Positions 1 through 64,000 of a stretch of 64,000 bases of DNA are shown here, piece by piece. Under the pieces are notes generated by a model. That model saw nothing but the letters and a program-made list of their open reading frames with translations, was not told the DNA's origin and did not search any database. Each line of letters starts with the position of its first letter. Position 1 is the first letter of the stretch. This DNA comes from Methanooceanicella nereidis (GTDB lineage Archaea > Halobacteriota > Methanocellia > Methanocellales > Methanocellaceae). A program made the position numbers and the translations under genes. Location of the stretch: the NCBI RefSeq assembly GCF_021023085.1, contig NZ_PGCK01000013.1:1-64000 (forward strand), in the 5' to 3' direction.

Positions 1-108
1 CCCAACGACCAATCAGTACTCAGAGTCGTGGTTTCCATGCTCATGGACATAAACGAAGAATTTGTCACGGACAAAAAACATATACAAATCGAAAGAAACG
101 AATACTAG
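1..108 (+). CDS. 3' end of an unidentified protein (partial)
   Basis: An open frame runs in from the left edge through 35 codons to a TAG at 106-108. It reads ...LRVVVSMLMDINEEF...IERNEY, which is coding-like in composition with acidic and basic residues well mixed. No start or domain is visible, so the product cannot be named. Its stop marks the end of the upstream gene before a gene-free stretch that carries repeat copy A. Confidence 0.45.
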   Translation, partial: PNDQSVLRVVVSMLMDINEEFVTDKKHIQIERNEY

Positions 109-184
109 AAAGACAGGAGCTAAAAAATATATTTTACAGAAAACTCCGGACACCGCCTATAGCGGTGATATATTTGTCGTGTAA

Positions 185-430
185 GCGTCAACCGTGCAGT
201 TAAAATTTAGTGTTTTGGAGAATGTTCGGGCCTTGTTTTAGAGTTGGTGACTTAGAGCAGGTTGGTGCGTTGAGCCGTGCATTAGAGACTTTAGTGCGTT
301 GACGGTGATACTGGAGCCATTTGTGGTTTGGTGAGTGAACCTTTGGGTTTTCGTGACCTTAAATTCTAAAAAAAAATTTGTGTTTCCGTGTTTCTGTGAG
401 GTTACGTGCCTACCTGCCATCCGACAGGCA
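185..430 (+). repeat. Dispersed non-coding repeat, copy A
   Basis: This stretch begins gcgtcaaccgtgcagttaaa and ends near cctgccatccgaca. Much of it recurs at about 15386-15640 in reverse complement (copy B) and at 15689-15925 in the same orientation (copy C). Shared blocks include gagaatgttcgggccttgtt, ggttttcgtgacctta and tttctgtgaggtta. No convincing protein is encoded and no transposase is present, so it looks like a non-autonomous dispersed element. It is the main content of the gene-free stretch 109-761. Confidence 0.8.
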
Positions 431-528
431 CAACGGCAGAACATCAATCCCATAATAGAGTTACAAGCAAGTCTTTACAGAGACCATCAAAAAGTCTTTC
501 ATGGTAGCGCACAACGGCGAATAAGGAC

Positions 529-680
529 CACCAGTTTCCACCACAAAGCGCTCAATGGGCACAAGGGTACACCAGTTTCCACCACGAAGGGCACTAAGGG
601 CTCGAGGGTTCACAAAGGACTTTTTTAGAAGATAATTATTATCTTAAAAAAATAGTGGACCATCGAGCCCTTAGTGGTGA
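529..680. repeat. Hairpin-forming repeat upstream of the HD hydrolase
   Basis: The 16-mer caccagtttccaccac occurs twice (about 529-544 and 570-585). The 13-mer actaagggctcga (593-605) is answered by its exact reverse complement at 663-675. Between these arms a smaller palindrome, agataa-tta-ttatct flanked by T6 and A6 runs, sits at the apex. The whole can fold as one long hairpin just ahead of the gene at 762. It could be a MITE-like remnant or a transcription terminator. Confidence 0.6.
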
Positions 681-761
681 AATAACCGTAGACTCTTCTA
701 ATAACCCATACTTTAATATTAATTTGACACATATTGCTTGTTGCTTTTACAGGCGTTATTT

Positions 762-1937
762 ATGAGAAGGACGACTTCGCCGGATATTGCTGCAGTGATC
801 AAGTCGCTGAATATAGCGTATGACGATTCGCTGTCGATGTATGCCGCCAAGAATTCTGGGGCGGTGAGAAGGAGGCCTGACAGCGAGGATATAAGGCCAC
901 CGTACTTCAGGGACGGCGATCGGATAATGCATTCGAAGGCGTATACGCGGTATATCGATAAGACGCAGGTCTTTTATCTGGTCAAGAACGACCATATCAC
1001 ACATCGTGTTTTACACGTACAGCTCGTAGCGAAGATATCGAGGCAAATAGGCAGGTGTCTCAGGCTAAATGAGGACCTTATAGAGGCTATAGCGCTTGGG
1101 CATGACATAGGCCACGTGCCTTATGGCCATGACGGCGAGAAGTATCTTTCGAGTATTTCGAAGAAGTACGGGATCGGCGGTTTTCACCATAATTTGCAAA
1201 GTGTCCGGGCGCTGGACAGGATGGAGAACCTGAACCTGACATTACAGGTGCTGGACGGAATTGTTTCGCATAACGGAGAGGCCCATGACCTTATGATCCA
1301 TCCCGAGTACGATAAGACATGGGAGATATTTGACAGGCAGGTGGAGGAGCGCCAGAGGATATATGAGGGGCATTCAGGGATAATGCCGATGACGATGGAA
1401 GGGTGCGTCGTAAGGGTATCTGACACCATAAGCTATGTCGGAAGGGATATTGAGGACGCCATTACCCTTGGCCTCATCTCTCGCGATGACATACCTGAAA
1501 AATGCGCGGGCGTTCTCGGGAACACTAACAGGGATATCGTGAACAGCCTCGTCATCGACGTCATCGAGAACAGTTATGGCAAAGACCACATCGCCCTTAG
1601 CAGGGAGACTGCGGCCGCGTTAAGAGAACTAAAGGACTTTAACATGACACGCATCTATACTAATCCCCGGGTAAAGACCCAGGCCAGGAAGATCGAAAAA
1701 ATGTTCGGAATGCTCTTCGATACGTTTTTAGACGACCTGAAGACGCAAAATACAGGGTCAAAGATATTCACGCATTATCTTGATAATTTTAACGACGGCA
1801 GCCGGGCGGATTACATTGACACTACAGGCGACCCGATCATTGTAAGAGACTTCATAGCGGGTATGACCGACGAATATTTTAACGATATGTTCAGCGAGAT
1901 ATTCCTGCCTGAAAAAATGAAAAGTTTCCTCTCGTGA
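762..1937 (+). CDS. HD-domain dGTPase-like phosphohydrolase
   Basis: The 391-residue product is a metal-dependent HD phosphohydrolase of the dGTP triphosphohydrolase type, probably cytoplasmic, expected to cleave dNTPs to nucleoside and tripolyphosphate. Seen: the family's N-terminal signature (FRDGDRIMHSKAYTRYIDKTQVF-like), then HRVLH at about 81-85, the HD pair in GHDIGH at about 113-118, and a distal DxxxY/GRD region (VSDTISYVGRDIEDA). ATG 762 is chosen over an upstream TTG at 738 because a weak AGGCG precedes it and homology begins just after it. Exact substrate specificity cannot be read from the sequence. It is followed 19 bp later by the ASST-like gene. Confidence 0.85.
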   Translation: MRRTTSPDIAAVIKSLNIAYDDSLSMYAAKNSGAVRRRPDSEDIRPPYFRDGDRIMHSKAYTRYIDKTQVFYLVKNDHITHRVLHVQLVAKISRQIGRCLRLNEDLIEAIALGHDIGHVPYGHDGEKYLSSISKKYGIGGFHHNLQSVRALDRMENLNLTLQVLDGIVSHNGEAHDLMIHPEYDKTWEIFDRQVEERQRIYEGHSGIMPMTMEGCVVRVSDTISYVGRDIEDAITLGLISRDDIPEKCAGVLGNTNRDIVNSLVIDVIENSYGKDHIALSRETAAALRELKDFNMTRIYTNPRVKTQARKIEKMFGMLFDTFLDDLKTQNTGSKIFTHYLDNFNDGSRADYIDTTGDPIIVRDFIAGMTDEYFNDMFSEIFLPEKMKSFLS

Positions 1938-1956
1938 GATCAGTGCAGGTGGACAT

Positions 1957-3276
1957 TTGTTAAGGATATTTTTTATAGTGGTGACAGTTATCGCCATTCT
2001 TAACTCTATCATAATAGGGCCGTACGGGTTTTCTCCGTCCCCATATCCCGCCGTGACAGTATATGAAAAGGATATGGCTTTCAATGGATACACGCTTTAT
2101 TCGTCTCTCGCCGGGGATAAAAGCATGGGAAGCGAGGGCGTTGTATATCTTGTGGACATGGAAGGGAATATTGTCCACAGGTGGCTCACCGATCATGTGC
2201 CGGGCGACCATGGACATCTTTTACCGGATGGTACCCTGTTATTTTCGGGTGTCGTTAACACAGGTCCATCCCCCGGAGGCGGCAAAGGAGGGGTGATCCA
2301 GGAGATAGGCTGGAACGGGACCGTATTATGGGAATACAGCGACGACCGCATGCATCATGACCATTTCAGGATGCCGGACGGGAATACCCTTGCGATAGTA
2401 TGGGAAAGCCTTCCTGCCGACTTTTCCGGAAGAATACCTGGCGGTATCCCGGGGACAGAGGACGCCGGGTCAATGTGGTCGGACGCGATCATAGAGATCG
2501 ACAGGAACGGCTCGGTGGTATGGGAATGGCATTGCCATGAGCATCTCGACCCTGAAAAATATACTATCCATTCTCTGGATAAAAGAAACGAGTGGACTCA
2601 TGTTAACTCTGTAAAATATATCCCTGCAGGAAATATGTTCAATGGAAGGGAAAGCATCCTCATAAGCATCAGGGAGCTCGATACGGTCGCTATCATCGAT
2701 AAGGGGACTGGCGACATTGTCTGGGAATGGGGCCATGGCATATTGAACCACCAGCACGATGCCAGGATGCTCGATAACGGGAACATCCTTATCTATAATA
2801 ATTATGAGAATGACGATAGCCTGGTTAAAACAGGCGGCCTTCTGCCGCATTCTTCTGTGATCGAGGTAGATCCCCGCACAGGCGACATCGTGTGGAGATA
2901 TGATATCGAAAGCGAGGACGGAACGATTTTCTTTTCATGTCTTATTAGCGGAGCCTCAAGGCTTCCGAACGGGAACACGCTTATATGTGAAGGCTGCAGC
3001 GGCCGCATCATTGAAGTGACGCCCGATAAAAAGATAGTATGGGAGTTCACCAACCCCTGTTATCCTGTAAGCTTGAAAGGTAACTCGGTATACCGGGCAT
3101 ACAGGTACGGGCCCGAAGAGATAGACTGGCCTGAGGACTTTTTGTCGCCTGGACACAACGGAACATCTTTGCCTGGCCCATCAGCGGCAGATTTCGCCGG
3201 GTCCGTTATAATAAGGGCCGGAGCTACCGGTTTGAATATGTTATACCATATAAAAGAAATACTGGAGGGGTTTTAA
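1957..3276 (+). CDS. Arylsulfotransferase (ASST)-like beta-propeller protein
   Basis: This 439-residue protein has one N-terminal hydrophobic segment (about 2-22), an uncleaved anchor or signal peptide. It continues with repeated propeller-blade motifs such as G.V.W.W / GDIVWEWGHG and LPNGNTLI / MPDGNTLA. The layout, including HDHFRMPDGNTL, EWTHVNSV and HQHDARMLDNGN, fits the arylsulfotransferase/PQQ-like propeller family. Real activity (sulfate transfer between phenols) is unproven and a generic outer-surface binding role is possible. The start is a TTG preceded by GGTGGA. It ends 5 bp from the convergent arginase gene. Confidence 0.75.
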   Translation: MLRIFFIVVTVIAILNSIIIGPYGFSPSPYPAVTVYEKDMAFNGYTLYSSLAGDKSMGSEGVVYLVDMEGNIVHRWLTDHVPGDHGHLLPDGTLLFSGVVNTGPSPGGGKGGVIQEIGWNGTVLWEYSDDRMHHDHFRMPDGNTLAIVWESLPADFSGRIPGGIPGTEDAGSMWSDAIIEIDRNGSVVWEWHCHEHLDPEKYTIHSLDKRNEWTHVNSVKYIPAGNMFNGRESILISIRELDTVAIIDKGTGDIVWEWGHGILNHQHDARMLDNGNILIYNNYENDDSLVKTGGLLPHSSVIEVDPRTGDIVWRYDIESEDGTIFFSCLISGASRLPNGNTLICEGCSGRIIEVTPDKKIVWEFTNPCYPVSLKGNSVYRAYRYGPEEIDWPEDFLSPGHNGTSLPGPSAADFAGSVIIRAGATGLNMLYHIKEILEGF

Positions 3277-3281
3277 CCCGC

Positions 3282-4184
3282 CTATAATATCTTTTTACCC
3301 AGAGCCGACGTGATCAGGTCTATCGCCAGCTTTCCGGTGATATTATACTTGTCCAGTATCGGGTTTAGCTCGACCATCTCAAGAGAACTTAGCTTATTAC
3401 AATCGGAGATCATCTCCATCGCAAGATGCGCTTCACGATAAGTGATGCCCCCCTGCACAGGAGTCCCTACGCCGGGCGCATATACCGGGTCCATGACGTC
3501 CAGGTCGAACGAGACATGCAAGGCGTCAACATCTTCGCAGGCGATCTTCAGCGCCTTTTTCATCACCTTACACATGCCGACCTCATCGATCCCCCTCATC
3601 GTTAAGACGGTCACTTTAGACTTCTTTAGCTCCTCTCGCTCAAGCGGGTCCAGGTCCCTGGCGCCTATGAGGACGCATTTCTCTTCGACGACCTTTGTCT
3701 TAACGCCCATCTTACCCACCAGGTTTTTAGTGCCGCGCCCAACGGACGTCGCAAAGCTCATGCCATGAATGTTGCCGCTGATGGTCGTCTCCTCTGTGTT
3801 AAAGTCGCCGTGTGCATCTATCCAGAGCATGCCTATACGGTCATAGTGTTTACTTAATGCGGCAGTAGTGCCCATAGAAATGCTGTGGTCTCCGCCTATA
3901 ACGAGCGGTAAAAAATCATCATCGATGGACTCGCTTACGAAATCACGGACCTTCTTACAGGCACAAATGACCTCTCTATAGTATCTGAGCTTTATGTTCT
4001 CAGGCGGGTCAATAGGCCTCGGCGGAGTAATTACATTACCCATGTCTTCGACCTCGATACCGAGTTCCATGATATTTTGTAACAGACCGTCGTTGCGCAG
4101 AGCGTCCGGCCCCATATCTATGCCGCGCCTGTTAGCCCCGAGGTCAAGCGGCACTCCGACGATCCTGACTTTATCGATTGACAT
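3282..4184 (-). CDS. Arginase (ureohydrolase family)
   Basis: The 300-residue product is a binuclear manganese ureohydrolase that probably splits arginine to ornithine and urea. All metal ligands are visible: GGDHS (His100), DAHGD (Asp123, His125, Asp127) and SFDLDVMDP near 226-234 (two Asp). GRGTKN-like substrate loops and the APGVGTPVQGG block resemble arginases more than agmatinases, as does the N-terminal GVPLDLGANRRGIDMGPDALR-type stretch. Agmatinase remains the alternative. The gene is convergent with the upstream propeller gene and stands alone. Confidence 0.88.
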   Translation of the reverse strand: MSIDKVRIVGVPLDLGANRRGIDMGPDALRNDGLLQNIMELGIEVEDMGNVITPPRPIDPPENIKLRYYREVICACKKVRDFVSESIDDDFLPLVIGGDHSISMGTTAALSKHYDRIGMLWIDAHGDFNTEETTISGNIHGMSFATSVGRGTKNLVGKMGVKTKVVEEKCVLIGARDLDPLEREELKKSKVTVLTMRGIDEVGMCKVMKKALKIACEDVDALHVSFDLDVMDPVYAPGVGTPVQGGITYREAHLAMEMISDCNKLSSLEMVELNPILDKYNITGKLAIDLITSALGKKIL

Positions 4185-4331
4185 AAAAGGTCGACCCTAA
4201 TAATATCCCCTAATATTAATACATATCGACACATATGTTTTTCGATGATAGTAAGCCATAAAAAGGAAAGGGCTATGATACCCGGTTCGATCGAACTTTA
4301 TTTTCGGGAGACGATAAAAGAGAGGGAAATG

Positions 4332-4934
4332 TCAGAACCCTGACTCGAAATTTTCTTCTTTTTTATAATATGGCAGATACACCAGTTTTTTAGACATTAT
4401 GTACAGGTCATAGTCAAGCTTTTGAAGCACCCCTGGTTTTTCCGCCTCGAAAGTCACGAATAAAAAATCGGCCATATCTTTAACACGGTCCGCTGTCACT
4501 TCACATGGCATACGTTCCACATTGTGTTCAAGCTTTGCCGCATCGTACTTTGGAGGCTCTATCGTCAGCTTTTCTGCCAGCTTTTTATACTGCCCCGGAT
4601 CGATATCAAACGCAGGGATCATCATTTCTATCTCCCCGAAAGGAGAGTCGCCCTTCAGGATACCGGAGAGTTTTGAAAGGAAGCCGCCTTTGACCGAAGA
4701 ATGCCTTATGAAAAACCTGATACCTGTTTTCCAAAAAGGCAGATAGACTTTAGTGCCTTCTCCCCCGCGGGTAAAAGCGCCGGCCTCGTATTCGATGGTT
4801 TCCGTATTTCCGTCCCATGAGTTAAGGGTCCCGCACGCCTCGCATAAAAATACGTTGTCGATATTCCTGGAATGCACCGGAGTATTACATTTCGGGCACT
4901 TTACCTGAACGATCTTTGTCAAACACATCACCAT
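4332..4934 (-). CDS. Zinc-ribbon protein, third gene of a zinc-ribbon operon
   Basis: The 200-residue protein opens with a four-cysteine zinc ribbon (CPKC at about 14-17, CEAC at about 32-35). It then has a domain containing VYLPFWKTGIRF and PAFDIDPGQY, blocks also present in the two upstream genes, so the three are diverged paralogues. Unlike them it has no obvious C-terminal membrane segment. It starts 4 bp after the stop of the preceding gene. A second ATG two codons in is an equally good start. The function is unknown. Confidence 0.75.
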   Translation of the reverse strand: MVMCLTKIVQVKCPKCNTPVHSRNIDNVFLCEACGTLNSWDGNTETIEYEAGAFTRGGEGTKVYLPFWKTGIRFFIRHSSVKGGFLSKLSGILKGDSPFGEIEMMIPAFDIDPGQYKKLAEKLTIEPPKYDAAKLEHNVERMPCEVTADRVKDMADFLFVTFEAEKPGVLQKLDYDLYIMSKKLVYLPYYKKEENFESGF

Positions 4935-4938
4935 ACCC

Positions 4939-5946
4939 TTATTTGATCCGGACCTTTTGCTCGACTTTGCTGTCGCTCACGCCGTGCGACCTTTTCTCCA
5001 TCAAGCTCCTGAGAGGGCTGCCCCCTTTTACCTCTCCGACAGTAAATTCAGTGTCGCGCCTGCCATAGACGAAGCCTCCTGCAGCTATTAGCAGGCTGAC
5101 TATGATCACTATTATCGGTATTCCTATCATGCTGCTGTCCACGCTCGCCATCCAGATGCCGAGCACAGTGCCGAACGCCCCTGCCGCTGTCCCGATAGCC
5201 ATAGAAGCGCTTCTTATCGTAACGTCTCCCGGTGCCCTTCCTGACAGGACTTTTCCCGTGATACCGTCTATTGTCACCAGGTAGATACTGTCATAATAGC
5301 TGTATCTTACCACCCATACCGGATAAAACACGATCTTGACGTCTTTCGGAAAAACATGCATGTTCACGAATGTCACATTATCCACGCCGGCCCATTTTAT
5401 CGCTGTCCGCCTGATAGATCCCATCCCGAAGTTCAGGGCATCTGACGCCGATGTGGTGACCTCGAACGCCGGTATGCTGCCTTCATCGTGAAGCATGGCC
5501 TCTCCGTCGATGTCTTTTAAGTGCTTTATCCCGAGATCGCCGCTGTCACATGCGATGCCGTTCCAGTCGAAGTCTTTGATCACCATTTTTTCCTTATACA
5601 CGGTGACATTATCGCCATGGCTGTCTTCCTCTATGCTGTTGCCGCAAACCCATCCGGCGGCCCTTCCCCGTATTTTCCAGAATGGAAGGTAAATGGCAAA
5701 ACATTCTTTGATCTTGCCGACGCGGTTCAGGTCGGGCGCAGTATAAGAGCCCTTCATCCAGTTATTGGCCGCATTCATTACCTCGTCCTGCCCGATCACT
5801 CCCTTAAGCATTATTTTCCCCACGCCCCGGTCGCCTTCGATCCCCAGTACGGACGTGCAGTATGGGCAGGATGTGAGCCTGGAGCCCTCTTCTATCGATA
5901 ATGTCCCTCCGCACGAAGGGCAGTTCATAGAAAGCGTGATGGCCAT
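4939..5946 (-). CDS. Zinc-ribbon membrane protein, second gene of operon
   Basis: The 335-residue protein has an N-terminal ribbon (CPSC about 9-12, CPYC about 28-31) and a middle domain with YLPFWKIRG and PAFEVTTSA. It also has a YLVTIDGITGKVLSG motif shared with the neighbouring 251-residue protein. Two transmembrane helices follow at about 245-300, then a basic C-tail. A strong ribosome-binding site (GAGGAGGT) precedes ATG 5946, and only one base separates it from the upstream stop. The ribbon is expected in the cytoplasm. No enzymatic motif is visible and the role is unknown. Confidence 0.8.
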   Translation of the reverse strand: MAITLSMNCPSCGGTLSIEEGSRLTSCPYCTSVLGIEGDRGVGKIMLKGVIGQDEVMNAANNWMKGSYTAPDLNRVGKIKECFAIYLPFWKIRGRAAGWVCGNSIEEDSHGDNVTVYKEKMVIKDFDWNGIACDSGDLGIKHLKDIDGEAMLHDEGSIPAFEVTTSASDALNFGMGSIRRTAIKWAGVDNVTFVNMHVFPKDVKIVFYPVWVVRYSYYDSIYLVTIDGITGKVLSGRAPGDVTIRSASMAIGTAAGAFGTVLGIWMASVDSSMIGIPIIVIIVSLLIAAGGFVYGRRDTEFTVGEVKGGSPLRSLMEKRSHGVSDSKVEQKVRIK

Positions 5947-5947
5947 A

Positions 5948-6703
5948 CTAGAACCTCCTCAATGTCCTGTTTGCCAGGAGTATGACAGCGGGAATGGTCG
6001 GCAATATCAGTACGGAGCTGCAACATAGCCCGTTCTTGAACAGGAAGAAACCTGCCAGAGATTCCAGGAAAAACAGTATGAAAGCCCCTATAGTGATAAG
6101 GATAAAAGGAGCCGAACTTCGCACAGGATAATCCGAAACGAATACCTCTCCAGAGGAGCCGTCGATGATAGTCACATATTTTTTTCCATCATACTCGTAC
6201 TCTACGTCCCAGAGCGGGAAATAAACCAGAGCCTGCTCTTTTGCCGTACCCGGAAGAAATGGCAAATATGCCGTCATATCTATATCCGGGACCAAAACAT
6301 CAGGTCCCTCTACCTTATAGCTTTTGTCGAATATCTTTAGGTCGCCTGCGAGGACCTTCAGGCTATGAAGGCCCGGAAGCGTCGTAGATCTTGCAGGCTG
6401 GACGTACAGCTTTTCTTCGCCGCTGACGTCTCTTTTGAACATATAAACAGGAAAATATTGCTGTTTATAGGTCAGGTTCCGTATCCCGGGTAAAAGCTTT
6501 TTCGAGACTTTTGAGCTTCTGGCCCATCCGTTAAATATACCCTCAGCGCCACTCCGGTCGATGAGATAAGGCATAATATAAAAAAATCCCGCGCCGCTCC
6601 TGTCTATAAATACCTGAGTATCGCAATATTTACATCGGGCGAATCTGTCCCCCGGCTCAAATTTTATTTGTGCGCCACACTTATCACATTTGATCTCTGC
6701 CAT
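5948..6703 (-). CDS. Zinc-ribbon membrane protein, first gene of operon
   Basis: The 251-residue protein has a ribbon (CDKC about 6-9, CKYC about 24-27), a central domain with LVYFPLWDVEYEYDGKKYV and TIIDGSSGEVFVSDYP, and two C-terminal transmembrane helices. ATG 6703, preceded by AGGATG at suitable spacing, puts the ribbon directly at the N-terminus. An upstream in-frame ATG at 6808 would add 35 residues that do not look conserved. It leads a tightly packed three-gene operon of homologous ribbon proteins. No function can be assigned. Confidence 0.78.
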   Translation of the reverse strand: MAEIKCDKCGAQIKFEPGDRFARCKYCDTQVFIDRSGAGFFYIMPYLIDRSGAEGIFNGWARSSKVSKKLLPGIRNLTYKQQYFPVYMFKRDVSGEEKLYVQPARSTTLPGLHSLKVLAGDLKIFDKSYKVEGPDVLVPDIDMTAYLPFLPGTAKEQALVYFPLWDVEYEYDGKKYVTIIDGSSGEVFVSDYPVRSSAPFILITIGAFILFFLESLAGFFLFKNGLCCSSVLILPTIPAVILLANRTLRRF

Positions 6704-7093
6704 AAGAACATCCTGACCGTTGACTGAAACTCTTAACAGGCACATTAATTCATGCCGTGAGACGAGAGATTCGATGAATATTAACTTCAGGCCATAAGAT
6801 CTTTTCATGGATCTCGGCCATTATCAGTATATTTTAATAGATCATTGATGGAAAGCCAATATCTTTAATGATAAACATTAACTAGGAAAATAAATAAATT
6901 TTACCATATTATTAATATCCGGTCATGATAAATATTTTTTATTTTATTTACCAGAATAGCAATTTTTATTAATGTAAATATTTATATAAATAATATATAA
7001 TTATTAAATGTTCTAAAAAAGTAAAAAAGTCAGTTATGTCTTTTGAAAATATACTAAAAAACATTATATAACAAAAAAAGAAATGATTTTTTT
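6704..7093. other. AT-rich divergent intergenic region
   Basis: No gene is supported here. From about 6830 the sequence is very AT-rich with several TATA-like runs (for example near 6974-7010). It would hold the divergent promoters of the zinc-ribbon operon and of the propeller gene at 7094. No clear hairpin or RNA is seen. Confidence 0.5.
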
Positions 7094-8488
7094 ATGAAAA
7101 AGATTGATTCTAAAAATATATATCCATCACATTTTATATTATTTATTTCCTTATGTGCCATCACATCAATATTTATCCTGTTAAGCATTGCTAACGCAGA
7201 AGCACAGGATATCGGCATCATATGGGAAAAAACATATGGCAGCAAAGGCATAGATGCCCCGGTCGACATTAAAGAGACACCGGACGGGGGGTATATCCTC
7301 GCCGGATATACACAGCCAGACCTGAATGGGAATAAGTATGCGTATTTACTGAGACTTAACGGTAAAGGCGAAAAAATATGGGAAAAATCTTACGGCACGG
7401 CAAAGTTAAATTCATTCACTACTGTGCTCCCGACCTCTGACGGGGGATACATATGCGTGGGAACGACAAACCCCTATACTAAGAACGGATCGGACGTCTA
7501 TCTGGTAAAGACCGATGCTCAGGGTAAAGCATTATGGACGAAAACTTACGGCGGGATACTTGACGAAAGCGGGAAATGCATCATACAGACGCCTGATGGC
7601 GGATATATGATCTTAGGAAGAGTCCTGCTAAACGGGATCAAGACATATGACTGTTATGTCATAAAGATCGACAGGAATGGAAAATTATTATGGGATAAGA
7701 CATATTCCGAAGGGGATTATGAATCCTGTATGGACATACTGGCCACAAAGGATGGCGGCTATGTGATCACAGGCAATAAAAAGACAACTAAGAACCTTAG
7801 CGACATATTCCTGTTAAAGATAGACGCCGGCGGTAAAAAAATATGGGAATCGCTCTATGGCGGAAAATCAAATGATAAGGGCGCCGCAGTCCAGCAGACG
7901 GACGATGGGGGATATATGGTATACGGCTCCACATCATCCTTTGGCAAAGGCATGGGCGACCTGTTCCTTGTAAAGGCTGATGCGCAGGGCAAGGAACTCT
8001 GGAATAAGACATACGGCGATAAAAGCATAGAATACGAAGGCGAGGGCGGTTCGCTAAAGAGAACTTCCGATGGCGGATACCTTATGTGCGGCAGCACGAC
8101 TTCAATAGGGAACGGGAACCTTGACTACTATATCGTCAAAGTAGACAAGAACGGTAAATTCGAATGGGATGATGCGTACGGTACGGCCGCTTTCGAGAGA
8201 GCTGCCACGGCGATACAGACCGGCGACGGGAATTACGTTATCGCAGGCGTACAGCAGAGAAATAAAGAGTATGATGATGCTTACGTGATAAAGGTCAAAG
8301 GCGGCAGGACTATCGCAGGCCACCTGAACTATGATGACGGTCCGGATACTGGAGTGCAGACCGGCGGGGACACCGGACAGGGAACATCCTCAGGCAACGG
8401 ACAGGATACTTCCGGCAATGAAGGATCCGGACAATTCTGCGGGCTCATCAGGCTGATAGACATCCTCATTAAAATGATGTCAGGGTAA
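7094..8488 (+). CDS. Secreted seven-repeat beta-propeller-like protein
   Basis: The 464-residue product has a signal peptide (basic KK, hydrophobic stretch about 15-34, ANAEAQ cleavage region). Seven repeats of about 50 residues follow, each with a W..TYG strand, a DGGY(I/M/V)..G turn and a D.YL.K.D..G segment. The last repeat has DGNY. This fits a seven-bladed propeller, commonly involved in binding at the cell surface. The C-tail is Gly/Ser/Thr-rich and ends in a short hydrophobic stretch with one Cys, not a clear sortase-type signal. No SD precedes the ATG. A terminator hairpin overlaps the stop codon. Confidence 0.75.
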   Translation: MKKIDSKNIYPSHFILFISLCAITSIFILLSIANAEAQDIGIIWEKTYGSKGIDAPVDIKETPDGGYILAGYTQPDLNGNKYAYLLRLNGKGEKIWEKSYGTAKLNSFTTVLPTSDGGYICVGTTNPYTKNGSDVYLVKTDAQGKALWTKTYGGILDESGKCIIQTPDGGYMILGRVLLNGIKTYDCYVIKIDRNGKLLWDKTYSEGDYESCMDILATKDGGYVITGNKKTTKNLSDIFLLKIDAGGKKIWESLYGGKSNDKGAAVQQTDDGGYMVYGSTSSFGKGMGDLFLVKADAQGKELWNKTYGDKSIEYEGEGGSLKRTSDGGYLMCGSTTSIGNGNLDYYIVKVDKNGKFEWDDAYGTAAFERAATAIQTGDGNYVIAGVQQRNKEYDDAYVIKVKGGRTIAGHLNYDDGPDTGVQTGGDTGQGTSSGNGQDTSGNEGSGQFCGLIRLIDILIKMMSG

Positions 8489-8512
8489 ATGTCACAGATG
8501 TTTACCCTTTTT
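8483..8512 (+). terminator. Hairpin plus T-run terminator
   Basis: GGGTAAA (8483-8489) pairs perfectly with TTTACCC (8501-8507) and is followed directly by five T residues. The stop codon of the propeller gene lies inside the left arm. Confidence 0.75.
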
Positions 8513-8609
8513 ACATTTTTGATATTTTAATTTTAGAACAGACCTAAGATTAATATTACTGGAACACAATGTTAATTGATATTGTTTTTATTTACGGTGG
8601 GTAGATATA

Positions 8610-9026
8610 ATGAGGTGTCATATACATTCGGATAAAGAAGCGATGGGTATCTGTACCGAATGTGGAAAGCCTCTATGTACATCATGTATAAAAAAGGTCG
8701 GCGGAAAGACTTTTTGTGGGGATTGCGCACCCGCAGGTATAGATCCGGACACGATAGAAGCACAGCAGCCGGATTGGGCGAGGCCGTCGCTGCAAGCAAA
8801 AAAGAAAGATCCGCTTATAAGCCTGGTTCTCTCATTTTTCATACCCGGCGCAGGACAGATATATAATGGCCATGCGGGAAAAGGCTGTATTTTATTCATC
8901 GCATTTATCATTACTCTGGTCACCATCATATGCCCGTTGATCCTATGGGCTTACGGGGTATATGATGCGTATACGACTGCTGTTAAGATTAATTCGGAAG
9001 ACCCGTTTAAAGATCAAGATATCTGA
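8610..9026 (+). CDS. B-box-like zinc-binding TM2-domain membrane protein
   Basis: The 138-residue protein has an N-terminal His/Cys cluster (CHIH, CTECGKPLC, CIKK, FCGDC) typical of B-box-like zinc fingers that precede membrane domains in prokaryotes. Two C-terminal helices carry the TM2-type signature: LSFFIPGAGQIYNGH then WAYGVYDAY. The TM2 region (about 70-130) places it in the cytoplasmic membrane with the zinc finger likely inside. A GGTGGG ribosome-binding site precedes ATG 8610. The function of TM2 proteins in archaea is unknown. It appears monocistronic. Confidence 0.8.
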   Translation: MRCHIHSDKEAMGICTECGKPLCTSCIKKVGGKTFCGDCAPAGIDPDTIEAQQPDWARPSLQAKKKDPLISLVLSFFIPGAGQIYNGHAGKGCILFIAFIITLVTIICPLILWAYGVYDAYTTAVKINSEDPFKDQDI

Positions 9027-9139
9027 TCGATCTATAGAAATTAAATAGACAATATTCCCATAATGCTATGACACATCGCTATCATTGAGGCGCATAGGGG
9101 GACTGTCTAAAAATGAAGAAGATAAAAATATAATGGTGT

Positions 9140-10084
9140 TCATGCGCCGGTAGAAAGCGATGCTTCACTATTTGAAGCATTTATTTTTTTATCGTATACG
9201 TATATCGCTGCGAGCATCGCCAGCCCCACACCAAGGGCAATAGCATCCGGCCATGTGCCCATATCCATGTTAAAGAGGTAAATTTTCGCCGGCTCCGTCA
9301 GTATGAATATCGGAGACCCTCCCAGCCCGGATTCACCTGATACGAACACGTTGAAGACCATGAAGTCTTCAAGGAAATGGAATCCGATAGGAACATAAAG
9401 CGACCTTGTTACGACGAACAGGTAACCGAAGACCAGCGCCAGCACGAATATGCTTATAAAATATATAGGCTGGACGTGAGTCACGGCATGGGATATGACG
9501 AACACGAAGGAAGCTAAGCATAGAGCTACCGGCATACTAAACTTTTCCATAAGTGAAGACTGTATGTAGCCGCGGTACAATATCTCTTCGCCGAACCCCA
9601 CTGCCAGCGTCGCGACAAGCAGCAGCACGAATGACATTACGATAGTGCTGAGAGGATATACGGAAAACCCGGTAGTGACAATGCTCATCTGTCCAGTGAG
9701 AATGGATATGCCGATCAGGGAACCGATAAAGACAACATCCAGAAGCATGCCCAGCCCGAATAGCTTAAGGGTATCTCTGCGAACCCTTAGACCGAAGCTG
9801 TCCGGCGAGAACTTTTTCCTGTCGACTTTAGTATAGAACAGGTACGCGATCAGTATGAAGACAATATTCTGGACGATGACTATTGCCACCTGAGCCTCGA
9901 TACTGCCCAGAAGCGCAGTTGCCTTATCGGATGCCGATTGCGGATCTCCGGAGGTCATCGAATAGTACATGTTCGCCCCTATGATAAATGACGCGTGGAC
10001 AGCGATGACAGCGATCAGAAGAACGATGAATACCGCCACGATCTTTAAAAGGGCGGTGACTTTACCGTTTTTATCTTTCAACAA
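9140..10084 (-). CDS. CPBP-family (CAAX-like) intramembrane protease
   Basis: The 314-residue polytopic membrane protein has about eight hydrophobic helices. It carries the CPBP/Abi signature motifs: GEEILYRGY (EExxxR) at about 165-173, an F/H motif in the next helix (ISHAVTH, about 198-204), and GFHFLEDF near 255. These residues form the predicted glutamate metalloprotease site inside the membrane. The natural substrate is unknown; homologues process prenylated proteins or bacteriocins. It is transcribed in the same direction as the HTH regulator at 10152, 67 bp downstream of it. Confidence 0.85.
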   Translation of the reverse strand: MLKDKNGKVTALLKIVAVFIVLLIAVIAVHASFIIGANMYYSMTSGDPQSASDKATALLGSIEAQVAIVIVQNIVFILIAYLFYTKVDRKKFSPDSFGLRVRRDTLKLFGLGMLLDVVFIGSLIGISILTGQMSIVTTGFSVYPLSTIVMSFVLLLVATLAVGFGEEILYRGYIQSSLMEKFSMPVALCLASFVFVISHAVTHVQPIYFISIFVLALVFGYLFVVTRSLYVPIGFHFLEDFMVFNVFVSGESGLGGSPIFILTEPAKIYLFNMDMGTWPDAIALGVGLAMLAAIYVYDKKINASNSEASLSTGA

Positions 10085-10151
10085 AGTTATAAGTAAAACC
10101 CCTCGAGATTATTTCGCTTGCGTATATTATAGATTTTATGTCTATTATAGA

Positions 10152-10778
10152 TCATTTCGGGTGCACGTAGTTTTCGAGCACCTTTTTTTCAGCCTTCCTG
10201 AGATGTTCGACCGCAGTAGAAGGCGATATGCCCATCTTCTGTGCAACATCTTCGATGGATGCGCGGCGCGGCGAATCAAAATACCCCATATCTAGCGCGG
10301 TCGTAAGGGCCGCCATCTGCTTGCCTGTCAGCCCTGCCCCATCGGGGACGGTTTCGCCGTCGTTATTCCTTATATATGCAATATCAGCGTAATCCTCGAG
10401 GCTGGACATGACTGTCTGAAGATCTTTTCGCGTAGGGGCCATCAGATGCCAGTTCTCAATACCGTCCTTGACGACCGTAGGCCCTACGAAGACACAATTG
10501 GTCTTGATGATGTTCTCGATGATAGAGCTTTGCTGGGCCCATGTTATGACCTCGGCGCGGTTTGAGCACTTTGAAAGCACTGTAAATTTCTTGATCTCGG
10601 GCAGCCCGCTTAAAAATCCCTCAAGCTCGTTTATCCTGGGCGTTATTATGGTCTGATATCCGTATAGCTGCTTGTTTGGCAGCACATATGTATATTTCAC
10701 TATGATCGTCGCCTTCAGCGACCTCGAAAGCTTATAATGCCAGCAGTCCTTGTGTTTTATGCCGATGCTAACTACCAT
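10152..10778 (-). CDS. Bacterio-opsin activator-like HTH-10 transcription regulator
   Basis: The 208-residue protein ends with a helix-turn-helix of the HTH_10 type: LTGKQMAALTTALDMGYFD, ASIEDVAQKMGISPSTAVEHLRKAEKK. This C-terminal domain defines the archaeal bacterio-opsin-activator family. The N-terminal ~130 residues form a variable sensor-like domain with two Cys but no recognisable ligand motif. It is divergent from ilvC with only 78 bp between start codons, so it could act on ilvC, but no operator is identified. Confidence 0.85.
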   Translation of the reverse strand: MVVSIGIKHKDCWHYKLSRSLKATIIVKYTYVLPNKQLYGYQTIITPRINELEGFLSGLPEIKKFTVLSKCSNRAEVITWAQQSSIIENIIKTNCVFVGPTVVKDGIENWHLMAPTRKDLQTVMSSLEDYADIAYIRNNDGETVPDGAGLTGKQMAALTTALDMGYFDSPRRASIEDVAQKMGISPSTAVEHLRKAEKKVLENYVHPK

Positions 10779-10856
10779 ATAAGTACCATGGACCGTATAT
10801 GTCCGGTAAATAATTTAAAGTAATTGGTAGGACACTTTATTTTAAGGTCGATAATC

Positions 10857-11855
10857 ATGGTCAAGATATATTATGAGAAAGACGCTGATATGAAGTTCTT
10901 GAAGGATAAGACTATCGCTATCATAGGATATGGCAGCCAGGGAATGGCGCAGTCACAGAATTTGAAGGACTCCGGCCTGAAGGTCGTTGTCGGCGTAAGG
11001 AAGGACGGAGAGTCCTGGAAGCAGGCAAAGAAGGACGGGCTCGCAGTAGCCACGATCGAAGACGCCGCGAAGCAGGCCGACGTTATCCAGATGCTTATAC
11101 CCGATGAGCTTCAGGGCAAAGTATACAAAGAGCAGATCGAGCCTTACATGAAGAAAGGCAAGGTCTTGATGTTCTCGCACGGATTTAACATTCACTACGG
11201 CATGATAAAGCCGGGAGAGGGCATAGACGTAGTCATGATAGCCCCGAAGAGCCCGGGGCACCTTGTAAGAAGGATGTACCAGGAAGGCGTGGGCGTTCCG
11301 GCACTTATAGCCGTCGAAAAGGACGCTTCAGGGAAGGCCCGCAGCATCGGTCTCGCCTATGCCAGGGGTATCGGATGCACCAAGGCAGGTGTCATAGAGA
11401 CCACCTTCAAGGAAGAGACCGAGACGGATCTTTTCGGCGAGCAGGTAGACCTCTGCGGCGGCGTTACCGAAATGGTCAAGGCGTCGTTCGAGACTCTTTG
11501 TGCGGCAGGATACCAGCCTGAGATCGCATATTTTGAAACGCTCCACGAGCTAAAGCTCATAGTGGACCTGATGTACGAGGGCGGGCTGGCAGCCATGTGG
11601 GACAGCGTTTCCGATACCGCGCAATATGGCGGCCTCACGAGAGGGAAGAGGATCATCAACGACCAGAGCAGGATGGAAATGTGGAGAACGCTCGAGGAGA
11701 TCCAGGACGGCCGCTTTGCAAAGGAATGGGTGCTTGAGAACATGGCGGGCAGGCCCGTGTTCAACGCGCTGGCAAAGCAGGATGCCGATCACCAGATCGA
11801 GACTGTGGGCAAAGAACTCCGCGCCATGATGCCCTGGCTTAAAAAGAAGAAATAG
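10857..11855 (+). CDS. ilvC: Ketol-acid reductoisomerase, class I
   Basis: The 332-residue enzyme converts 2-acetolactate (or acetohydroxybutyrate) to the dihydroxy acid with NADPH and Mg2+ in valine/isoleucine synthesis. Seen: the nucleotide-binding [17 protein letters not shown] at about 20-36, [10 protein letters not shown] (basic/Ser residues typical of an NADPH loop), APKSPGH, and the metal-binding acidic residues in TDLFGEQ and [10 protein letters not shown]. The length matches the family. ATG 10857 is preferred to the upstream 10824 because AAGGT lies 8 bases before it and [11 protein letters not shown] is the usual family N-terminus. No ilvB/ilvN genes are adjacent, which is unusual but not rare. 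Confidence 0.97.
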
Positions 11856-11858
11856 ATC

Positions 11859-11884
11859 GAGGGATTCTCCCTCCCAATTTTTTA
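11859..11884 (+). terminator. ilvC terminator
   Basis: GAGGGA (11859-11864), a three-base loop and TCCCTC (11868-11873) form a perfect stem followed by a T-rich run. It lies four bases after the ilvC stop. Confidence 0.75.
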
Positions 11885-12290
11885 AAAATGTCCTTAAATA
11901 TCAGGATACTCCAATCAACAAACAAAGATTTACAGGAACAAACGTTTTTTCTGTAAGTGTAGAACGCAGGTGGGCTCAAAGGTGGAATATCGATCTTTAA
12001 GCTTAATCCGTCAGGACATTAAGTAAGATAAATATTATTTCTGCGAGCCCCTTGTGTTCGACACAATATCATCAGTCCAGAACTGTTTTATTAGTTCCTT
12101 CAATGGACCATGCCTGATAATCGATCGTGATCAAAGCCCATAGCATTCTTTTTCAAATGATTATTACAATCAAATAATTATTAACTCACTAAACAATAAG
12201 AAGTACGCATTAAAATTGATTAATTTTTATATAAATTATCTTTGTATTAATTCATGAAACCTAATCAAATAAAAAATCAGGGGTGGATTG
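11885..12290. other. Intergenic region without visible genes
   Basis: No credible ORF or RNA is seen. The last ~100 bases are AT-rich with TATA-like sequence around 12227-12240, a plausible promoter for the low-complexity protein. A GGGGTGG ribosome-binding site lies just before ATG 12291. Confidence 0.45.
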
Positions 12291-13028
12291 ATGAAAAAGA
12301 GCAGTATTTGTGTAATCTTAATGGCATCTATGCTCCTGCTGTCATTAGCGCCGGTAACGGGTGCCCAATACCCGGGCCAGATGCCAGGACAAATGCCAGG
12401 ACAAATGCCAGGACAAATGCCAGGACAAATGCCAGGACAAATGCCAGGACAAATGCCAGGACAAATGCCAGGACAAATGCCAGGACAAATGCCGGAAAAA
12501 AAGGTAAACATACCGCCGGCCCCGGAAGTACCAGAAGTGAACATGACCTTTGGCAACACTGAGAGAATGGCGATCATAGCTGAACAGCTATCACAAGCAT
12601 CCTCAGGTAATGCAATAATGTATATGAGTGAAGGCCCCGGGAAGATGATATCCGTAGACGTAAAACTGATAAAAGATGCGGATCCGTATGACCTTGCTGG
12701 GACAATGGCAAACCTGACCTATATGATAAAAGGCATCTTCATGATAACAGACCTTAAGAAATGCGATATTGCCCTAAAAGTGTATGATTCAGGCGGCAAT
12801 ACCATTATAGACGCATTATTCTCAGACAGTAAGAACGCCTTCGAGAAATTTAAAGTGACAGAGACACCGCTGACAAGAAGGGCAGCACCAGGATACGGAC
12901 AACAACCAGGATACGGACAACAACCAGGATACGGACAACAACCAGGATACGGACAACAACCAGGATACGGACAACAACCAGGATACGGACAACAACCAGG
13001 ATACGGACAACAACCAGGATATAGCTGA
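12291..13028 (+). CDS. Secreted low-complexity repeat protein (MPGQ and PGYGQQ)
   Basis: The 245-residue product has a signal peptide ending VTGAQ at about residue 26. Nine MPGQ tetrads (plus one YPGQ) follow, then a folded-looking middle of ~130 residues ([18 protein letters not shown] ... [17 protein letters not shown]). Seven PGYGQQ hexads make up the C-terminus. The flanking Pro/Gly/Gln-rich arms suggest a flexible, perhaps sticky or self-associating surface protein. No known domain is recognised in the core. ATG 12291 has GGGGTGG upstream; an adjacent TTG at 12288 is not needed. Confidence 0.7.
12369..12488 (+). repeat. 12-bp tandem repeat encoding MPGQ
   Basis: The unit atgccaggacaa is repeated nine times without error from 12381 to 12488, after one diverged unit at 12369. 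Perfect identity at silent positions points to recent expansion by slippage. The copy number is likely variable between strains. Confidence 0.95.
12891..13025 (+). repeat. 18-bp tandem repeat encoding PGYGQQ
   Basis: The unit ggatacggacaacaacca is repeated seven times exactly from 12891 to 13016, ending in a half unit before the stop. Like the N-terminal repeat of the same gene it is identical at the DNA level. Confidence 0.95.
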
Positions 13029-13215
13029 TCAGTTATTTCACAAAAAAGTTTTAAGTTAAAAATATATCGGGAAAATAAATACTCTTTCAATAGCAGGATA
13101 AAACGATTAAATTTACCCTGCTCTTTTATTTTTATAGCTTATTAGTACTTTTTTAAATTCTAATTGGATATTATTCTCCGTCATACATTTATTATATAAA
13201 ACATAGCACGTTTGA

Positions 13216-13413
13216 CAAAACAAGTTAAAATATATTCTTCGCGATCAGTGTAAGACCATCATTAAGAACGAGACAGAGGATTACGGATTAACCAGGTATT
13301 ACGACAAGCTGGAAGTCTTAAACAGTCTGGACCTTAACGTCGGGGAGGAACATTATATAAGTTTCTCAGACCTGACAGTGCGGGCAAATCAACAACGATC
13401 GGAATATCCATAA
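13216..13413 (+). pseudogene. Possible remnant of a coding region
   Basis: A 65-codon open frame without a start reads QCKTIIKNETEDYGLTRYY then DKLEVLNSLDLNVGEEHYIS then FSDLTVRANQQR. The composition is protein-like and unlike the surrounding AT-rich spacer. It may be the tail of a decayed gene, perhaps a transposase, but the family cannot be named. It is the only coding-like content of the gene-free stretch 13029-13917. Confidence 0.3.
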
Positions 13414-13818
13414 GTTTTATATATACGATTGGTGTCAAGGCCGATGCTATGGGATAAGATATAAGCCCCGCATATGCTTGCATATTGCTTGCAGGGGTGA
13501 TAGGATTATTTGACTGCCGGGATCTGTAAACTTACAGATAATCAATTATCTATTTTTATTTTTAATTTTTAAAATTCATTATTTTTACTTTATTTTTACA
13601 AATGTCAATATGTAAATAAAATTACAGAACAAATCGAGATGTTAGCTTATTTTGTTTTTGTAATTACTTTATTGTAACAATATGTATTTATATGAATAAA
13701 CATTTAAAAAGTAAAAATAATACAGATATAGAATTATTTTCTTATAATTCTGTAATTTCAAATACCGTTTTTAACAAATGAAATTATTTTTGGATAATTT
13801 CCATTTAATTACAAAAAA

Positions 13819-13830
13819 TTTATAATAAAA
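13819..13830 (+). promoter_or_regulatory. TATA box of the archaellin genes
   Basis: TTTATAATAAAA lies about 90 bases before the first archaellin ATG, implying a leader of roughly 65 bases. It is followed by a direct repeat cttgtacttgta at 13831-13842, which could be an operator half-site pair. Confidence 0.5.
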
Positions 13831-13917
13831 CTTGTACTTGTACTTATTAGAAAGTAGCCAGAACAATCCTATTAATCATGTTTATCCTGGCGTACTATCA
13901 ACCACAGAGGTATAATT

Positions 13918-14532
13918 ATGAAGAAGAACACAAGCAAATTCAGCAAGAATGATGCAGCGTTCACCGGACTTGAAGCTGCCATCGTCTTGATCGCATTCGT
14001 GGTGGTCGCAGCCGTGTTCTCCTACGTCATGCTGGGAGCTGGTTTCTTCACATCACAGAAAAGTAAAGAAGTGGTACACACTGGAGTAAGCCAGGCCACT
14101 TCCTCGGTAGAACTTGCAGGCGATGTGATCGGTATCGGAGATGCCGACGGAGGAAACTGTGACTATATAAAGATTACATTACAGCTTACAGCTGGTAACA
14201 ATCCGATCGACCTTTCTAAAACGGTCATATCATATAGAACGTCCAGCGCTTATAATCCAAGCATATGGACATACACTACACTATATGAAGACGATTCTTC
14301 AGCAACGAACTCTTACAAGTGGGTAACCACCAACCAGGCATCAGCAGCATCCGCGGACACGTTATTAGAGAAGAACGAGAAAGTTGAGATCTGTATGAAG
14401 CTGCCCGCAGCACAGCCAGGAGTTAACGAGAAGATTAACCTTGAGATCAAGCCGCCAGCCGGTGCAACGTTAACGATCTCAGGCACCCTGCCGCCCGCAA
14501 TAGCAACGACCGGAGTATTCAACATAATTTAA
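13918..14532 (+). CDS. flaB: Archaellin (archaeal flagellin) 1
   Basis: The 204-residue protein is a structural subunit of the archaellum filament. It has a short basic class III signal peptide (about 14 residues, KKNTSKFSKNDAA), then the conserved core FTGLEAAIVLIAFVVVAAVF with Glu at mature position +5 if cleavage precedes Phe. The -1 residue is then Ala rather than the usual Gly. The C-terminal beta domain carries few N-x-S/T sequons, for example NSY is absent but ATNSYK is near 121. AGAGGT precedes the ATG. Gene 2 follows 16 bp downstream. The motor operon is 14 kb away. Confidence 0.95.
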   Translation: MKKNTSKFSKNDAAFTGLEAAIVLIAFVVVAAVFSYVMLGAGFFTSQKSKEVVHTGVSQATSSVELAGDVIGIGDADGGNCDYIKITLQLTAGNNPIDLSKTVISYRTSSAYNPSIWTYTTLYEDDSSATNSYKWVTTNQASAASADTLLEKNEKVEICMKLPAAQPGVNEKINLEIKPPAGATLTISGTLPPAIATTGVFNII

Positions 14533-14548
14533 GGATGGAGGATAGGAA

Positions 14549-15103
14549 ATGTCAAACATTAGATCTAAGAAGTTCGCAAAGAACGATGCAGCATTTACAG
14601 GTCTTGAAGCTGCGATCGTGCTCATAGCGTTCGTGGTGGTCGCGGCCGTGTTCTCCTACGTCATGTTAGGGGCAGGCTTCTTCACTTCGCAGAAAAGCAA
14701 AGAAGTCGTACACACCGGTGTCGACCAGGCAACGTCATCTATTCAGCTTTCTGGTGACTTAGTAGCACAGGGCGACGGTACCGAACTGACCAACATCAAG
14801 ATCACGATAGGACTGACTGCTGGTAACAACCCGGTAGACGTATCCAAGATCACAGTTGCCGGAAGAACGGTTGACGCTTATGCAAGTACGCTGACATACA
14901 CATCAGACTTCATAATGCCGGACGTCAAGGCTAACGGTCTGATCGAAGGAACCGACAAGGTAGAGCTTACAGTAGACGTATCCTCGCTCAACGTGAACAA
15001 GAACGAGGAACTCTGGCTTGAGATCAAGCCGGCCACCGGTGCAATATTAAACGTGCACATGACAGCTCCACCATCGATCGAGTCTTACATGGTGCTCTAC
15101 TAA
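14549..15103 (+). CDS. flaB: Archaellin (archaeal flagellin) 2
   Basis: This 184-residue archaellin is a paralogue of the preceding gene. The first ~50 mature residues, through GAGFFTSQKSKEVVHTGV, are almost identical, while the beta domain has diverged and is about 20 residues shorter. It has the same signal architecture (KFAKNDAA|FTGLE). GGAGG lies in front of the ATG, and a 16-bp spacing suggests one transcript with the first gene. The pair may serve as major and minor filament subunits, which is inference from other archaea with multiple archaellins. Confidence 0.95.
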   Translation: MSNIRSKKFAKNDAAFTGLEAAIVLIAFVVVAAVFSYVMLGAGFFTSQKSKEVVHTGVDQATSSIQLSGDLVAQGDGTELTNIKITIGLTAGNNPVDVSKITVAGRTVDAYASTLTYTSDFIMPDVKANGLIEGTDKVELTVDVSSLNVNKNEELWLEIKPATGAILNVHMTAPPSIESYMVLY

Positions 15104-15130
15104 GCACCATAATTTCCTTTTTTAATTTTT
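15090..15130 (+). terminator. Archaellin transcript terminator
   Basis: TGGTGCT (15090-15096) and AGCACCA (15103-15109) form a perfect 7-bp stem with the stop codon in the loop. T-rich sequence follows (ccttttttaattttt). Confidence 0.7.
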
Positions 15131-15289
15131 CCCGGGGTTTTAAAGCTTCTTTTTTTATAAAACGCTTATAAAAGGGATTAAACAATATTTTATATGTAAG
15201 TTCTCTGTTCTTTAATTTCTTTAGTGCATACATAAATCAATATTTGATAAAATCCATCCCAAATGCTAACAAGGAATACTGAACCGCAA

Positions 15290-16015
15290 ACCACGAAATC
15301 TTTGATGAGCGGGGTCTTGCTCAGGTTTTAAGAATGAAAGAACGTGTCGTACTTACCCGGTCTTTGAGATGAAGTTTTTTATGTTTGTTCCTGTCGGATG
15401 GCAGGTAGACACATAACCTCACAGAAACACGGAAACACAAAAATTTTTTTTATGATTTTTTAAGGGCTCAAAGACCCCAAAATCTTACTCACTAAATCAC
15501 AAAGTGCTCTAGTATCACTGTCAATGCTCTAATATCCCTAACGCTCGGCTCAACGCACTAACCTCTCCAATTCACCAACGCTAAAACAAGGCCCGAACAT
15601 TCTCCAAGAGCACGAAGGTTTAACTGCACGGTTGACGTTTCACGATCGATATTCATGTTGATGGGATCAGGGGTACACAAACCGGGATTTTAAATTTTTG
15701 TGTTTTTGGAGAATGTTCGGGCCTTGTTTTAGCGTTAGTGTATTAGAGCATTTCGAGCATTAAACCGGGCATTTGAGACCTTGGCGCGAGACGGTGATAC
15801 TAGAGCCCTTCGTGGTTTTTGCGAGTGAATCTTAGGGTTTTCGTGACCTTAAAAAATCATATAAAAATTTTTGTGTTTCTGTGTTTCTGTGAGGTTATGT
15901 GTCCACCTGCCATCCGACACGAACAACCATAAAAACTATATCCTTGAGATCAGGGAGTGATCATATGTTTTTCATCATTAAAACCTGAGCAAGAACCTGC
16001 TCATCAAAAATCTCA
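15290..16015. repeat. Large imperfect palindrome built from repeat copies B and C
   Basis: Copy B (about 15386-15640, reversed) and copy C (15689-15925, forward) of the dispersed repeat face each other across a spacer of about 50 bp. Outside them a further pair of arms matches in inverted orientation. The left arm, around 15300-15345, reads atctttgatgagcggggtct then tgctcaggttttaag. The right arm, around 15970-16010, reads cttaaaacctgagcaag-like, then gctcatcaaaaat. The arms are diverged, so the structure is old or mobile. Nothing coding is seen from 15131 to 16190. Confidence 0.8.
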
Positions 16016-16190
16016 TGGTGAAAGAATGATTAAACAGAAATTATCGGGACACACCACTAAATATATATAAATGAACAGAATGCTTTATCGCTAAACGATG
16101 AGGAAAAAATATGAGTTAAGGAGCCCGGAAGTAAATAGGATATCGGGCACTGTTCATGTAAAAATAACAACGCATAAAGTAAACTATTGA

Positions 16191-18341
16191 TCAGGCTTTA
16201 TCGATAACTATCTTATCAACGCCTATACCAAGGTCTTTTCCAAGATTGACACCTGGAGCTTCAGACTTGTACGTATTAGTCCTTATCTCAAGCAGCTGGT
16301 AAAATTCATTCAAGCCTGTTACGGGGACAGTGTAACTATACGTGAATTCCCCCGAAGCCTTAACGCCTTCTCCGATCTTATGGCCGTTAAGATAAAACTC
16401 GACGTATGCGGGATCATTCTCAGGGCGATAACCGGATGTTATGATAGTTATATTCATATCGCCCATATCATCAGGATATTCCAGAGAGACTTTCGAAGAG
16501 CCGGATGTCCACCTGTAGTCATAATTATCCAGATCATTGAAACCGTCGACCTTGCCGACATCGAGATAGCCGATGTCGATGGTATAGGGCAGGCTGACCG
16601 GATCGCCGGACGGACCGATCTCATAAAGATTCGACCAATCGTTATATATCACACGCTTATACGGCAGCGCATTACGCGAGGAGATGACGTACTGGGCATC
16701 GTCCCCGTATGACCGTATGGCATCCGTATCATTGATGTCGATGAAGGATATTCTCTTACTGAACCAGAACGCCGTAAGGCACCAGTAGTTTTTCTTCCTT
16801 AAAAAGTCATTATAGTCTATTAATATCATTTTATTTTCTTTCAGGTTTTCCTTGATATACCCGAACATCTCATTATCGCCATAAAAGGTTGATTCTCCGA
16901 TGCAGCGTTCATACGTGTTGATCGTGGAAAATACCGAGAGGCCAACTAGTAGTATCAGCAGGGCGCCAAAATATTTTTTATTGGACAGGGATAAAACGAA
17001 CAGGGCCAGGACGCTAATAGACATGGTTATTATGAATAAGTCCTTCATGATGTCCGGCTGGATATTTATCAAATAATACAGGGAGATCGTCTGCATAAAG
17101 TTATAATGTTCTCTGGGTATCGTAAATAAAATAAAGAATATGACCAGAATGAACAGTAATATGGCCAGTATCAGTTTATTGTCCTTTTTAAAACCTTCGG
17201 CGAGCGATCGCTCATATGCTATGAAGCCAAAAATAAATATGGCCGGTATGATGGGTTCGATATACCTTCCGTATAATGCATAGCGCGGTATCCCGTATGT
17301 AAAAGAGAGGAAAGTCATTATGATCGCCATCAATACCAAAAAGGTGACCGTCAGATAGACAAAAGATACGTCAAGCGGCCTGTTCAGGTCTTTTTTGAAA
17401 ATGTACGATCGCGCATAATATACTGCCACGAATAAAAAGGCAAAGTATGTTGACAATAACAGGTAATCGATCTCGTGCGATAGGGAATATAACATGATAT
17501 AGATGCCTTCGACCGATGTGAATGAGCTGACAAGCCGTTCGCCATACGCCTTTTCCATATTATATGGACTGCCCATGAAATATGTGCCTTGCGGCACCAT
17601 GTATGACGAGTAAAGCAGCCAGCACGCTACTATGAGGATAACGGGAACAACAAGATATCTTTTTTCATATATCACTTCGGTGATCTTTGCCGTCCTGGAT
17701 TCCCGGTATACGTAATATGCGAATGCCGCTGCGAAGCCTACAAGCATCGATAGCCCCTGAGTGCGAGTGATGAACAGGAACGCTATTGACAGGGATGCAA
17801 GTATGTCCCAATGTCTGCCGTTCTTACTGACGCTCTCCATCAGGAACCATATCGAGAACATGAACAGCGGTATAAAGAGGTTTTCACTGAGCAGAGCAAA
17901 CGTATATATGTTAACGAACGGCAGCGTCGTAATGACCAGGGCACCCGCCAGAGATGTCGCTTTCGGCACATATTTCCTCAGGATAAAATATGCGGGGAAA
18001 ATAACGGAAGTGTTCAGGATCGCGTTGATGACCAGCATAATATGGTATATGGCCTGGCTATCATCTGCCAGCATATATGCGAAAGATAGAAAAAGCGGAT
18101 ATCCCGGAGGGTAGGTCCCCACACCGGGAACGCCGAGGTAATCGCTATATAGTTTCCCGTCAGGCACGTTTTGGGCGATGCTGCCATATATGATCTCATC
18201 GCACAGAAGGTACGGAGAAGAAAATGGCAGTGACATCAAAGATTTGATAAGGATAATTATGATAAATGCCAGTATTATGATAGCGATATCATGGTTATTG
18301 GCCAGATCAAGGATTTTTTTAGGGATCTTAATCATAAACAT
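16191..18341 (-). CDS. GT-C superfamily membrane glycosyltransferase
   Basis: The 716-residue protein has about 12 transmembrane helices across residues 17-480, then a ~230-residue extracytoplasmic domain. The first external loop holds an acidic pair (CDEI, Asp48-Glu49) like the catalytic loop of PMT/ArnT-type transferases that use lipid-linked sugars. The following loop has YPPGYPLFLSF, a motif seen in this group. It probably transfers a sugar from a polyprenyl carrier to glycan or protein outside the membrane. It starts the surface-glycan island next to the archaellins, on the opposite strand. ATG 18341 or the ATG two codons later is the start. Confidence 0.8.
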   Translation of the reverse strand: MFMIKIPKKILDLANNHDIAIIILAFIIIILIKSLMSLPFSSPYLLCDEIIYGSIAQNVPDGKLYSDYLGVPGVGTYPPGYPLFLSFAYMLADDSQAIYHIMLVINAILNTSVIFPAYFILRKYVPKATSLAGALVITTLPFVNIYTFALLSENLFIPLFMFSIWFLMESVSKNGRHWDILASLSIAFLFITRTQGLSMLVGFAAAFAYYVYRESRTAKITEVIYEKRYLVVPVILIVACWLLYSSYMVPQGTYFMGSPYNMEKAYGERLVSSFTSVEGIYIMLYSLSHEIDYLLLSTYFAFLFVAVYYARSYIFKKDLNRPLDVSFVYLTVTFLVLMAIIMTFLSFTYGIPRYALYGRYIEPIIPAIFIFGFIAYERSLAEGFKKDNKLILAILLFILVIFFILFTIPREHYNFMQTISLYYLINIQPDIMKDLFIITMSISVLALFVLSLSNKKYFGALLILLVGLSVFSTINTYERCIGESTFYGDNEMFGYIKENLKENKMILIDYNDFLRKKNYWCLTAFWFSKRISFIDINDTDAIRSYGDDAQYVISSRNALPYKRVIYNDWSNLYEIGPSGDPVSLPYTIDIGYLDVGKVDGFNDLDNYDYRWTSGSSKVSLEYPDDMGDMNITIITSGYRPENDPAYVEFYLNGHKIGEGVKASGEFTYSYTVPVTGLNEFYQLLEIRTNTYKSEAPGVNLGKDLGIGVDKIVIDKA

Positions 18342-18760
18342 ACCATTACGAATTTACGAAGTTATCATAATTAATATATAAATGTTTATTATATATCAAG
18401 CCGGGAATGGTTAAATTACATATAGTGACAGGCATTATGCCTATTAAACTTTTTTATATTTTGTATATAAAATAAATTTTAAAGAATCACTTATCGTAAG
18501 CTTATTTTAAATATTTTGAAGAGGGACGATGATCGGGGAATAAAAACAGTACCGCACAATATAGATATACCCGTAAAGAGTTACTCGATTAGCTGAATAA
18601 CTGGATACACGGGATCGGGACATACGGTTTAATATTAAAGATTTTAGTGATCCGGCCGACACATGTTGACAGGAGTAAAATTTTATAATATCACTACCAA
18701 CAACGATAGGATTATCTCATAATAAATAACAGTCCCGCCAAAAACTAACAGGTATCATTT
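18342..18760. other. Divergent intergenic region of the glycan island
   Basis: No gene is supported. The stretch holds AT-rich sequence, including ttttatattttgtatataaa near 18449-18468, as a possible promoter for the divergent transferase and flippase genes. No hairpin of note is present. Confidence 0.45.
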
Positions 18761-20230
18761 ATGAGTTCGGTGAAAGTCATATCAAAGAACATACGGTCAC
18801 TTTTTTTCGCCCAAATAGTAACTATGACTGCCGGGATCATAATGACCATGTTCATAGCGAGAACTCTTGGTGACGCTAATTACGGTAAACTTGCTTTTTC
18901 CCAGACGTTTATCAGCCTGTTGATAATATTTGCTGACCTGGGCCTGAATACATTCGCTACAAGGGAGATATCGAGGTATAAAGAACTTACTGACACGTAT
19001 TTTAAAAATATAATGATAATAAAAATAATATTATCGATATTTACGATCATATTAATAGCGTCACTGATCAATTTATTGAATTACCCTGCCGACACCGTCA
19101 CAATAGTATATCTGATCGGCATCTCTATCCTGCTAAATAATTTCTCGCTATTCTTCAGGTCCATATTCAGGGCGTATGATAAAATGGAATATGAAGCCTT
19201 CCTGAATATCACGACCAGTGTCTTTAAGCTGGGACTGGTATTTATCGTATTGCACCAAGGGTATGGACTTATAGAGATCGGATATGCGTTCATAGCGGCA
19301 GAGATCCTCAATTTCGTTCTAAGTTTTATCATATCGATAAAAAAATTTACCAGGCCAAAGCTGGATATTGATGTAAGCATATGGAAGGACATACTGATCC
19401 AGGCGATCCCGTATGGCATCACAGTATTTATCGGGCTAATATACCTGAAGATCGATATAGTGATACTATCGATGATAAAGGGCTATGCCGTTGTCGGCTG
19501 GTATGAAGCATCCTGTACCATCATCTACGCTCTTGTATTTATCCCCACAATATTGAATTATGCCATATTCCCGGTAACGTCAAGGCTTTTCATCACGTCC
19601 AGGGATTCGATGAAGACAGTGACCGAGAGATTATTAAAATACTCTTTTATCATATCCGTACCCATACTTTTTACATTGATCATCTTATCAAGGGACATCA
19701 TATTATTGATATTCGGAGAAAAGTTCGAGAGCTCGATCCTGATACTGCAGATCATGAGCCTGTATATATCGTTCAGGTTCGTGAACTACGTGCTGGGAAA
19801 TACCTTATCGTCCATTAATAAGGAGCCTTCGAGGACATTTTGCGCGTTCATAGTAGCAACGGTCAATATCGCATTAAACGTCATGCTCATCCCGGCATTC
19901 AGCTATACGGGGGCGGCGGTAACTACAGTGGTCACGGAAGCCCTGTTATTTGTCCTGTATTACTATTACAACAATAGACTATTCTATAAGGTGCCGTTAA
20001 AAAGCCTGTTCTTTAAGCCAATTATAGCTTGCTTTTGTACCATGATGATCGTGATCGTTTTTAACTGGCTTAACCCGATCCTGCTGGCCGCGTTAAGCAC
20101 TGCCTGCTTCATAACGGCATTAATTATGACAGGGGCGTTTGACGATTATGATAAAAAGTTAGCTAAGACATTATTTTTGGATAATGATCTTATCGGGAAG
20201 GTGTTTAAAAATGAACGTGCGGGCGATTAG
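18761..20230 (+). CDS. Polysaccharide flippase (Wzx/RfbX-like, MOP superfamily)
   Basis: The 489-residue, about 14-helix membrane protein starts with KVISKNIRSLFFAQIVTMTA and ARTLGDANYGKLAFSQTF. This is the typical N-terminus of oligosaccharide flippases of the MOP superfamily. It should move lipid-linked glycans across the cytoplasmic membrane. Its 3' end overlaps the next gene by 20 bp, and the following pyruvyl transferase overlaps in turn, so the three form one unit. This supports a joint role in building a pyruvylated surface or archaellum glycan. Confidence 0.9.
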   Translation: MSSVKVISKNIRSLFFAQIVTMTAGIIMTMFIARTLGDANYGKLAFSQTFISLLIIFADLGLNTFATREISRYKELTDTYFKNIMIIKIILSIFTIILIASLINLLNYPADTVTIVYLIGISILLNNFSLFFRSIFRAYDKMEYEAFLNITTSVFKLGLVFIVLHQGYGLIEIGYAFIAAEILNFVLSFIISIKKFTRPKLDIDVSIWKDILIQAIPYGITVFIGLIYLKIDIVILSMIKGYAVVGWYEASCTIIYALVFIPTILNYAIFPVTSRLFITSRDSMKTVTERLLKYSFIISVPILFTLIILSRDIILLIFGEKFESSILILQIMSLYISFRFVNYVLGNTLSSINKEPSRTFCAFIVATVNIALNVMLIPAFSYTGAAVTTVVTEALLFVLYYYYNNRLFYKVPLKSLFFKPIIACFCTMMIVIVFNWLNPILLAALSTACFITALIMTGAFDDYDKKLAKTLFLDNDLIGKVFKNERAGD

Positions 20231-21500
20231 GGACGGGAGCTGTACCGGTTGCGGCACATGCGCTGCATTTTGCCATAAAGGTGCTATCCGGCTAAACATA
20301 GACGAGGCCCGGGGAGTGTATTATCCGAACGTATCCGAAAACAGTTGTGATGAATGCGGCATCTGTTTAAAAGTCTGTCCGGGGAACGACGCCGATCTTT
20401 ATTCCCTGAACGAACAGGTATCCGGAAAAAAGCAAATGGACGTATTTATTGGAAACTACCTGAATTGTTATACAGGGTATAGTAATGATGAAAAGACCAG
20501 GAGTGACTCTACATCCGGAGGATTGGTGACCGGGCTGCTGATATACGCCCTGGAGTCAGGTATCATTGACGGGGCGTTGGTGACAAGGATGTCCCGGACA
20601 GACCAGTTAATACCGGAACCTTTCATAGCGAGGACCAAAGAGGATATCATCGATGCTTCAGGGTCAAAATATTGTCCGGTGCCGTTGAACGCCTTGTTAA
20701 AAGAAGTCATCTCATCAAAGAAAGGAGAAAAGTTTGCCGTCGTCGGGCTTCCCTGCCATATTCACGGGATGAAAAAAGCGTCTTCGGTCTTTAAAGAATT
20801 AAATGATAAGATCGTATTGTACATCGGATTATTCTGTAACCATACTCCGAATTTTTTTGCTTTACCATCCATACTGGACAGGATGAACATTAAAAAGGAT
20901 GATATCACAAAAATAAATTATCGTCATAACGGATGGCCCGGTTTCATAACGGTGACTGCGGCAGAAAAGGAGTATAAGATACCTTTTAGTGACGGCTGGA
21001 GTATAATGGGATCCTATTTATTTTATCCTAAAAGATGCTTGCTGTGCAGCGATGGCCTGGCAGAGCTTTCCGACATATCTTTCGGTGATGCTTGGCTACC
21101 GGAGTATATGAAGGATAAAGCAGGAACGTCGATAGCCATAAGCAGAAGCGATAAGGCGGATTATCTGATAAATAAGATGTCAGCTTCAGGAAGGATAACT
21201 ATCGGTCGGATAGATGCCGAAAAAGTCGCCGTATCCCAAAAAATAATGCTTTATTTAAAAAAGAAAAACATAAACTCAAGGATAAGGCTATTAAAAAGTG
21301 ATATGTCCTGCGATAATGTTTTGAGTCCGGGCCCGGTAGACTATGCTTTAGCATTATACCCCGTTATCTGCCATAAGCTTTCGAGAAGAAAATTCACTAA
21401 ATACTTGCCGGTAAAAGCCATAAAAGCCATGGAATATGTCCATCTAAGGCTTTGTAATCTCAGAGCAAGATCGATCCTGCACCATAGGAACGATGATTAA
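20211..21500 (+). CDS. FrhB/FpoF-like iron-sulfur protein of glycan cluster
   Basis: The 429-residue protein has two [4Fe-4S] ferredoxin motifs at the N-terminus (CTGCGTCAAFC about 11-21 and CDECGICLKVC about 44-54). It then has the coenzyme F420 hydrogenase beta-subunit N and C domains (SGGLVTGLLIYAL; VGLPCHIHGMKKA; WPGFITV; DISFGDAW). Such proteins often sit next to polysaccharide pyruvyl transferases, as here. The reaction is not established; reduction of a sugar intermediate with F420H2 is a guess. ATG 20211 has GGAAGGTG upstream and excludes a nine-residue extension. Confidence 0.85.
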   Translation: MNVRAIRDGSCTGCGTCAAFCHKGAIRLNIDEARGVYYPNVSENSCDECGICLKVCPGNDADLYSLNEQVSGKKQMDVFIGNYLNCYTGYSNDEKTRSDSTSGGLVTGLLIYALESGIIDGALVTRMSRTDQLIPEPFIARTKEDIIDASGSKYCPVPLNALLKEVISSKKGEKFAVVGLPCHIHGMKKASSVFKELNDKIVLYIGLFCNHTPNFFALPSILDRMNIKKDDITKINYRHNGWPGFITVTAAEKEYKIPFSDGWSIMGSYLFYPKRCLLCSDGLAELSDISFGDAWLPEYMKDKAGTSIAISRSDKADYLINKMSASGRITIGRIDAEKVAVSQKIMLYLKKKNINSRIRLLKSDMSCDNVLSPGPVDYALALYPVICHKLSRRKFTKYLPVKAIKAMEYVHLRLCNLRARSILHHRNDD

Positions 21501-22779
21501 AATGAAGATAAGTATCATAAATAATTATCCCGGGTTCAATAAAGGTAATGAGGCTCTGTTAAACTCTATCCTCACATCCTTGAATGATAAATTCCCCGAC
21601 GCAGAGTTCAACGTGTATACATATGATCTCGAGTTGAATTATTCTATTAAAAAAGACTATATCAGAGGGATAAAAGTAAATTTCCATAGAGAACTGGGTA
21701 AAATAGGTATTAATAAAAAACTTATCAGGACATTTCTCATCACCGTGTCCCTCTTATTATATAGATTCCCGGGAAATATAAAGATCTTTAACGGAAACGG
21801 TATCAAGGAATTCGCGGATTCCGACCTCGTGATCAGCACCGGGGGAGATGTCCTGACAGAGGATTATGGGCCGCGGTCGCTCTATAGCTGTTATCTAAAC
21901 ATACTTTATGGAAAATTATTAAAAAAGCCCGTGGTCTTATATGCAGAATCGATAGGGCCGTTCCATAATGCTATCAATAGACGGATGTCAAAGATAGTTT
22001 TGAATAAGGCAGACCTGATCACGCTCAGGGAAGAGCTTTCGGAAAAAAACCTGAAGGAGATCGGTGTCAATGACCCGATAATAAAGGTCACGGCAGATTC
22101 CGCGTTTTTACTGGAACCGGCGGACGAGAATAGGATAAAAGAGATACTGAATATTGAAGGGCCCGGCATACATCCCGGACCGATGATAGGATTTTCGGTC
22201 AGCAGTATCATATCGGATTATGGATTTGAGGGTATAGAAAATAAGAGCGAAAAATATGAAATGTACGTGAGAACGATCTCTGAGGCCGTAGATCATATCA
22301 CAGGGAAATATGATGCCACGGTCATCTTCGTTCCCCATGTAATACATCCAAGGCATGATGACAGAAAAGTCGCTAACGATATTAAAAAACATATAAAGGA
22401 CATTTCCGGATGTGTGCTGATCGAAGGCGACTATAAGGCGGAGGAGTTGAAGGGGATCATCGGGAAATGCGATCTTTTTATCGGCTCGCGGATGCACTCG
22501 ACGATCGCCTCTACATCTATGGGAGTCCCGACGATAGCACTGGCATATTCACAAAAGATGCATGGCATTATCGGAAAAATGCTTGGCCAAAAAAAATATG
22601 TCATAGATATAAAAGAATTAGACAAAGATAAGCTGATATCGAAGATAGATGAGGCATGGAGCGATAGGGAGAGCATCAAAAAGGACCTGTCGGCCAGAAT
22701 GGAAGATGTCAAAAACCTGTCAAAACAAAATGCGGAGCTTGTTTACGGCGTTATGGCGAGGCTTAAAAAAGGAATATGA
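21493..22779 (+). CDS. Polysaccharide pyruvyl transferase family protein
   Basis: The 428-residue protein is of the CsaB/WcaK type, which adds pyruvate ketals to sugars from phosphoenolpyruvate. Seen: N-terminal GFNKGNEALLNSILTSL, STGGDVLTEDYG, and the C-terminal FIGSRMHSTIASTSMGVPTIALAYSQKMHG, the most conserved family block (Arg/His active-site region). It overlaps the upstream gene by 8 bp. ATG 21502, three codons in, is an alternative start. Together with the FrhB-like neighbour and the flippase it forms a cohesive three-gene unit. Confidence 0.9.
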   Translation: MIKMKISIINNYPGFNKGNEALLNSILTSLNDKFPDAEFNVYTYDLELNYSIKKDYIRGIKVNFHRELGKIGINKKLIRTFLITVSLLLYRFPGNIKIFNGNGIKEFADSDLVISTGGDVLTEDYGPRSLYSCYLNILYGKLLKKPVVLYAESIGPFHNAINRRMSKIVLNKADLITLREELSEKNLKEIGVNDPIIKVTADSAFLLEPADENRIKEILNIEGPGIHPGPMIGFSVSSIISDYGFEGIENKSEKYEMYVRTISEAVDHITGKYDATVIFVPHVIHPRHDDRKVANDIKKHIKDISGCVLIEGDYKAEELKGIIGKCDLFIGSRMHSTIASTSMGVPTIALAYSQKMHGIIGKMLGQKKYVIDIKELDKDKLISKIDEAWSDRESIKKDLSARMEDVKNLSKQNAELVYGVMARLKKGI

Positions 22780-22796
22780 CCATGTGATCCGGGTAT

Positions 22797-24011
22797 TCAT
22801 CGCATCCGGCATTGACCGATCAGTGATTCAAATATGTCGTTTTGCTTTTTTGCGATAACTTTCCAGTCATAATTTTTTACGACAGATTCCCTGCCGCTTT
22901 CCTTTAATTTTATATTAGAGCGCTCATCGTCCAGCAACTGTATTATCATGTCGGGGAATAGTTCCAGTCCTGCTATCAAAATGTCCTTCCCGTTTTCTAT
23001 TTCCAGTCCGCGTGCGCCGGTCCCGGTAGATATTGTCGGTAGCCCGGCCGAAAGATACTCCAGCACTTTCAGGTTTGTCCCGCCTCCTGTGACCATAGGG
23101 TTTATCGCCATATCAGCAGCCTTAAAGTAGACAGATATATCATCCACTAAACCTGTGAAAGTCACATTATCCGTGTCGTTAAACCGCTCGCCGGCCCTGC
23201 CGACAACTAAAAAGGCGATATCGTCCCTTTTTATTTTTCCGGATATCTTTAAAATTTCCCCTATGGCATCATAGTTGGGGCCGTATGCCGAGCCCGTGAA
23301 TAATATTACCTTTTTATCCGTCAGGCCAAGCCTTTCTTTCGCATCTGCCTTTTCCGAAGATGTTGCCGGATAGAATTTGATCGTATCGACACCGTTCGGG
23401 ATCACATGTATTTTATTTCCATCGATGCCATACGCGCTCATGATCGAATCCTTATCATCCCGTGATACGACAAATATCGCATCGGCATTCTCTACCGCGA
23501 ATTTTTCTTTCCGGTAAATGTTCTTTAAGATCTTTTTGGAAATAAACGAGCCGTCATTTAAAATATCCGAAAAAAGGTTATACTCCACGTTCTGTTCGAC
23601 CAGGACAAGAGGCACGTTTTCAGGACATCTTGAATAGATATGATCAAATTGCCATGGATGCTCGACCTGGATCAGGTCACATTCTTTTATCCACTTATCC
23701 AGGCATCCGTCGCCAAAAAGATTCAATATATCTCCGGCAAATACCGGCGGTGCCGATATTTTTCCTGAGATATAAGAAATAATGACAGATAGAATATTTA
23801 CATATCGATATTCCATGTAATTTTTATTTATAGGGATATTTCGTGACCTTAATCCGGACCTGAGTTCAAATTTGCGTATTCCCTGGGCGAAAAGATAGAC
23901 TTCATTATATTTTGACATCTCTGTGCCTAAGCTAAAAACCCTGAGAGCTCCGCCGCTCTTGGGCGGATATACGCCATATGGCACTACATGGAGGATCTTG
24001 ATGGACATCAC
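22797..24011 (-). CDS. Glycosyltransferase family 4
   Basis: The 404-residue GT-B enzyme has the N-terminal acceptor domain with PPKSGGALRVFSLG. Its C-terminal donor domain has VIPNGVDTIKFYP, ILFTGSAYGPNYD, VGRAG and the GGTNLKVLEYLSAGLPTIST block that binds the nucleotide sugar (E-x7-E-like region with KVLEYL). It is a retaining transferase; the sugar is not predictable. It is convergent with the pyruvyl transferase gene (17 bp) and first in a row of four same-strand glycosyltransferases reading toward it. Confidence 0.9.
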   Translation of the reverse strand: MMSIKILHVVPYGVYPPKSGGALRVFSLGTEMSKYNEVYLFAQGIRKFELRSGLRSRNIPINKNYMEYRYVNILSVIISYISGKISAPPVFAGDILNLFGDGCLDKWIKECDLIQVEHPWQFDHIYSRCPENVPLVLVEQNVEYNLFSDILNDGSFISKKILKNIYRKEKFAVENADAIFVVSRDDKDSIMSAYGIDGNKIHVIPNGVDTIKFYPATSSEKADAKERLGLTDKKVILFTGSAYGPNYDAIGEILKISGKIKRDDIAFLVVGRAGERFNDTDNVTFTGLVDDISVYFKAADMAINPMVTGGGTNLKVLEYLSAGLPTISTGTGARGLEIENGKDILIAGLELFPDMIIQLLDDERSNIKLKESGRESVVKNYDWKVIAKKQNDIFESLIGQCRMR

Positions 24012-24023
24012 CTTTTCATCATC

Positions 24024-25142
24024 TTAAGATATTATCTTTTTATAAATATCCAGGGACATTCCGGAAATCTTTTCCCATGACAGCTCATTTTTCATTTTTT
24101 CATAAGCGTTCTCACCCATCTCCTTTCTGAGACCATCGTCAGTTAATAATCGTATCATTGCACCGGACAGGCATTTTATGTCCTTTGGAGGCACGATGAG
24201 CCCGGTAATGCCATCGTCGACTATCTCCGGCAGCGAGCCCACTCCGGTCACAATTACCGGTTTTTTAAACGCATAGGCAACAGGCACTACTCCGCTCTGC
24301 GTCGCGCTGATGTACGGCAGAACGACGATATCGGATGCGGAAAATAGCTGATTGACTTCGTCATCCGGAATATATTTATTAATGATAAAAAACCGGCCGT
24401 CATCCCTGATCAGCCTCTCGTAAGGCTTCATATTACCTCTCCCGGCGATAACGAAGAGAGCGTCAGGAACAGCTTGGGCCGCCTGTTTTGCGGCATTTAT
24501 AAAATGGTCCAGCCCTTTGTAAGGCTCTATCCTGCCGAAGAACAAAGCTATCTTTTTCGATGCGAACCGGTCGCCCGGGATAGAGCCGGAGCCCTGACCA
24601 TGTTCCGTGAAGAAAGAAAAGCTTCCCATGGGTATGACCTCGATCTTGTTTTCCGGCATCCCTTTACGGACACAAATATCCTTTAGAGAGTTACCATGCA
24701 CGATGACCTTATCCGCCCTGGAAGCGGTGATGTCGTCGGCAAGGGATAGCAAAGGCTTTAAGATCCTTTTTATCAGACGTTCCTCATGAAGCTCCGGATC
24801 GTGCAGAGTGTATACCTGTTTTATGCCACGGTCACAGAATGCGCAAATATATAAATTCATGGGATGGGGCGAGATCATGTGGATGACATCAGGCTTGATA
24901 GCATTGATCGTTTTTATTAGCCGGTATATGGCCGGGAGATCAAACGATGATAAGAACGTCCGGAAGATCCCTGATGCTACAGGTATTCTTAATATATTGA
25001 CAGGCCCCCTGAAATTACCCGCATCGGCATCGTCAGGGATGACCGCGAAGACCTCTCCTGTTAATGATATGCTGGAAGCGTAATGAGACATGTAATGTAG
25101 CATCCCTCCCCGCCCTACGAACGATATCAGCATTATTTTCAA
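24024..25142 (-). CDS. Glycosyltransferase family 4
   Basis: The ~372-residue GT-B enzyme has LISFVGRGGMLHYMSHY at the N-terminus and a donor site with ALFFGRIEPYKGLDHFI, FVIAGRGNM, SDIVVLPY and GVVPVAYAFKKPVIVTGVGSLPEIV, the usual GT4 signature. TTG 25142 is preferred because GGGGTGAT stands four bases upstream. ATG 25133 or GTG 25163 are alternatives. It has 12 bp to the next gene in the row. It likely elongates the surface glycan in the cytoplasm. Confidence 0.9.
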   Translation of the reverse strand: MKIMLISFVGRGGMLHYMSHYASSISLTGEVFAVIPDDADAGNFRGPVNILRIPVASGIFRTFLSSFDLPAIYRLIKTINAIKPDVIHMISPHPMNLYICAFCDRGIKQVYTLHDPELHEERLIKRILKPLLSLADDITASRADKVIVHGNSLKDICVRKGMPENKIEVIPMGSFSFFTEHGQGSGSIPGDRFASKKIALFFGRIEPYKGLDHFINAAKQAAQAVPDALFVIAGRGNMKPYERLIRDDGRFFIINKYIPDDEVNQLFSASDIVVLPYISATQSGVVPVAYAFKKPVIVTGVGSLPEIVDDGITGLIVPPKDIKCLSGAMIRLLTDDGLRKEMGENAYEKMKNELSWEKISGMSLDIYKKIIS

Positions 25143-25200
25143 TGATATCACCCCATTTTTCACATAACTATGATCTATGGACCGGAAATACCGGGCTTTT

Positions 25201-26436
25201 TCAATTAAAGCTCTCCATGATCCTTTTATATTCTCCGCCTATTCGTTCCCAGTCATATTTGCGGGCGGTTTCCAGCGCGTTCTTTGAAAGCAGGGATGCG
25301 AGCCCGTTATCTTTCAATATTGCCACAGCTTTATCCGATATGGAGGCCGGGTCCTTTTCAGGCACCATGAACCCGTTCCACCCGTCGGTGACCGCATCTT
25401 TCATGCCCCCCACGTCCGTGGCTATGACCGGCAGGCCGGAAGCCATGCCTTCAAGTAATGTCACCGGCAGGCCTTCCACATCACCCGAGCCCGTAACGAT
25501 CGAAGGTATCACGAGGATATCGGCCATTTGTAAGTAGTCGGATTTATCCTTCTTGCTTATATAGCCTTTAAAGAATGTCTTATCCTGTATGCCCATTTTT
25601 TTAGCGGCCTTTTCGAGATCTTCCCTCATAGGCCCGTCACCGCAAACGATAAGCGCAGTATCCGGACATCGGGATAGTATACCGGGCATAGCATCGATAA
25701 GATAGGGCAGGCCTTTTTTATCGACCAGCCGCCCTATAAAGAGTATGACGTTTTTATACGATATCCCGTGCCTGATTTTCAACTCCTCCTTGTTATCCAC
25801 GGCCAAGAATTCGCCGGGATATATTCCCATTGGAAGCACACTTACATCCTGAGGAGGATAATTTCGCATATCTCCGGCGAGATCGAGCAGCCTTTTCTTA
25901 ATATGCTCGCTTACGACAGTGACACCGTCGGAGTTCTTAAGTATATATCCGGCTATCGCCTTCTTGAACGGCATTTTTTCAAGAGCGAACAGTCCGGCCC
26001 CGTGTAGCGTCATTAAGTGCCGGGTCTTAAAAAAATGACTGCACAAAGAGCCTGTCAGCCCTCCGGGGATTATCCAGTGAGAGTGTACTATGTCAATATT
26101 TTCCTTTTTTATTATCCTTCCAGCGCAATAAAGGCCTGATAAAAACAATACCGGGACCTGGACCTTCGCGAGCCAGCTCTGTTTAATATTAGGCAGGACA
26201 CCTCCGCCGTATACGAGCCTCTGGTATTTCACCGGAATAAAATACCTGTACCGGTAAACTTTAATTCCCTCCATGACCTCGTATTTTTTCGCCCCCGGAT
26301 GGTGCGGGGCCAGAACAACGATTTCCATGTCGTTCTTTTGAAGCCATTTTGACAGGTCATATACGAACTCGGGCCTTACGTCGCCATTCCATCGCGGGAA
26401 AGTTGTCGTAAGCACCAGCACTTTTTTCGGCATCAT
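25201..26436 (-). CDS. Glycosyltransferase family 4
   Basis: The 411-residue GT-B enzyme has TTTFPRWNGDVRPEFVYDL at the N-terminus, HSHWIIPGGLTG and HGAG acceptor-site loops. The donor motif includes ILFIGRLVDKKGLPYLIDAM, CGDGP and EGLPVTLLEGMASGLPVIATDVGG (E-x7-E). Sequence style resembles archaeal phosphatidylinositol/mannosyl-type GT4 enzymes, but the acceptor is unknown. It lies between two other transferase genes with 58 bp upstream of the next one and 18 bp from the GT2 gene. Confidence 0.92.
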   Translation of the reverse strand: MMPKKVLVLTTTFPRWNGDVRPEFVYDLSKWLQKNDMEIVVLAPHHPGAKKYEVMEGIKVYRYRYFIPVKYQRLVYGGGVLPNIKQSWLAKVQVPVLFLSGLYCAGRIIKKENIDIVHSHWIIPGGLTGSLCSHFFKTRHLMTLHGAGLFALEKMPFKKAIAGYILKNSDGVTVVSEHIKKRLLDLAGDMRNYPPQDVSVLPMGIYPGEFLAVDNKEELKIRHGISYKNVILFIGRLVDKKGLPYLIDAMPGILSRCPDTALIVCGDGPMREDLEKAAKKMGIQDKTFFKGYISKKDKSDYLQMADILVIPSIVTGSGDVEGLPVTLLEGMASGLPVIATDVGGMKDAVTDGWNGFMVPEKDPASISDKAVAILKDNGLASLLSKNALETARKYDWERIGGEYKRIMESFN

Positions 26437-26454
26437 ACCCTCATAATATATAGT

Positions 26455-27396
26455 TCATTCATCATATTCCAGTTTCTTTATCCGGTAAAGGATCTCGTCC
26501 TGCACCTTCTTATGCGATTTCAGCATATCGGCCAGTATGCCCATGACAACGCTCTGGAAGCCGATTATCAATAATAATACTGTCAGTACAGCGGTGGGTA
26601 ATTTTCCAGTGATAATACCCGTATTGAAGAAATATACCAGTACGTTGGCACCTGTGATCAAGCCTGCCAGGAGAAAGCATCCTCCTATGAATAAAAAGGT
26701 CTTAAGAGGCTGATAATCCCTGTATGTGCGTAAGATAGTAGCTCCGGCGCGCTTCGCATACCCGTATATATTCCCTATGAGCCGGGATCTTCCTCCGACC
26801 CGCTTCCTGAAGTTGATAGGCACTTCGACTATGACGGCACCCTGGCTGGCTATCTGCATCAGGGTTTCCTGTACATAAGTATACTCTGACAGCACATTAA
26901 GCTTTAAAGCCATATCCCTGGTAAATGCCCTGAAACCGGTCTGGGCGTCCGATATATAACAACCCGAAAGCTCCCGTGTTATAAGCGTAGCTATATAGTT
27001 GCCCGCCTTTTTATCCAGGGGCATATCCTCTATCGTGCCCTTTGTACGCGACCCGAGCACTACGTCCGCATTGCGATCCAGGATCGGCTTTATCAGTTTC
27101 GGGATCTCCATACCATCGTACTGCCCGTCGGCGTCAGTATTCACGATGATATCCGCGCCCATTGACAGCGCTGTTTCGAGGCCTGCCCGGAATGCCGGCG
27201 CAAGTCCCCTGTTCCTCTTGAACTTTACGATCTTATCTGCCCCGGCTTTCAATGCTTCCCCATAGGTATTATCAGTGGAGCCGTCATCGATAACGACGAC
27301 CTCGACCTTCTCACATGCGTCCCTGGGTATCTCCCTGATGACCGCCCCGATAGTCTGCTCCTCGTTATATGCCGGGATCATGACGACTAATTTCAT
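26455..27396 (-). CDS. GT2 dolichyl-phosphate-sugar synthase-like enzyme
   Basis: The 313-residue GT-A enzyme of the DPM1 type has MIPAYNEEQTIG, VVIDDGSTDNT, NRGLAPAFRAGLE and NTDADGQYDG (DxD), plus an acceptor motif with YISDAQTGFRAF. Two C-terminal membrane helices (about 230-290) follow, as in archaeal Dpm/AglD/AglJ-type enzymes. It probably charges a polyprenyl or dolichyl phosphate with a sugar for the GT-C transferase nearby. It is the first gene of the leftward glycosyltransferase row. Confidence 0.92.
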   Translation of the reverse strand: MKLVVMIPAYNEEQTIGAVIREIPRDACEKVEVVVIDDGSTDNTYGEALKAGADKIVKFKRNRGLAPAFRAGLETALSMGADIIVNTDADGQYDGMEIPKLIKPILDRNADVVLGSRTKGTIEDMPLDKKAGNYIATLITRELSGCYISDAQTGFRAFTRDMALKLNVLSEYTYVQETLMQIASQGAVIVEVPINFRKRVGGRSRLIGNIYGYAKRAGATILRTYRDYQPLKTFLFIGGCFLLAGLITGANVLVYFFNTGIITGKLPTAVLTVLLLIIGFQSVVMGILADMLKSHKKVQDEILYRIKKLEYDE

Positions 27397-28046
27397 TTAT
27401 TCACCTGATATTGCATTTTTATGGATTAGGTTTAGTTAACGGCTAAAAGAATTTTTTGTTACAGGAATCGAATTCGAATTTTAATAGTTCGTCAAGTAAT
27501 ATATCTAATATTCAAAAAACTTATTCATCCATTTTAAACATAAAACAGGATTTTTAAATATTACCAGTCTACTTGCCATATCCTGATGTTTCCCGTAATT
27601 TCGCTTCAATTCGCTTACAATAATGTAATTATAATTAATTATTTAATTATTAGTAAATTAGTTTGAATAATCTCAACTTTATTACAAAAAATATATTTAT
27701 TGTCCTCTTAATTGTAGTATTAATACAACCTTTATGTACGGACATTCGATACAGACGACAAGGTTACCAAATAAACATTGACAATAATTAAAGTTTGCAG
27801 CTGGAGCAGGCGATCATGAAAATCATAGTACCCGTCATCTTAGAAATATCGGAAAATAATTTTTTCGGAAAAGGAACATTTCAGCGTGGTTTGAAAAATA
27901 TAATGACACACATATTTTTCACGGGTACAGTAGACCCTTTTCCAGCCCTGTTTTTAGCTATTCGGAGCCTAACCGATGTTTACGTATGCGGAATACGTGC
28001 ATATCGATCGTCAGGGACCCGCGTTTAAGGATCGAGAGGTAGGACT
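27397..28046. other. Regulatory region ahead of the archaellum motor operon
   Basis: No gene is supported over 650 bp. From 27590 to 27730 the DNA is strongly AT-rich with several TATA-like tracts. The stretch 27780-28040 contains a weak 70-codon open frame with no domain and unconvincing composition. A long leader or promoter array for the motor operon is likely. A GAGAGGTAGG ribosome-binding site ends the region at the flaD/E start. Confidence 0.45.
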
Positions 28047-28766
28047 ATGGACCAGAGCGCTATCAACAAGATCATAATGGATGCAGAAGCGGAAGACCCT
28101 GCCAAGAAACTGGAAAAACTGGAAAAAGAGATGCAAATCCTGAAAGGGTCCATCAAGAAACTTATACTGGACATAAGGGAACAGATGAATAACGCAGATA
28201 ACCCGTTCCTGAACATCCAGCAATTTCAGGCACCTGCTGCCACACCCAGGATCGATGGCGAAAAATTCCTTGAGGACACCGTTAATGACGATGAAGAGAA
28301 GCCGGTAAAAAAATCCGGCGAGATGAACAAAGAGCCATCGACATATGGCTTTGAAGAAGACAGAATGGAGATCGATGAGGAGAGAAAGATGCTCGAAGAT
28401 ATGAGATTTAGACTTCGAGAGGGCGCAGGCCATATATCTTACAAGGGCAGCAAAAAGCTCGATCCGTTCACGATGACAAAGCTCATGGAATGGACAAGGA
28501 CAATGCTGCGCAAGAACGGCCAGGAAAGGTTCAACGAAATGATAGATATGTATGTCCTTGCCGGCTACATTGACGATGATATGAAAAACATCATACAAAA
28601 AGTATCAAAGCTCATGGAGACTGAGCCGCAAAAGGTACCGAAGAAACTTGACATAAAGGAATATGTCAGGGACCTTTATACCCTATATGTCATCCTCAAC
28701 CCGAAGGATACGGAATTTGATTCAAGGATGCTGTCAGTATTATTGAACTCAGAAAATAAGCAGTGA
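28047..28766 (+). CDS. flaD: Archaellum accessory protein FlaC/D/E-like
   Basis: The 239-residue protein has an N-terminal coiled coil (PAKKLEKLEKEMQILKGSIKKL, about 18-40), as in FlaC. A linker and a C-terminal FlaD/E domain follow (KLDPFTMTKLMEWTRTML ... GYIDDDMKNII ... IKEYVRDLYTLYVILNP). It therefore looks like a combined FlaC-D/E protein, the euryarchaeal cytoplasmic ring component that links the motor to chemotaxis input. No separate flaC is present. It is the first gene of the flaD/E-G-F-H-I-J operon, 32 bp from flaG. Confidence 0.85.
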   Translation: MDQSAINKIIMDAEAEDPAKKLEKLEKEMQILKGSIKKLILDIREQMNNADNPFLNIQQFQAPAATPRIDGEKFLEDTVNDDEEKPVKKSGEMNKEPSTYGFEEDRMEIDEERKMLEDMRFRLREGAGHISYKGSKKLDPFTMTKLMEWTRTMLRKNGQERFNEMIDMYVLAGYIDDDMKNIIQKVSKLMETEPQKVPKKLDIKEYVRDLYTLYVILNPKDTEFDSRMLSVLLNSENKQ

Positions 28767-28798
28767 TAAAAAAGTGATAAAAAACAAGGAGAAGGGGA

Positions 28799-29287
28799 AT
28801 GGCACAGGAAGTCATGAGCAGCGCATTACTAATGATCGCGACCATAATAGCTACGGTAGCGCTCATCAACGCAGTCTACCCTTCGATATATGGAATGACC
28901 GGCTCAATAACGGTCATGTCTAACACTGTGAACGACAGGATGAAATGCGACGTCAAATTCGTATATGAGACAAGCAGCGCCCAAAATTCACTGACGGTCT
29001 GGATGAAAAATACGGGCAAGACGCAGGTTTTTGCAGAGAGCCTTGAGCATTCGGACGTGTTTTACGGAAAGATCGGGGATGTGATGACAAGGGCGGGATA
29101 TGACGCTGCCGATGCCCCCAAATGGACCTATGTCATAGAAAACGATAACGGTAACAGCATATGGGACCCTTCGGAAACGATCAAGATCTCGCTATCGTCT
29201 CCTGATGATTACTTCACATCGGGGGACCACAGGGTCAGGGTGGTCCTGTATAACGGCATATATGTCGAGGACGCCTTTACGCTATGA
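28799..29287 (+). CDS. flaG: Archaellum stator protein FlaG
   Basis: The 162-residue protein has one N-terminal membrane helix (SSALLMIATIIATVALINAVYPSIYGM) and an extracytoplasmic beta-sandwich domain, with VWMKNTGKTQVFA typical of the archaellin-like stator family. In known systems FlaG pairs with FlaF between membrane and S-layer to anchor the motor. The N-terminus, without a cleavage site, fits FlaG rather than archaellin. Nine bases separate it from flaF. Confidence 0.88.
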   Translation: MAQEVMSSALLMIATIIATVALINAVYPSIYGMTGSITVMSNTVNDRMKCDVKFVYETSSAQNSLTVWMKNTGKTQVFAESLEHSDVFYGKIGDVMTRAGYDAADAPKWTYVIENDNGNSIWDPSETIKISLSSPDDYFTSGDHRVRVVLYNGIYVEDAFTL

Positions 29288-29296
29288 GGTATTGAG

Positions 29297-29818
29297 ATGG
29301 GTTTCGGTACTGTAGTGGCTACTGGAATATCCATAATATTGCTCCTGTTGACCGCATATGTGCTTCTGGTCGGTTTTTCAGGCGCCATAGATGCCATGAC
29401 ATACTCGATCAAAGAAGTCCAGAATATGAAGAACGATCAGCTAAAGACAGAAGTGGAGCTGACAAACATTGTGACCTCCGGGCACAATATCACTTTCGAG
29501 CTAAAAAATTCCGGCAATATAAGGATCACAAATTTTACCATGATGGATATGATCCTTACGTTCAATAGAACTCTGGAGGACGATACGAAAACAACTTACT
29601 GGCTGCCATACAGGTCAGTACCGGCAGTAGAGGAGAATGCCTGGACAGAGACAAGCATTTACCCGGACATGATAAACCCGGGGATGCTGGATCCCGGTGA
29701 GACACTGTACGGCAGAGCATATATCAATGATGAGCTATGGCCCGGATCGCTGGGCTGGATGAGCATAACGACCCAAAACGGCGTATCAGGGTCGAGTTAC
29801 TTTAACGTTACTATGTGA
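29297..29818 (+). CDS. flaF: Archaellum stator protein FlaF
   Basis: The 173-residue protein begins MGFGTVVATGISIILLLLTAY, a single helix as in FlaF. A beta domain with ELTNIVTSGHNITFELKNSGNIRI follows. FlaF binds the S-layer protein in characterised archaella and works with FlaG as the stator. Position between flaG and flaH supports the call. A GGAGGG site lies before flaH downstream. Confidence 0.88.
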   Translation: MGFGTVVATGISIILLLLTAYVLLVGFSGAIDAMTYSIKEVQNMKNDQLKTEVELTNIVTSGHNITFELKNSGNIRITNFTMMDMILTFNRTLEDDTKTTYWLPYRSVPAVEENAWTETSIYPDMINPGMLDPGETLYGRAYINDELWPGSLGWMSITTQNGVSGSSYFNVTM

Positions 29819-29841
29819 ATTGTGCAAGGGAGGGCTAAAAT

Positions 29842-30579
29842 ATGACAGATGGAGAGTTTGAATTCAACATTGAGGATGACAAGAAGAACATACTGTCCAC
29901 GGGTAACCCTGAGATCGATAAAAAGCTTGCAGACGGCCTTCCACTGAGCTCGCTGAACCTTATTGAGGGAGCGAACGATACGGGCAAAAGCGTGATGACG
30001 CAGCAGATCATGTGGGGCGGGCTTAACCAGGGATTTAACATGGCGATATATACGACGGAAAATACCATCAAGAGCTTTTTGAACCAGATGGAAAGCCTCA
30101 GCCTTGACATATCCGATCATTTCGGATGGGGATATCTCAAGATATACCCGATACACGTCGACGGTGTCGAATGGAACGCCGACCTGACACGTAACTTTTT
30201 ACAGCGCCTCATAAATCATATCAAGACAATAGATGAAGAGGTCATCGTCATAGACTCTTTTACCGTGTTCACGATGAGCTCTTCGCAGGATGACATCTTC
30301 AACTTTTTCGCAGAGTGCAAGAGCCAGTGCGATAGCGGCAAGACCATCCTGATAACCCTTCACCAGTATGCCTTTGACGAAGATACCCTTATCCGTATCA
30401 GGTCCATCGCGGACGGCCATATAAAGCTCAGGCTGGAACAGGTGGGCGACAGGTACGTGAGCATGATGGAAGTGGCCAAGATAAGAGGGGCGAAAAAGAT
30501 GACAGGCAACGTAGTGAGCTTCGAAGTGCATCCGGGTTACGGCCTGAAGATCATCCCGTATTCGTCCGCACAGGTATAG
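29842..30579 (+). CDS. flaH: Archaellum KaiC-like ATPase FlaH
   Basis: The 245-residue RecA/KaiC-fold protein has Walker A GANDTGKS (43-50), Walker B EVIVIDSF near residue 135, and LITLHQYAFDED. FlaH forms the regulatory ring under FlaI and FlaJ and binds ATP with little turnover. It has the usual place just ahead of flaI. The preserved Walker A Lys argues for nucleotide binding. It is one of five KaiC-type genes in the right half of the window. Confidence 0.93.
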   Translation: MTDGEFEFNIEDDKKNILSTGNPEIDKKLADGLPLSSLNLIEGANDTGKSVMTQQIMWGGLNQGFNMAIYTTENTIKSFLNQMESLSLDISDHFGWGYLKIYPIHVDGVEWNADLTRNFLQRLINHIKTIDEEVIVIDSFTVFTMSSSQDDIFNFFAECKSQCDSGKTILITLHQYAFDEDTLIRIRSIADGHIKLRLEQVGDRYVSMMEVAKIRGAKKMTGNVVSFEVHPGYGLKIIPYSSAQV

Positions 30580-30607
30580 AAGTAATAAAAAATGGAGTGT
30601 GAATAAA

Positions 30608-32383
30608 ATGGCGCTAGAGGTAAATCTTCCGTTCAGTGTTAACACAGTAAAGGAAGACCACGACCATTCCGATCTTAACCAATGCGGCATGTACCGAATA
30701 TTACCATCTGACGCTAAAGCGGAGGTCGAGAAAAATCCGTTCCTGCTGGATTATTTTCACATGATACCCATCGATACGGTGGGTATTCCCAAATTATATA
30801 ACAAGCTCGACAGAAAGCTCGGAGATATGAAATCGCCTAACATCATCTACCCGGTAAGCGATGATATCTACATACACATTTATCCGGACGTTAACGATGT
30901 CAGAAATTTCTACATACCGGTGGAGCCCCATTTCATCAACGATATTAAAAACAAAATACCCATGGTAGAAGAAAAACTGATCGACATGGTGGCAAAGTAT
31001 AATCCGAGGACAGCGGAGGAAAGGCAGGCGATATTAAAGGAGTGTTTACATAAGATATGCATCATAGATAAAAAATATAAGAGCAAGGACCCTGTCAACA
31101 GCCTGAAAGAGAAAAAAAGCCTGTTCAACCTGTTTTCAAATAATAAAAGTAACGACCAGTCGAAGCTGTTCCTGTCGCCGGGGGAATACCAGGCGCTTGA
31201 GTATATGGTGCTGCGGGATAAGGTCGGCATGGGATTGCTGGAGCCGGTCATCAAGGATACGAACATCGAAGATATAACCTGTGACGGGTATGGGCCGATT
31301 TTCCTTGAGCACAAGGTCTTCAAAGGCTTAAAGACCACCATAGAGTTCTCAAAGGACGACCTGAACAAGTTCGTGCTTCAGCTTTCGGAAAAGATAGGCA
31401 AGCCGATCACTTATGCAAATCCTATCATAGACGCGACCCTCCCGGACGGGAGCCGTATCAACATAGTATTCGGCGAGGATGTGTCTAAAAGGGGCAGTAA
31501 CTTCACCATCCGTAAATTCGCCGCCAAGCCCCTCAGCATACTTGATATCATATCGTCAAACACCATGGACTTTACAATGGCAGCTTACCTGTGGGTGATG
31601 ATACAGGAAGGCATGAGCCTGTTCGTCAGCGGTGAGACGGCCAGCGGTAAGACCACGACGCTAAACGGGATAATGGCATTCATATCGCCTAACTCGAAGA
31701 TCGTCTCTATCGAGGATACCGCTGAGGTACAGGTGCCGCACAAAAACTGGACCAGGGAGATAACCAGAGGAGCGGCCAAAGGAGAGAACGCGTCTGAGGT
31801 AGGTATGTTCGATCTCCTGAAAGCCGCGTTAAGACAAAGGCCAAACTACATTATCGTGGGTGAGATCAGAGGTGTGGAAGGAGCTATCGCTTTCCAGGCG
31901 ATCCAGACAGGCCACCCGGTCATGTCCACATTCCACGCCGCCTCAGTAGAAAAGCTTATACAGCGTTTGACCGGAGACCCGATCAATGTCCCTAAGACTT
32001 ATGTGGATAACCTTAACCTGGTCGTTATCCAGAGCGCGGTAAGAAGGCCTGACGGCAGGATAGTCAGGAGGGTGCTGTCCATTAACGAGATCGTCGGATA
32101 TAACCCGCAGACAAAAGGCTTTAACTTTATCGAGGCGTTCTCCTGGGACCCTGTGACAGACACTTTTGTGTTCAGGGGATATGGATCGAGCTATCTTCTT
32201 GAGCAGAAGATCGCAAGAAAACTGGGAGTGCCGCAGAACAAGACGAAGATAATGTACGACGAGATAGAGAAGAGGGCGAAGATACTCAAAAAGATCTCGG
32301 ACTCCAATATGAAGGATTATAACGAGTTCTTCCAGATGATCACGAAGATCGAGAAGAAAGGACTTACAAAGATGGAGATATGA
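30608..32383 (+). CDS. flaI: Archaellum motor/assembly ATPase FlaI
   Basis: The 591-residue secretion ATPase has an N-terminal domain of ~200 residues, then PVIKDTNIEDITCDG, the Walker A GETASGKTT near 342, Asp box, Walker B YIIVGEIRG and His box (GHPVMSTFHAAS). It powers both filament assembly and rotation in characterised archaella. ATG 30608 has GGAGTG nine bases upstream; an in-frame GTG at 30599 is less likely. It overlaps flaJ by 4 bp (ATGA), indicating translational coupling. Confidence 0.96.
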   Translation: MALEVNLPFSVNTVKEDHDHSDLNQCGMYRILPSDAKAEVEKNPFLLDYFHMIPIDTVGIPKLYNKLDRKLGDMKSPNIIYPVSDDIYIHIYPDVNDVRNFYIPVEPHFINDIKNKIPMVEEKLIDMVAKYNPRTAEERQAILKECLHKICIIDKKYKSKDPVNSLKEKKSLFNLFSNNKSNDQSKLFLSPGEYQALEYMVLRDKVGMGLLEPVIKDTNIEDITCDGYGPIFLEHKVFKGLKTTIEFSKDDLNKFVLQLSEKIGKPITYANPIIDATLPDGSRINIVFGEDVSKRGSNFTIRKFAAKPLSILDIISSNTMDFTMAAYLWVMIQEGMSLFVSGETASGKTTTLNGIMAFISPNSKIVSIEDTAEVQVPHKNWTREITRGAAKGENASEVGMFDLLKAALRQRPNYIIVGEIRGVEGAIAFQAIQTGHPVMSTFHAASVEKLIQRLTGDPINVPKTYVDNLNLVVIQSAVRRPDGRIVRRVLSINEIVGYNPQTKGFNFIEAFSWDPVTDTFVFRGYGSSYLLEQKIARKLGVPQNKTKIMYDEIEKRAKILKKISDSNMKDYNEFFQMITKIEKKGLTKMEI

Positions 32384-33996
32384 TCATGGCAGAAACGGTG
32401 TCAGGCACGGCTCAGGATAATATTGCAGGTAAACCATCCTCAAGCCTGACAGGCTCCTTAAAGCAATTAGCCTTACCGTTCACCACATATATACAGAGCT
32501 ACGTGGAGAGCAGCCGTATCGACGTAGACCTGCTATACATGATCACATACATGAACTCTATCGCGACAGCCGATATCGCCAGGGATGAGATATTCAGGAG
32601 AGTATCGGAGCGAGAAGAGTTCGTATGCTCAAAATACATTCACCAGGTCTATCTGCTGGCGAAGAACTGGAACTATGAGTACAGCGTCGCCTGTGCTATC
32701 GTGTCAAAAAGAATGGCCAATAAAAGGCTAAAGGACTTGCTTGCAAGGCTGGCGAACGCGATGTCCTCAGGCGAGCCGGAAAAAAGATTCCTGGAAAACG
32801 AATGGGTCACGATGATGACGGTCTACAAGAACGAGTACGAGAGAAGCCTGGAGTCCCTGAAAAAGTGGACGGACGCCTACACAGCTCTGCTCGTGTCAAT
32901 GGCGTTCATATCTGTGACCGTCTTACTCTCGGTCATCCTGTATAACCTGGGCGATCCTGAAACGACGCTTTACGGGACGGTTTTCCTGACCGCGATGGTA
33001 GGAGGCATCGGCGTATTCATATTAAGGTCTGAGGCGCCTAAAGAGAATAAGACGCATACCCTTGCATATTGTTCGGTTGAACAGCAACAGATAAAAGACA
33101 TGAGTAAAGTCCTGATACCTGCGGCCATAGCGTTCACCATATTTTTCTTATTGATCGGCATCAATGTCGGGTTCATAATGATAGTCATCGGCCTGCTTAT
33201 CGCGCCAATAGGGTTCGTAGGGATGATGGACGACAAGAACATCGATAAGCGCGACAGGGACTTTTCACAGTTCACGAAAATGCTCGGCTCCGCAGTGGGC
33301 GGAATGGGCGTAACGGTAAAGGAAGCCATTACCAAGGTCGACAAAAAGTCTATAGGTATGCTGGAGCCTCTTGTAAACATATTATACGTCCAGCTTATAA
33401 TGGGCCTTGAGCCAAGGCTTTGCTGGATGAAGTTCGTGGGCAGTTCCGGGAGCGACCTGATAAACAAATTCACATATATATTCCTGGACGCTCTTGACCT
33501 TGGCGGAGATGCTACGAAAATAGGCAAGCTTGTGAACTCCACGAATCTCGAGATAGTTCTTTTAAGATTGAAAAGAGGGATGGTCGCGTCAAGTTTCACC
33601 ACGCTCGTCGTGCCCCTCCACATAAGTATGTCGGCCCTCATCGTTTTCATAGTCGAGATCCTTGTGATCTTCTCGACGATGATAGAAAAGCTTTATAGCA
33701 GCATGGGGGACTGGGGCTCAGGAGCAGGATCGAGCGGTGGCGTATCTGCCGCTTCGTTAGGATTTAACCTGTTCCAGAACGTCCCCGTCGATTTTCTACA
33801 GCAGTATTCGATCATGCTGGTGATCGTCTTAACGATAGCCAACACGATGGCCGCTAAGGCCGTCGTAGGCGGAAACAATTACAAGTATTGCTATTACGGT
33901 TCGATCATGCTGGTGACGTCGGGACTGTGCCTCATAATCGTACCGCTTGTAGTTCAGGGAATATTTAGCTTCCCGACATTGACAGAGGGAGTATGA
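32380..33996 (+). CDS. flaJ: Archaellum membrane platform protein FlaJ
   Basis: The 538-residue polytopic membrane protein has two cytoplasmic GspF/TadC-like domains (for example REEFVCSKYIHQVYLLAKNWN and TKMLGSAVGGMGVTVKEAI) separated by helices at about 165-205 and 245-285, with four or more helices at the C-terminus. It is the membrane core on which FlaI and FlaH dock. It overlaps both neighbours (ATGA with flaI, ATGATG with the next gene), so the downstream unknown gene is translated with it. Confidence 0.94.
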   Translation: MIMAETVSGTAQDNIAGKPSSSLTGSLKQLALPFTTYIQSYVESSRIDVDLLYMITYMNSIATADIARDEIFRRVSEREEFVCSKYIHQVYLLAKNWNYEYSVACAIVSKRMANKRLKDLLARLANAMSSGEPEKRFLENEWVTMMTVYKNEYERSLESLKKWTDAYTALLVSMAFISVTVLLSVILYNLGDPETTLYGTVFLTAMVGGIGVFILRSEAPKENKTHTLAYCSVEQQQIKDMSKVLIPAAIAFTIFFLLIGINVGFIMIVIGLLIAPIGFVGMMDDKNIDKRDRDFSQFTKMLGSAVGGMGVTVKEAITKVDKKSIGMLEPLVNILYVQLIMGLEPRLCWMKFVGSSGSDLINKFTYIFLDALDLGGDATKIGKLVNSTNLEIVLLRLKRGMVASSFTTLVVPLHISMSALIVFIVEILVIFSTMIEKLYSSMGDWGSGAGSSGGVSAASLGFNLFQNVPVDFLQQYSIMLVIVLTIANTMAAKAVVGGNNYKYCYYGSIMLVTSGLCLIIVPLVVQGIFSFPTLTEGV

Positions 33997-35111
33997 TGTT
34001 GACGGTTGAAGAAATGTTCGTATTCGGGGTCCTCGGGGCCATATCGATATTGATCATCCTCATAGTGGTATATGTCAGGCAGTCTTTTAAGAGTGATACG
34101 ACCCTGATGGACGGATTTCTAAAATCTCTGCAAAAGAATGCCGATGAGAGCGAGGAAGAGGATATTACTGCAGAGTCATCAGTCGATTCGCAGTTCCTGG
34201 GCAATGATTTTAGGAATGACCTTGACCATGGGGGCGTCTCTTTAGACCTGGAGGTCGAGGAGATCGGCATAATCGAGGATGACACTACCGGCACCGTAAG
34301 ACCGGCGCCAAATAAGATGTCATTATCAAATAGAATTAAAAAACTCTTACCAAAAAAACAGGAGGCAAAAAGACCGGAGCCGTCGAAGTCCGGATCCCCG
34401 GGGCCGTTTGCAGGGATCATGGCCGTATCCGGCAGCATATTTAAACCAAAGTCGAAAAGTGGCCCGGTAAAACAAAAAATGGAAGACATCGACAATGAGC
34501 TTGATGCGCTTATAACCGACATCAGGAAAGAGGAGCCCTCTGAGATCGAGAAGATGAAAAGGAAAAACAGTGTCCTGTACAAGGGCATATTTAACAGGAT
34601 GGCGGCCCGGATCGAAGGCTTATTCAACATAGTCAACAAGAATGACATGAAGTCTGTGGACGATGAGCTTAATAATGTGCTTCATGAGTCGCAGTATATC
34701 CTGAAGGATAACGCAGGCGCTGAACAGGGGATTGAACTTGCCACCAAGGGAGAGAGCATAACAGATCTTGATAAGGCAATAAGATCTTCGGAGCAAAGGT
34801 TACCGAACATTGAAACCCAGGAGAGTAAATTCGAACTGCCGCTCGGCGGAGGTCTTCTGGACGCTATGGATGCCTCGCCGATGCCGGAAATGGAGACCCC
34901 GGAGGTCACTCAGGACATGAGCTTTGAAAAGGTAGACGACATACTTTCAGAGCTTGAGGAGAGTACGAAGGTCGAAAAAGATGTCGCCCTGGACATCATG
35001 AGGGACCTGAAGGGTAAGGCCATAACGTGCGAGGATCTTGAAAGCGAGCTTACGGACATTCTGGAACATTTCAAGAGCAGGAGTGGGACGACGAAAAAAT
35101 CGAAAGCCTGA
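33993..35111 (+). CDS. Acidic single-TM protein coupled to flaJ (unknown)
   Basis: The 372-residue protein has one N-terminal transmembrane helix (MFVFGVLGAISILIILIVVYV, about 8-28), then a long hydrophilic, strongly acidic cytoplasmic region. That region has basic/proline patches (KKLLPKKQEAKRPEPSKSG) and predicted helical segments such as KMEDIDNELDALITDIRKEEPSEIEKM and VEKDVALDIMRDLKGKAITCEDLESELTDIL. It does not match any standard fla component I know. Its ATG overlaps the flaJ stop, so it is the seventh member of the motor operon. It may be a chemotaxis or membrane-anchor adaptor; this is inference. Confidence 0.75.
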   Translation: MMLTVEEMFVFGVLGAISILIILIVVYVRQSFKSDTTLMDGFLKSLQKNADESEEEDITAESSVDSQFLGNDFRNDLDHGGVSLDLEVEEIGIIEDDTTGTVRPAPNKMSLSNRIKKLLPKKQEAKRPEPSKSGSPGPFAGIMAVSGSIFKPKSKSGPVKQKMEDIDNELDALITDIRKEEPSEIEKMKRKNSVLYKGIFNRMAARIEGLFNIVNKNDMKSVDDELNNVLHESQYILKDNAGAEQGIELATKGESITDLDKAIRSSEQRLPNIETQESKFELPLGGGLLDAMDASPMPEMETPEVTQDMSFEKVDDILSELEESTKVEKDVALDIMRDLKGKAITCEDLESELTDILEHFKSRSGTTKKSKA

Positions 35112-35272
35112 TCTATCGTATTGACTTCTTTTTTTATTGTGGAGCGAAAGAAGATATTGAGAGACGGATCCCGATCGCTCCGCAAGCCATTCATATCTCT
35201 GAAAAATAACTTATACGCAGCGTTAAAGAATGCTTGTGACCGTAATGATGCACATGGATATGATACATCTCA

Positions 35273-35362
35273 TCTCAAAGGCTCAAAGTGCTACTAGAAG
35301 CGTACAAAGCTCTTTTAAAAATAAACGTTCAGTTCTTTGAGTTATCCTTTGAGCCTTTGAGA
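35273..35362. repeat. MITE-like 16-bp inverted repeat
   Basis: TCTCAAAGGCTCAAAG (35273-35288) is answered exactly by its reverse complement at 35347-35362 across a 58-bp loop. Similar degenerate text (ctcaatggctcagggacatc) appears at 37418-37440. Outside this element the gene-free stretch 35112-35630 holds only a T-run after the motor operon and AT-rich promoter-like DNA. Confidence 0.7.
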
Positions 35363-35630
35363 CGAAAATGCAACACATCAATGCACTGCCGGAACAATGT
35401 CATTGAAACCCTATCGGACAATAAACGTATAAACCGTCGAATTTACGGGGCACATCACTAAGCCTGACAAAAGATTGAAATAGTCTAAGTATATTGATAA
35501 GCTATATTCAAACACAAAGTTTAATGTATCCATACATACATTAATGCATCAGAACATGCCGGGCAAATAGTCACTGTATCAAAGCAGGCATGCTGTAATA
35601 ATTAGAATAAACACAAAAAAGGTGATGCTC

Positions 35631-35864
35631 ATGCGAAAGACGTTACATTTTAAGTTGAAAGATTATAAGAACAACCCGGAACACACCATTAAGGCCATCG
35701 TGCACTCGGCGAACATGGGAAGGCTTGAAGAAGGCACTCTGGAGAAGACCAAGCAGACCGAGTCTGGTAGCAGCGTAGAGGTCTGGCACGCTGTCGTAGG
35801 CACCTCATCATGCGAGATAGCCGTTAACAAGCAGAAATCAGAAATGACCTTAACGACCATATAA
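35631..35864 (+). CDS. Small conserved-looking protein of unknown function
   Basis: The 77-residue basic soluble protein MRKTLHFKLKDYKNNPEHTI... is well composed with several beta-prone segments (SSVEVWHAVVGTSSCEIAVN). GGTGATG stands immediately upstream and ATG 35631 gives the best spacing; ATG 35625 is an alternative. A single Cys is present. No domain is recognised. It stands alone between two non-coding stretches, suggesting its own promoter. Confidence 0.6.
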   Translation: MRKTLHFKLKDYKNNPEHTIKAIVHSANMGRLEEGTLEKTKQTESGSSVEVWHAVVGTSSCEIAVNKQKSEMTLTTI

Positions 35865-36230
35865 ACGTCCTGACGATAAGCTCAGGACTATATATCTATT
35901 TTATTAATTTTCCAGAAGGGCCGTTTTTCCGGACCACATACATTAATCGCTTTGAAAGATCATTAGTAATTAAGCAGTTTTTTGTAAATTAACCCAAAAT
36001 TTTAGTTATTTTTGCATATCTTACAATTAATGAAAATGTTTTTGGGAATAGCGTTAAAACAATTAAAATGGCGTTAATACTAGCCGTTATTTAACTAAAT
36101 CGACTAATGCAAAGTTATTTATGTATAAATGTCTATTATAGTATGTATTAAAAAATATATATGTTAAAAAAGTGAAGTGTTCCGGAACAAATGAATTGGA
36201 CCGGCTAAAGCTTCAAGGATGTGAATAGAT
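35865..36230. other. AT-rich intergenic region
   Basis: Nothing coding is seen. The last 150 bases contain TATA-like tracts (for example tatgtataaatg near 36119-36130 and aaaaaatatatatg near 36149-36162) that could drive the small membrane protein at 36231. Confidence 0.4.
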
Positions 36231-36416
36231 ATGAATACCGTGAGCTTCAATGCGAAGCAGATACTCGGTATTTTTGTAGGGATATTCGTGGTGATCGCGG
36301 GTATCGTCGTGAACATGCAAAAATTTGGAAATGATATTTCTATCGGGAATATTGCGGTGATCTTCGCAACGGGGATATTAGTCGTCATATCGATGATTGT
36401 CGTAGGACAGGACTGA
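36231..36416 (+). CDS. Small two-helix membrane protein
   Basis: The 61-residue protein has two hydrophobic helices (ILGIFVGIFVVIAGIVVNM and IGNIAVIFATGILVVISMIVV) joined by a short QKFGNDIS loop, with little else. AAGGATG about ten bases upstream supports ATG 36231. The role is unknown. It is followed 127 bp later by another membrane protein gene on the same strand. Confidence 0.55.
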   Translation: MNTVSFNAKQILGIFVGIFVVIAGIVVNMQKFGNDISIGNIAVIFATGILVVISMIVVGQD

Positions 36417-36543
36417 ATATCCTGTATTTTATTTTTATTCCGAAACATAACGGGCTATATTGTTTATCAGGATACTGCATGGTGTTTATTTTCTCCTTCG
36501 GAGGGCAAAGCATTAATACATTAGTGCTTAAAAGAAGAATACA

Positions 36544-37335
36544 ATGTCCATCAAGTATAGATATATCCTGTTATTCGTCATGGGCTTGTTCGCCATACTA
36601 CTGGTATTATCGTTCAGTACGTTCCAGCTTACAACATATCAGTCCTTAAGGGATATTTCTAGCAATATTGCCGAGATCCCGTCCCAGAAAGCCTACCTGG
36701 ACGGCCAGTATAAGGATATGAGGACATTCTTCTCCGAAAATAAGGGGGAGTTCTATACTTATTATTTTGAAAGCCTGCCTGTATCCATCAGCAAATCGCA
36801 GGTCACAGGCCTTACCGAGCAAGAGACCATCGACCTTGTCCTTGACTCGTTCACAGCAAAGCTGTATCATGTGAAGTATGGCGGCATAACTGCAAAGATA
36901 AGCGAATATGCCGGTTCGGGCTCGAACGGCCTGTATCTGGTAATCACAATAATATTATTTATTGCATTCGTGTCCAGCACAATATTCACGCTGCATCCGG
37001 GCTGGAAAAAGAACTCAACAGAATTGCTGAGAAGCACAGGTAAGACTCTGGCAGTGATGTGCCTTGTATCCATGATAGTGTTCGTGCTGGCCCCGGGCAT
37101 AGTAAAGACGATGATATGGCAGTACATACCGAGCACAGGTAATGCCAGGGACATCCTTGAGATAGTCGAATCCAGGGTTACAGCAACGCTATTCTTTAAT
37201 AACCTTATAATGGTAATACTTGGAGCCCTTATTTATGCCTCGGGAGCTTATCTGGAAAAGCGTAAAGAAAAAACCCCCGTCGGCACAGTGGAGACTTCCA
37301 GGCCTGCAGAGAGCAAGTTGAGAAGAAGCCTTTGA
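36544..37335 (+). CDS. Four-helix membrane protein of unknown function
   Basis: The 263-residue protein has a first helix (YILLFVMGLFAILLVLSF), an external ~110-residue region (SLRDISSNIAEIPSQKAYLDGQY ...), then three more helices at about 126-147, 163-182 and 212-235 and a basic tail. No catalytic motif is recognised. Coding character is strong. The start is ATG 36544 with no clear Shine-Dalgarno sequence, so it may be leaderless. Confidence 0.65.
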   Translation: MSIKYRYILLFVMGLFAILLVLSFSTFQLTTYQSLRDISSNIAEIPSQKAYLDGQYKDMRTFFSENKGEFYTYYFESLPVSISKSQVTGLTEQETIDLVLDSFTAKLYHVKYGGITAKISEYAGSGSNGLYLVITIILFIAFVSSTIFTLHPGWKKNSTELLRSTGKTLAVMCLVSMIVFVLAPGIVKTMIWQYIPSTGNARDILEIVESRVTATLFFNNLIMVILGALIYASGAYLEKRKEKTPVGTVETSRPAESKLRRSL

Positions 37336-37506
37336 AATATTATCATATCATAAAAAATGATATAGCATATGGATATGAAGTATTTTCGATGCCGTACATG
37401 AGCATGGTCCATTTTCATCTCAATGGCTCAGGGACATCTCAACGACTCAACGCTTTTTACGGTAAAAAATTTTATAAAAAAACCAGACGGTGCTTTTCGA
37501 GACACA

Positions 37507-37875
37507 TCAACCGTGGCGCAGGGCTTCTTCCATCCGGTCATTTATAAGAGCGACTATGTGTGCGGAACGGCCTAACGGCTCCAGGTAGAACACTTCTTTT
37601 CCGTCGACATGGCAATTTTTGCCGTTAATGCCTAATGCCTCCGGGATCGTGACCCGGGTATGGTGGCCGTGTGCGATGAAAACAGGCATGACGAAGATGC
37701 GATCGGCATCTATTCGCTGCAGGGCGCCTTCGACCTTCGGTCCCTGCTCAAGATAGCAAACGGCTACTTCCGTAAATTCTCCCGAGCCGTTGAACGCTTC
37801 CGCGTAGTAAGGCATGACATCGTCAGAATGCTTGCTTCGGCTTCCATGCCCTACGAGTAAAAGCGCGGTCCTCAT
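37507..37875 (-). CDS. cfbA: Small sirohydrochlorin chelatase CbiX-S/CfbA
   Basis: The 122-residue protein is a single-domain class II chelatase inserting Ni2+ (for coenzyme F430) or Co2+ (for cobamides) into sirohydrochlorin. In methanogens this small form acts as CfbA. Seen: LLVGHGSRSK with His10 and the second metal-binding His pair in IAHGHHTRVTIP near 69-74. The length fits CbiX-S. It lies 3 bp after thiC in the same operon, a pairing of two tetrapyrrole/cofactor genes without obvious pathway link. Confidence 0.92.
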   Translation of the reverse strand: MRTALLLVGHGSRSKHSDDVMPYYAEAFNGSGEFTEVAVCYLEQGPKVEGALQRIDADRIFVMPVFIAHGHHTRVTIPEALGINGKNCHVDGKEVFYLEPLGRSAHIVALINDRMEEALRHG

Positions 37876-37878
37876 GCA

Positions 37879-39156
37879 TCATTCATCCCGATCGTTCTCC
37901 AGGGCTTCCTTTACAAGCTTTATGGCACACAGGTCCCCGCACATTGAGCAGGCTTCGCTCGTCGTCATACGCGTTTCCCGGATATGGCGTGCTTTTTTAC
38001 CATCGATGGCGAGCCCGTACTGTTTTTCCCAGTCGAGTTTGCTCCTTGCCACGGACATTTCCAGGTCCATCGCTCTTGCCCGGTCTTTTTGTGACTCCTT
38101 GACAGTATCGGCGACATGGGCTGCTATCTTTGTGATTATAGTCCCTTCCCGTATGTCGTCGGCAGTCGGCAGGGCAAGGTGCTCCGACGGCGTCACCATG
38201 CACAGGAAATCAGCGCCGTACATACCTGCGATAGAACCGCCGATAGCACCCACTATATGATCGTAGCCCGGCGCGATGTCGGTCACAAGCGGTCCCAGCA
38301 GATACAACGGGGCGCCCTTTGTTAATTTTTTCATGGCTTCTACGCTCATTCCTATCTCGTCGATAGGCACATGCCCGGGTCCTTCCACTATCGACTGAAC
38401 GTCCTTTTCCCTGCACTGTGATACAAGCTCTCCGAGCGTGATTATTTCCATGAACTCCGCCCGGTCCGTGGCGTCGGCCATGCATCCCGGCCTCATCCCG
38501 TCTCCAAGGCTTATTGTAAGGTCGTATTCCTGCGCGATCTCAAGCAGGTAGTCAAACTCTTCATAGAACGGGTTCTCTGCATCATTATACAGCATCCATG
38601 CCATTGTGAAAGAGCCACCCCTGCTGACGATATTCAGAAGCCGCTGGTCTTTCTTTAGCCTTGATATAGAGTTCCTGTTGATACCCGCATGTATCGTGAC
38701 AAAGTCAACTCCCTCACGGGCATGCTCTCTGACGGAATTGAACATGTCATCGGAAGTCATGTCGACGACTTTCTTATGTTTCCTTGCAGCGTGGTACACA
38801 GGTACGGTGCCGACAGGCACGCTCATTTCCTCTGTCAGACCTCTGCGCACAGCATCGATATTTTTACCTGTGGAAAGGTCCATTACCGCATCTGCACCAT
38901 ACTCGACTGCTACCCTGGCTTTATGCAGCTCTCCTTCAGGGTTATCGTAATCCTTTGATGTGCCCACGTTCGCATTTATCTTTGTGGACATGCAGCTTCC
39001 CACAGCCCTTACAGGGAAATCCCTTCCGAGGTTCTTCGGCATGGAGACCTGACCGGAAATAATAAGCCTTCTCAGCTTTTCCGGGTCAATGCCCTCGTTT
39101 TTAGCGGCCTTTATAATATCATCTGTAAGTCCTTTTTTTGCATCCCGTATCAACAT
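37879..39156 (-). CDS. thiC: Phosphomethylpyrimidine synthase ThiC
   Basis: The 425-residue radical SAM enzyme turns aminoimidazole ribotide into hydroxymethylpyrimidine phosphate for thiamine. Seen: [46 protein letters not shown] and the C-terminal cluster motif CSMCGDLC (CxxCx4C) about 20 residues from the end. ATG 39156 with GGAG upstream is preferred over ATG 39183. No TPP riboswitch fits in the short upstream region. cfbA is cotranscribed downstream. Confidence 0.97.
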
Positions 39157-39184
39157 GATGGCCTTTCTCCGCAATAAGCACAAC

Positions 39185-39197
39185 TTTATAATATAAA
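39185..39197. promoter_or_regulatory. Shared TATA box for divergent thiC and MBL genes
   Basis: TTTATAATATAAA is nearly palindromic and lies about 30 bases from both ATG 39228 (rightward) and ATG 39156 (leftward). The spacing suggests short or absent leaders on both transcripts. Confidence 0.5.
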
Positions 39198-39227
39198 ACG
39201 TTATACACCATGTGAGGCATTGTTAAA

Positions 39228-39851
39228 ATGCGGATCACAAACGTTAACGGAGTCTTTTATGATTCCAACGCATATTTAATTGACGCAAAACGTAAAATCC
39301 TTGTGGACGCGGGGATCGACGGAAAGAGGGTGCTGAAAAGCCTTCCGCAAGACCTCCAGCTTATTGTGCTGACACATTGCCACTATGACCATATTTCCGC
39401 GGTGCCTGACATCGTGGCGGCTACCGGGGCTAAGGTGGCGATGCATAAGGACGATATTCCGTTAATAAGGAGTAAAAAGCTGAGCGCATCCGCGATGTTT
39501 GGCGTTGGATCTCCGGAACTGAAGATAGACATCCCCCTTAATAATGATGATACCATAGACCTTGGAGACTGCTCATTAAAGGTCATCCATACGCCCGGAC
39601 ACAGTCCAGGAAGCATTTGCCTGTATGATGAGAGCACTAAGGAGCTATTCACAGGGGATACCGTTTTTGAGGGCGGAAGCTTCGGAAGGACTGATATCGG
39701 CGGAAATCCGGAACATCTGATAAATTCCCTGGAGAACCTGACAAAGCTGGATGTATCCGCTTTCTACCCGGGACACGGTAACATTGTCACAGAAAATGCG
39801 AACGGCTGGATAAAAGCGTCGTATGTAAATGCTAAACGTATGATCTTTTAA
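39228..39851 (+). CDS. Metallo-beta-lactamase-fold hydrolase
   Basis: The 207-residue protein carries all metal motifs of the fold: THCHYDH (about 46-52), HTPGHSPGS (about 122-130), FTGDTVF (about 140-146) and a terminal PGHG (about 183-186). The size and the GGSFGRTDIGG loop resemble glyoxalase II-like hydrolases acting on small thioesters or related compounds, but the substrate is not predictable. It is divergent from thiC with a shared promoter region. Confidence 0.9.
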   Translation: MRITNVNGVFYDSNAYLIDAKRKILVDAGIDGKRVLKSLPQDLQLIVLTHCHYDHISAVPDIVAATGAKVAMHKDDIPLIRSKKLSASAMFGVGSPELKIDIPLNNDDTIDLGDCSLKVIHTPGHSPGSICLYDESTKELFTGDTVFEGGSFGRTDIGGNPEHLINSLENLTKLDVSAFYPGHGNIVTENANGWIKASYVNAKRMIF

Positions 39852-39956
39852 AAAAAGACGTTTTTAGAAGGGTATAAGCCTTTCATGGATCTTTTATCAA
39901 GGCTTACCCCTCGTTTTGCATTTTTGTTTTTGCGTTTTTCATTTTTCAGGTGGTTT

Positions 39957-41276
39957 TTACTTCTTTCTGCTGATGTAGAATATAGCTCCCAGCAGGGCGA
40001 TCACGGCGATTATCGCGACGAATCCCGGAGACTGGGTCTGTGCCGGAGTGGACGGTGCATCTGTCGGGCTAACGACGGGGTCCGTCTCATTACCCGCGCT
40101 TGCGGTTCCGTCACCCGCAGCGGATTGTTTGTCCAGCGTCACGTCGAAGCCGGTAACATCCCCATTGACCTCTACGGCCAGCGTCTTTGAGGCATATCCG
40201 TCCGCGCTCACAAGCATATCATATTTTCCGAATGCCATGTCCGCGAACATATACGCGCCCTTATCATCCGTCTTCTGGGTCAGGTAGTCGAGCACTACTG
40301 CAGCACCGGCTATGGGGGAGCCGTCAGTGTCCTTGACCATACCAGATACGCGGTATGTCGCGGGTGCTCCTGCCACTTCCGTGATAGTCTCTATAAGCTG
40401 TCCATTTTCATCGTACACTACGGATGTATCTGAGGGCGGGTAGATGTACGTGTAATCAAACGTATAGAAGGTCCTCAGGGAGCCCGTATTGTAATCATTG
40501 TTCGATGGCACAGGCGTTGCCGTTGGGTCCGGAGTAGGTGTTGCGGTTGGGTCCGGGGTCGGTGTTGCCGTCGGGTCCGGGGTCGGTGTCGGGGTGGCGC
40601 TCGGGTCCGGCGTCGGCGTTACGGTCGGGTCCGGCGTCGGCGTTACGGTCGGGTCCGGCGTCGGTGTCGGTGTCGGTGTCGGGTCCGGCGTGTAGCTATA
40701 ATCTACCGATAATACGTGAGCACCGGTGACCTGATTGCGGTTGTTAATGACAAGCACTGGACCTATGGCTTTAAATCCGTTTGAGGAATAGGTCTGGCTC
40801 CATGATGTGGATCCTCTCTGTATCTTGTAGTTGATATTATTGCCGTCTGTCGACTCGATTGTGACAGTATAGGTGCCTATTACCGCTCCGCTTCTATCCG
40901 AGTCCTGAACGTGTATACCGGAGCCAGGGCCTTCGTTTATCGTAACACCGAAGGATGATAGATACCCGCACGTACGGAAATCATTGGTATTGGCAGAATT
41001 GCTTGATGTCACACCGACGTATATATCCGAAAGGTTACTGTCAAGTCTGAACGTTATTACTGTCCTGAACCTTGAAGCCCCTTCGGGGTTAACTACATAC
41101 CATGCATATACTGGATTTATTGCCTGGCCTGATGCGATCCCGTCGTCCAGGATTATAGGTCCCTGACTGGACCAGCCGGCCAGCGTGTTTGTAGGGATGG
41201 ATGCCGCATTAGCGACAAATACCGTTGCGAGCACCATCATCACGATCATTGCAAGAGATATTATTGCTCTCTTCAT
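39957..41276 (-). CDS. PGF-CTERM surface protein with Pro/Thr stalk
   Basis: The 439-residue protein has a signal peptide ([23 protein letters not shown]). A ~190-residue N-terminal beta domain follows, then a PDPT(V/A)TPT stalk of about 60 residues. A carboxypeptidase-regulatory-like beta-sandwich comes next ([25 protein letters not shown]...[12 protein letters not shown]). It ends in a Thr/Pro spacer and a PGF-CTERM tripartite tail (SPGF, hydrophobic helix, RKK). The tail predicts anchoring by an archaeosortase. ATG 41276 has AAAGGAGG upstream; ATG 41297 is less likely. The repetitive stalk lies at 40498-40695. Confidence 0.85.
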
Positions 41277-41859
41277 CTTTTTCCTCCTTTTGTTCAATTA
41301 ATTAATAGGTAACGGGTTTTATCCCTAGCAACTGTCTATATTTGGTCAAGTTATCAAGCGTTATTAATGAAAAAAACGAAATTACTTGCTTACATCAGTA
41401 TAATAAGCGATTTATAAATAAAATATAAATAAAAAAGTTCTTGCTAAGACGGTGTTATTTTATTTTAAAAATAAATAAATAAAAAATATATTAAATATAT
41501 AAAAAACTTTATATATTAAATAAATTATTAATATAAATCAACTGAAATTATCAAGAGTCCGGACAAAGCCTGTCAATATGCCTATATAAATATTTTGTTA
41601 AAGAAATACTGAGATATATAACGACATTATACCTGAATATACTTTGAATTGCTCCAAAACGCCATAGGACAGCGTAAAAAATAAAACGCATAATGTATAA
41701 GCGCTTTTTAAAATTATTTTAATTTTATGGGTTATAAATAATATAATTTTCAATATAAGACCGATTTTTCTTTTATTTTATCATATATAATTCGCTAAAT
41801 ATAAGAACAATATTAATGCTCTTCAAACTAAAATTTTTAATAAAAAAAAGTAGATTACT
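41277..41859. other. Very AT-rich intergenic region
   Basis: No gene is seen over about 580 bp. From 41395 to 41830 the DNA is dominated by A/T with many TATA-like runs (for example tatataaaaaactttatatat near 41495-41515). It separates the leftward surface protein from the rightward Lrp gene and may hold their promoters. It could also be a curved or nucleosome-like binding region. Confidence 0.5.
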
Positions 41860-42345
41860 ATGGCATACAAATCTATTAATGACCTGGACGCTGTCGATAT
41901 TAAGATCATCGAGAGATTATGCAAAGACGCAAGCGCCTCATTATCGGATATCGCTGAGGAGTTAGGGGTATCTGCCTCAACCGTCCATAAGCGCATAAAC
42001 CAGTTAAAGGAGAATAATATCATAGAAAGGTTTACGATATTATTCGATCCGGCGATACTTAACTTGAGGACTGTGGCCTTTGTAGGTATAGAGCTGGAAA
42101 GAGACGCGCTGATGGGTAAGAAGAAGGAAGAGGTCCTTAGCGAACTCTCAAAGATACCTTATGTGCTCGAGATCCATGAGACACTGGCCCCGTTCGATCT
42201 TATTCTTAAGCTTCGGACCAAGAACGTCGAAAAGTTACGGAGCGTCATCACTAATATAGCATCGATAGACGGCATCATGGCCACTAACACCATACTTACC
42301 ACAAACAGGATCATGGAGCGTTTTATCGAGATACCGCCGGGATAA
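41860..42345 (+). CDS. Lrp/AsnC-family regulator, paralogue 1
   Basis: The 161-residue regulator has an N-terminal winged helix (LDAVDIKIIERL ... LSDIAEELGVSASTVHKRINQLKENNII) and a C-terminal RAM-like domain (VAFVGIELERDALMGKKKEEV ... FDLILKLRTKNVEKL). The regulator at 44298 is a clear paralogue, sharing IIERFTILFDP and TNTILTT. The ligand and targets are unknown. A GT4 gene lies between the two on the opposite strand, pointing to local duplication around it. Confidence 0.92.
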   Translation: MAYKSINDLDAVDIKIIERLCKDASASLSDIAEELGVSASTVHKRINQLKENNIIERFTILFDPAILNLRTVAFVGIELERDALMGKKKEEVLSELSKIPYVLEIHETLAPFDLILKLRTKNVEKLRSVITNIASIDGIMATNTILTTNRIMERFIEIPPG

Positions 42346-42592
42346 CAGAATAATTACAATCATATGATATTGATGCCGGGAGTATGCCATAGTCCCTAAA
42401 ATTTTCACCCATTATTTTCTTCACAGCAAAGCGCGCAAAGGCAAAAAAATGAACACAAATGATTTTTTAGTTATCTGATCATTTAAAATATCCTTAACGT
42501 ACATTATTCGCCTTATTGTCCCCGGTAGTGAAAATGAAAATGGAACGATTATTGACGGAAAGCCTGTTTTAACTGAAAGTCATTGATGATTT

Positions 42593-43759
42593 TCAATTCA
42601 GTATATCCTGATAGACTTTTATCATCCTGGACACGTTATTCTCCCACGTATAATCCTTTAAAGCACTCTTCATAGCATTTTCAGCGAACTGTCTCGATGT
42701 ATCCGGATCATCAAGAAGGGAAGCCACCGACCTGGCTAATACTGCCGGATCCTCGCAGTTGATGATAACTCCTCTGCCATTGCCCAGGAATCTCTTTGCC
42801 CAGGAGGTGTTACCGCAGATGATCGGTTTTTTCATCGCCATATACTCAAACAGTTTAAGAGGATTGAAATAATTTGACACCCCGTTTGACGGGTATGGTG
42901 CCAGGGCTACATCGAACATCTCAACGTATTTGGGGACCTCCATGTAAGGCACTGAGCCGGGCATGATAATATAAGGATCCAGCCCCTTATTATGGACCTC
43001 GGACTTTATGTTCTCATACTCATGGCCGCTCCCGACTATGAACAATATAGTATCTTCTCTAGTTTTTATGAGGCGTGCCATCATTTCGATGGCGAATTGA
43101 ACTCCATGCCAGGGCCGGAAGCCGCCGACGAACCCTAGCACTTTTTTATCCGGGATGCCGAATCTATCACGTAACTGATCGGCTTCCCTCCGGAATTTTC
43201 CCGGCGAGAAAAGGGAGGTGTTAACTCCGTTGTAGACCACGCTTATATTTTCTGCAGGAGCGCCATATTTTGATGAGACGAGATCCTTTAGCTCATCGCT
43301 GACCACGACTATCCGGTCAAATCGCCTCAGGTTATTTTTTAATTCCTGCTGCGCCGCCCAGTATACCGGGCCCGGCATGCTGCGCATCCGTGCCTGCTCC
43401 TCAAGCAACGGGCCGTTTATCTCGCACACCTTCTTCCCTTTGATGAACCGGAACATTAACAGTTCCTGAGCGAGATCGAGCCTCCAGTGAATAATATCCT
43501 GAGATGCCCCTAAAAGCTTAAGCTGGGCGGAAGTTGAAAAATGGTACATGTTAAGAGCAGGGTTCCCGTATGTGCTCCCGGTCTCATGAATGTTCACATC
43601 TTCGTTATAATACTCTCCCGAGACGTACGGCACATAAGCCCTTATCCGGGCATGCTTCGAAAGGTTCGTTATGAACTCGTGAAGATGTGTAGGGCTGCCT
43701 GCTTTCCACTCTCCAAGCGGGACTTTTGCGCAAACGGCTATATCCTTATCCAGCATCAT
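42593..43759 (-). CDS. Glycosyltransferase family 4
   Basis: The 388-residue GT-B enzyme has PLGEWKAGSPTHLHEFI in the acceptor domain and VVYNGVNTSLFSPGKF, VLGFVGGFRPWHGVQFAIEMMA, FIVGSGHE and FNPLKLFEYMAMKKPIICG in the donor domain. It is probably another surface-glycan enzyme, but it stands outside the main island, flanked by Lrp genes. The ATG at 43759 follows no strong Shine-Dalgarno sequence. Confidence 0.9.
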   Translation of the reverse strand: MMLDKDIAVCAKVPLGEWKAGSPTHLHEFITNLSKHARIRAYVPYVSGEYYNEDVNIHETGSTYGNPALNMYHFSTSAQLKLLGASQDIIHWRLDLAQELLMFRFIKGKKVCEINGPLLEEQARMRSMPGPVYWAAQQELKNNLRRFDRIVVVSDELKDLVSSKYGAPAENISVVYNGVNTSLFSPGKFRREADQLRDRFGIPDKKVLGFVGGFRPWHGVQFAIEMMARLIKTREDTILFIVGSGHEYENIKSEVHNKGLDPYIIMPGSVPYMEVPKYVEMFDVALAPYPSNGVSNYFNPLKLFEYMAMKKPIICGNTSWAKRFLGNGRGVIINCEDPAVLARSVASLLDDPDTSRQFAENAMKSALKDYTWENNVSRMIKVYQDILN

Positions 43760-43984
43760 TGTAAATAAGCAAGCCCTTAACTAAATATTTTAAACGATAT
43801 ATAAGCGGTTTGGGGCTGAAATAGTTATTTTTTGGCAAATGGACCAGGGATTTATCAGTAAGATAGCGGTAAGAACGTAAAGTATTAATCACCATTGCCG
43901 GATATGATAAAAGATAAGATAAACGTACACATAACAATAAAAAATAAATATGACTCTTCTGCGTTTTTAAGGGGACTTATTTTA

Positions 43985-44075
43985 AGTTGTTTCGGGGGGC
44001 GGGTAAGCACAGATCTCACAGAGACACAGAAGAGCCGAAAACAATATTTTAAAAAAATTTTTTTATAAGACTATC
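43985..44075. repeat. Degenerate fragment resembling the dispersed repeat
   Basis: The text aagcacagatctcacagagacacag, followed by an A/T run, loosely matches the end of copies A-C (acacataacctcacagaaacacgg plus A/T run). Only about 60 bases are involved and the match is imperfect. The remainder of the gap 43760-44297 is AT-rich with no gene. A TATA-like tract (tttatatagc near 44231) precedes the Lrp paralogue. Confidence 0.35.
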
Positions 44076-44297
44076 ACAATACCGGCTACATAAAAAATTA
44101 AATTTGTTGTTATATCACGAAATAAAGCATATTATCAAAATATAACATAACGCGCATTCAAATATGTATATATAGTCACACTAAATTTTTTATTAGAATT
44201 GCTTACAATTTGATAATTATTTTACTAAATAAAGAAAGATTTATATAGCTATAACAAGCAATTAGTTATGTTACTACGACGGAAGACAGTGAATTCA

Positions 44298-44810
44298 ATG
44301 AGCACCAAATTTAAGGGAAACCTGGACGAAACAGACTTATTCATCATTAAAAGACTCTGCGAAGACAGTAACACATCTCTCGCAAGTATCGGCGATGAAT
44401 TAAACGTCTCTCCATCGACGATACATAAACGCATTTGCCGTCTTAAGGAAGGGGGAATAATAGAGAGATTCACCATTCTTTTCGATCCCTCGATCTTAAA
44501 CTTAAAGACCATAGCATTTATCGGTATCGAACTGGAACGTAGCGCCCTTGTCGGAAAGAAAAAAGATGAGGTCATTAGTAAGCTTTTATCAATGCAGGAA
44601 GTGCTGGAGATCCACGAAACGCTTGAACCGTTCGATCTTTTACTAAAGCTGAGGACTGAAAATGTGGACTTTTTAAGGGAGATCATAGGAGACATCTCCA
44701 CGATAGAGGGAGTACACACCACCAATACGATCCTTACAACAAAGAAGATCCTTGAGACGCCGTTAAAGTATGAGACCATAAAAGATCTTGGAGACATAAG
44801 ACGTGGATAA
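44298..44810 (+). CDS. Lrp/AsnC-family regulator, paralogue 2
   Basis: The 170-residue regulator has a winged helix (LDETDLFIIKRL ... ASIGDELNVSPSTIHKRICRL) and an effector domain very close to paralogue 1 (IAFIGIELERSALVGKKKDEV, LEIHETLEPFDLLLKLRTENV). ATG 44298 is chosen because it aligns with the N-terminus of paralogue 1. ATG 44268 would add ten unrelated residues. The recognition helices differ at several positions, so the DNA targets may differ while the ligand domain is conserved. Confidence 0.92.
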   Translation: MSTKFKGNLDETDLFIIKRLCEDSNTSLASIGDELNVSPSTIHKRICRLKEGGIIERFTILFDPSILNLKTIAFIGIELERSALVGKKKDEVISKLLSMQEVLEIHETLEPFDLLLKLRTENVDFLREIIGDISTIEGVHTTNTILTTKKILETPLKYETIKDLGDIRRG

Positions 44811-44913
44811 AAGTAAAGAAAGATCATTTGCCAGGGCATTTAAAGAGCGTTTTGAATCATATAAGGCCGGATATGAGGCGCGAAGCACTCAAAAAATAAA
44901 GCCCGGCCAATAA
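44803..44913 (+). CDS. Possible 36-residue basic peptide
   Basis: A short GTG frame overlaps the end of the Lrp gene by 8 bp and reads VDKSKERSFARAFKERFE then SYKAGYEARSTQKIKPGQ. GGAG stands nine bases before the GTG and the composition is helical and charged. It is too short to be sure; it could be a translationally coupled small protein or chance. Confidence 0.3.
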   Translation: MDKSKERSFARAFKERFESYKAGYEARSTQKIKPGQ

Positions 44914-44992
44914 AAGAAAATTTTTTATCAGGGCATAAAAAAGATAAAATCATTGTTCTGATCTATTTAAATAAAAAACATATAGAAAATAT

Positions 44993-45442
44993 CTAAAGTA
45001 TATCCGTGTACGCCATCTCGCGGATAGATTCCATTACTATAAGCGTATCCATTTCGCTTATACCCAGGGGCGCTATCTTATCGCTTATTATCCGTTTCAT
45101 CTCGTCATAGTCGCATGTTGCTATGAGGAATGTCAGATTATATTCGCCGCTCGTGTGATAGATCTGTAAGACGTTCTCTATGCGTAAGAGCTTTCGGGTG
45201 ACCTGGTCAAGCTTGCTCGGGTCCACCTTACACTGGATTATCGAATAGGAGTCAAGTCCGGCCTTCTTTTTATTGATTACGACAGTATAGCCCTTTATCA
45301 CACCATCTTCTTCCATGATGCCAATGCGGTCCCTTACGGTCGATTGAGCCCTGTCTATCTTTTTTGCGACTTCCTTGTAGGTCATTCTGCCGTTACGCTG
45401 CAATATATTTAGGATCTTTTTATTCATCTTATCGATCTTCAT
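44993..45442 (-). CDS. Lrp/AsnC-family regulator, third copy
   Basis: The 149-residue regulator is more distant from the other two: KMNKKILNILQRNGRMTYKEVAKKIDRAQSTVRDRIGIMEEDGVI, then SIIQCKVDPSKLDQVTRKLL and LTFLIATCDYDEM in the ligand domain. It is divergent from the two-domain KaiC gene at 45631 with 188 bp between them. That spacing makes the KaiC gene a plausible target, although no operator is identified. Confidence 0.9.
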   Translation of the reverse strand: MKIDKMNKKILNILQRNGRMTYKEVAKKIDRAQSTVRDRIGIMEEDGVIKGYTVVINKKKAGLDSYSIIQCKVDPSKLDQVTRKLLRIENVLQIYHTSGEYNLTFLIATCDYDEMKRIISDKIAPLGISEMDTLIVMESIREMAYTDIL

Positions 45443-45630
45443 CGCATCACACCTGGAAAAATATATGCAATAATATAATTAAGTAGTTATTAGTATATAT
45501 ACTCTTTTTTTAAAGCTAAGATGCTAACTTAATCAGGCATTATTAATCTATAAAAAATATCATAGTAATAATTATATATCACCCTGTTAAAAAGAGTATA
45601 GATTGTTCAAGATGCTCCGGAAGTTTACTA

Positions 45631-47088
45631 ATGGGTAGAGATACGGTTAACACCGGCATAGAAGGGATGGACGAGTTACTCGGGGGCGGCATACCAAAAG
45701 GCGCCACAGTGCTCATAAACGGCCCTCCCGGTGCCGGAAAGACGGTCATAGCGCTGGAATATGCGTTCAACCAGGCGAAAAAGGGTGAGCGTGTGCTATT
45801 CGTAAGCACCTGCGAGCCCATATACAAGATAAACAAATTCGCCTCCAGCCTTTCCTTCTACGACCTGGACCTTATCAGCGGCGGCATCAACATGGACTAC
45901 TATGGCCCCAAAGAAAAAAGAGGCTATGTAGAGTTCCAGGACTATTCCCTGGGCCAGATCTCCGACGAGCAATATGTAGGCGATTTTTTTGACGGCATTC
46001 AAAAAAAGGTGACCAGAAGAAGCTACGAACACCTCATTATTGACTCTATCACCTCTATCAATATGCTTCTGGGGAACGAGATAGAGAGGCGTAAAAAAAC
46101 TCTCCTGTTCAGCGCATGGGTATCGCGCATGGGATGCACGACATTGCTGACCTCAGAGGATTACGGAATATCGGGAACAGAAAGATTCCTATCGGATGCG
46201 GTCATCGACCTGGGGAGGTCGGAACTAAGATCTTCAAAATCAGGCTGCGGCAATATATCCGGCATGCATTTCCGTACTATAGAGGTCGCCAAGCTTCGCG
46301 GTAAAAGGCATATGTCAGGCAAGTATTTTTATAGCATTTCCAGCGACGGCATCAGGATAATCACACCCGGGAGTAAGCCGGCAGCCATGGAGGAGAATAC
46401 CGGCCTTACCGGCATAAAGGACCTGGACGAGAATATCGGAGGTGTCAGATATGGAAACATATGGCACATCAATACGGATGACGCCAGGACGTTTGATCCG
46501 ATTTTAGATACAATGGCCAGGGAGACTATCAGGTCCGGGGACGGCATTATATGGATAAGGCCGCAGGAAGATCAGTTTACGTCTATAGATATACTTAAAA
46601 GAAGGTTCGGGGAAGAAGTCATGAATGCCATAAATGAAAAGCGCTTTATCATGATAGACCCTGGCAGATCCGGGACGCCGAAAGACCTCAAGAATGTCGT
46701 CATAAACGTACCTGTCACGGACAAATTATTCTCCGAGCTCTCCGAACTGATAATATCGATCATGAGGCCGGGAGACGTCAGGTGGCGCGTCTATCTTGAC
46801 ATAGGAAGCCTGAACGGGTCGACCGGCAAAGAAGACGCTAAAAAATTCTATTCGGATATTTCTGCGTTCATCAGGAATAACGAAGAGATACTAATGACAT
46901 ACAAGGAAACATATGTTTCCGGCAGAGGGCTGCTGAACACCATAGAGTCCCGCTCCGACGGCATAATCGACGTCTGGAATAGCGGAGGGTACAGGCTTTT
47001 ACAGGTAAAGAAAGCCCCGGGTGCCATAAGCTTTGAGCCGTATGTGCTAAAAATGGAAGATGACCGGATCACTTTGTTCCCGTTTTGA
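45631..47088 (+). CDS. Two-domain KaiC-like protein with degenerate second domain
   Basis: The 485-residue protein starts with an intact RecA/KaiC domain: Walker A GPPGAGKT (31-38), Walker B HLIIDSIT near 130, and AKLRGKRHMSGKYF near 230. The second half begins like another KaiC domain (TGLTGIKDLDENIGGVRYGNIW). It then lacks any P-loop, with INTDDARTFD at the expected place, so it probably no longer binds ATP. GGAAGT precedes the ATG. It resembles circadian-like or archaeal signalling KaiC proteins in architecture only. It is divergent from an Lrp regulator. Confidence 0.85.
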   Translation: MGRDTVNTGIEGMDELLGGGIPKGATVLINGPPGAGKTVIALEYAFNQAKKGERVLFVSTCEPIYKINKFASSLSFYDLDLISGGINMDYYGPKEKRGYVEFQDYSLGQISDEQYVGDFFDGIQKKVTRRSYEHLIIDSITSINMLLGNEIERRKKTLLFSAWVSRMGCTTLLTSEDYGISGTERFLSDAVIDLGRSELRSSKSGCGNISGMHFRTIEVAKLRGKRHMSGKYFYSISSDGIRIITPGSKPAAMEENTGLTGIKDLDENIGGVRYGNIWHINTDDARTFDPILDTMARETIRSGDGIIWIRPQEDQFTSIDILKRRFGEEVMNAINEKRFIMIDPGRSGTPKDLKNVVINVPVTDKLFSELSELIISIMRPGDVRWRVYLDIGSLNGSTGKEDAKKFYSDISAFIRNNEEILMTYKETYVSGRGLLNTIESRSDGIIDVWNSGGYRLLQVKKAPGAISFEPYVLKMEDDRITLFPF

Positions 47089-47165
47089 TTTACGACTCCG
47101 GATACACAGGCTGATAGGCGTTCTATTGTTCATTGATGATATTTTAAAAAGATCAGCATGTCCGG

Positions 47166-48443
47166 TCAGCTGATACGCTTATATTTACTTGACGGGGAAT
47201 ACATTAAAAGCCCTACAATGGCCGCGAGCAGGATAAACTGGGAAAATATCGCCGCTATTGCCACCAGTACGACGCTCGATTTTTTCGAATCCACGTTGCC
47301 CCGAGGTATCCTTCTTTTTGCAGAGCGGTTGGAGTACACCGCCCCAAAGGCTAGCAGGACGTCTGCCGCAAGTATTACCCATATGACATAGGGGAGGTTG
47401 GTCATGAAAAGGTACCATGAATATAATGATGACATATCATAGACATATGAAAAATAATTCAGCACATTGACCGAATAAAGCGCATAGTAGATATGAAGTA
47501 TCATGAAACACGCAAACGCTATCGGAGCGAGTATGTGCTGCATCACTTTATTGTAATAGATAAAGCTTCTTTTATTGCTGATAGAGAACCTGTCCCGGAA
47601 CATCATCACTGTCTGAAGGTTAGCGATCCCCTTGCGGAGCTTATGTGTCATCCACGTCCGGAGGTCATGAGGCGTTCTTATCTCGCTCCCCATCACCTGC
47701 GCAAGGTATATGACATCATAGCCCTGGCTGGATATGTTAAGCGCGGTATAGAAATCGTCGGCCACCACGTTCGCCGGGTATGAGCGCTGCAAAGACCTTC
47801 GGAACATATAACACCCGGCAACAAGGCTTGAAGAGGATATGCGGCTCTCGAGCGTTCTCATCTTATTGTTCGTTATCCAGAATGACATTTCCATGTTCGG
47901 GACAAAACCGTCAAGCTCTTTGGGAAGTATCCAGGGACCGACCGCCCCCACGCACGGGTCGGCGAAATACTTAGCGGTACTTTTAAGCACACCGGGCACG
48001 AGTTCGGTATCCGCGTCCGTCACCATGATAAGTTCATGACTGGCGGCGCGAAGGCCTATGTTCAACGCGTCAATTTTACCTTTGTTATCTCTCTGGATCA
48101 ACAGGCGGAAATTATCAGCATTATTATCCTTTATCCACCTGCTCACTATGTCCCCGGTTCCGTCAGGCGAGTTACCGTCGACGATAAGGACTTCGAGACG
48201 GTCCGAAGGATAGATGATATCGCTCAGGTTCTTTAATTTAGTTTCAATGATGTCTGCCTCGTTAAATACGGAGGCGATGATAGTAATACCCGGATAATAG
48301 CTGTCCTCAATATCCCGTGATGGTTTTTCTCTGTGCTGTAAAGAGGTGGTATAAAATACGAATGAGTAGGCGATGCACAGGTAAATTATTATCAGCATAA
48401 TATAATAAATGTAATTCATTAAATTGAATATTATACTATCCAT
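47166..48443 (-). CDS. Membrane GT2 glycosyltransferase (processive type)
   Basis: The ~425-residue enzyme has an N-terminal helix and a GT-A domain: ITIIASVFNEADIIETKLKNL, VLIVDGNSPDGTG, MVTDADTELVPG (DxD) and a GPWILP acceptor loop. Residues TWMTHKLRKGIANLQ match the Q/RxxRW-like position, though the motif is not canonical. Four C-terminal helices follow. The layout resembles hyaluronan/chitin-synthase-like transferases. ATG 48443 is preferred; a TTG 14 codons upstream is possible. It may make an exopolysaccharide. Confidence 0.88.
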   Translation of the reverse strand: MDSIIFNLMNYIYYIMLIIIYLCIAYSFVFYTTSLQHREKPSRDIEDSYYPGITIIASVFNEADIIETKLKNLSDIIYPSDRLEVLIVDGNSPDGTGDIVSRWIKDNNADNFRLLIQRDNKGKIDALNIGLRAASHELIMVTDADTELVPGVLKSTAKYFADPCVGAVGPWILPKELDGFVPNMEMSFWITNNKMRTLESRISSSSLVAGCYMFRRSLQRSYPANVVADDFYTALNISSQGYDVIYLAQVMGSEIRTPHDLRTWMTHKLRKGIANLQTVMMFRDRFSISNKRSFIYYNKVMQHILAPIAFACFMILHIYYALYSVNVLNYFSYVYDMSSLYSWYLFMTNLPYVIWVILAADVLLAFGAVYSNRSAKRRIPRGNVDSKKSSVVLVAIAAIFSQFILLAAIVGLLMYSPSSKYKRIS

Positions 48444-48641
48444 TAGATGATTATCTAGCAAGCGGTAAATATATAGATTTGTCAAAATAATAAGCGATTG
48501 AACAACGAAAATCCCTAAACAATAACTATTTTACAATAGTATATTATAAAAAAATATATAAAAATTAAAGGAGCGGGTCGATGCTGTCCGATAGCGAACC
48601 GGACCGACCCGGAAATTTACGCTAAAAAGCCTGACGTGCGC

Positions 48642-49706
48642 TCAGAACAATAATACGCCATCTTTCATGACCTGTTTGCCGTCTACCCACATTGACGGGT
48701 TCATGACAAGACAGTCCTGGTGTATCAGGGCGTTCGCGTCATTATCATAGTTGCTGCCTATGGCGAAGTGGACAGTCTTCCCGACCTTCTCATCCTCGAG
48801 GAGGTTGCCGGTCATCCTTGCGTGATAGTTGATACCGATGCCCAGCTCGCCGATGTGGCGGGCGTTGATCTCCTCTTCCTTCAGCCCCTTTTCTCTGGCC
48901 ATTTTCTCGCCGTTCTTGATAACGTTTAACAATTCCCTGGCCTCTTCGCCGCCGATGACGTCCACAACATAGCCATCCTTTAATATGACCTTGACCGGTT
49001 CCTTAGGTATCACCGCTTTTGGCACCAGGTCTATAGTGCCATCAAAGACAATGACGCCGTGGGCGCTTCCGACAGCAGGGGATATAAAAGCCTCTCCAGC
49101 AGGAAGGTTGCCTCCAAGTCCCGGAGACTTGAAATTACCGTCATCGCAGAAGGCCTTACGCCCGTCGATCGAGATGGTGACGTCCGTGCCTGCCGGCGAT
49201 GTTACGCGGATCTCTTTGCCCTCGTCAAGGACTTTCTTAATGCGTGAGGCAGTGTCCTGCATAGCGCCATAGTCGACTGCGACACACCTCTGGAACATGT
49301 CAACGTTCGTGGTAGGAGACCAGAAGCCCCTTATACGCTTATCCCCGTCCATAAGCTTGTCAAAGGCGCTTTGGTACTTTTTGCCATCCCTTCCCACGTA
49401 GCCTATGTTAAGCCCGTAGGGGTCCTTGCCCATCTTGTTAGCTGAAAGCGATATGACTATATCCGGTTCTGCCTTTATTGCCTCGATCACTATGCGCTCG
49501 GCATACGTGTAGGTGGTCTTCATCTCCTGGACCACAATGACGGGCTTTCCGCCCAGTGCTTTTGTCTCTTCGAACAATGCCTTCGCGATGGGGAACACTT
49601 CACCTTCAAAATTCGTTACGATAAGTACCTCTTCTCCTTCTCTGAGGCCTACGACATCCCTCATCGCGATCTTGGCAGCTTCATTAAGGTCTGTCAGAAT
49701 GAACAT
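48642..49706 (-). CDS. M29-family metallo-aminopeptidase
   Basis: The 354-residue protein belongs to the aminopeptidase T/M29-like group. It starts MFILTDLNEAAKIAMRDVVGLREGEEVLIVT. Conserved blocks include DVTISIDGRKAFCDDGNF, NLPAGEAFISPAVGSAHG, ELGIGINYHARMTGNLLEDEKVGKTVHFAIGSNY and NALIHQDCLVMNP, which contain the Glu/His/Asp metal ligands. It should remove N-terminal residues from peptides in the cytoplasm. An upstream extension to 49874 is hydrophobic and not family-like, so ATG 49706 is used. Confidence 0.88.
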   Translation of the reverse strand: MFILTDLNEAAKIAMRDVVGLREGEEVLIVTNFEGEVFPIAKALFEETKALGGKPVIVVQEMKTTYTYAERIVIEAIKAEPDIVISLSANKMGKDPYGLNIGYVGRDGKKYQSAFDKLMDGDKRIRGFWSPTTNVDMFQRCVAVDYGAMQDTASRIKKVLDEGKEIRVTSPAGTDVTISIDGRKAFCDDGNFKSPGLGGNLPAGEAFISPAVGSAHGVIVFDGTIDLVPKAVIPKEPVKVILKDGYVVDVIGGEEARELLNVIKNGEKMAREKGLKEEEINARHIGELGIGINYHARMTGNLLEDEKVGKTVHFAIGSNYDNDANALIHQDCLVMNPSMWVDGKQVMKDGVLLF

Positions 49707-49896
49707 CTCCAAAATATTTTTTTCATTATAAAGGAGTTTAAAAATTAAAAGCTTTTTGAATGAAAAGAAAATGCCAGAGGGCAGTAATGACCATTTATGA
49801 GCATATAGATACGTCAATGATAATAAAACGGACAATAAAGACAGATTGAGCAGGGGAATTATGGGATCGAGCACTCAGCCCCATATCCCCCTGTCA

Positions 49897-51108
49897 TCAT
49901 ACGCAGTCAAGCCTTACAATACGGCTGATCGAGCCGGTATTGCTGCCGGAGGCAGTTATGTTAAAGTCTGCGTATCCATTGCTGCCGGCATATATATTGT
50001 ATACCCATATGAAATCATGCGTTTCCCCGGGGAGTATGTTGACGGACACCGGAGATGGCGGAGATATAAGATATACTTCGAAATTACCCGTATGCAGATC
50101 ATACCGTACCTGCGGGCAGACGTTGTTCGCCGTTGAATCCCCGTAGTTCGTCACATGGGCGATGAGGCTCACCGTGATGTTATCTTTATGCTTCATTGTG
50201 GAAGGCTGCAATTCCGGCACCAGGCCGATCGACGTTGTCACAGCCGTGCTGCTGCCTGGAGACCCTGTCGTCGTATCATAAAGATGCAGCCTGATATTCT
50301 CCCCGCCAAAATATACGGTAGCATCGACAGTATCATCAATCCTTACCACTGAGTAATTGACGTTCTTTACCAGTCCTGCCCCGGTAAAAATTTCTTCAAA
50401 ATAGCTTTCCCATTCGCCGGCATATATCGAGGTCACGCTGATAGACACGTTATTGACATAAGCCTCCCTGTGAACGCAGTTCTCAGGAAAGATAGTGCTG
50501 GTAAGCATCTCATTTTGCGTGGAAGCTACGGAAGATGCCTGATCGTTTATCCTTATGGGAAACATCATAACGGTTATGTTGGATGAATTACCGGGGTCTC
50601 GCCTGACCGACATACAGGGGTCGCCCAGCTTCTTGTGCCCGGCAGCCTGTGATAATATCAGCATACCGGATTCGTAATGATATTTCTGGTCCAGCCAGTA
50701 GTTATTATTAGATGAATATGTGATACTGCCCATATTCGTAAGATCGGTCCCCAGATTGGTCCCGCTCTGGTTATACGCGGTGATAATAAGCGAGCCGTAG
50801 GACGGATCTATCCCGAGCGCCCCGCTTGAGCTGCCGGGATCTATCAACGGTATGGACCCGCCGCCCATTTCCACGTTGGTCGTCACTATTCCCCTGCCTA
50901 TTGCTGCGGCTGCGTCGATACGGGACTTATGGTCCATCATATCGCTCAGCACGTTTTGCATATGGTCTGATTCTGCCTGTTTTTTCATCTCCGGTATGTA
51001 TACGACCTTGAAGAGCGCTATCACTGACACGATAAGTCCCAGCACAAGTATAGCGCCGATCACCGTCGACACTGCAGAATTTGAAGACCTGAAACGGACA
51101 TTTGACAT
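49897..51108 (-). CDS. Large class III signal protein of the second pilus operon
   Basis: The ~403-residue protein has a pilin-type N-terminus (SAVSTVIGAILVLGLIVSVI ... FKVVY) and a long beta-rich external domain with many N-x-S/T sequons. Its size makes it unlike an ordinary pilin; it could be a tip or minor pilin-like subunit (DUF7289-like). GGGG seven bases before ATG 51108 favours this start over ATG 51123. Only one base separates it from the pilin gene upstream, and it ends the four-gene operon. Confidence 0.75.
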   Translation of the reverse strand: MSNVRFRSSNSAVSTVIGAILVLGLIVSVIALFKVVYIPEMKKQAESDHMQNVLSDMMDHKSRIDAAAAIGRGIVTTNVEMGGGSIPLIDPGSSSGALGIDPSYGSLIITAYNQSGTNLGTDLTNMGSITYSSNNNYWLDQKYHYESGMLILSQAAGHKKLGDPCMSVRRDPGNSSNITVMMFPIRINDQASSVASTQNEMLTSTIFPENCVHREAYVNNVSISVTSIYAGEWESYFEEIFTGAGLVKNVNYSVVRIDDTVDATVYFGGENIRLHLYDTTTGSPGSSTAVTTSIGLVPELQPSTMKHKDNITVSLIAHVTNYGDSTANNVCPQVRYDLHTGNFEVYLISPPSPVSVNILPGETHDFIWVYNIYAGSNGYADFNITASGSNTGSISRIVRLDCV

Positions 51109-51109
51109 A

Positions 51110-51547
51110 CTATACCCCTGCATTATTTATCATAAAATGCCCCAGGGACGAGCGTGAAGCCCTGTCATATACAAAAACGGATAGGTTTTGCCCGGTATCG
51201 AATGGAAATACCATCGCTTCGCCGATATCCCATAATACGTTCCCGTCATTATGGCTGACAAAAGACCCCGGCCGGGACAGATTGTAAGCCGCGCCGTTGA
51301 TCATCACGTCTATATCGCCAAGCGGGACGCTATCTCCTCCCGAATGCATAACTATGACCGAGGTATCGTTAATTTCCACGGACGTGCTGACGATATGAGA
51401 CTGCGGCCGGGAAAAAAACGAATATGTAGCGGCGATCAGGATAGTAAATATCGCGACCGTTATCAAAAGTATAAGAAGTTCGCCTACCAGCTCTGATACG
51501 GCAGATTCCGAACTTAACATCGAAGCATTGTTTCTCTTAGTTCGCAT
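51110..51547 (-). CDS. Type IV pilin-like protein
   Basis: The 145-residue protein has a short basic leader, then SAVSELVGELLILLITVAIF, a pilin_N-type hydrophobic helix processed by PibD-like peptidase, and a small beta domain (VIVMHSGGDSVPLGDIDVMING). Its size fits a structural archaeal pilin. ATG 51547 is preceded by GGGTG at good spacing; GTG 51553 is an alternative. It lies 9 bp after the platform protein gene. Confidence 0.85.
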   Translation of the reverse strand: MRTKRNNASMLSSESAVSELVGELLILLITVAIFTILIAATYSFFSRPQSHIVSTSVEINDTSVIVMHSGGDSVPLGDIDVMINGAAYNLSRPGSFVSHNDGNVLWDIGEAMVFPFDTGQNLSVFVYDRASRSSLGHFMINNAGV

Positions 51548-51556
51548 GCTCACACC

Positions 51557-53503
51557 CTAAATAAATATCATGAATACGGCATACCCTGTTGCCATCATTA
51601 GAAGGGAGTGCTTTAATCCTGAGGCCACGTTCCCTTCGCCCATCATCCCTGCCATGACCCCGGAAAATAATCCCTGTATAAGGACCGAATGATAGAATAG
51701 CAGATGCAACATTCCTGTTCCCGAAATATCCATAAAAGAAAATCCCATCGAAGCCATATGTGTTGAACTGTCGGCCGGGATACCGGGAAGGATCGGTAAA
51801 AATACGCTTACGAGCGTGTATATGATGTACAGGAAAACGAAGAAGGATATGTAGATTATCGAGACGTAGACAAGCATATTGGAGAACCTCTCCTCTTTCC
51901 GCGACAGGTTGGCTGAAGCGTCGGCGGCCGCGATCTCGAGAGTGTCCTTGATGTTGCCGGTAGACTCGTTCGCCCTCACTATAAGGGTGACCATCCTTCG
52001 TATCGATGCCGTGTTAATCCGGCGCTCGAACCTTATCAGCGCGTCTCTCGTATCCGCGCCCCACTCTATGTCCGCGCACATCTTCCTTATCTCGACGTTA
52101 AGCACGCCGAGATTGGACTTCAGCAGCGTCTTGATCGCCAGAGCCAGCGTCAGACCCGATTCGTTGACGCCTGCCAGCCTCTTTAAAAATTCCGGTATCG
52201 CCGTATCGATCTTTTTTATCCTGCTGTTGCGCGCTTCCCAGAATACGACGAAAGGAAGCACCGCTATAAAGAACCCGATAAGTAACATGTCGTCAAGCTG
52301 TGATAGTGATCCGTATGAAAGATCAAGATAGCCGTTTCCCGTCACCAGTACGAACAGTACGCCGGCGGGGGCGCTGACATAAAGCACTTTATATGGATCA
52401 TTCGTGATGTATGATATCGGATTATCTAAAAATTTCCTGACCCGGTACCTGAACTGCGCGCGCCTGATAGCCACGTCCTCGGACGGCAGCAATTCCCTCT
52501 TGTTCACATCTTCGTACTCGTTGAGCTTTTTCTTTCTGATCGATATCCTGCCGCGGCCGTCTCCAAGCCCCATGGCGGACAGGAACCATATGAATAATAT
52601 GGAGCCAACAGGGATCAGGAAGTATATCAGGAATTGTATCTGGCCTATGTCCGTAACGCTGATGAGCCCTATTATGACCATTATGGTCATAAGGAAAAGT
52701 GGGCCTGCGATGAACGCGGTCACATATATCTCCGCGAACATGCTTAGCATATCGGTGAGCACTTTTTGTTCCTGCGAAGCGACTACCCGATACTGCTCGG
52801 AGCGTGAATGCAGGAAGGTCGTCATATCGCCTCCGCTTTCCATCAGGCTGGTCATGCTTTCGAAAAAGTTTTTTAAAGGCTCGGAAGGTGTCCTGTCCGA
52901 CACGACCTTTATTGCGGTTATCAGGTCATATCCCAGAAGCTCGACGCTGCGTACGACGGACTCCATCTCGACCGCGACCTCGCCGTAGATGTCCTTATGA
53001 TCGCAAAGGGCACGGAAAACATCCAGAGGGTTCATGCCGCCCTTGCTCATCGCGTACATGAAGGTCACAGCATGCGGAAGGGTGAGATTTATCTCTGACT
53101 CCCTTGCCGATGCGATGTATTTAGGATATCCTGCTAGCGCATAACAGAATATCATGAATGATACCGCAAAGGACGCTACAAGCACAATAAATAGCATAAG
53201 GACGGAATTTCCGGCCAGCGCGCCGATGATCGAATATTTGAGGCTGTCGGGAAGCAGATAGCTAAACCCGTCATAGAAATCGGGTATCCTTCTTGCCGCA
53301 AAAACGAGACAGATCAGAGACACCGCCGCTGCTGCCAGGCTGCCGAGAAAGATCAGCCTTGACGCATATATATCAGACGGTGTGCTAATATTCGCCTTTC
53401 TTAGATTGATCTCGAGATCAAAGAAATTCTGGCGGTTTTTCCTGGCATACCCTCCAAAAAGCCTGTATGCAAACCTATCCGAAAAAAATTGCGAGAGAGC
53501 CAT
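51557..53503 (-). CDS. Type IV pilus platform protein (TadC/FlaJ-like)
   Basis: The 648-residue membrane protein has two GspF/TadC-type domains (KGGMNPLDVFRALCDHKDIYGEVAVEMESVV near 150-180 and ESGLTLALAIKTLLKSNLGVLNVEIRK near 440-465). Several membrane helices lie around each, nine or so in total. It should form the membrane platform for the FlaI-like ATPase upstream. It is longer than the archaellum FlaJ and clearly distinct from it. Seven bases separate it from the ATPase gene. Confidence 0.9.
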   Translation of the reverse strand: MALSQFFSDRFAYRLFGGYARKNRQNFFDLEINLRKANISTPSDIYASRLIFLGSLAAAAVSLICLVFAARRIPDFYDGFSYLLPDSLKYSIIGALAGNSVLMLFIVLVASFAVSFMIFCYALAGYPKYIASARESEINLTLPHAVTFMYAMSKGGMNPLDVFRALCDHKDIYGEVAVEMESVVRSVELLGYDLITAIKVVSDRTPSEPLKNFFESMTSLMESGGDMTTFLHSRSEQYRVVASQEQKVLTDMLSMFAEIYVTAFIAGPLFLMTIMVIIGLISVTDIGQIQFLIYFLIPVGSILFIWFLSAMGLGDGRGRISIRKKKLNEYEDVNKRELLPSEDVAIRRAQFRYRVRKFLDNPISYITNDPYKVLYVSAPAGVLFVLVTGNGYLDLSYGSLSQLDDMLLIGFFIAVLPFVVFWEARNSRIKKIDTAIPEFLKRLAGVNESGLTLALAIKTLLKSNLGVLNVEIRKMCADIEWGADTRDALIRFERRINTASIRRMVTLIVRANESTGNIKDTLEIAAADASANLSRKEERFSNMLVYVSIIYISFFVFLYIIYTLVSVFLPILPGIPADSSTHMASMGFSFMDISGTGMLHLLFYHSVLIQGLFSGVMAGMMGEGNVASGLKHSLLMMATGYAVFMIFI

Positions 53504-53510
53504 TATGGCT

Positions 53511-55298
53511 TTACACCTCTGGCCTTATCAGATCCCGCAGCTCTCCGCGGTCGATCAGTTCCAGCACCTGTTCCGGCATGACGCTGTACAGGTGCGTTAC
53601 GATGCTAAAGCTCCTGTAATCGCGTATGTTCTCCTTTTGCAGGTGATCGAGCACTTTTATCCTGTTATTGATCTCGCGGTCAATGCGGGCGCGGTCCCAT
53701 CCCCGCTTTGCCATGATGTCATTGATGACGTAGGATTCAGCAAGCCTCTCGTAGGTGTCATTCGCCGAATCCCACCTGAACAGCTCGTTAATGCGAAGAT
53801 TATTGGTCTTCACGTCCACCCCTGTGATCTCGACTACGCTCTTTGTCCGGCGCGCCCTGACTCCTTCATTATATGTTAATTCCTGTATGCTGACGATGTT
53901 GAGCGACTGGAGCATCATGTTCGGCACGTTTATAGGCTCGTTGAGAAGCCTGTTGACAACAGCCTGTATAGATCCGGCATGCATTGTAGAGTATGTCGTA
54001 TGCCCGGTATTCATCGCCTGGAACAGAGTAAGCGCTTCTTTTCCCCTCACTTCTCCCACGATTATGTATTCCGGCCTCTGCCTCAGTGCCGCCTTAAGAA
54101 GCTCATACATGCTGATCTCGCCCGGAACCCCTATGGCAGGTGCGTCACGGGTGAGCCCTGCGATCCAGTTATTATGATACAACGTCAGTTCCCGGGTATC
54201 CTCGATAGTTATCACTTTGGCACCCTGCGGCACGAACAAGGATACGGCGTTCAGTGACGATGTTTTTCCTGATGCCGTGCCTCCTGCGAATAAAAGATTC
54301 TTATTATTTTCAATCGCAAGCCAGAAATATGAGAGCATCTCGCTGGACATTGTTTTGAACTTTAACATGTCAACGGGCGTGAACGGGTCAGGGCGGAACT
54401 TACGTATCGTGAAAGAGCTCCCCCTTGTGGTCACTTCCCTCCCCAGCGTAGCCTCGATACGCGAGCCGTCCGGCAGTGTCGCGTTCGCAATGGGATTCGC
54501 CACGGATATATGCCTGCCGCCGCGCTGCACAAGCCTCATTACCAGAGAGTTGAGCTCGTCCTCCTTCGATATCTTGATATTCGTCTTTATGTTCTGGTAT
54601 TTTTTATGAAATAGAAATATCGGCACGTTAACGCCATTACATGAAATATCCTCTATCTGGCCATCATGCATCAAAGCGTCAATGCACCCGTAGCCCAGGT
54701 AATTTCTTTCCAGGTAGTAGAGTATTTTCTGCCTCGACCTCCCGGGCAGGTCGATGCCGTATATAGAGATGAGCATATCGCATTTTGACCGCAGTATTGA
54801 ATTACGGTCAACGTCAGATTGAGCCGGTTCCCCCCTGATCAATATGTCCCGCAGGTCGTCATAGAGCCTCTCGAGGAGCTCTACCTCCAGGCCGGTAAGC
54901 TCCGGCTCGCATACATGATACTCGTATTCCTTTAAGCCGTTATCATAAGTTATTTTGATGAACGTGAAAGGTTCGCGGACACTATAACGTTCTATCTCGA
55001 CCTTGCCTTCCCCGGAGATATCGCTCCCTGAAGGCGGAGCTATGCGATCCCCGTCGCCCGGTATAAGTTCTATGGGACCGGTCAAGCTTTTTTCTTTTAT
55101 CGAGCGTACAAATCCATCAATGCCGGCATTTTCCGGCACGAGCTCTCCCGGACTATTTTCCCCGTAAAAGCTTTCCGCCCTTACCTCGTGTGATCCGCCT
55201 TTATCTTCCCGCCTGAAGACACTTTTTATCGACCTATGGATACCTAAGATAATACCTGTGGGATCTTTAGTACTGGTCGGACAATTATCGCTGCTCAT
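53511..55298 (-). CDS. Type IV pilus assembly ATPase (FlaI/TadA-like)
   Basis: The 595-residue secretion ATPase has Walker A GGTASGKTSS near 337-346, Walker B EYIIVGEVRG and His box GHTTYSTMHAGS, with the preceding CNGVNVPIFLFHKKY block. The N-terminal ~150 residues are acidic and low in conservation. It is paralogous to FlaI at 30608 but leads its own operon with the platform protein and two pilin-like genes. No fla accessory genes accompany it, so a pilus rather than an archaellum is inferred. Confidence 0.92.
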   Translation of the reverse strand: MSSDNCPTSTKDPTGIILGIHRSIKSVFRREDKGGSHEVRAESFYGENSPGELVPENAGIDGFVRSIKEKSLTGPIELIPGDGDRIAPPSGSDISGEGKVEIERYSVREPFTFIKITYDNGLKEYEYHVCEPELTGLEVELLERLYDDLRDILIRGEPAQSDVDRNSILRSKCDMLISIYGIDLPGRSRQKILYYLERNYLGYGCIDALMHDGQIEDISCNGVNVPIFLFHKKYQNIKTNIKISKEDELNSLVMRLVQRGGRHISVANPIANATLPDGSRIEATLGREVTTRGSSFTIRKFRPDPFTPVDMLKFKTMSSEMLSYFWLAIENNKNLLFAGGTASGKTSSLNAVSLFVPQGAKVITIEDTRELTLYHNNWIAGLTRDAPAIGVPGEISMYELLKAALRQRPEYIIVGEVRGKEALTLFQAMNTGHTTYSTMHAGSIQAVVNRLLNEPINVPNMMLQSLNIVSIQELTYNEGVRARRTKSVVEITGVDVKTNNLRINELFRWDSANDTYERLAESYVINDIMAKRGWDRARIDREINNRIKVLDHLQKENIRDYRSFSIVTHLYSVMPEQVLELIDRGELRDLIRPEV

Positions 55299-55497
55299 CC
55301 AGATAAAACTATAATTTTATAGGATATAACTTTTATTATCAAATTTTTGTTTATTTTTTTTATTTAGTCAATATTTAGCCTTAAAATCGAAAACAGAGCC
55401 AGATACTTACTATTTTGTAATTAATTATATGAAATCGCAGAATAGAATTTGTGTAAAAAGAAATATTATATTATGTTTATTTCTTTGGTTCTGAAAG

Positions 55498-55506
55498 TAT
55501 TTATAA
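55498..55506 (+). promoter_or_regulatory. TATA box of the HTR/KaiC operon
   Basis: TATTTATAA lies about 62 bases before the GTG start at 55569, and A-rich sequence precedes it. It would serve the rightward HTR-like and KaiC genes in the 270-bp divergent spacer. Confidence 0.4.
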
Positions 55507-55568
55507 GCGAAATACACATTTTAGGTTAGCGAGGGGTAAAAAAATAGGCCATAAAAAAGAGGGATCAC

Positions 55569-56423
55569 GTGAGCAGATCAATAGTAAAATATCCGACAGG
55601 AATAATGTCGATGGACACCATAATCAAAGGAGGGCTTCCCGCAGGGTCTTTCACGCTTCTGCTTGGCGAGGTCGGGGCAGGCAGCCAGGAATTCGCGTAT
55701 ACCTCCATGCTCATGTTATCTCAGATGAAAAAGGAGCGTATTGCGCTGGAGACGGATGGCAAAAGCAATGGTGTCAACCTGCCGGACAAGATATGCTACA
55801 TATCGTTCACAAGGACCAGGGATAACATACTGCTGGACATATCCGCATTAAAAGTAGCTAGCGTAACTGACGTAGAGTCAAACCTCATATTCATTGACCT
55901 GTCGGGGGAATATTTTTCCCGCACGCAGGTCCCGATGTCCTGGACAAGGGATGAGATGGCAACGCTGACAGACCTTAAGACAGCCAATACGAACAGGACG
56001 GTCTTCAAGGCCGTCATCGATACCCTGGAAAAGTATGCGCCAAACAACCTGGTCATAATCGATTCGCTAACGGACCTCCTCAGGAGCGCGGGCTCCGAAA
56101 ACCTCACATGGAGCGATCTTGTCTCCCTGCTTAAAGGGATCCAGAGAATGTCAAAACAATGGAACTCTGTGATATATGCGCTCCTCACGGCGGACATATT
56201 CGACGCCAGCAAAGAGGAAGAGGTCTCGGATTGCGTTGACGGCGTCATGGTCTTTAAATGGGACATCACCGGTATCAATCAGCTGCAGCGTACGATGTAC
56301 ATAAAAAAATTCAGGGGATTGATGCCATACCTTGAAGAAGATAACGTAGTAAGGTTCGAAACGAAGGTAAGTGCCAGCCGCGCCTTTGAGATATCGAACA
56401 TCAGAGAGATCATAGGTAGATGA
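55569..56423 (+). CDS. RecA/KaiC-fold protein with destroyed Walker A (HTR-like)
   Basis: The 284-residue protein aligns in layout with KaiC/FlaH (IMSMDTIIKGGLPAGSFTLLLGEVGAG). At the P-loop it reads GEVGAGSQ (33-40), so the essential Lys and Ser/Thr are replaced by Ser and Gln. The Walker B region is NNLVIIDSLTDLL. It resembles the HTR-like RecA-superfamily proteins of archaea and may bind a partner rather than hydrolyse ATP. The start is GTG with GAGGG upstream. It overlaps the next KaiC gene by 4 bp and diverges from the pilus operon. Confidence 0.85.
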   Translation: MSRSIVKYPTGIMSMDTIIKGGLPAGSFTLLLGEVGAGSQEFAYTSMLMLSQMKKERIALETDGKSNGVNLPDKICYISFTRTRDNILLDISALKVASVTDVESNLIFIDLSGEYFSRTQVPMSWTRDEMATLTDLKTANTNRTVFKAVIDTLEKYAPNNLVIIDSLTDLLRSAGSENLTWSDLVSLLKGIQRMSKQWNSVIYALLTADIFDASKEEEVSDCVDGVMVFKWDITGINQLQRTMYIKKFRGLMPYLEEDNVVRFETKVSASRAFEISNIREIIGR

Positions 56424-57121
56424 CGATGAAACTACTTAGCACAGGTGTAAACGGATTGGATGAGCTTCTTCACGGAGGGTTCCCGGAGAAGCACATGGTC
56501 GTGGTCTTTGGAGGAATGGGTACAGGCAAGTCCACGCTTGCCCTGCAGTTCATAGTGAACGGCCTGATGAAAGGCGAGAAGACAGTATACATGAGCCTTG
56601 AGGAGAGGGAGAACGAGATAGTGGAATCCGCCAGGGGTTTCGGCTGGGACATCCAATCATTCATCGATAACAACATGCTGATCCTGATAAGGCTTGACCC
56701 GAATGACATAAAGTCAACGCTTTCAAGGATAAAGAACGAGATGCCGAAGCTGATAAAGTCTTTCGGAGCATCGAGGCTTGTCATCGACTCTATCACTTTG
56801 TTCGAGATGATGTTCTCGGACGAGGCTGAGCGCAGGCTTAATCTTTTTGAGATATTCGCCATACTAAAGGAGACAGGAGTGACGGCATTGATCACTTCGG
56901 AAGCCGCACGCGAGGACTCGTATTCCACCAGGTACGGGCTTGTCGAGTATGTCGCTGACGGCGTCATAATGCTGAGATACGTAAGGCAGGACGAGCTCCG
57001 CGACGTCAAGCTGGCGGTAGAAGTGGTCAAGATGAGACGCCATAACCATTCGCGCAGTATCAAGCCTTATGACATAACGAATGAAGGCATAGTAGTGCAT
57101 TCAGAGTCTGAAGTGTTCTAA
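56420..57121 (+). CDS. Single-domain KaiC-like ATPase
   Basis: The 233-residue RecA/KaiC protein has an intact Walker A, GGMGTGKS (31-38), the Glu pair in SLEERENEI, Walker B ASRLVIDSITLFEMMFSDEAERR and VEVVKMRRHNHSRSIKPY at the C-terminal edge. Its start overlaps the stop of the P-loop-less partner (ATGA), so a one-to-one complex of active and inactive subunits is plausible. ATG 56426 is an alternative with better Shine-Dalgarno spacing. Confidence 0.9.
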   Translation: MTMKLLSTGVNGLDELLHGGFPEKHMVVVFGGMGTGKSTLALQFIVNGLMKGEKTVYMSLEERENEIVESARGFGWDIQSFIDNNMLILIRLDPNDIKSTLSRIKNEMPKLIKSFGASRLVIDSITLFEMMFSDEAERRLNLFEIFAILKETGVTALITSEAAREDSYSTRYGLVEYVADGVIMLRYVRQDELRDVKLAVEVVKMRRHNHSRSIKPYDITNEGIVVHSESEVF

Positions 57122-57143
57122 AGGGAAGTGAAAACCCCTTTAG
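57118..57143 (+). terminator. Terminator hairpin after the KaiC pair
   Basis: CTAAAGGG (57118-57125) and CCCTTTAG (57136-57143) form a perfect 8-bp stem with a ten-base loop, beginning at the stop codon. T-rich sequence follows within a few bases. Confidence 0.6.
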
Positions 57144-57511
57144 TAACATTATTTTATGCCCGGGAATGAGGTAGTTTCATCCCAAATTTCGATAGGATCA
57201 TAAAGATCATATTAAACCTTAAAAAATATTTACTAAGATCTTTATTGTTAAATGTGTAGCAACTGCACGATTTTTATAAAAAAGACATAAATGCCATTCT
57301 CATATAATATTATAAAAGGATAATACAGGATACGTCTTTTGAAAAATATAGTAACCCCATACGGGGTAAGCACAATTTTTTATATCAGTAATAAATTATA
57401 ATCTGTAGTAAATGAATTAAAAAATAATTCTACAGCGTAGAAAACTTTATTTTATAGTAATATAATAATTAAAATAAAATAGTAATCGATTGTATTGGAG
57501 GTGAGCTCCGT
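57144..57511. other. AT-rich promoter region of the Roadblock-KaiC operon
   Basis: No gene is seen. The DNA from 57230 to 57480 is AT-rich with several TATA-like tracts (for example ttttttatatcag near 57375). A near-perfect GGAGGTGA ribosome-binding site at 57497-57504 precedes the Roadblock-like gene. Confidence 0.5.
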
Positions 57512-58054
57512 ATGGAAGATATGATAAAAACAAAAAAGAGGGGGCGGCAAACTAGCTGGAAGAACAATGTCGAGGACGACCTGAAAGGCATTCTCGATAA
57601 GAAAGGAGTCATAGGAGCTTTCCTCATATCTAAAAACGGTGAGACAGTATCCCAGGTGTTCCAGGAGACACTAAAGCATAAAGAAGGCGGCCTCATGCAG
57701 TTCGTTAAAAAGGTGGTCCCCGCCATCATAAACATGAGGAACGTGCCTTTACGCCGGACCATATTCGAGACAAAGGACGGCTCGGTGATATTCCATCATA
57801 CTGAAAACGGGATAGTCGGATGCGTACTTGATAAAGACTATGACCTGATCACGATCATGCTCGATGTAAGGATGGCTGGAGAGCTTATCGACAGCCACCT
57901 GAATAACGATGAGTTAGACCAGGATGAGCGGGACATCATTCTCAGAGAGAATCGCGATGAATTCAGGACCCTAAACTCCGAGCTCTTAACCGAGATCGAA
58001 AAGCACTTCGGATACAATATGACAGAAGCTCTGATCCAGAGGACAGTAAGGTGA
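57512..58054 (+). CDS. Roadblock/LC7-like protein
   Basis: The 180-residue protein has a basic N-terminus (MIKTKKRGRQTSW), then a segment ILDKKGVIGAFLISKNGETVSQVF characteristic of Roadblock/LC7 (MglB-like) folds. VIFHHTENGIVGCVLDKDYDLITIMLD matches the second half of that fold. A charged helical extension of ~50 residues ends the protein. Such proteins regulate small GTPases or ATPases; none of the GTPase type is adjacent, but a KaiC gene follows after 7 bp. The call rests on motif pattern, not a search. Confidence 0.7.
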   Translation: MEDMIKTKKRGRQTSWKNNVEDDLKGILDKKGVIGAFLISKNGETVSQVFQETLKHKEGGLMQFVKKVVPAIINMRNVPLRRTIFETKDGSVIFHHTENGIVGCVLDKDYDLITIMLDVRMAGELIDSHLNNDELDQDERDIILRENRDEFRTLNSELLTEIEKHFGYNMTEALIQRTVR

Positions 58055-58061
58055 AGCAAAA

Positions 58062-58985
58062 ATGAAGAAGCTCAAGACTGGTATATTAGGATTAGACAGC
58101 CTCCTAGACGGGGGTTTTAACGAACACTCGGCAACGATACTTGTAGGTTCCTCGGGTACCGGAAAGACGACGATGGCTTTGCAATTTTTAAGAAAAGGGC
58201 TTGAGACCGGTAACGAAGGCATATACATCACGCTGGAAGAATCTAAGGAGCAGATATTAGCCGAAGCTAAAAGTATGGGCTGGGAGGACATTGAGTCGTA
58301 TATCGAGCAGGGCTCCCTTGTTTTTCTGGAGGCGGCCGGCAAAGACCTTGCGGATTTCATAAAGGAAGAGCTGCCCCAATTCGTCGAGGACTGGGAAGGC
58401 TCAAACGCGCGCATCGTGATAGATCCGCTGACGCCAGTGATATGGGCGTTTGAGGATAAATACGATCAGAGGATGCTTATTTCCCAGCTATTCAAGGAGA
58501 CTAAAAGAGTCGGCACAGTACTTAGCACGATCGAGGAGCACGGGAACGCCGGGGAGATGGCAAGCGGCATGGCCGGAGGCGAGACAGTCATACCGATGTA
58601 TCTCGCAGACACTATCGTCCGCATTTATTTCGCCGGGCTGGGATCCATGGGTAACCGCATGCTCAATATCATAAAATCAAGGCAATCATGGCATAGCGAT
58701 CTTTCTTACCCTTACAGGTTCGTGCTGGGCATAGGGATCGTCATAGACACAAGCGAGATGGAACCCAAGAGAATAAAGAAGCTCACTCCGGAAATGAAGC
58801 TGCAGATCAACGAGAGAGTGGCCAGCCTGCCAAAGCGCGACGCAGAGCAGATCAAGACGATCGTCAGATACATGGAGCGCGCGGACCTTGGCGACATGGC
58901 GCCCGAACGGATAATCGACATGCTCATTGAGGATTACCAAAACTCCGCCCAGGGAACGATGGAAGGCACCGTTGGGCCAATGTAA
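58062..58985 (+). CDS. KaiC-like ATPase with C-terminal helical extension
   Basis: The 307-residue protein has Walker A GSSGTGKT (29-36), LEESKEQIL, Walker B NARIVIDPLTPV and a KaiC-type core to about residue 240. A ~60-residue charged helical tail follows (LTPEMKLQINERVASLPKRDAEQIKTIVRYMERAD...). AAGGTGA precedes the ATG. It is cotranscribed with the Roadblock-like gene, and the zinc-ribbon gene follows 49 bp later. Role: likely signalling ATPase; substrate unknown. Confidence 0.9.
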   Translation: MKKLKTGILGLDSLLDGGFNEHSATILVGSSGTGKTTMALQFLRKGLETGNEGIYITLEESKEQILAEAKSMGWEDIESYIEQGSLVFLEAAGKDLADFIKEELPQFVEDWEGSNARIVIDPLTPVIWAFEDKYDQRMLISQLFKETKRVGTVLSTIEEHGNAGEMASGMAGGETVIPMYLADTIVRIYFAGLGSMGNRMLNIIKSRQSWHSDLSYPYRFVLGIGIVIDTSEMEPKRIKKLTPEMKLQINERVASLPKRDAEQIKTIVRYMERADLGDMAPERIIDMLIEDYQNSAQGTMEGTVGPM

Positions 58986-59034
58986 ATATGTCCGGCAATA
59001 AAATGACCCGCCGCGGCAGCGATCGGAGGAGTGA

Positions 59035-59205
59035 ATGCTGAAACAAAAACATATGTCGTGCCGTAAGTGCGATAGCGATAAGATCAAAATAGTGTTTTTC
59101 GAGACGGAAGGAAAGAAGTTCGCCGTATGTGAAGCATGCGGCGCGATACAGAACATAGGCATAAACCTGAAAGAAAGATACAGTAAGTGGAAGGAATACA
59201 GGTAA
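59035..59205 (+). CDS. 56-residue zinc-ribbon protein after KaiC
   Basis: The small protein MLKQKHMSCRKCDSDKIKIV... has two CxxC pairs (CRKC about 9-12, CEAC about 33-36), the spacing of a zinc ribbon, and a basic aromatic tail (ERYSKWKEYR). A strong GGAGGAGTGA ribosome-binding site stands directly upstream. It follows the KaiC gene closely and may belong to that operon. It could bind nucleic acid or its ATPase neighbour; neither is shown. Confidence 0.75.
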   Translation: MLKQKHMSCRKCDSDKIKIVFFETEGKKFAVCEACGAIQNIGINLKERYSKWKEYR

Positions 59206-59471
59206 GCCCCTGAGAACCTTCTCCTTACTCCTCTGGATATTTTTTAATTATATGATTTTGGCTCTTCGGTAGCATCTGTCTTGACCGGGTATCAAGGCTT
59301 TGTATAGAGGGCCTTATTCCCTTTTTAACTCTTGTTAAGCATGTGTCATCAGGCTCATAAAACATTTTTTATTGTGGCGGGAACATTCATTCTGTTTTTA
59401 TCGAAATTATATCAAATATTTTCATTTGAATAATCAACAGTTGGTCATAATATTCACCTATAGAAGAAAAG

Positions 59472-59479
59472 TATATATA
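59472..59479 (+). promoter_or_regulatory. TATA box of the candidate RNA
   Basis: TATATATA preceded by the purine-rich agaagaaaag (BRE-like) predicts transcription starting near 59500, just before the first stem of the structured segment. Confidence 0.5.
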
Positions 59480-59499
59480 ATAATAACTTTAACATTATT

Positions 59500-59780
59500 G
59501 TGCCTGTGGAATGAAACCTCCATAAGCTAGTTGTGCTATAAGCAAAGATATCACCAACCGACCAGAGCCGAAGTAAGCATGTTATAACCCCCAACATGGT
59601 TGCTAGAAGCGTAATCCCCAAAAACGATAATCCGGCTCTGATATTTCACAAGCCGCAAGGTTTGTGGCAAAAACAGGAACATACCAAACCAACCCGAATG
59701 CGAGGGAACTTCTTTTCATACCTCCCATCCCTCGCATCCCTATCATCTTTTATGATATTCGTTGTTTATGTGATCCTTTT
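59500..59780 (+). ncRNA. Candidate structured non-coding RNA (unknown family)
   Basis: Several stems are visible. CAGAGCCG (59563-59570) pairs with CGGCTCTG (59633-59640) and encloses CATGTT/AACATG (59578-59598) and GCT-AGA-AGC. CACAAGCC-GCAA-GGTTTGTG (59647-59666) is an 8-bp stem with one G-U pair and a GNRA tetraloop. ATGCGAGGGA (59698-59707) pairs exactly with TCCCTCGCAT (59728-59737), followed by ATCAT/ATGAT and a T-run. A TATA box is at the right distance upstream. I do not see RNase P, SRP or C/D-box motifs. The strand is inferred from the promoter. A 67-codon frame across it is not convincing. Confidence 0.55.
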
Positions 59781-59869
59781 TCTCATAAAGCCATCATAGC
59801 TAAAGGGATATTATTTCAAGTTTCACCCAAAAACTTTAAATGTAATCAAATGTATTAATGGAAGGTAGC

Positions 59870-59943
59870 GGGCCTGTGGTCTAGTTGGTTATGACATCGC
59901 CTTTACACGGCGGGGATCAGGGGTTCGAATCCCTTCGGGCCCA
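59870..59943 (+). tRNA. tRNA-Val (anticodon TAC)
   Basis: Acceptor GGGCCTG (59870-59876) pairs with CGGGCCC (59936-59942, one G-U), discriminator A at 59943. The D-arm includes GTCTAGTTGGTTATGAC, the anticodon stem TCGCC/GGCGG encloses loop TTTACAC with anticodon TAC, and the T-arm is AGGGG-TTCGAAT-CCCTT. CCA is not encoded. A T-rich run follows. Confidence 0.96.
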
Positions 59944-60077
59944 CTAGAGTTTTTTTAAATCTTTATTTCTACAAGAGTACGTTATTGACGTAATTTAAGA
60001 ATACTGGCTATGTTTTGGCACATGAAAAATGCGTGCATGAGGGCTATAAAAAAATAGGTTGCATAAATCTTCTATGA

Positions 60078-62651
60078 TTACTTCTTCCGGAATAGCAAAT
60101 AAGCCATAAAAGCCAGCCCCATAAGTAACACGATGCTCGCGATCGGATAGAGATGATCGATACCCCGGCCGGAACCAGAAGAAGGAGTGACCGGCGGTAT
60201 CGGAGTGAAAACCGGTATAAAATCCCGTATTTGCTCAGGCACCTTTGAAGGGACTGGAGAAGATATAGTTGAAATATGGTCTTGTTTTTCGGATCGGTAA
60301 TATCCGTTAGCGGACGACATAACGCTCCCCGATGCCTGAGATTTACACGTCCTGAATTTCAGGATATAGCCATGAGCTAAACAGTTGCCGGTCTCGTCTT
60401 TTATTTCATCGGATATATGAGCGGTATACTCCGTATCATATTCCAGTTCGCTATAAGGAGAAAATACAAGCATATAGCCACTACATGATAGGTTTCCCGT
60501 CACAGCAGTACTATTGTTGGTGTCGGGGTAAATTAAAAACGTCGAGTCACCAGTGCCGGAAAGATCGATAGATTCGCTGAACATGAGCCGGACGATAGCA
60601 TTAACGGGAACGTCGATCGAATTATTAACGGGATATGTTTCTAACAACGACGGTGATGTCCTGTCAATAGTTATCGAGATCGAATTAGAGGTCTCAACGT
60701 TTCCAGCATTATCTATGGAGCGATAGAATATCCTTGTCGTTCCTTCGCTGCTGATATTCAACGTGCCGGATTCGATCCAGGAAATTCCATCAAGACTATA
60801 CCCGGTAATATTTATGCCCGACAGATCATCAGAGGCGGCCAGTGTGACCTGAACGTCTGAAAGATACCGATCATTGTTACCGGAGGACCCGTTCAGTATG
60901 CATATCGTGGAGGGAGGCGTGCGGTCAATATTTATTCCCGTGACGGTGAACGAGTTTGTGTTCCCTGCAATGTCAGAGGCGGTTCCGGTTGCCGACTGAG
61001 AAGAGCCTTCGGTTGAGATCAATATGTCAGATGTAATAGTATCTATTCCGGAGATGCTGTCTGAAGCAGTGAACCGAACGACAACGCTTTCATTATGCCA
61101 GCCGTTGACATTTGCCTGAGATAACAGTGTCGCGGCTATTTCCGGAAGTGTTTTATCTATCTTGATTGTCTGTGAGCGAGCAGGCTCAATGTTGCCGGCA
61201 TAATCCATAGAGCCATAATAAAAAGTGGATAATCCCTCATCAGTGATCGTGAAAGGTTCATATGGAGTCAAGTTCAAACCATCAAAACCATATTCTGTCG
61301 ATTTGACTCCAGATCCATTATCATATGCGTTTAGCAGGATACCAATATCGGATGTATACCAATCATTATTACCTTTTGTTCCGCTTATGGTCGTAGTTGT
61401 TACAGGACAGGTATCATCTACAATAATAGATGTGTCATTATAAATGTTTGAGAAGTATGAAAAAGCTTGAATTCGGCTATTAAAAGTATCAGCAACATAT
61501 ACATTATTGATAGAATTTAATACAATATTATATGGTACGTCCAATTGTCCATTTCCATTACCAGGTAATCCAAATTTTGTGATAAAATTGCCATTACAAT
61601 CAAATATTTGTACACGATTCAAAGAATCGGTAATAAAATTTGAATCATTTTCATCGATTTCTATACAATACATATTTTGTAATTGGCCATCTCCACTTCC
61701 AGTAGTACCCCATTTTTTCATAAAAATCCCATTACTATCGAATACCTGAACTCGATTCAATGAATCAATAACAGAAACATAATCGCTATTATTAATTGCT
61801 ATATCACATGGTGCCTGAAATTTCCCATCAGTAATACCAAAGCTTCCCCATTTCGTAACAAAATTACCATTAGAATCAAAAACCTGTACACGATTATAGA
61901 AAATATCTGTTACAAATACAAATCCGCTTGAGTTTATCGCAATCCCATAAGGTGACTCGAACTGGCCATCACCGCTTCCTCTGCTCCCCCAGTTTGTAAT
62001 GAAGTTACCATTACTATCAAATACTTGAACTCTATAGTTTTTTGAATCTACGACATATACAAACCCGCTGGCATTTATGGCAATGCCTAAAGGATACATG
62101 AACTGACCATTATTACTGCCACACCCGCCCCACTTTGTCACAAAAACTCCATCTGGAGCAAATACCTGCACCCTATGGTTCTCTGTCTCGGCCACATTAT
62201 TGCTGTACTCGGTCACATATACATATCCGCTATCGTTAATCGCAATCCCGTAGGGACGGGCAAACTGGCCATCTGAGCTGCCATAGCAGCCCCATTTGAA
62301 CATGTATTCATAGCCGTCTATCGAGGCGTTTACCCGTACAGTGTAATTACCCTCGGGAACCAGTGTGTTTGAATCATCCCTTCCATCCCACATGACACTA
62401 AAAAAGCCGCTTCCCTGGACTCCCTGCCCCATATTTCTGACGACATTATAAAAGGGGCCGAGAATTTCCAGCATGACAGGATGTTCATAAGCTAGATCAA
62501 GCGTATAATCGATAGTAGTGCCTGCACCGGATGAGTTAAAGGCTGAAGGCACTGCATGTACGTCTTCTACGCCAGGAGATGCAGCCAGTGATGATTGAAC
62601 TGCACTGAGAATTAATATGAGTAGTAGATACCAGCAAAGGATACGCCTCAT
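60078..62651 (-). CDS. Large NHL-repeat surface protein with C-terminal anchor
   Basis: The ~857-residue protein has a signal peptide (LCWYLLLILILSAVQSSLAAS). A FlgD-like Ig domain follows (FSVMWDGRDDSNTLVPEGNYTVRV). About six NHL repeats come next (DGQF..P.GIAIN.SGFVYV.D..N.RVQVFDSNGNF.TKWG), forming a propeller. Three or more Ig-like domains with DRTPPST and DDTCPVTTTTISG openings follow. A big_5-like Ig domain (LLETYPVNNSIDVPVNA) precedes a Ser/Pro spacer and a C-terminal helix with FRKK. It is likely an exported adhesion or lattice protein. The NHL part is more AT-rich than its flanks. ATG 62651 or 62678 is the start. Confidence 0.85.
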   Translation of the reverse strand: MRRILCWYLLLILILSAVQSSLAASPGVEDVHAVPSAFNSSGAGTTIDYTLDLAYEHPVMLEILGPFYNVVRNMGQGVQGSGFFSVMWDGRDDSNTLVPEGNYTVRVNASIDGYEYMFKWGCYGSSDGQFARPYGIAINDSGYVYVTEYSNNVAETENHRVQVFAPDGVFVTKWGGCGSNNGQFMYPLGIAINASGFVYVVDSKNYRVQVFDSNGNFITNWGSRGSGDGQFESPYGIAINSSGFVFVTDIFYNRVQVFDSNGNFVTKWGSFGITDGKFQAPCDIAINNSDYVSVIDSLNRVQVFDSNGIFMKKWGTTGSGDGQLQNMYCIEIDENDSNFITDSLNRVQIFDCNGNFITKFGLPGNGNGQLDVPYNIVLNSINNVYVADTFNSRIQAFSYFSNIYNDTSIIVDDTCPVTTTTISGTKGNNDWYTSDIGILLNAYDNGSGVKSTEYGFDGLNLTPYEPFTITDEGLSTFYYGSMDYAGNIEPARSQTIKIDKTLPEIAATLLSQANVNGWHNESVVVRFTASDSISGIDTITSDILISTEGSSQSATGTASDIAGNTNSFTVTGINIDRTPPSTICILNGSSGNNDRYLSDVQVTLAASDDLSGINITGYSLDGISWIESGTLNISSEGTTRIFYRSIDNAGNVETSNSISITIDRTSPSLLETYPVNNSIDVPVNAIVRLMFSESIDLSGTGDSTFLIYPDTNNSTAVTGNLSCSGYMLVFSPYSELEYDTEYTAHISDEIKDETGNCLAHGYILKFRTCKSQASGSVMSSANGYYRSEKQDHISTISSPVPSKVPEQIRDFIPVFTPIPPVTPSSGSGRGIDHLYPIASIVLLMGLAFMAYLLFRKK

Positions 62652-62905
62652 ATGTCTATTCTCTCCTGAAGCAAGCATTAAAAGGATGAATTAATTCACG
62701 ATAAATAAAGGCTGGAAAATAATCCCCATACATCAATATAATCACCTTAAAACTTGATTTCAAACATGTGCAATAATAGATGAAAGTTTGAATATTTATA
62801 CTTAATATCACAAAAATGTAAATAATTAATTAAAAGTATGTCATGGCAATATGCTTACATACCAGGGTTGCCGCGGAAAGTTCACAGCTTACCGTATAGC
62901 ATGGA

Positions 62906-63156
62906 TCACTTTTTTCTGAACAGGAACATGTAAGCGGTACAGGCAAGTACGACCATGCGGACCCCTAACAGATCATATAAATATCAATTTCCTGTGATGA
63001 CGCTGACGTCGAAGTCCCTGCCGGGGAAGGGAGGGCGATGATAATAGACTGGGCATTTTGGAAGGTGACGATGTCGGGGTCAAAGCCTGACCGGGGGTAA
63101 CAGTAGGCGTTATTGTTCGAGAACGTAACCATAAAAGAAAGCTGATGTGACAGCAT
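62906..63156 (-). pseudogene. Possible frameshifted remnant of a surface-protein tail
   Basis: On the minus strand a frame reads FDPDIVTFQNAQSIIIALPS, ending at 62965. A different frame just after it reads LGVRMVVLACTAYMFLFRKK and stops at 62906. That ending is very like the C-terminal anchor (AFMAYLLFRKK) of the neighbouring large protein, so this may be the decayed end of a related gene with a frameshift. Other parts of the gap 62679-63312 show no gene. Confidence 0.3.
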
Positions 63157-63312
63157 GATAGTTCAATATTTCACCGGGATACGAAAGACACCTGCCATTG
63201 ATATTAATGCCCAATATAATTGCTGTTTAGCATTCGATGGACCGGTCATGATGCCCTTGATCCGGGACAGCAAAGAGAGCTCAAATAAAAAGAAGTAATA
63301 TTTGTCCAAAAT

Positions 63313-63474
63313 TCACTTACCGCACTTGAGCCCCACTGATTCCGCGATGTTTTTCGCAGCCTCTTCCTTGCTCATGTTCGCGGCCTTTGCCGCTTTCTCG
63401 AGTTCGTCGATAGTGATGTGGGCGGGGTTCCCGTGCTTATCGTGAGGTTTATTACATCCGCAGCTTATACACAT
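63313..63474 (-). CDS. Small conserved cysteine protein MCISCGC-type
   Basis: The 53-residue protein begins MCISCGCNKPHDKHGNPAHI and continues with ITIDELEKAAKAANMSKEEA. It has three N-terminal Cys with several His and a helical tail; one more Cys lies near the end (LKCGK). Short proteins with this MCISCGC...HG.P..IT pattern occur in many bacteria and archaea and are of unknown function; metal binding is likely. GGTG eight bases upstream supports the ATG. Confidence 0.75.
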   Translation of the reverse strand: MCISCGCNKPHDKHGNPAHITIDELEKAAKAANMSKEEAAKNIAESVGLKCGK

Positions 63475-63619
63475 GTTTTTAACACCGTTCAAATCAAAAG
63501 ATATGCGGGTTAATAAAATATTGTAATGATTTTATCATCATAACGGAGCGAGCATTTATCGGCCTTCACCGCATGAACTTTTATAATTTAAAGACAAAAT
63601 AGTACCTGGAAGTAATCTC

Positions 63620-64000
63620 ATGGTGATCGAGGATATTACTGCTATAGCCTGGTCTCTCCTGAACAATATCTGGATACTGCTTATTATCGTCCTTTTTGTC
63701 ATACCCATAATTCAGAGAAATCTTACGAACGCGGCGAGAAGAAGAATGCTATCGAAAATATCGCGTGAAAGAGGCTCGAGAGTGATAACCCTCATACACA
63801 GGCAGGAAGTGATCGCGCTCCTGGGAATACCGCTTACACGGTATATTGACATCGATGACAGCGAGGAAGTTTTGAGAGCTATCCGTACCACACCTGACGA
63901 CAGGCCGATCGACCTTATCCTTCATACTCCCGGAGGCGTTGCCCTCGCAGCTACTCAGATCGCTCTCGCACTAAGGGAACACCCTGCGAAAAAGACTGTC
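63620..64000 (+). CDS. ClpP-class membrane serine protease (SDH-like), partial
   Basis: The frame from ATG 63620 stays open to the window edge (127 codons). It has an N-terminal membrane helix (NNIWILLIIVLFVIPIIQ), then a ClpP/crotonase-fold start: VITLIHRQEVIALLGIPL, IDIDDSEEVLRAIR and PIDLILHTPGGVALAATQIALAL. This matches the SDH/SppA-like family of membrane-anchored ClpP-class proteases. The catalytic Ser and Lys/Asp would lie beyond the edge. Its function is probably membrane protein quality control. Confidence 0.85.
   Translation, partial: MVIEDITAIAWSLLNNIWILLIIVLFVIPIIQRNLTNAARRRMLSKISRERGSRVITLIHRQEVIALLGIPLTRYIDIDDSEEVLRAIRTTPDDRPIDLILHTPGGVALAATQIALALREHPAKKTV

Follow-up and report, generated by a model that had tools for sequence, protein, structure and literature searches.

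A conserved pair of inactivated and intact KaiC proteins, iKaiC and KaiC3, encoded divergently from a type IV pilus ATPase in Methanocellales and other archaea

Organization of the locus

The window analyzed is a stretch of 64,000 nucleotides from Methanooceanicella nereidis. Five genes lie on its + strand between positions 55569 and 59205. The first (55569..56423, +) has a GTG start and codes for a P-loop-less, KaiC-fold protein of 284 aa, here named iKaiC; its end overlaps by 4 bp (ATGA) the partner gene for KaiC3 (56420..57121, +), an intact single-domain KaiC of the TIGR03880 family. After a gap of 390 bp there follow the genes for a Roadblock/LC7-like protein of 180 aa (57512..58054, +), for another KaiC, with an intact P-loop and a C-terminal extension (58062..58985, +), and for a 56-aa zinc ribbon with four Cys (59035..59205, +). 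The coordinates were checked and match exactly the gene order and the overlap described in the initial annotation.

On the opposite strand lies a pilus operon, also correctly recognized at the outset. It comprises PilB, a FlaI/PilB-type pilus assembly ATPase (53511..55298, -; 119 bits with T2SSE), a PilC/TadC-type platform protein (51557..53503, -; 116 bits with T2SSF, in two stretches), a type IV pilin-like protein (51110..51553, -; 38 bits with archaeal Pilin_N, cutoff 25.2) and a second pilin-like protein (49897..51123, -; 43 bits with DUF7289 and a weak Pilin_N match), that is, the ATPase, platform and pilin set of archaeal type IV pili. This operon is not an archaellum: PilB scores 386 bits with the archaellum-motor model, below the cutoff of 550, and the archaellum operon is found elsewhere, at about 28-35 kb. 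Since the latter has its own FlaH-FlaI, PilB represents a second FlaI-type ATPase.

The shared spacer from which the two gene sets were said to diverge is real; it measures 270 bp (55299..55568, between PilB and iKaiC) and is AT-rich, with a GC content of 0.24 vs 0.45 for the window. Upstream of iKaiC it carries a conserved BRE/TATA-like element, TCTGAAAGTATTTATAAG (55490..55507, +); in three Methanocellaceae genomes TCTGAAAGTAT, followed by an AT-rich TATA-like stretch, is found at the equivalent position.

The inactivated KaiC and its intact partner

iKaiC has the RecA/KaiC fold of the KaiC superfamily, as indicated by its score with Pfam KaiC (43.9 bits, cutoff 26.6), by an AF2 model with pLDDT 87 and by Foldseek comparison of this model with PDB, where the nearest structures are KaiC-like proteins and KaiC CI and FlaH (4yds) ranks 31. 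The features of an active ATPase are instead missing. The P-loop of the window copy, GEVGAGSQEF, has no Lys, and in 47 of the 47 aligned iKaiCs the Walker A Lys is absent, with the pattern GxGAGxxEF, and the catalytic Glu pair is replaced by T/S and R/K. The trans K-x-R element is largely retained, with K/R247 kept in 47/47 and R249 in 40/47 aligned sequences; it is incomplete in iKaiCs of family f5 and in some others. Judged from its sequence, iKaiC is thus a permanently disabled KaiC copy. KaiC3 is a member of KaiC_arch_3 (TIGR03880), with 335.7 bits vs a curated cutoff of 249.45, and in the alignment its Walker A, Walker B Asp and trans K-x-R are conserved. The proposal of a P-loop-less KaiC-fold protein beside an intact KaiC therefore holds for these two genes.

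In a plasmid search iKaiC matched a single record, an 'HTR-like' protein of Natrinema, with 36% identity over 97% of the length, which places it in this family of inactivated KaiC-like proteins. The 'HTR' that had been listed as a separate component is accordingly iKaiC itself, since databases use this name for the P-loop-less KaiC family. Inactivated KaiC domains have been described (PMC5847659, which cites the KaiC-hub paper, mBio 2017); in the literature searched, neither a function or partner for the 'HTR-like' family nor biochemistry on iKaiC or KaiC3 was found.

The two genes occur together. Among 295 Halobacteriota genomes, 126 contain both, five iKaiC only, one KaiC3 only and 163 neither; the five 'iKaiC only' genomes belong to one genus (family f14), and at both of its inspected loci (G135, G212) a diverged KaiC3 lies next door, so that iKaiC without KaiC3 was rejected for these two. 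KaiC3 adjoins iKaiC in 71 of 73 named loci, 46 of which show the exact 4-bp overlap. The pair is present in haloarchaea and in the cultured methanogens Methanoculleus and Methanocalculus, and the adjacency is seen in Thermoplasmata too.

Link with the pilus ATPase

PilB is the divergent neighbor of iKaiC in 61 of 65 named loci, far above chance, and this layout is kept in Methanocellales, many Methanomicrobiales and ANME-type lineages, so that the conservation of gene order on which the original proposal depended is verified for iKaiC-KaiC3. One Methanocellales genome (G001) lacks exactly the block formed by the pilus genes, iKaiC and KaiC3, between an M29 peptidase gene and the Roadblock gene. 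In the PilB tree, the linked clades contain no sequence from the 12 methanogen genomes that lack the pair. iKaiC, KaiC3 and PilB are unlinked in high-GC (haloarchaeal) genomes; a pair-specific PilB was suspected there because of a difference in PilB scores, and the tree, made afterwards, revealed one clade (100/100) present in 6/6 genomes with the pair and in 0/9 without it, counts to be read considering that related genomes are non-independent samples and that co-presence is not proof of contact. The best PilB E-values agree with the clade split over 42 vs 9 high-GC genomes, one of the 42 (G156) being counted only through a contig-end fragment.

The association has exceptions in both directions. 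Family f3, probably Methanosarcinaceae, has retained PilBs of a related clade, and iKaiC and KaiC3 were not found in it, indicating that the pair is not required to run such a pilus. Conversely, in family f5, inferred to be Archaeoglobi, the pair is kept and PilB is not adjacent; a PilB clade tracking the pair was looked for in this family and not found, and three of the five inspected loci show an extra KaiC and a protein of ~190 aa, DUF7504/DUF835-like or unplaced, upstream. In Thermoplasmata the pair sits after a predicted sugar-nucleotide epimerase gene. The pair thus has other uses, and it could be a general signalling hub with several outputs, as in the KaiC hub model, the pilus being one client and the linkage in methanogens a habit of the lineage. 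We consider this possible and rather unlikely, since in several methanogen and high-GC lineages the pair and particular PilB clades are missing together more strictly than a many-client hub would predict.

The pair might also control the pilus genes, at the level of transcription or abundance, and not the motor, perhaps via an unlinked transcription factor, in a way comparable to the halobacterial gas-vesicle KaiC-family ATPases. Regulators and their targets commonly diverge over a shared spacer, the BRE/TATA-like element upstream of iKaiC is conserved, and control of gas vesicle expression by the KaiC family is cited in the main text of PMC4858521. According to PMC13286277, the KaiC homolog CirA of Haloferax volcanii shows transcriptional overlap with the motility regulator CsmR, and cells deleted for CirA stay rod-shaped and are more motile; CirA resembles the present proteins as a KaiC homolog and differs in that it is reported for motility and cell shape. 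However, domain profile searches found no HTH domain in iKaiC or KaiC3, and one PilB clade is tracked by the pair in high-GC genomes despite the lack of linkage, a finding that a protein partnership fits at least as well as transcriptional control. An effect on transcription is therefore judged unlikely.

The Roadblock-KaiC module

The five rightward genes form two modules, the first made of iKaiC and KaiC3 and the second of the Roadblock-like protein, its KaiC and the zinc ribbon, because of the 390-bp gap and because the last three genes occur without the rest in G001. This second module is present in all four Methanocellales genomes. Adjacency of the Roadblock and KaiC genes was found in these four and in three genomes of family f6, where the loci are short and no pilus gene is in view. 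The KaiC scores 124.7 bits with Pfam KaiC, and direct tblastn found it intact in G002; the zinc ribbon, which gives weak TFIIB/Zn-ribbon matches, is kept in the other three Methanocellales genomes. The Roadblock assignment is weaker: the family profile retrieves Roadblock/LC7 chains as top PDB matches (best E 0.003), whereas the window copy has zero Pfam/NCBIfam matches, an ortholog reaches only 17.8 bits with Robl_LC7 (E=0.0027; gathering score 23); the single-sequence AF2 model, at pLDDT 41, is too poor to be used.

In the initial annotation all five genes were proposed as one module, the switch for the second FlaI-type ATPase; in such a single signalling pathway to the pilus, Roadblock-KaiC would be the input. 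The order of all five is preserved in G002, G003 has all of them on two contigs, and, according to the text of PMC4858521, pilus loci often encode Roadblock proteins (arCOG02603). Nevertheless, beside the gap, the persistence of the last three genes in G001 and the Roadblock-KaiC pairs of family f6, the Roadblock-like protein occurs in 7/295 genomes vs 131/295 for iKaiC, making a single pathway improbable. The switch proposal survives for iKaiC-KaiC3, whose order is kept and which tracks a PilB clade even when unlinked, and is not supported for the Roadblock-like protein, its KaiC and the zinc ribbon, which constitute a separate neighboring module.

Finally, gene order can persist among close relatives; that common descent alone keeps the pair next to the pilus operon, with no functional relation, is nonetheless very improbable, given an arrangement kept over many families, repeated joint absence and co-occurrence without linkage.

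Comparison with ArlH and proposed role of the pair

The analogy with the archaellum protein ArlH (FlaH), already drawn in the initial annotation, is reasonable, and the window itself provides the FlaH-FlaI couple for comparison. In both cases a KaiC/RecA-fold protein is encoded beside a FlaI/PilB-type ATPase and a platform protein, and the AF2 model of iKaiC matches FlaH 4yds. However, ArlH is one P-loop protein that binds ATP, whereas two proteins, one of them inactive, are found here; iKaiC and KaiC3 score 32 and 51 bits with the ArlH family model (cutoff 215) and are not members of it, FlaH forms its own tree branch with iKaiC and KaiC3 on others, and ArlH is co-directional with its ATPase, the pair being divergent from PilB. 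ArlI is thought to be stimulated by ATP-bound ArlH only, and autophosphorylation of ArlH frees it from ArlI (PMC8978795).

By analogy, iKaiC and KaiC3 may well constitute one hetero-oligomeric, ATP-gated, ArlH-like regulator of PilB, a reading to which we give middling confidence. KaiC3 would bind ATP and then hydrolyze it or autophosphorylate; iKaiC would have no chemistry of its own, would pack against KaiC3 and could lend its Lys/Arg trans element to the KaiC3 site; whether the couple docks on PilB, and with it whether pilus assembly runs, would then depend on its nucleotide or phosphorylation state. The pairing, the inactivation signature, the largely kept trans element, the divergent linkage with PilB-PilC and the co-presence and co-absence with particular PilB clades are observations; that the two proteins join in a hetero-oligomer and dock on PilB, which way control runs and what the trans element does are inferred. 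More tentatively, the couple could form a hetero-ring in which a subunit inactive throughout its family gives the trans Lys/Arg to the active partner, a split ArlH that would serve PilB as a clutch timed by ATP or phosphorylation.

A second PilB-PilC locus of the same genome carries another P-loop-less KaiC-like protein, DUF7125 (PF23442), which groups with iKaiC (99/97) and adjoins PilB-PilC in other genomes too; unlike iKaiC, it lies on a separate branch, accompanies a different PilB paralog and was not seen alongside KaiC3 at the inspected loci.

To call the module undescribed was too strong. The main text of Makarova 2016 (PMC4858521) reports KaiC families, arCOG01172/01173, that may share a transcript with the operon of the pilus ATPase in Methanomicrobia, in addition to the Roadblock proteins at pilus loci; these are probably the same loci as here. 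The linkage of KaiC and pilus in Methanomicrobia was therefore already published; the obligate pairing, the co-loss and the split in two modules are added by the present analysis. Obligate active/inactive pairing, the inactivation signature, PilB-clade co-absence, unlinked co-occurrence and a separable Roadblock module do not appear in that main text.

The same text states that pilus regulation has been studied solely for the Sulfolobus archaellum. Almost nothing is known of how archaea regulate pili apart from the archaellum, and the pair offers a candidate of two genes, cut down from five, for which the target ATPase can be named, and in its active/inactive KaiC couple a testable mechanism. 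If the clutch reading is true, P-loop-less KaiC proteins would, together with DUF7125, be regular parts of archaeal pilus motors, and the pair would have been re-used otherwise in Archaeoglobi and Thermoplasmata.

Gene organization and the iKaiC-KaiC3 pair

The gene models, starts and order given in the initial annotation agree with the re-examined sequence of the window. The P-loop-less KaiC-fold protein (iKaiC, 55569-56423, + strand) and the intact KaiC (KaiC3, TIGR03880, 56420-57121, +) are encoded by genes joined by an ATGA overlap; on the opposite strand, 270 bp from iKaiC, starts the pilus ATPase gene PilB, behind which lie those for PilC and two pilin-like proteins. The archaellum operon located at ~28-35 kb (28047-35111, +) has its own FlaH and FlaI, together with FlaJ, so the view of PilB as a second FlaI-type ATPase holds; T2SSE matches in the whole genome are seven, six of them above cutoff. 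More archaellin-family genes are found at 13918-15103. In a two-domain KaiC (45631-47088, +), near the same pilus operon, the first P-loop is intact (GPPGAGKT) and the second domain degenerate, making an active/inactive KaiC couple in fused form. Beyond the cluster lie a tRNA-Val gene (59870-59944) and an NHL-repeat/Big_5 surface-type protein (60078-62678, -).

The HTR and the P-loop-less KaiC of the initial annotation are one and the same, since a Natrinema homolog of iKaiC (36% identity, 97% of iKaiC covered) is annotated as 'HTR-like protein'. An alignment of 47 iKaiC sequences (methanogens, Hadarchaeota, Thermoplasmata) shows S, N, G, H or T in place of the Walker A Lys and a P-loop of the form GxG[A/S]Gxx[E/D][F/Y], with T/S and then R/K where KaiC3 has its catalytic Glu pair. 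KaiC's inter-subunit K-x-R is mostly kept (K/R247 in 47/47, R249 in 40/47); from knowledge of KaiC and the aligned position, we take it to be the putative trans element. Given this signature, the inactivation is old and common to the family, rather than a decay in the Methanooceanicella nereidis genome. The AF2 model displays a KaiC fold (pLDDT 87), with SSO2452 and KaiC CI as top PDB matches and FlaH (4yds) at rank 31. Three iKaiC copies from one genome (L119, L144, L166) carry in-frame stops, and one KaiC3 (L117) has Arg for the Walker A Lys, reflecting local decay or sequencing errors.

Of 22 KaiC3 sequences, all have the Walker B Asp and 21 the Walker A Lys. Among 295 Halobacteriota genomes, iKaiC occurs in 131, KaiC3 in 127 and both in 126; the five genomes with iKaiC alone are all of a single genus, and a diverged KaiC3 adjoins iKaiC at both loci inspected for it. 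The genes are adjacent in methanogen-type families and f5, and split apart in high-GC families (f9, f13, f18, f20, f27, f29), presumably haloarchaea from their GC content (0.64-0.69) and similarity to Natrinema. In a second genome collection, KaiC3 lies downstream of iKaiC in 71 of 73 named loci, with the exact 4-bp overlap in 46. Family names are our own deductions, except where a named locus is given.

Association with the pilus

The divergent arrangement is kept in relatives: PilB precedes iKaiC in 61 of the 65 named loci having enough sequence, and also in ten families (f1, f4, f6, f11, f14, f15, f21, f22, f23, f24). In the close relative G001 exactly pilin2-pilin1-PilC-PilB-iKaiC-KaiC3 is missing between the M29 peptidase and Roadblock genes, and the absence of this pilus, iKaiC and KaiC3 extends genome-wide. 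In a 60-row PilB tree, 12 pair-lacking methanogen genomes (G001, G079, G095, G105, G130, G257, G067, G115, G207, G187, G125, G276) are without a linked PilB clade, be it by joint loss or by lack of a joint gain; their ATPases all fall into other PilB clades or are FlaI. Within one genus of f14, clade PilBs of some genomes are encoded at other sites, with the pair retained.

If the link is functional, co-occurrence is expected to outlast the loss of linkage, and linkage is absent in high-GC genomes, where the genes for iKaiC, KaiC3 and PilB are separated. Weaker best PilB scores in pair-lacking high-GC genomes, seen first, prompted a tree, which is the test proper. A single PilB clade (L214-L218 and L239, support 100/100) is present in 6/6 pair-bearing and 0/9 pair-lacking high-GC genomes (p=0.0002, uncorrected for relatedness). 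By best PilB E-value, the 42 genomes that bear the pair likewise stand apart from the 9 that lack it, the exception being G156, which conforms only through a clade PilB fragment at a contig end. Genera g31 and g51 each contain both pair-bearing and pair-lacking genomes.

A second PilB-PilC locus of the Methanooceanicella nereidis genome is directly followed by a gene for a P-loop-less, KaiC-like DUF7125 protein with a K-I-R-G motif (L209, contig C1, 5459-6226; same arrangement at L124, 10885-11652), and DUF7125 adjoins PilB also in two f5 genomes. DUF7125 tentatively clusters with iKaiC (support 99/97) and separately from FlaH and KaiC3, on long branches, and is possibly a second family of pilus partners.

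Occurrence outside the pilus context

The link has exceptions, and the pair is not solely a pilus part. Family f3, probably Methanosarcinaceae, has a related PilB clade and lacks the pair. In f5, which we assign to Archaeoglobi, no PilB clade tracking the pair was found; three of five f5 loci inspected have an operon in the order KaiC, ~190-aa protein, iKaiC, KaiC3 (L071, 7912-10671; L126, 8640-11334; L123, 5365-8069), possibly two KaiC couples in tandem. Both copies of the ~190-aa protein that were scanned are weakly DUF7504/DUF835-like. In Thermoplasmata, a predicted sugar-nucleotide epimerase gene, named by sequence motif only, precedes the pair in a series of overlapping genes (L204, L205, L206, L207, around 8050-10495), with the same iKaiC/KaiC3 overlap.

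The candidate switch

The initial annotation proposed all five rightward genes as a possible switch; the observation is confirmed, its interpretation is partly supported, and the candidate is the two-gene iKaiC-KaiC3 couple alone. The remaining three genes (57512-59205), the first encoding a protein whose profile matches suggest a Roadblock identity, have their own upstream gap of 390 bp. Roadblock-KaiC-zinc ribbon is found in 4/4 Methanocellales genomes, lying in G003 on a different contig from the pair, and Roadblock-KaiC also in three f6 genomes.

Active and inactivated KaiC homologs were reportedly proposed in 2017 as archaeal signalling hubs. Makarova et al. (2016, PMC4858521) reported KaiC families at pilus loci of Methanomicrobia, possibly transcribed together with the pilus ATPase operon, and Roadblock proteins at pilus loci. 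Inactivated KaiC-like domains were described in a 2018 paper (PMC5847659). In methanogens and high-GC genomes, functional coupling of the pair to the pilus is, by our estimate, very likely; direct, ArlH-like control of PilB is the best single mechanism proposed, at about even chances.
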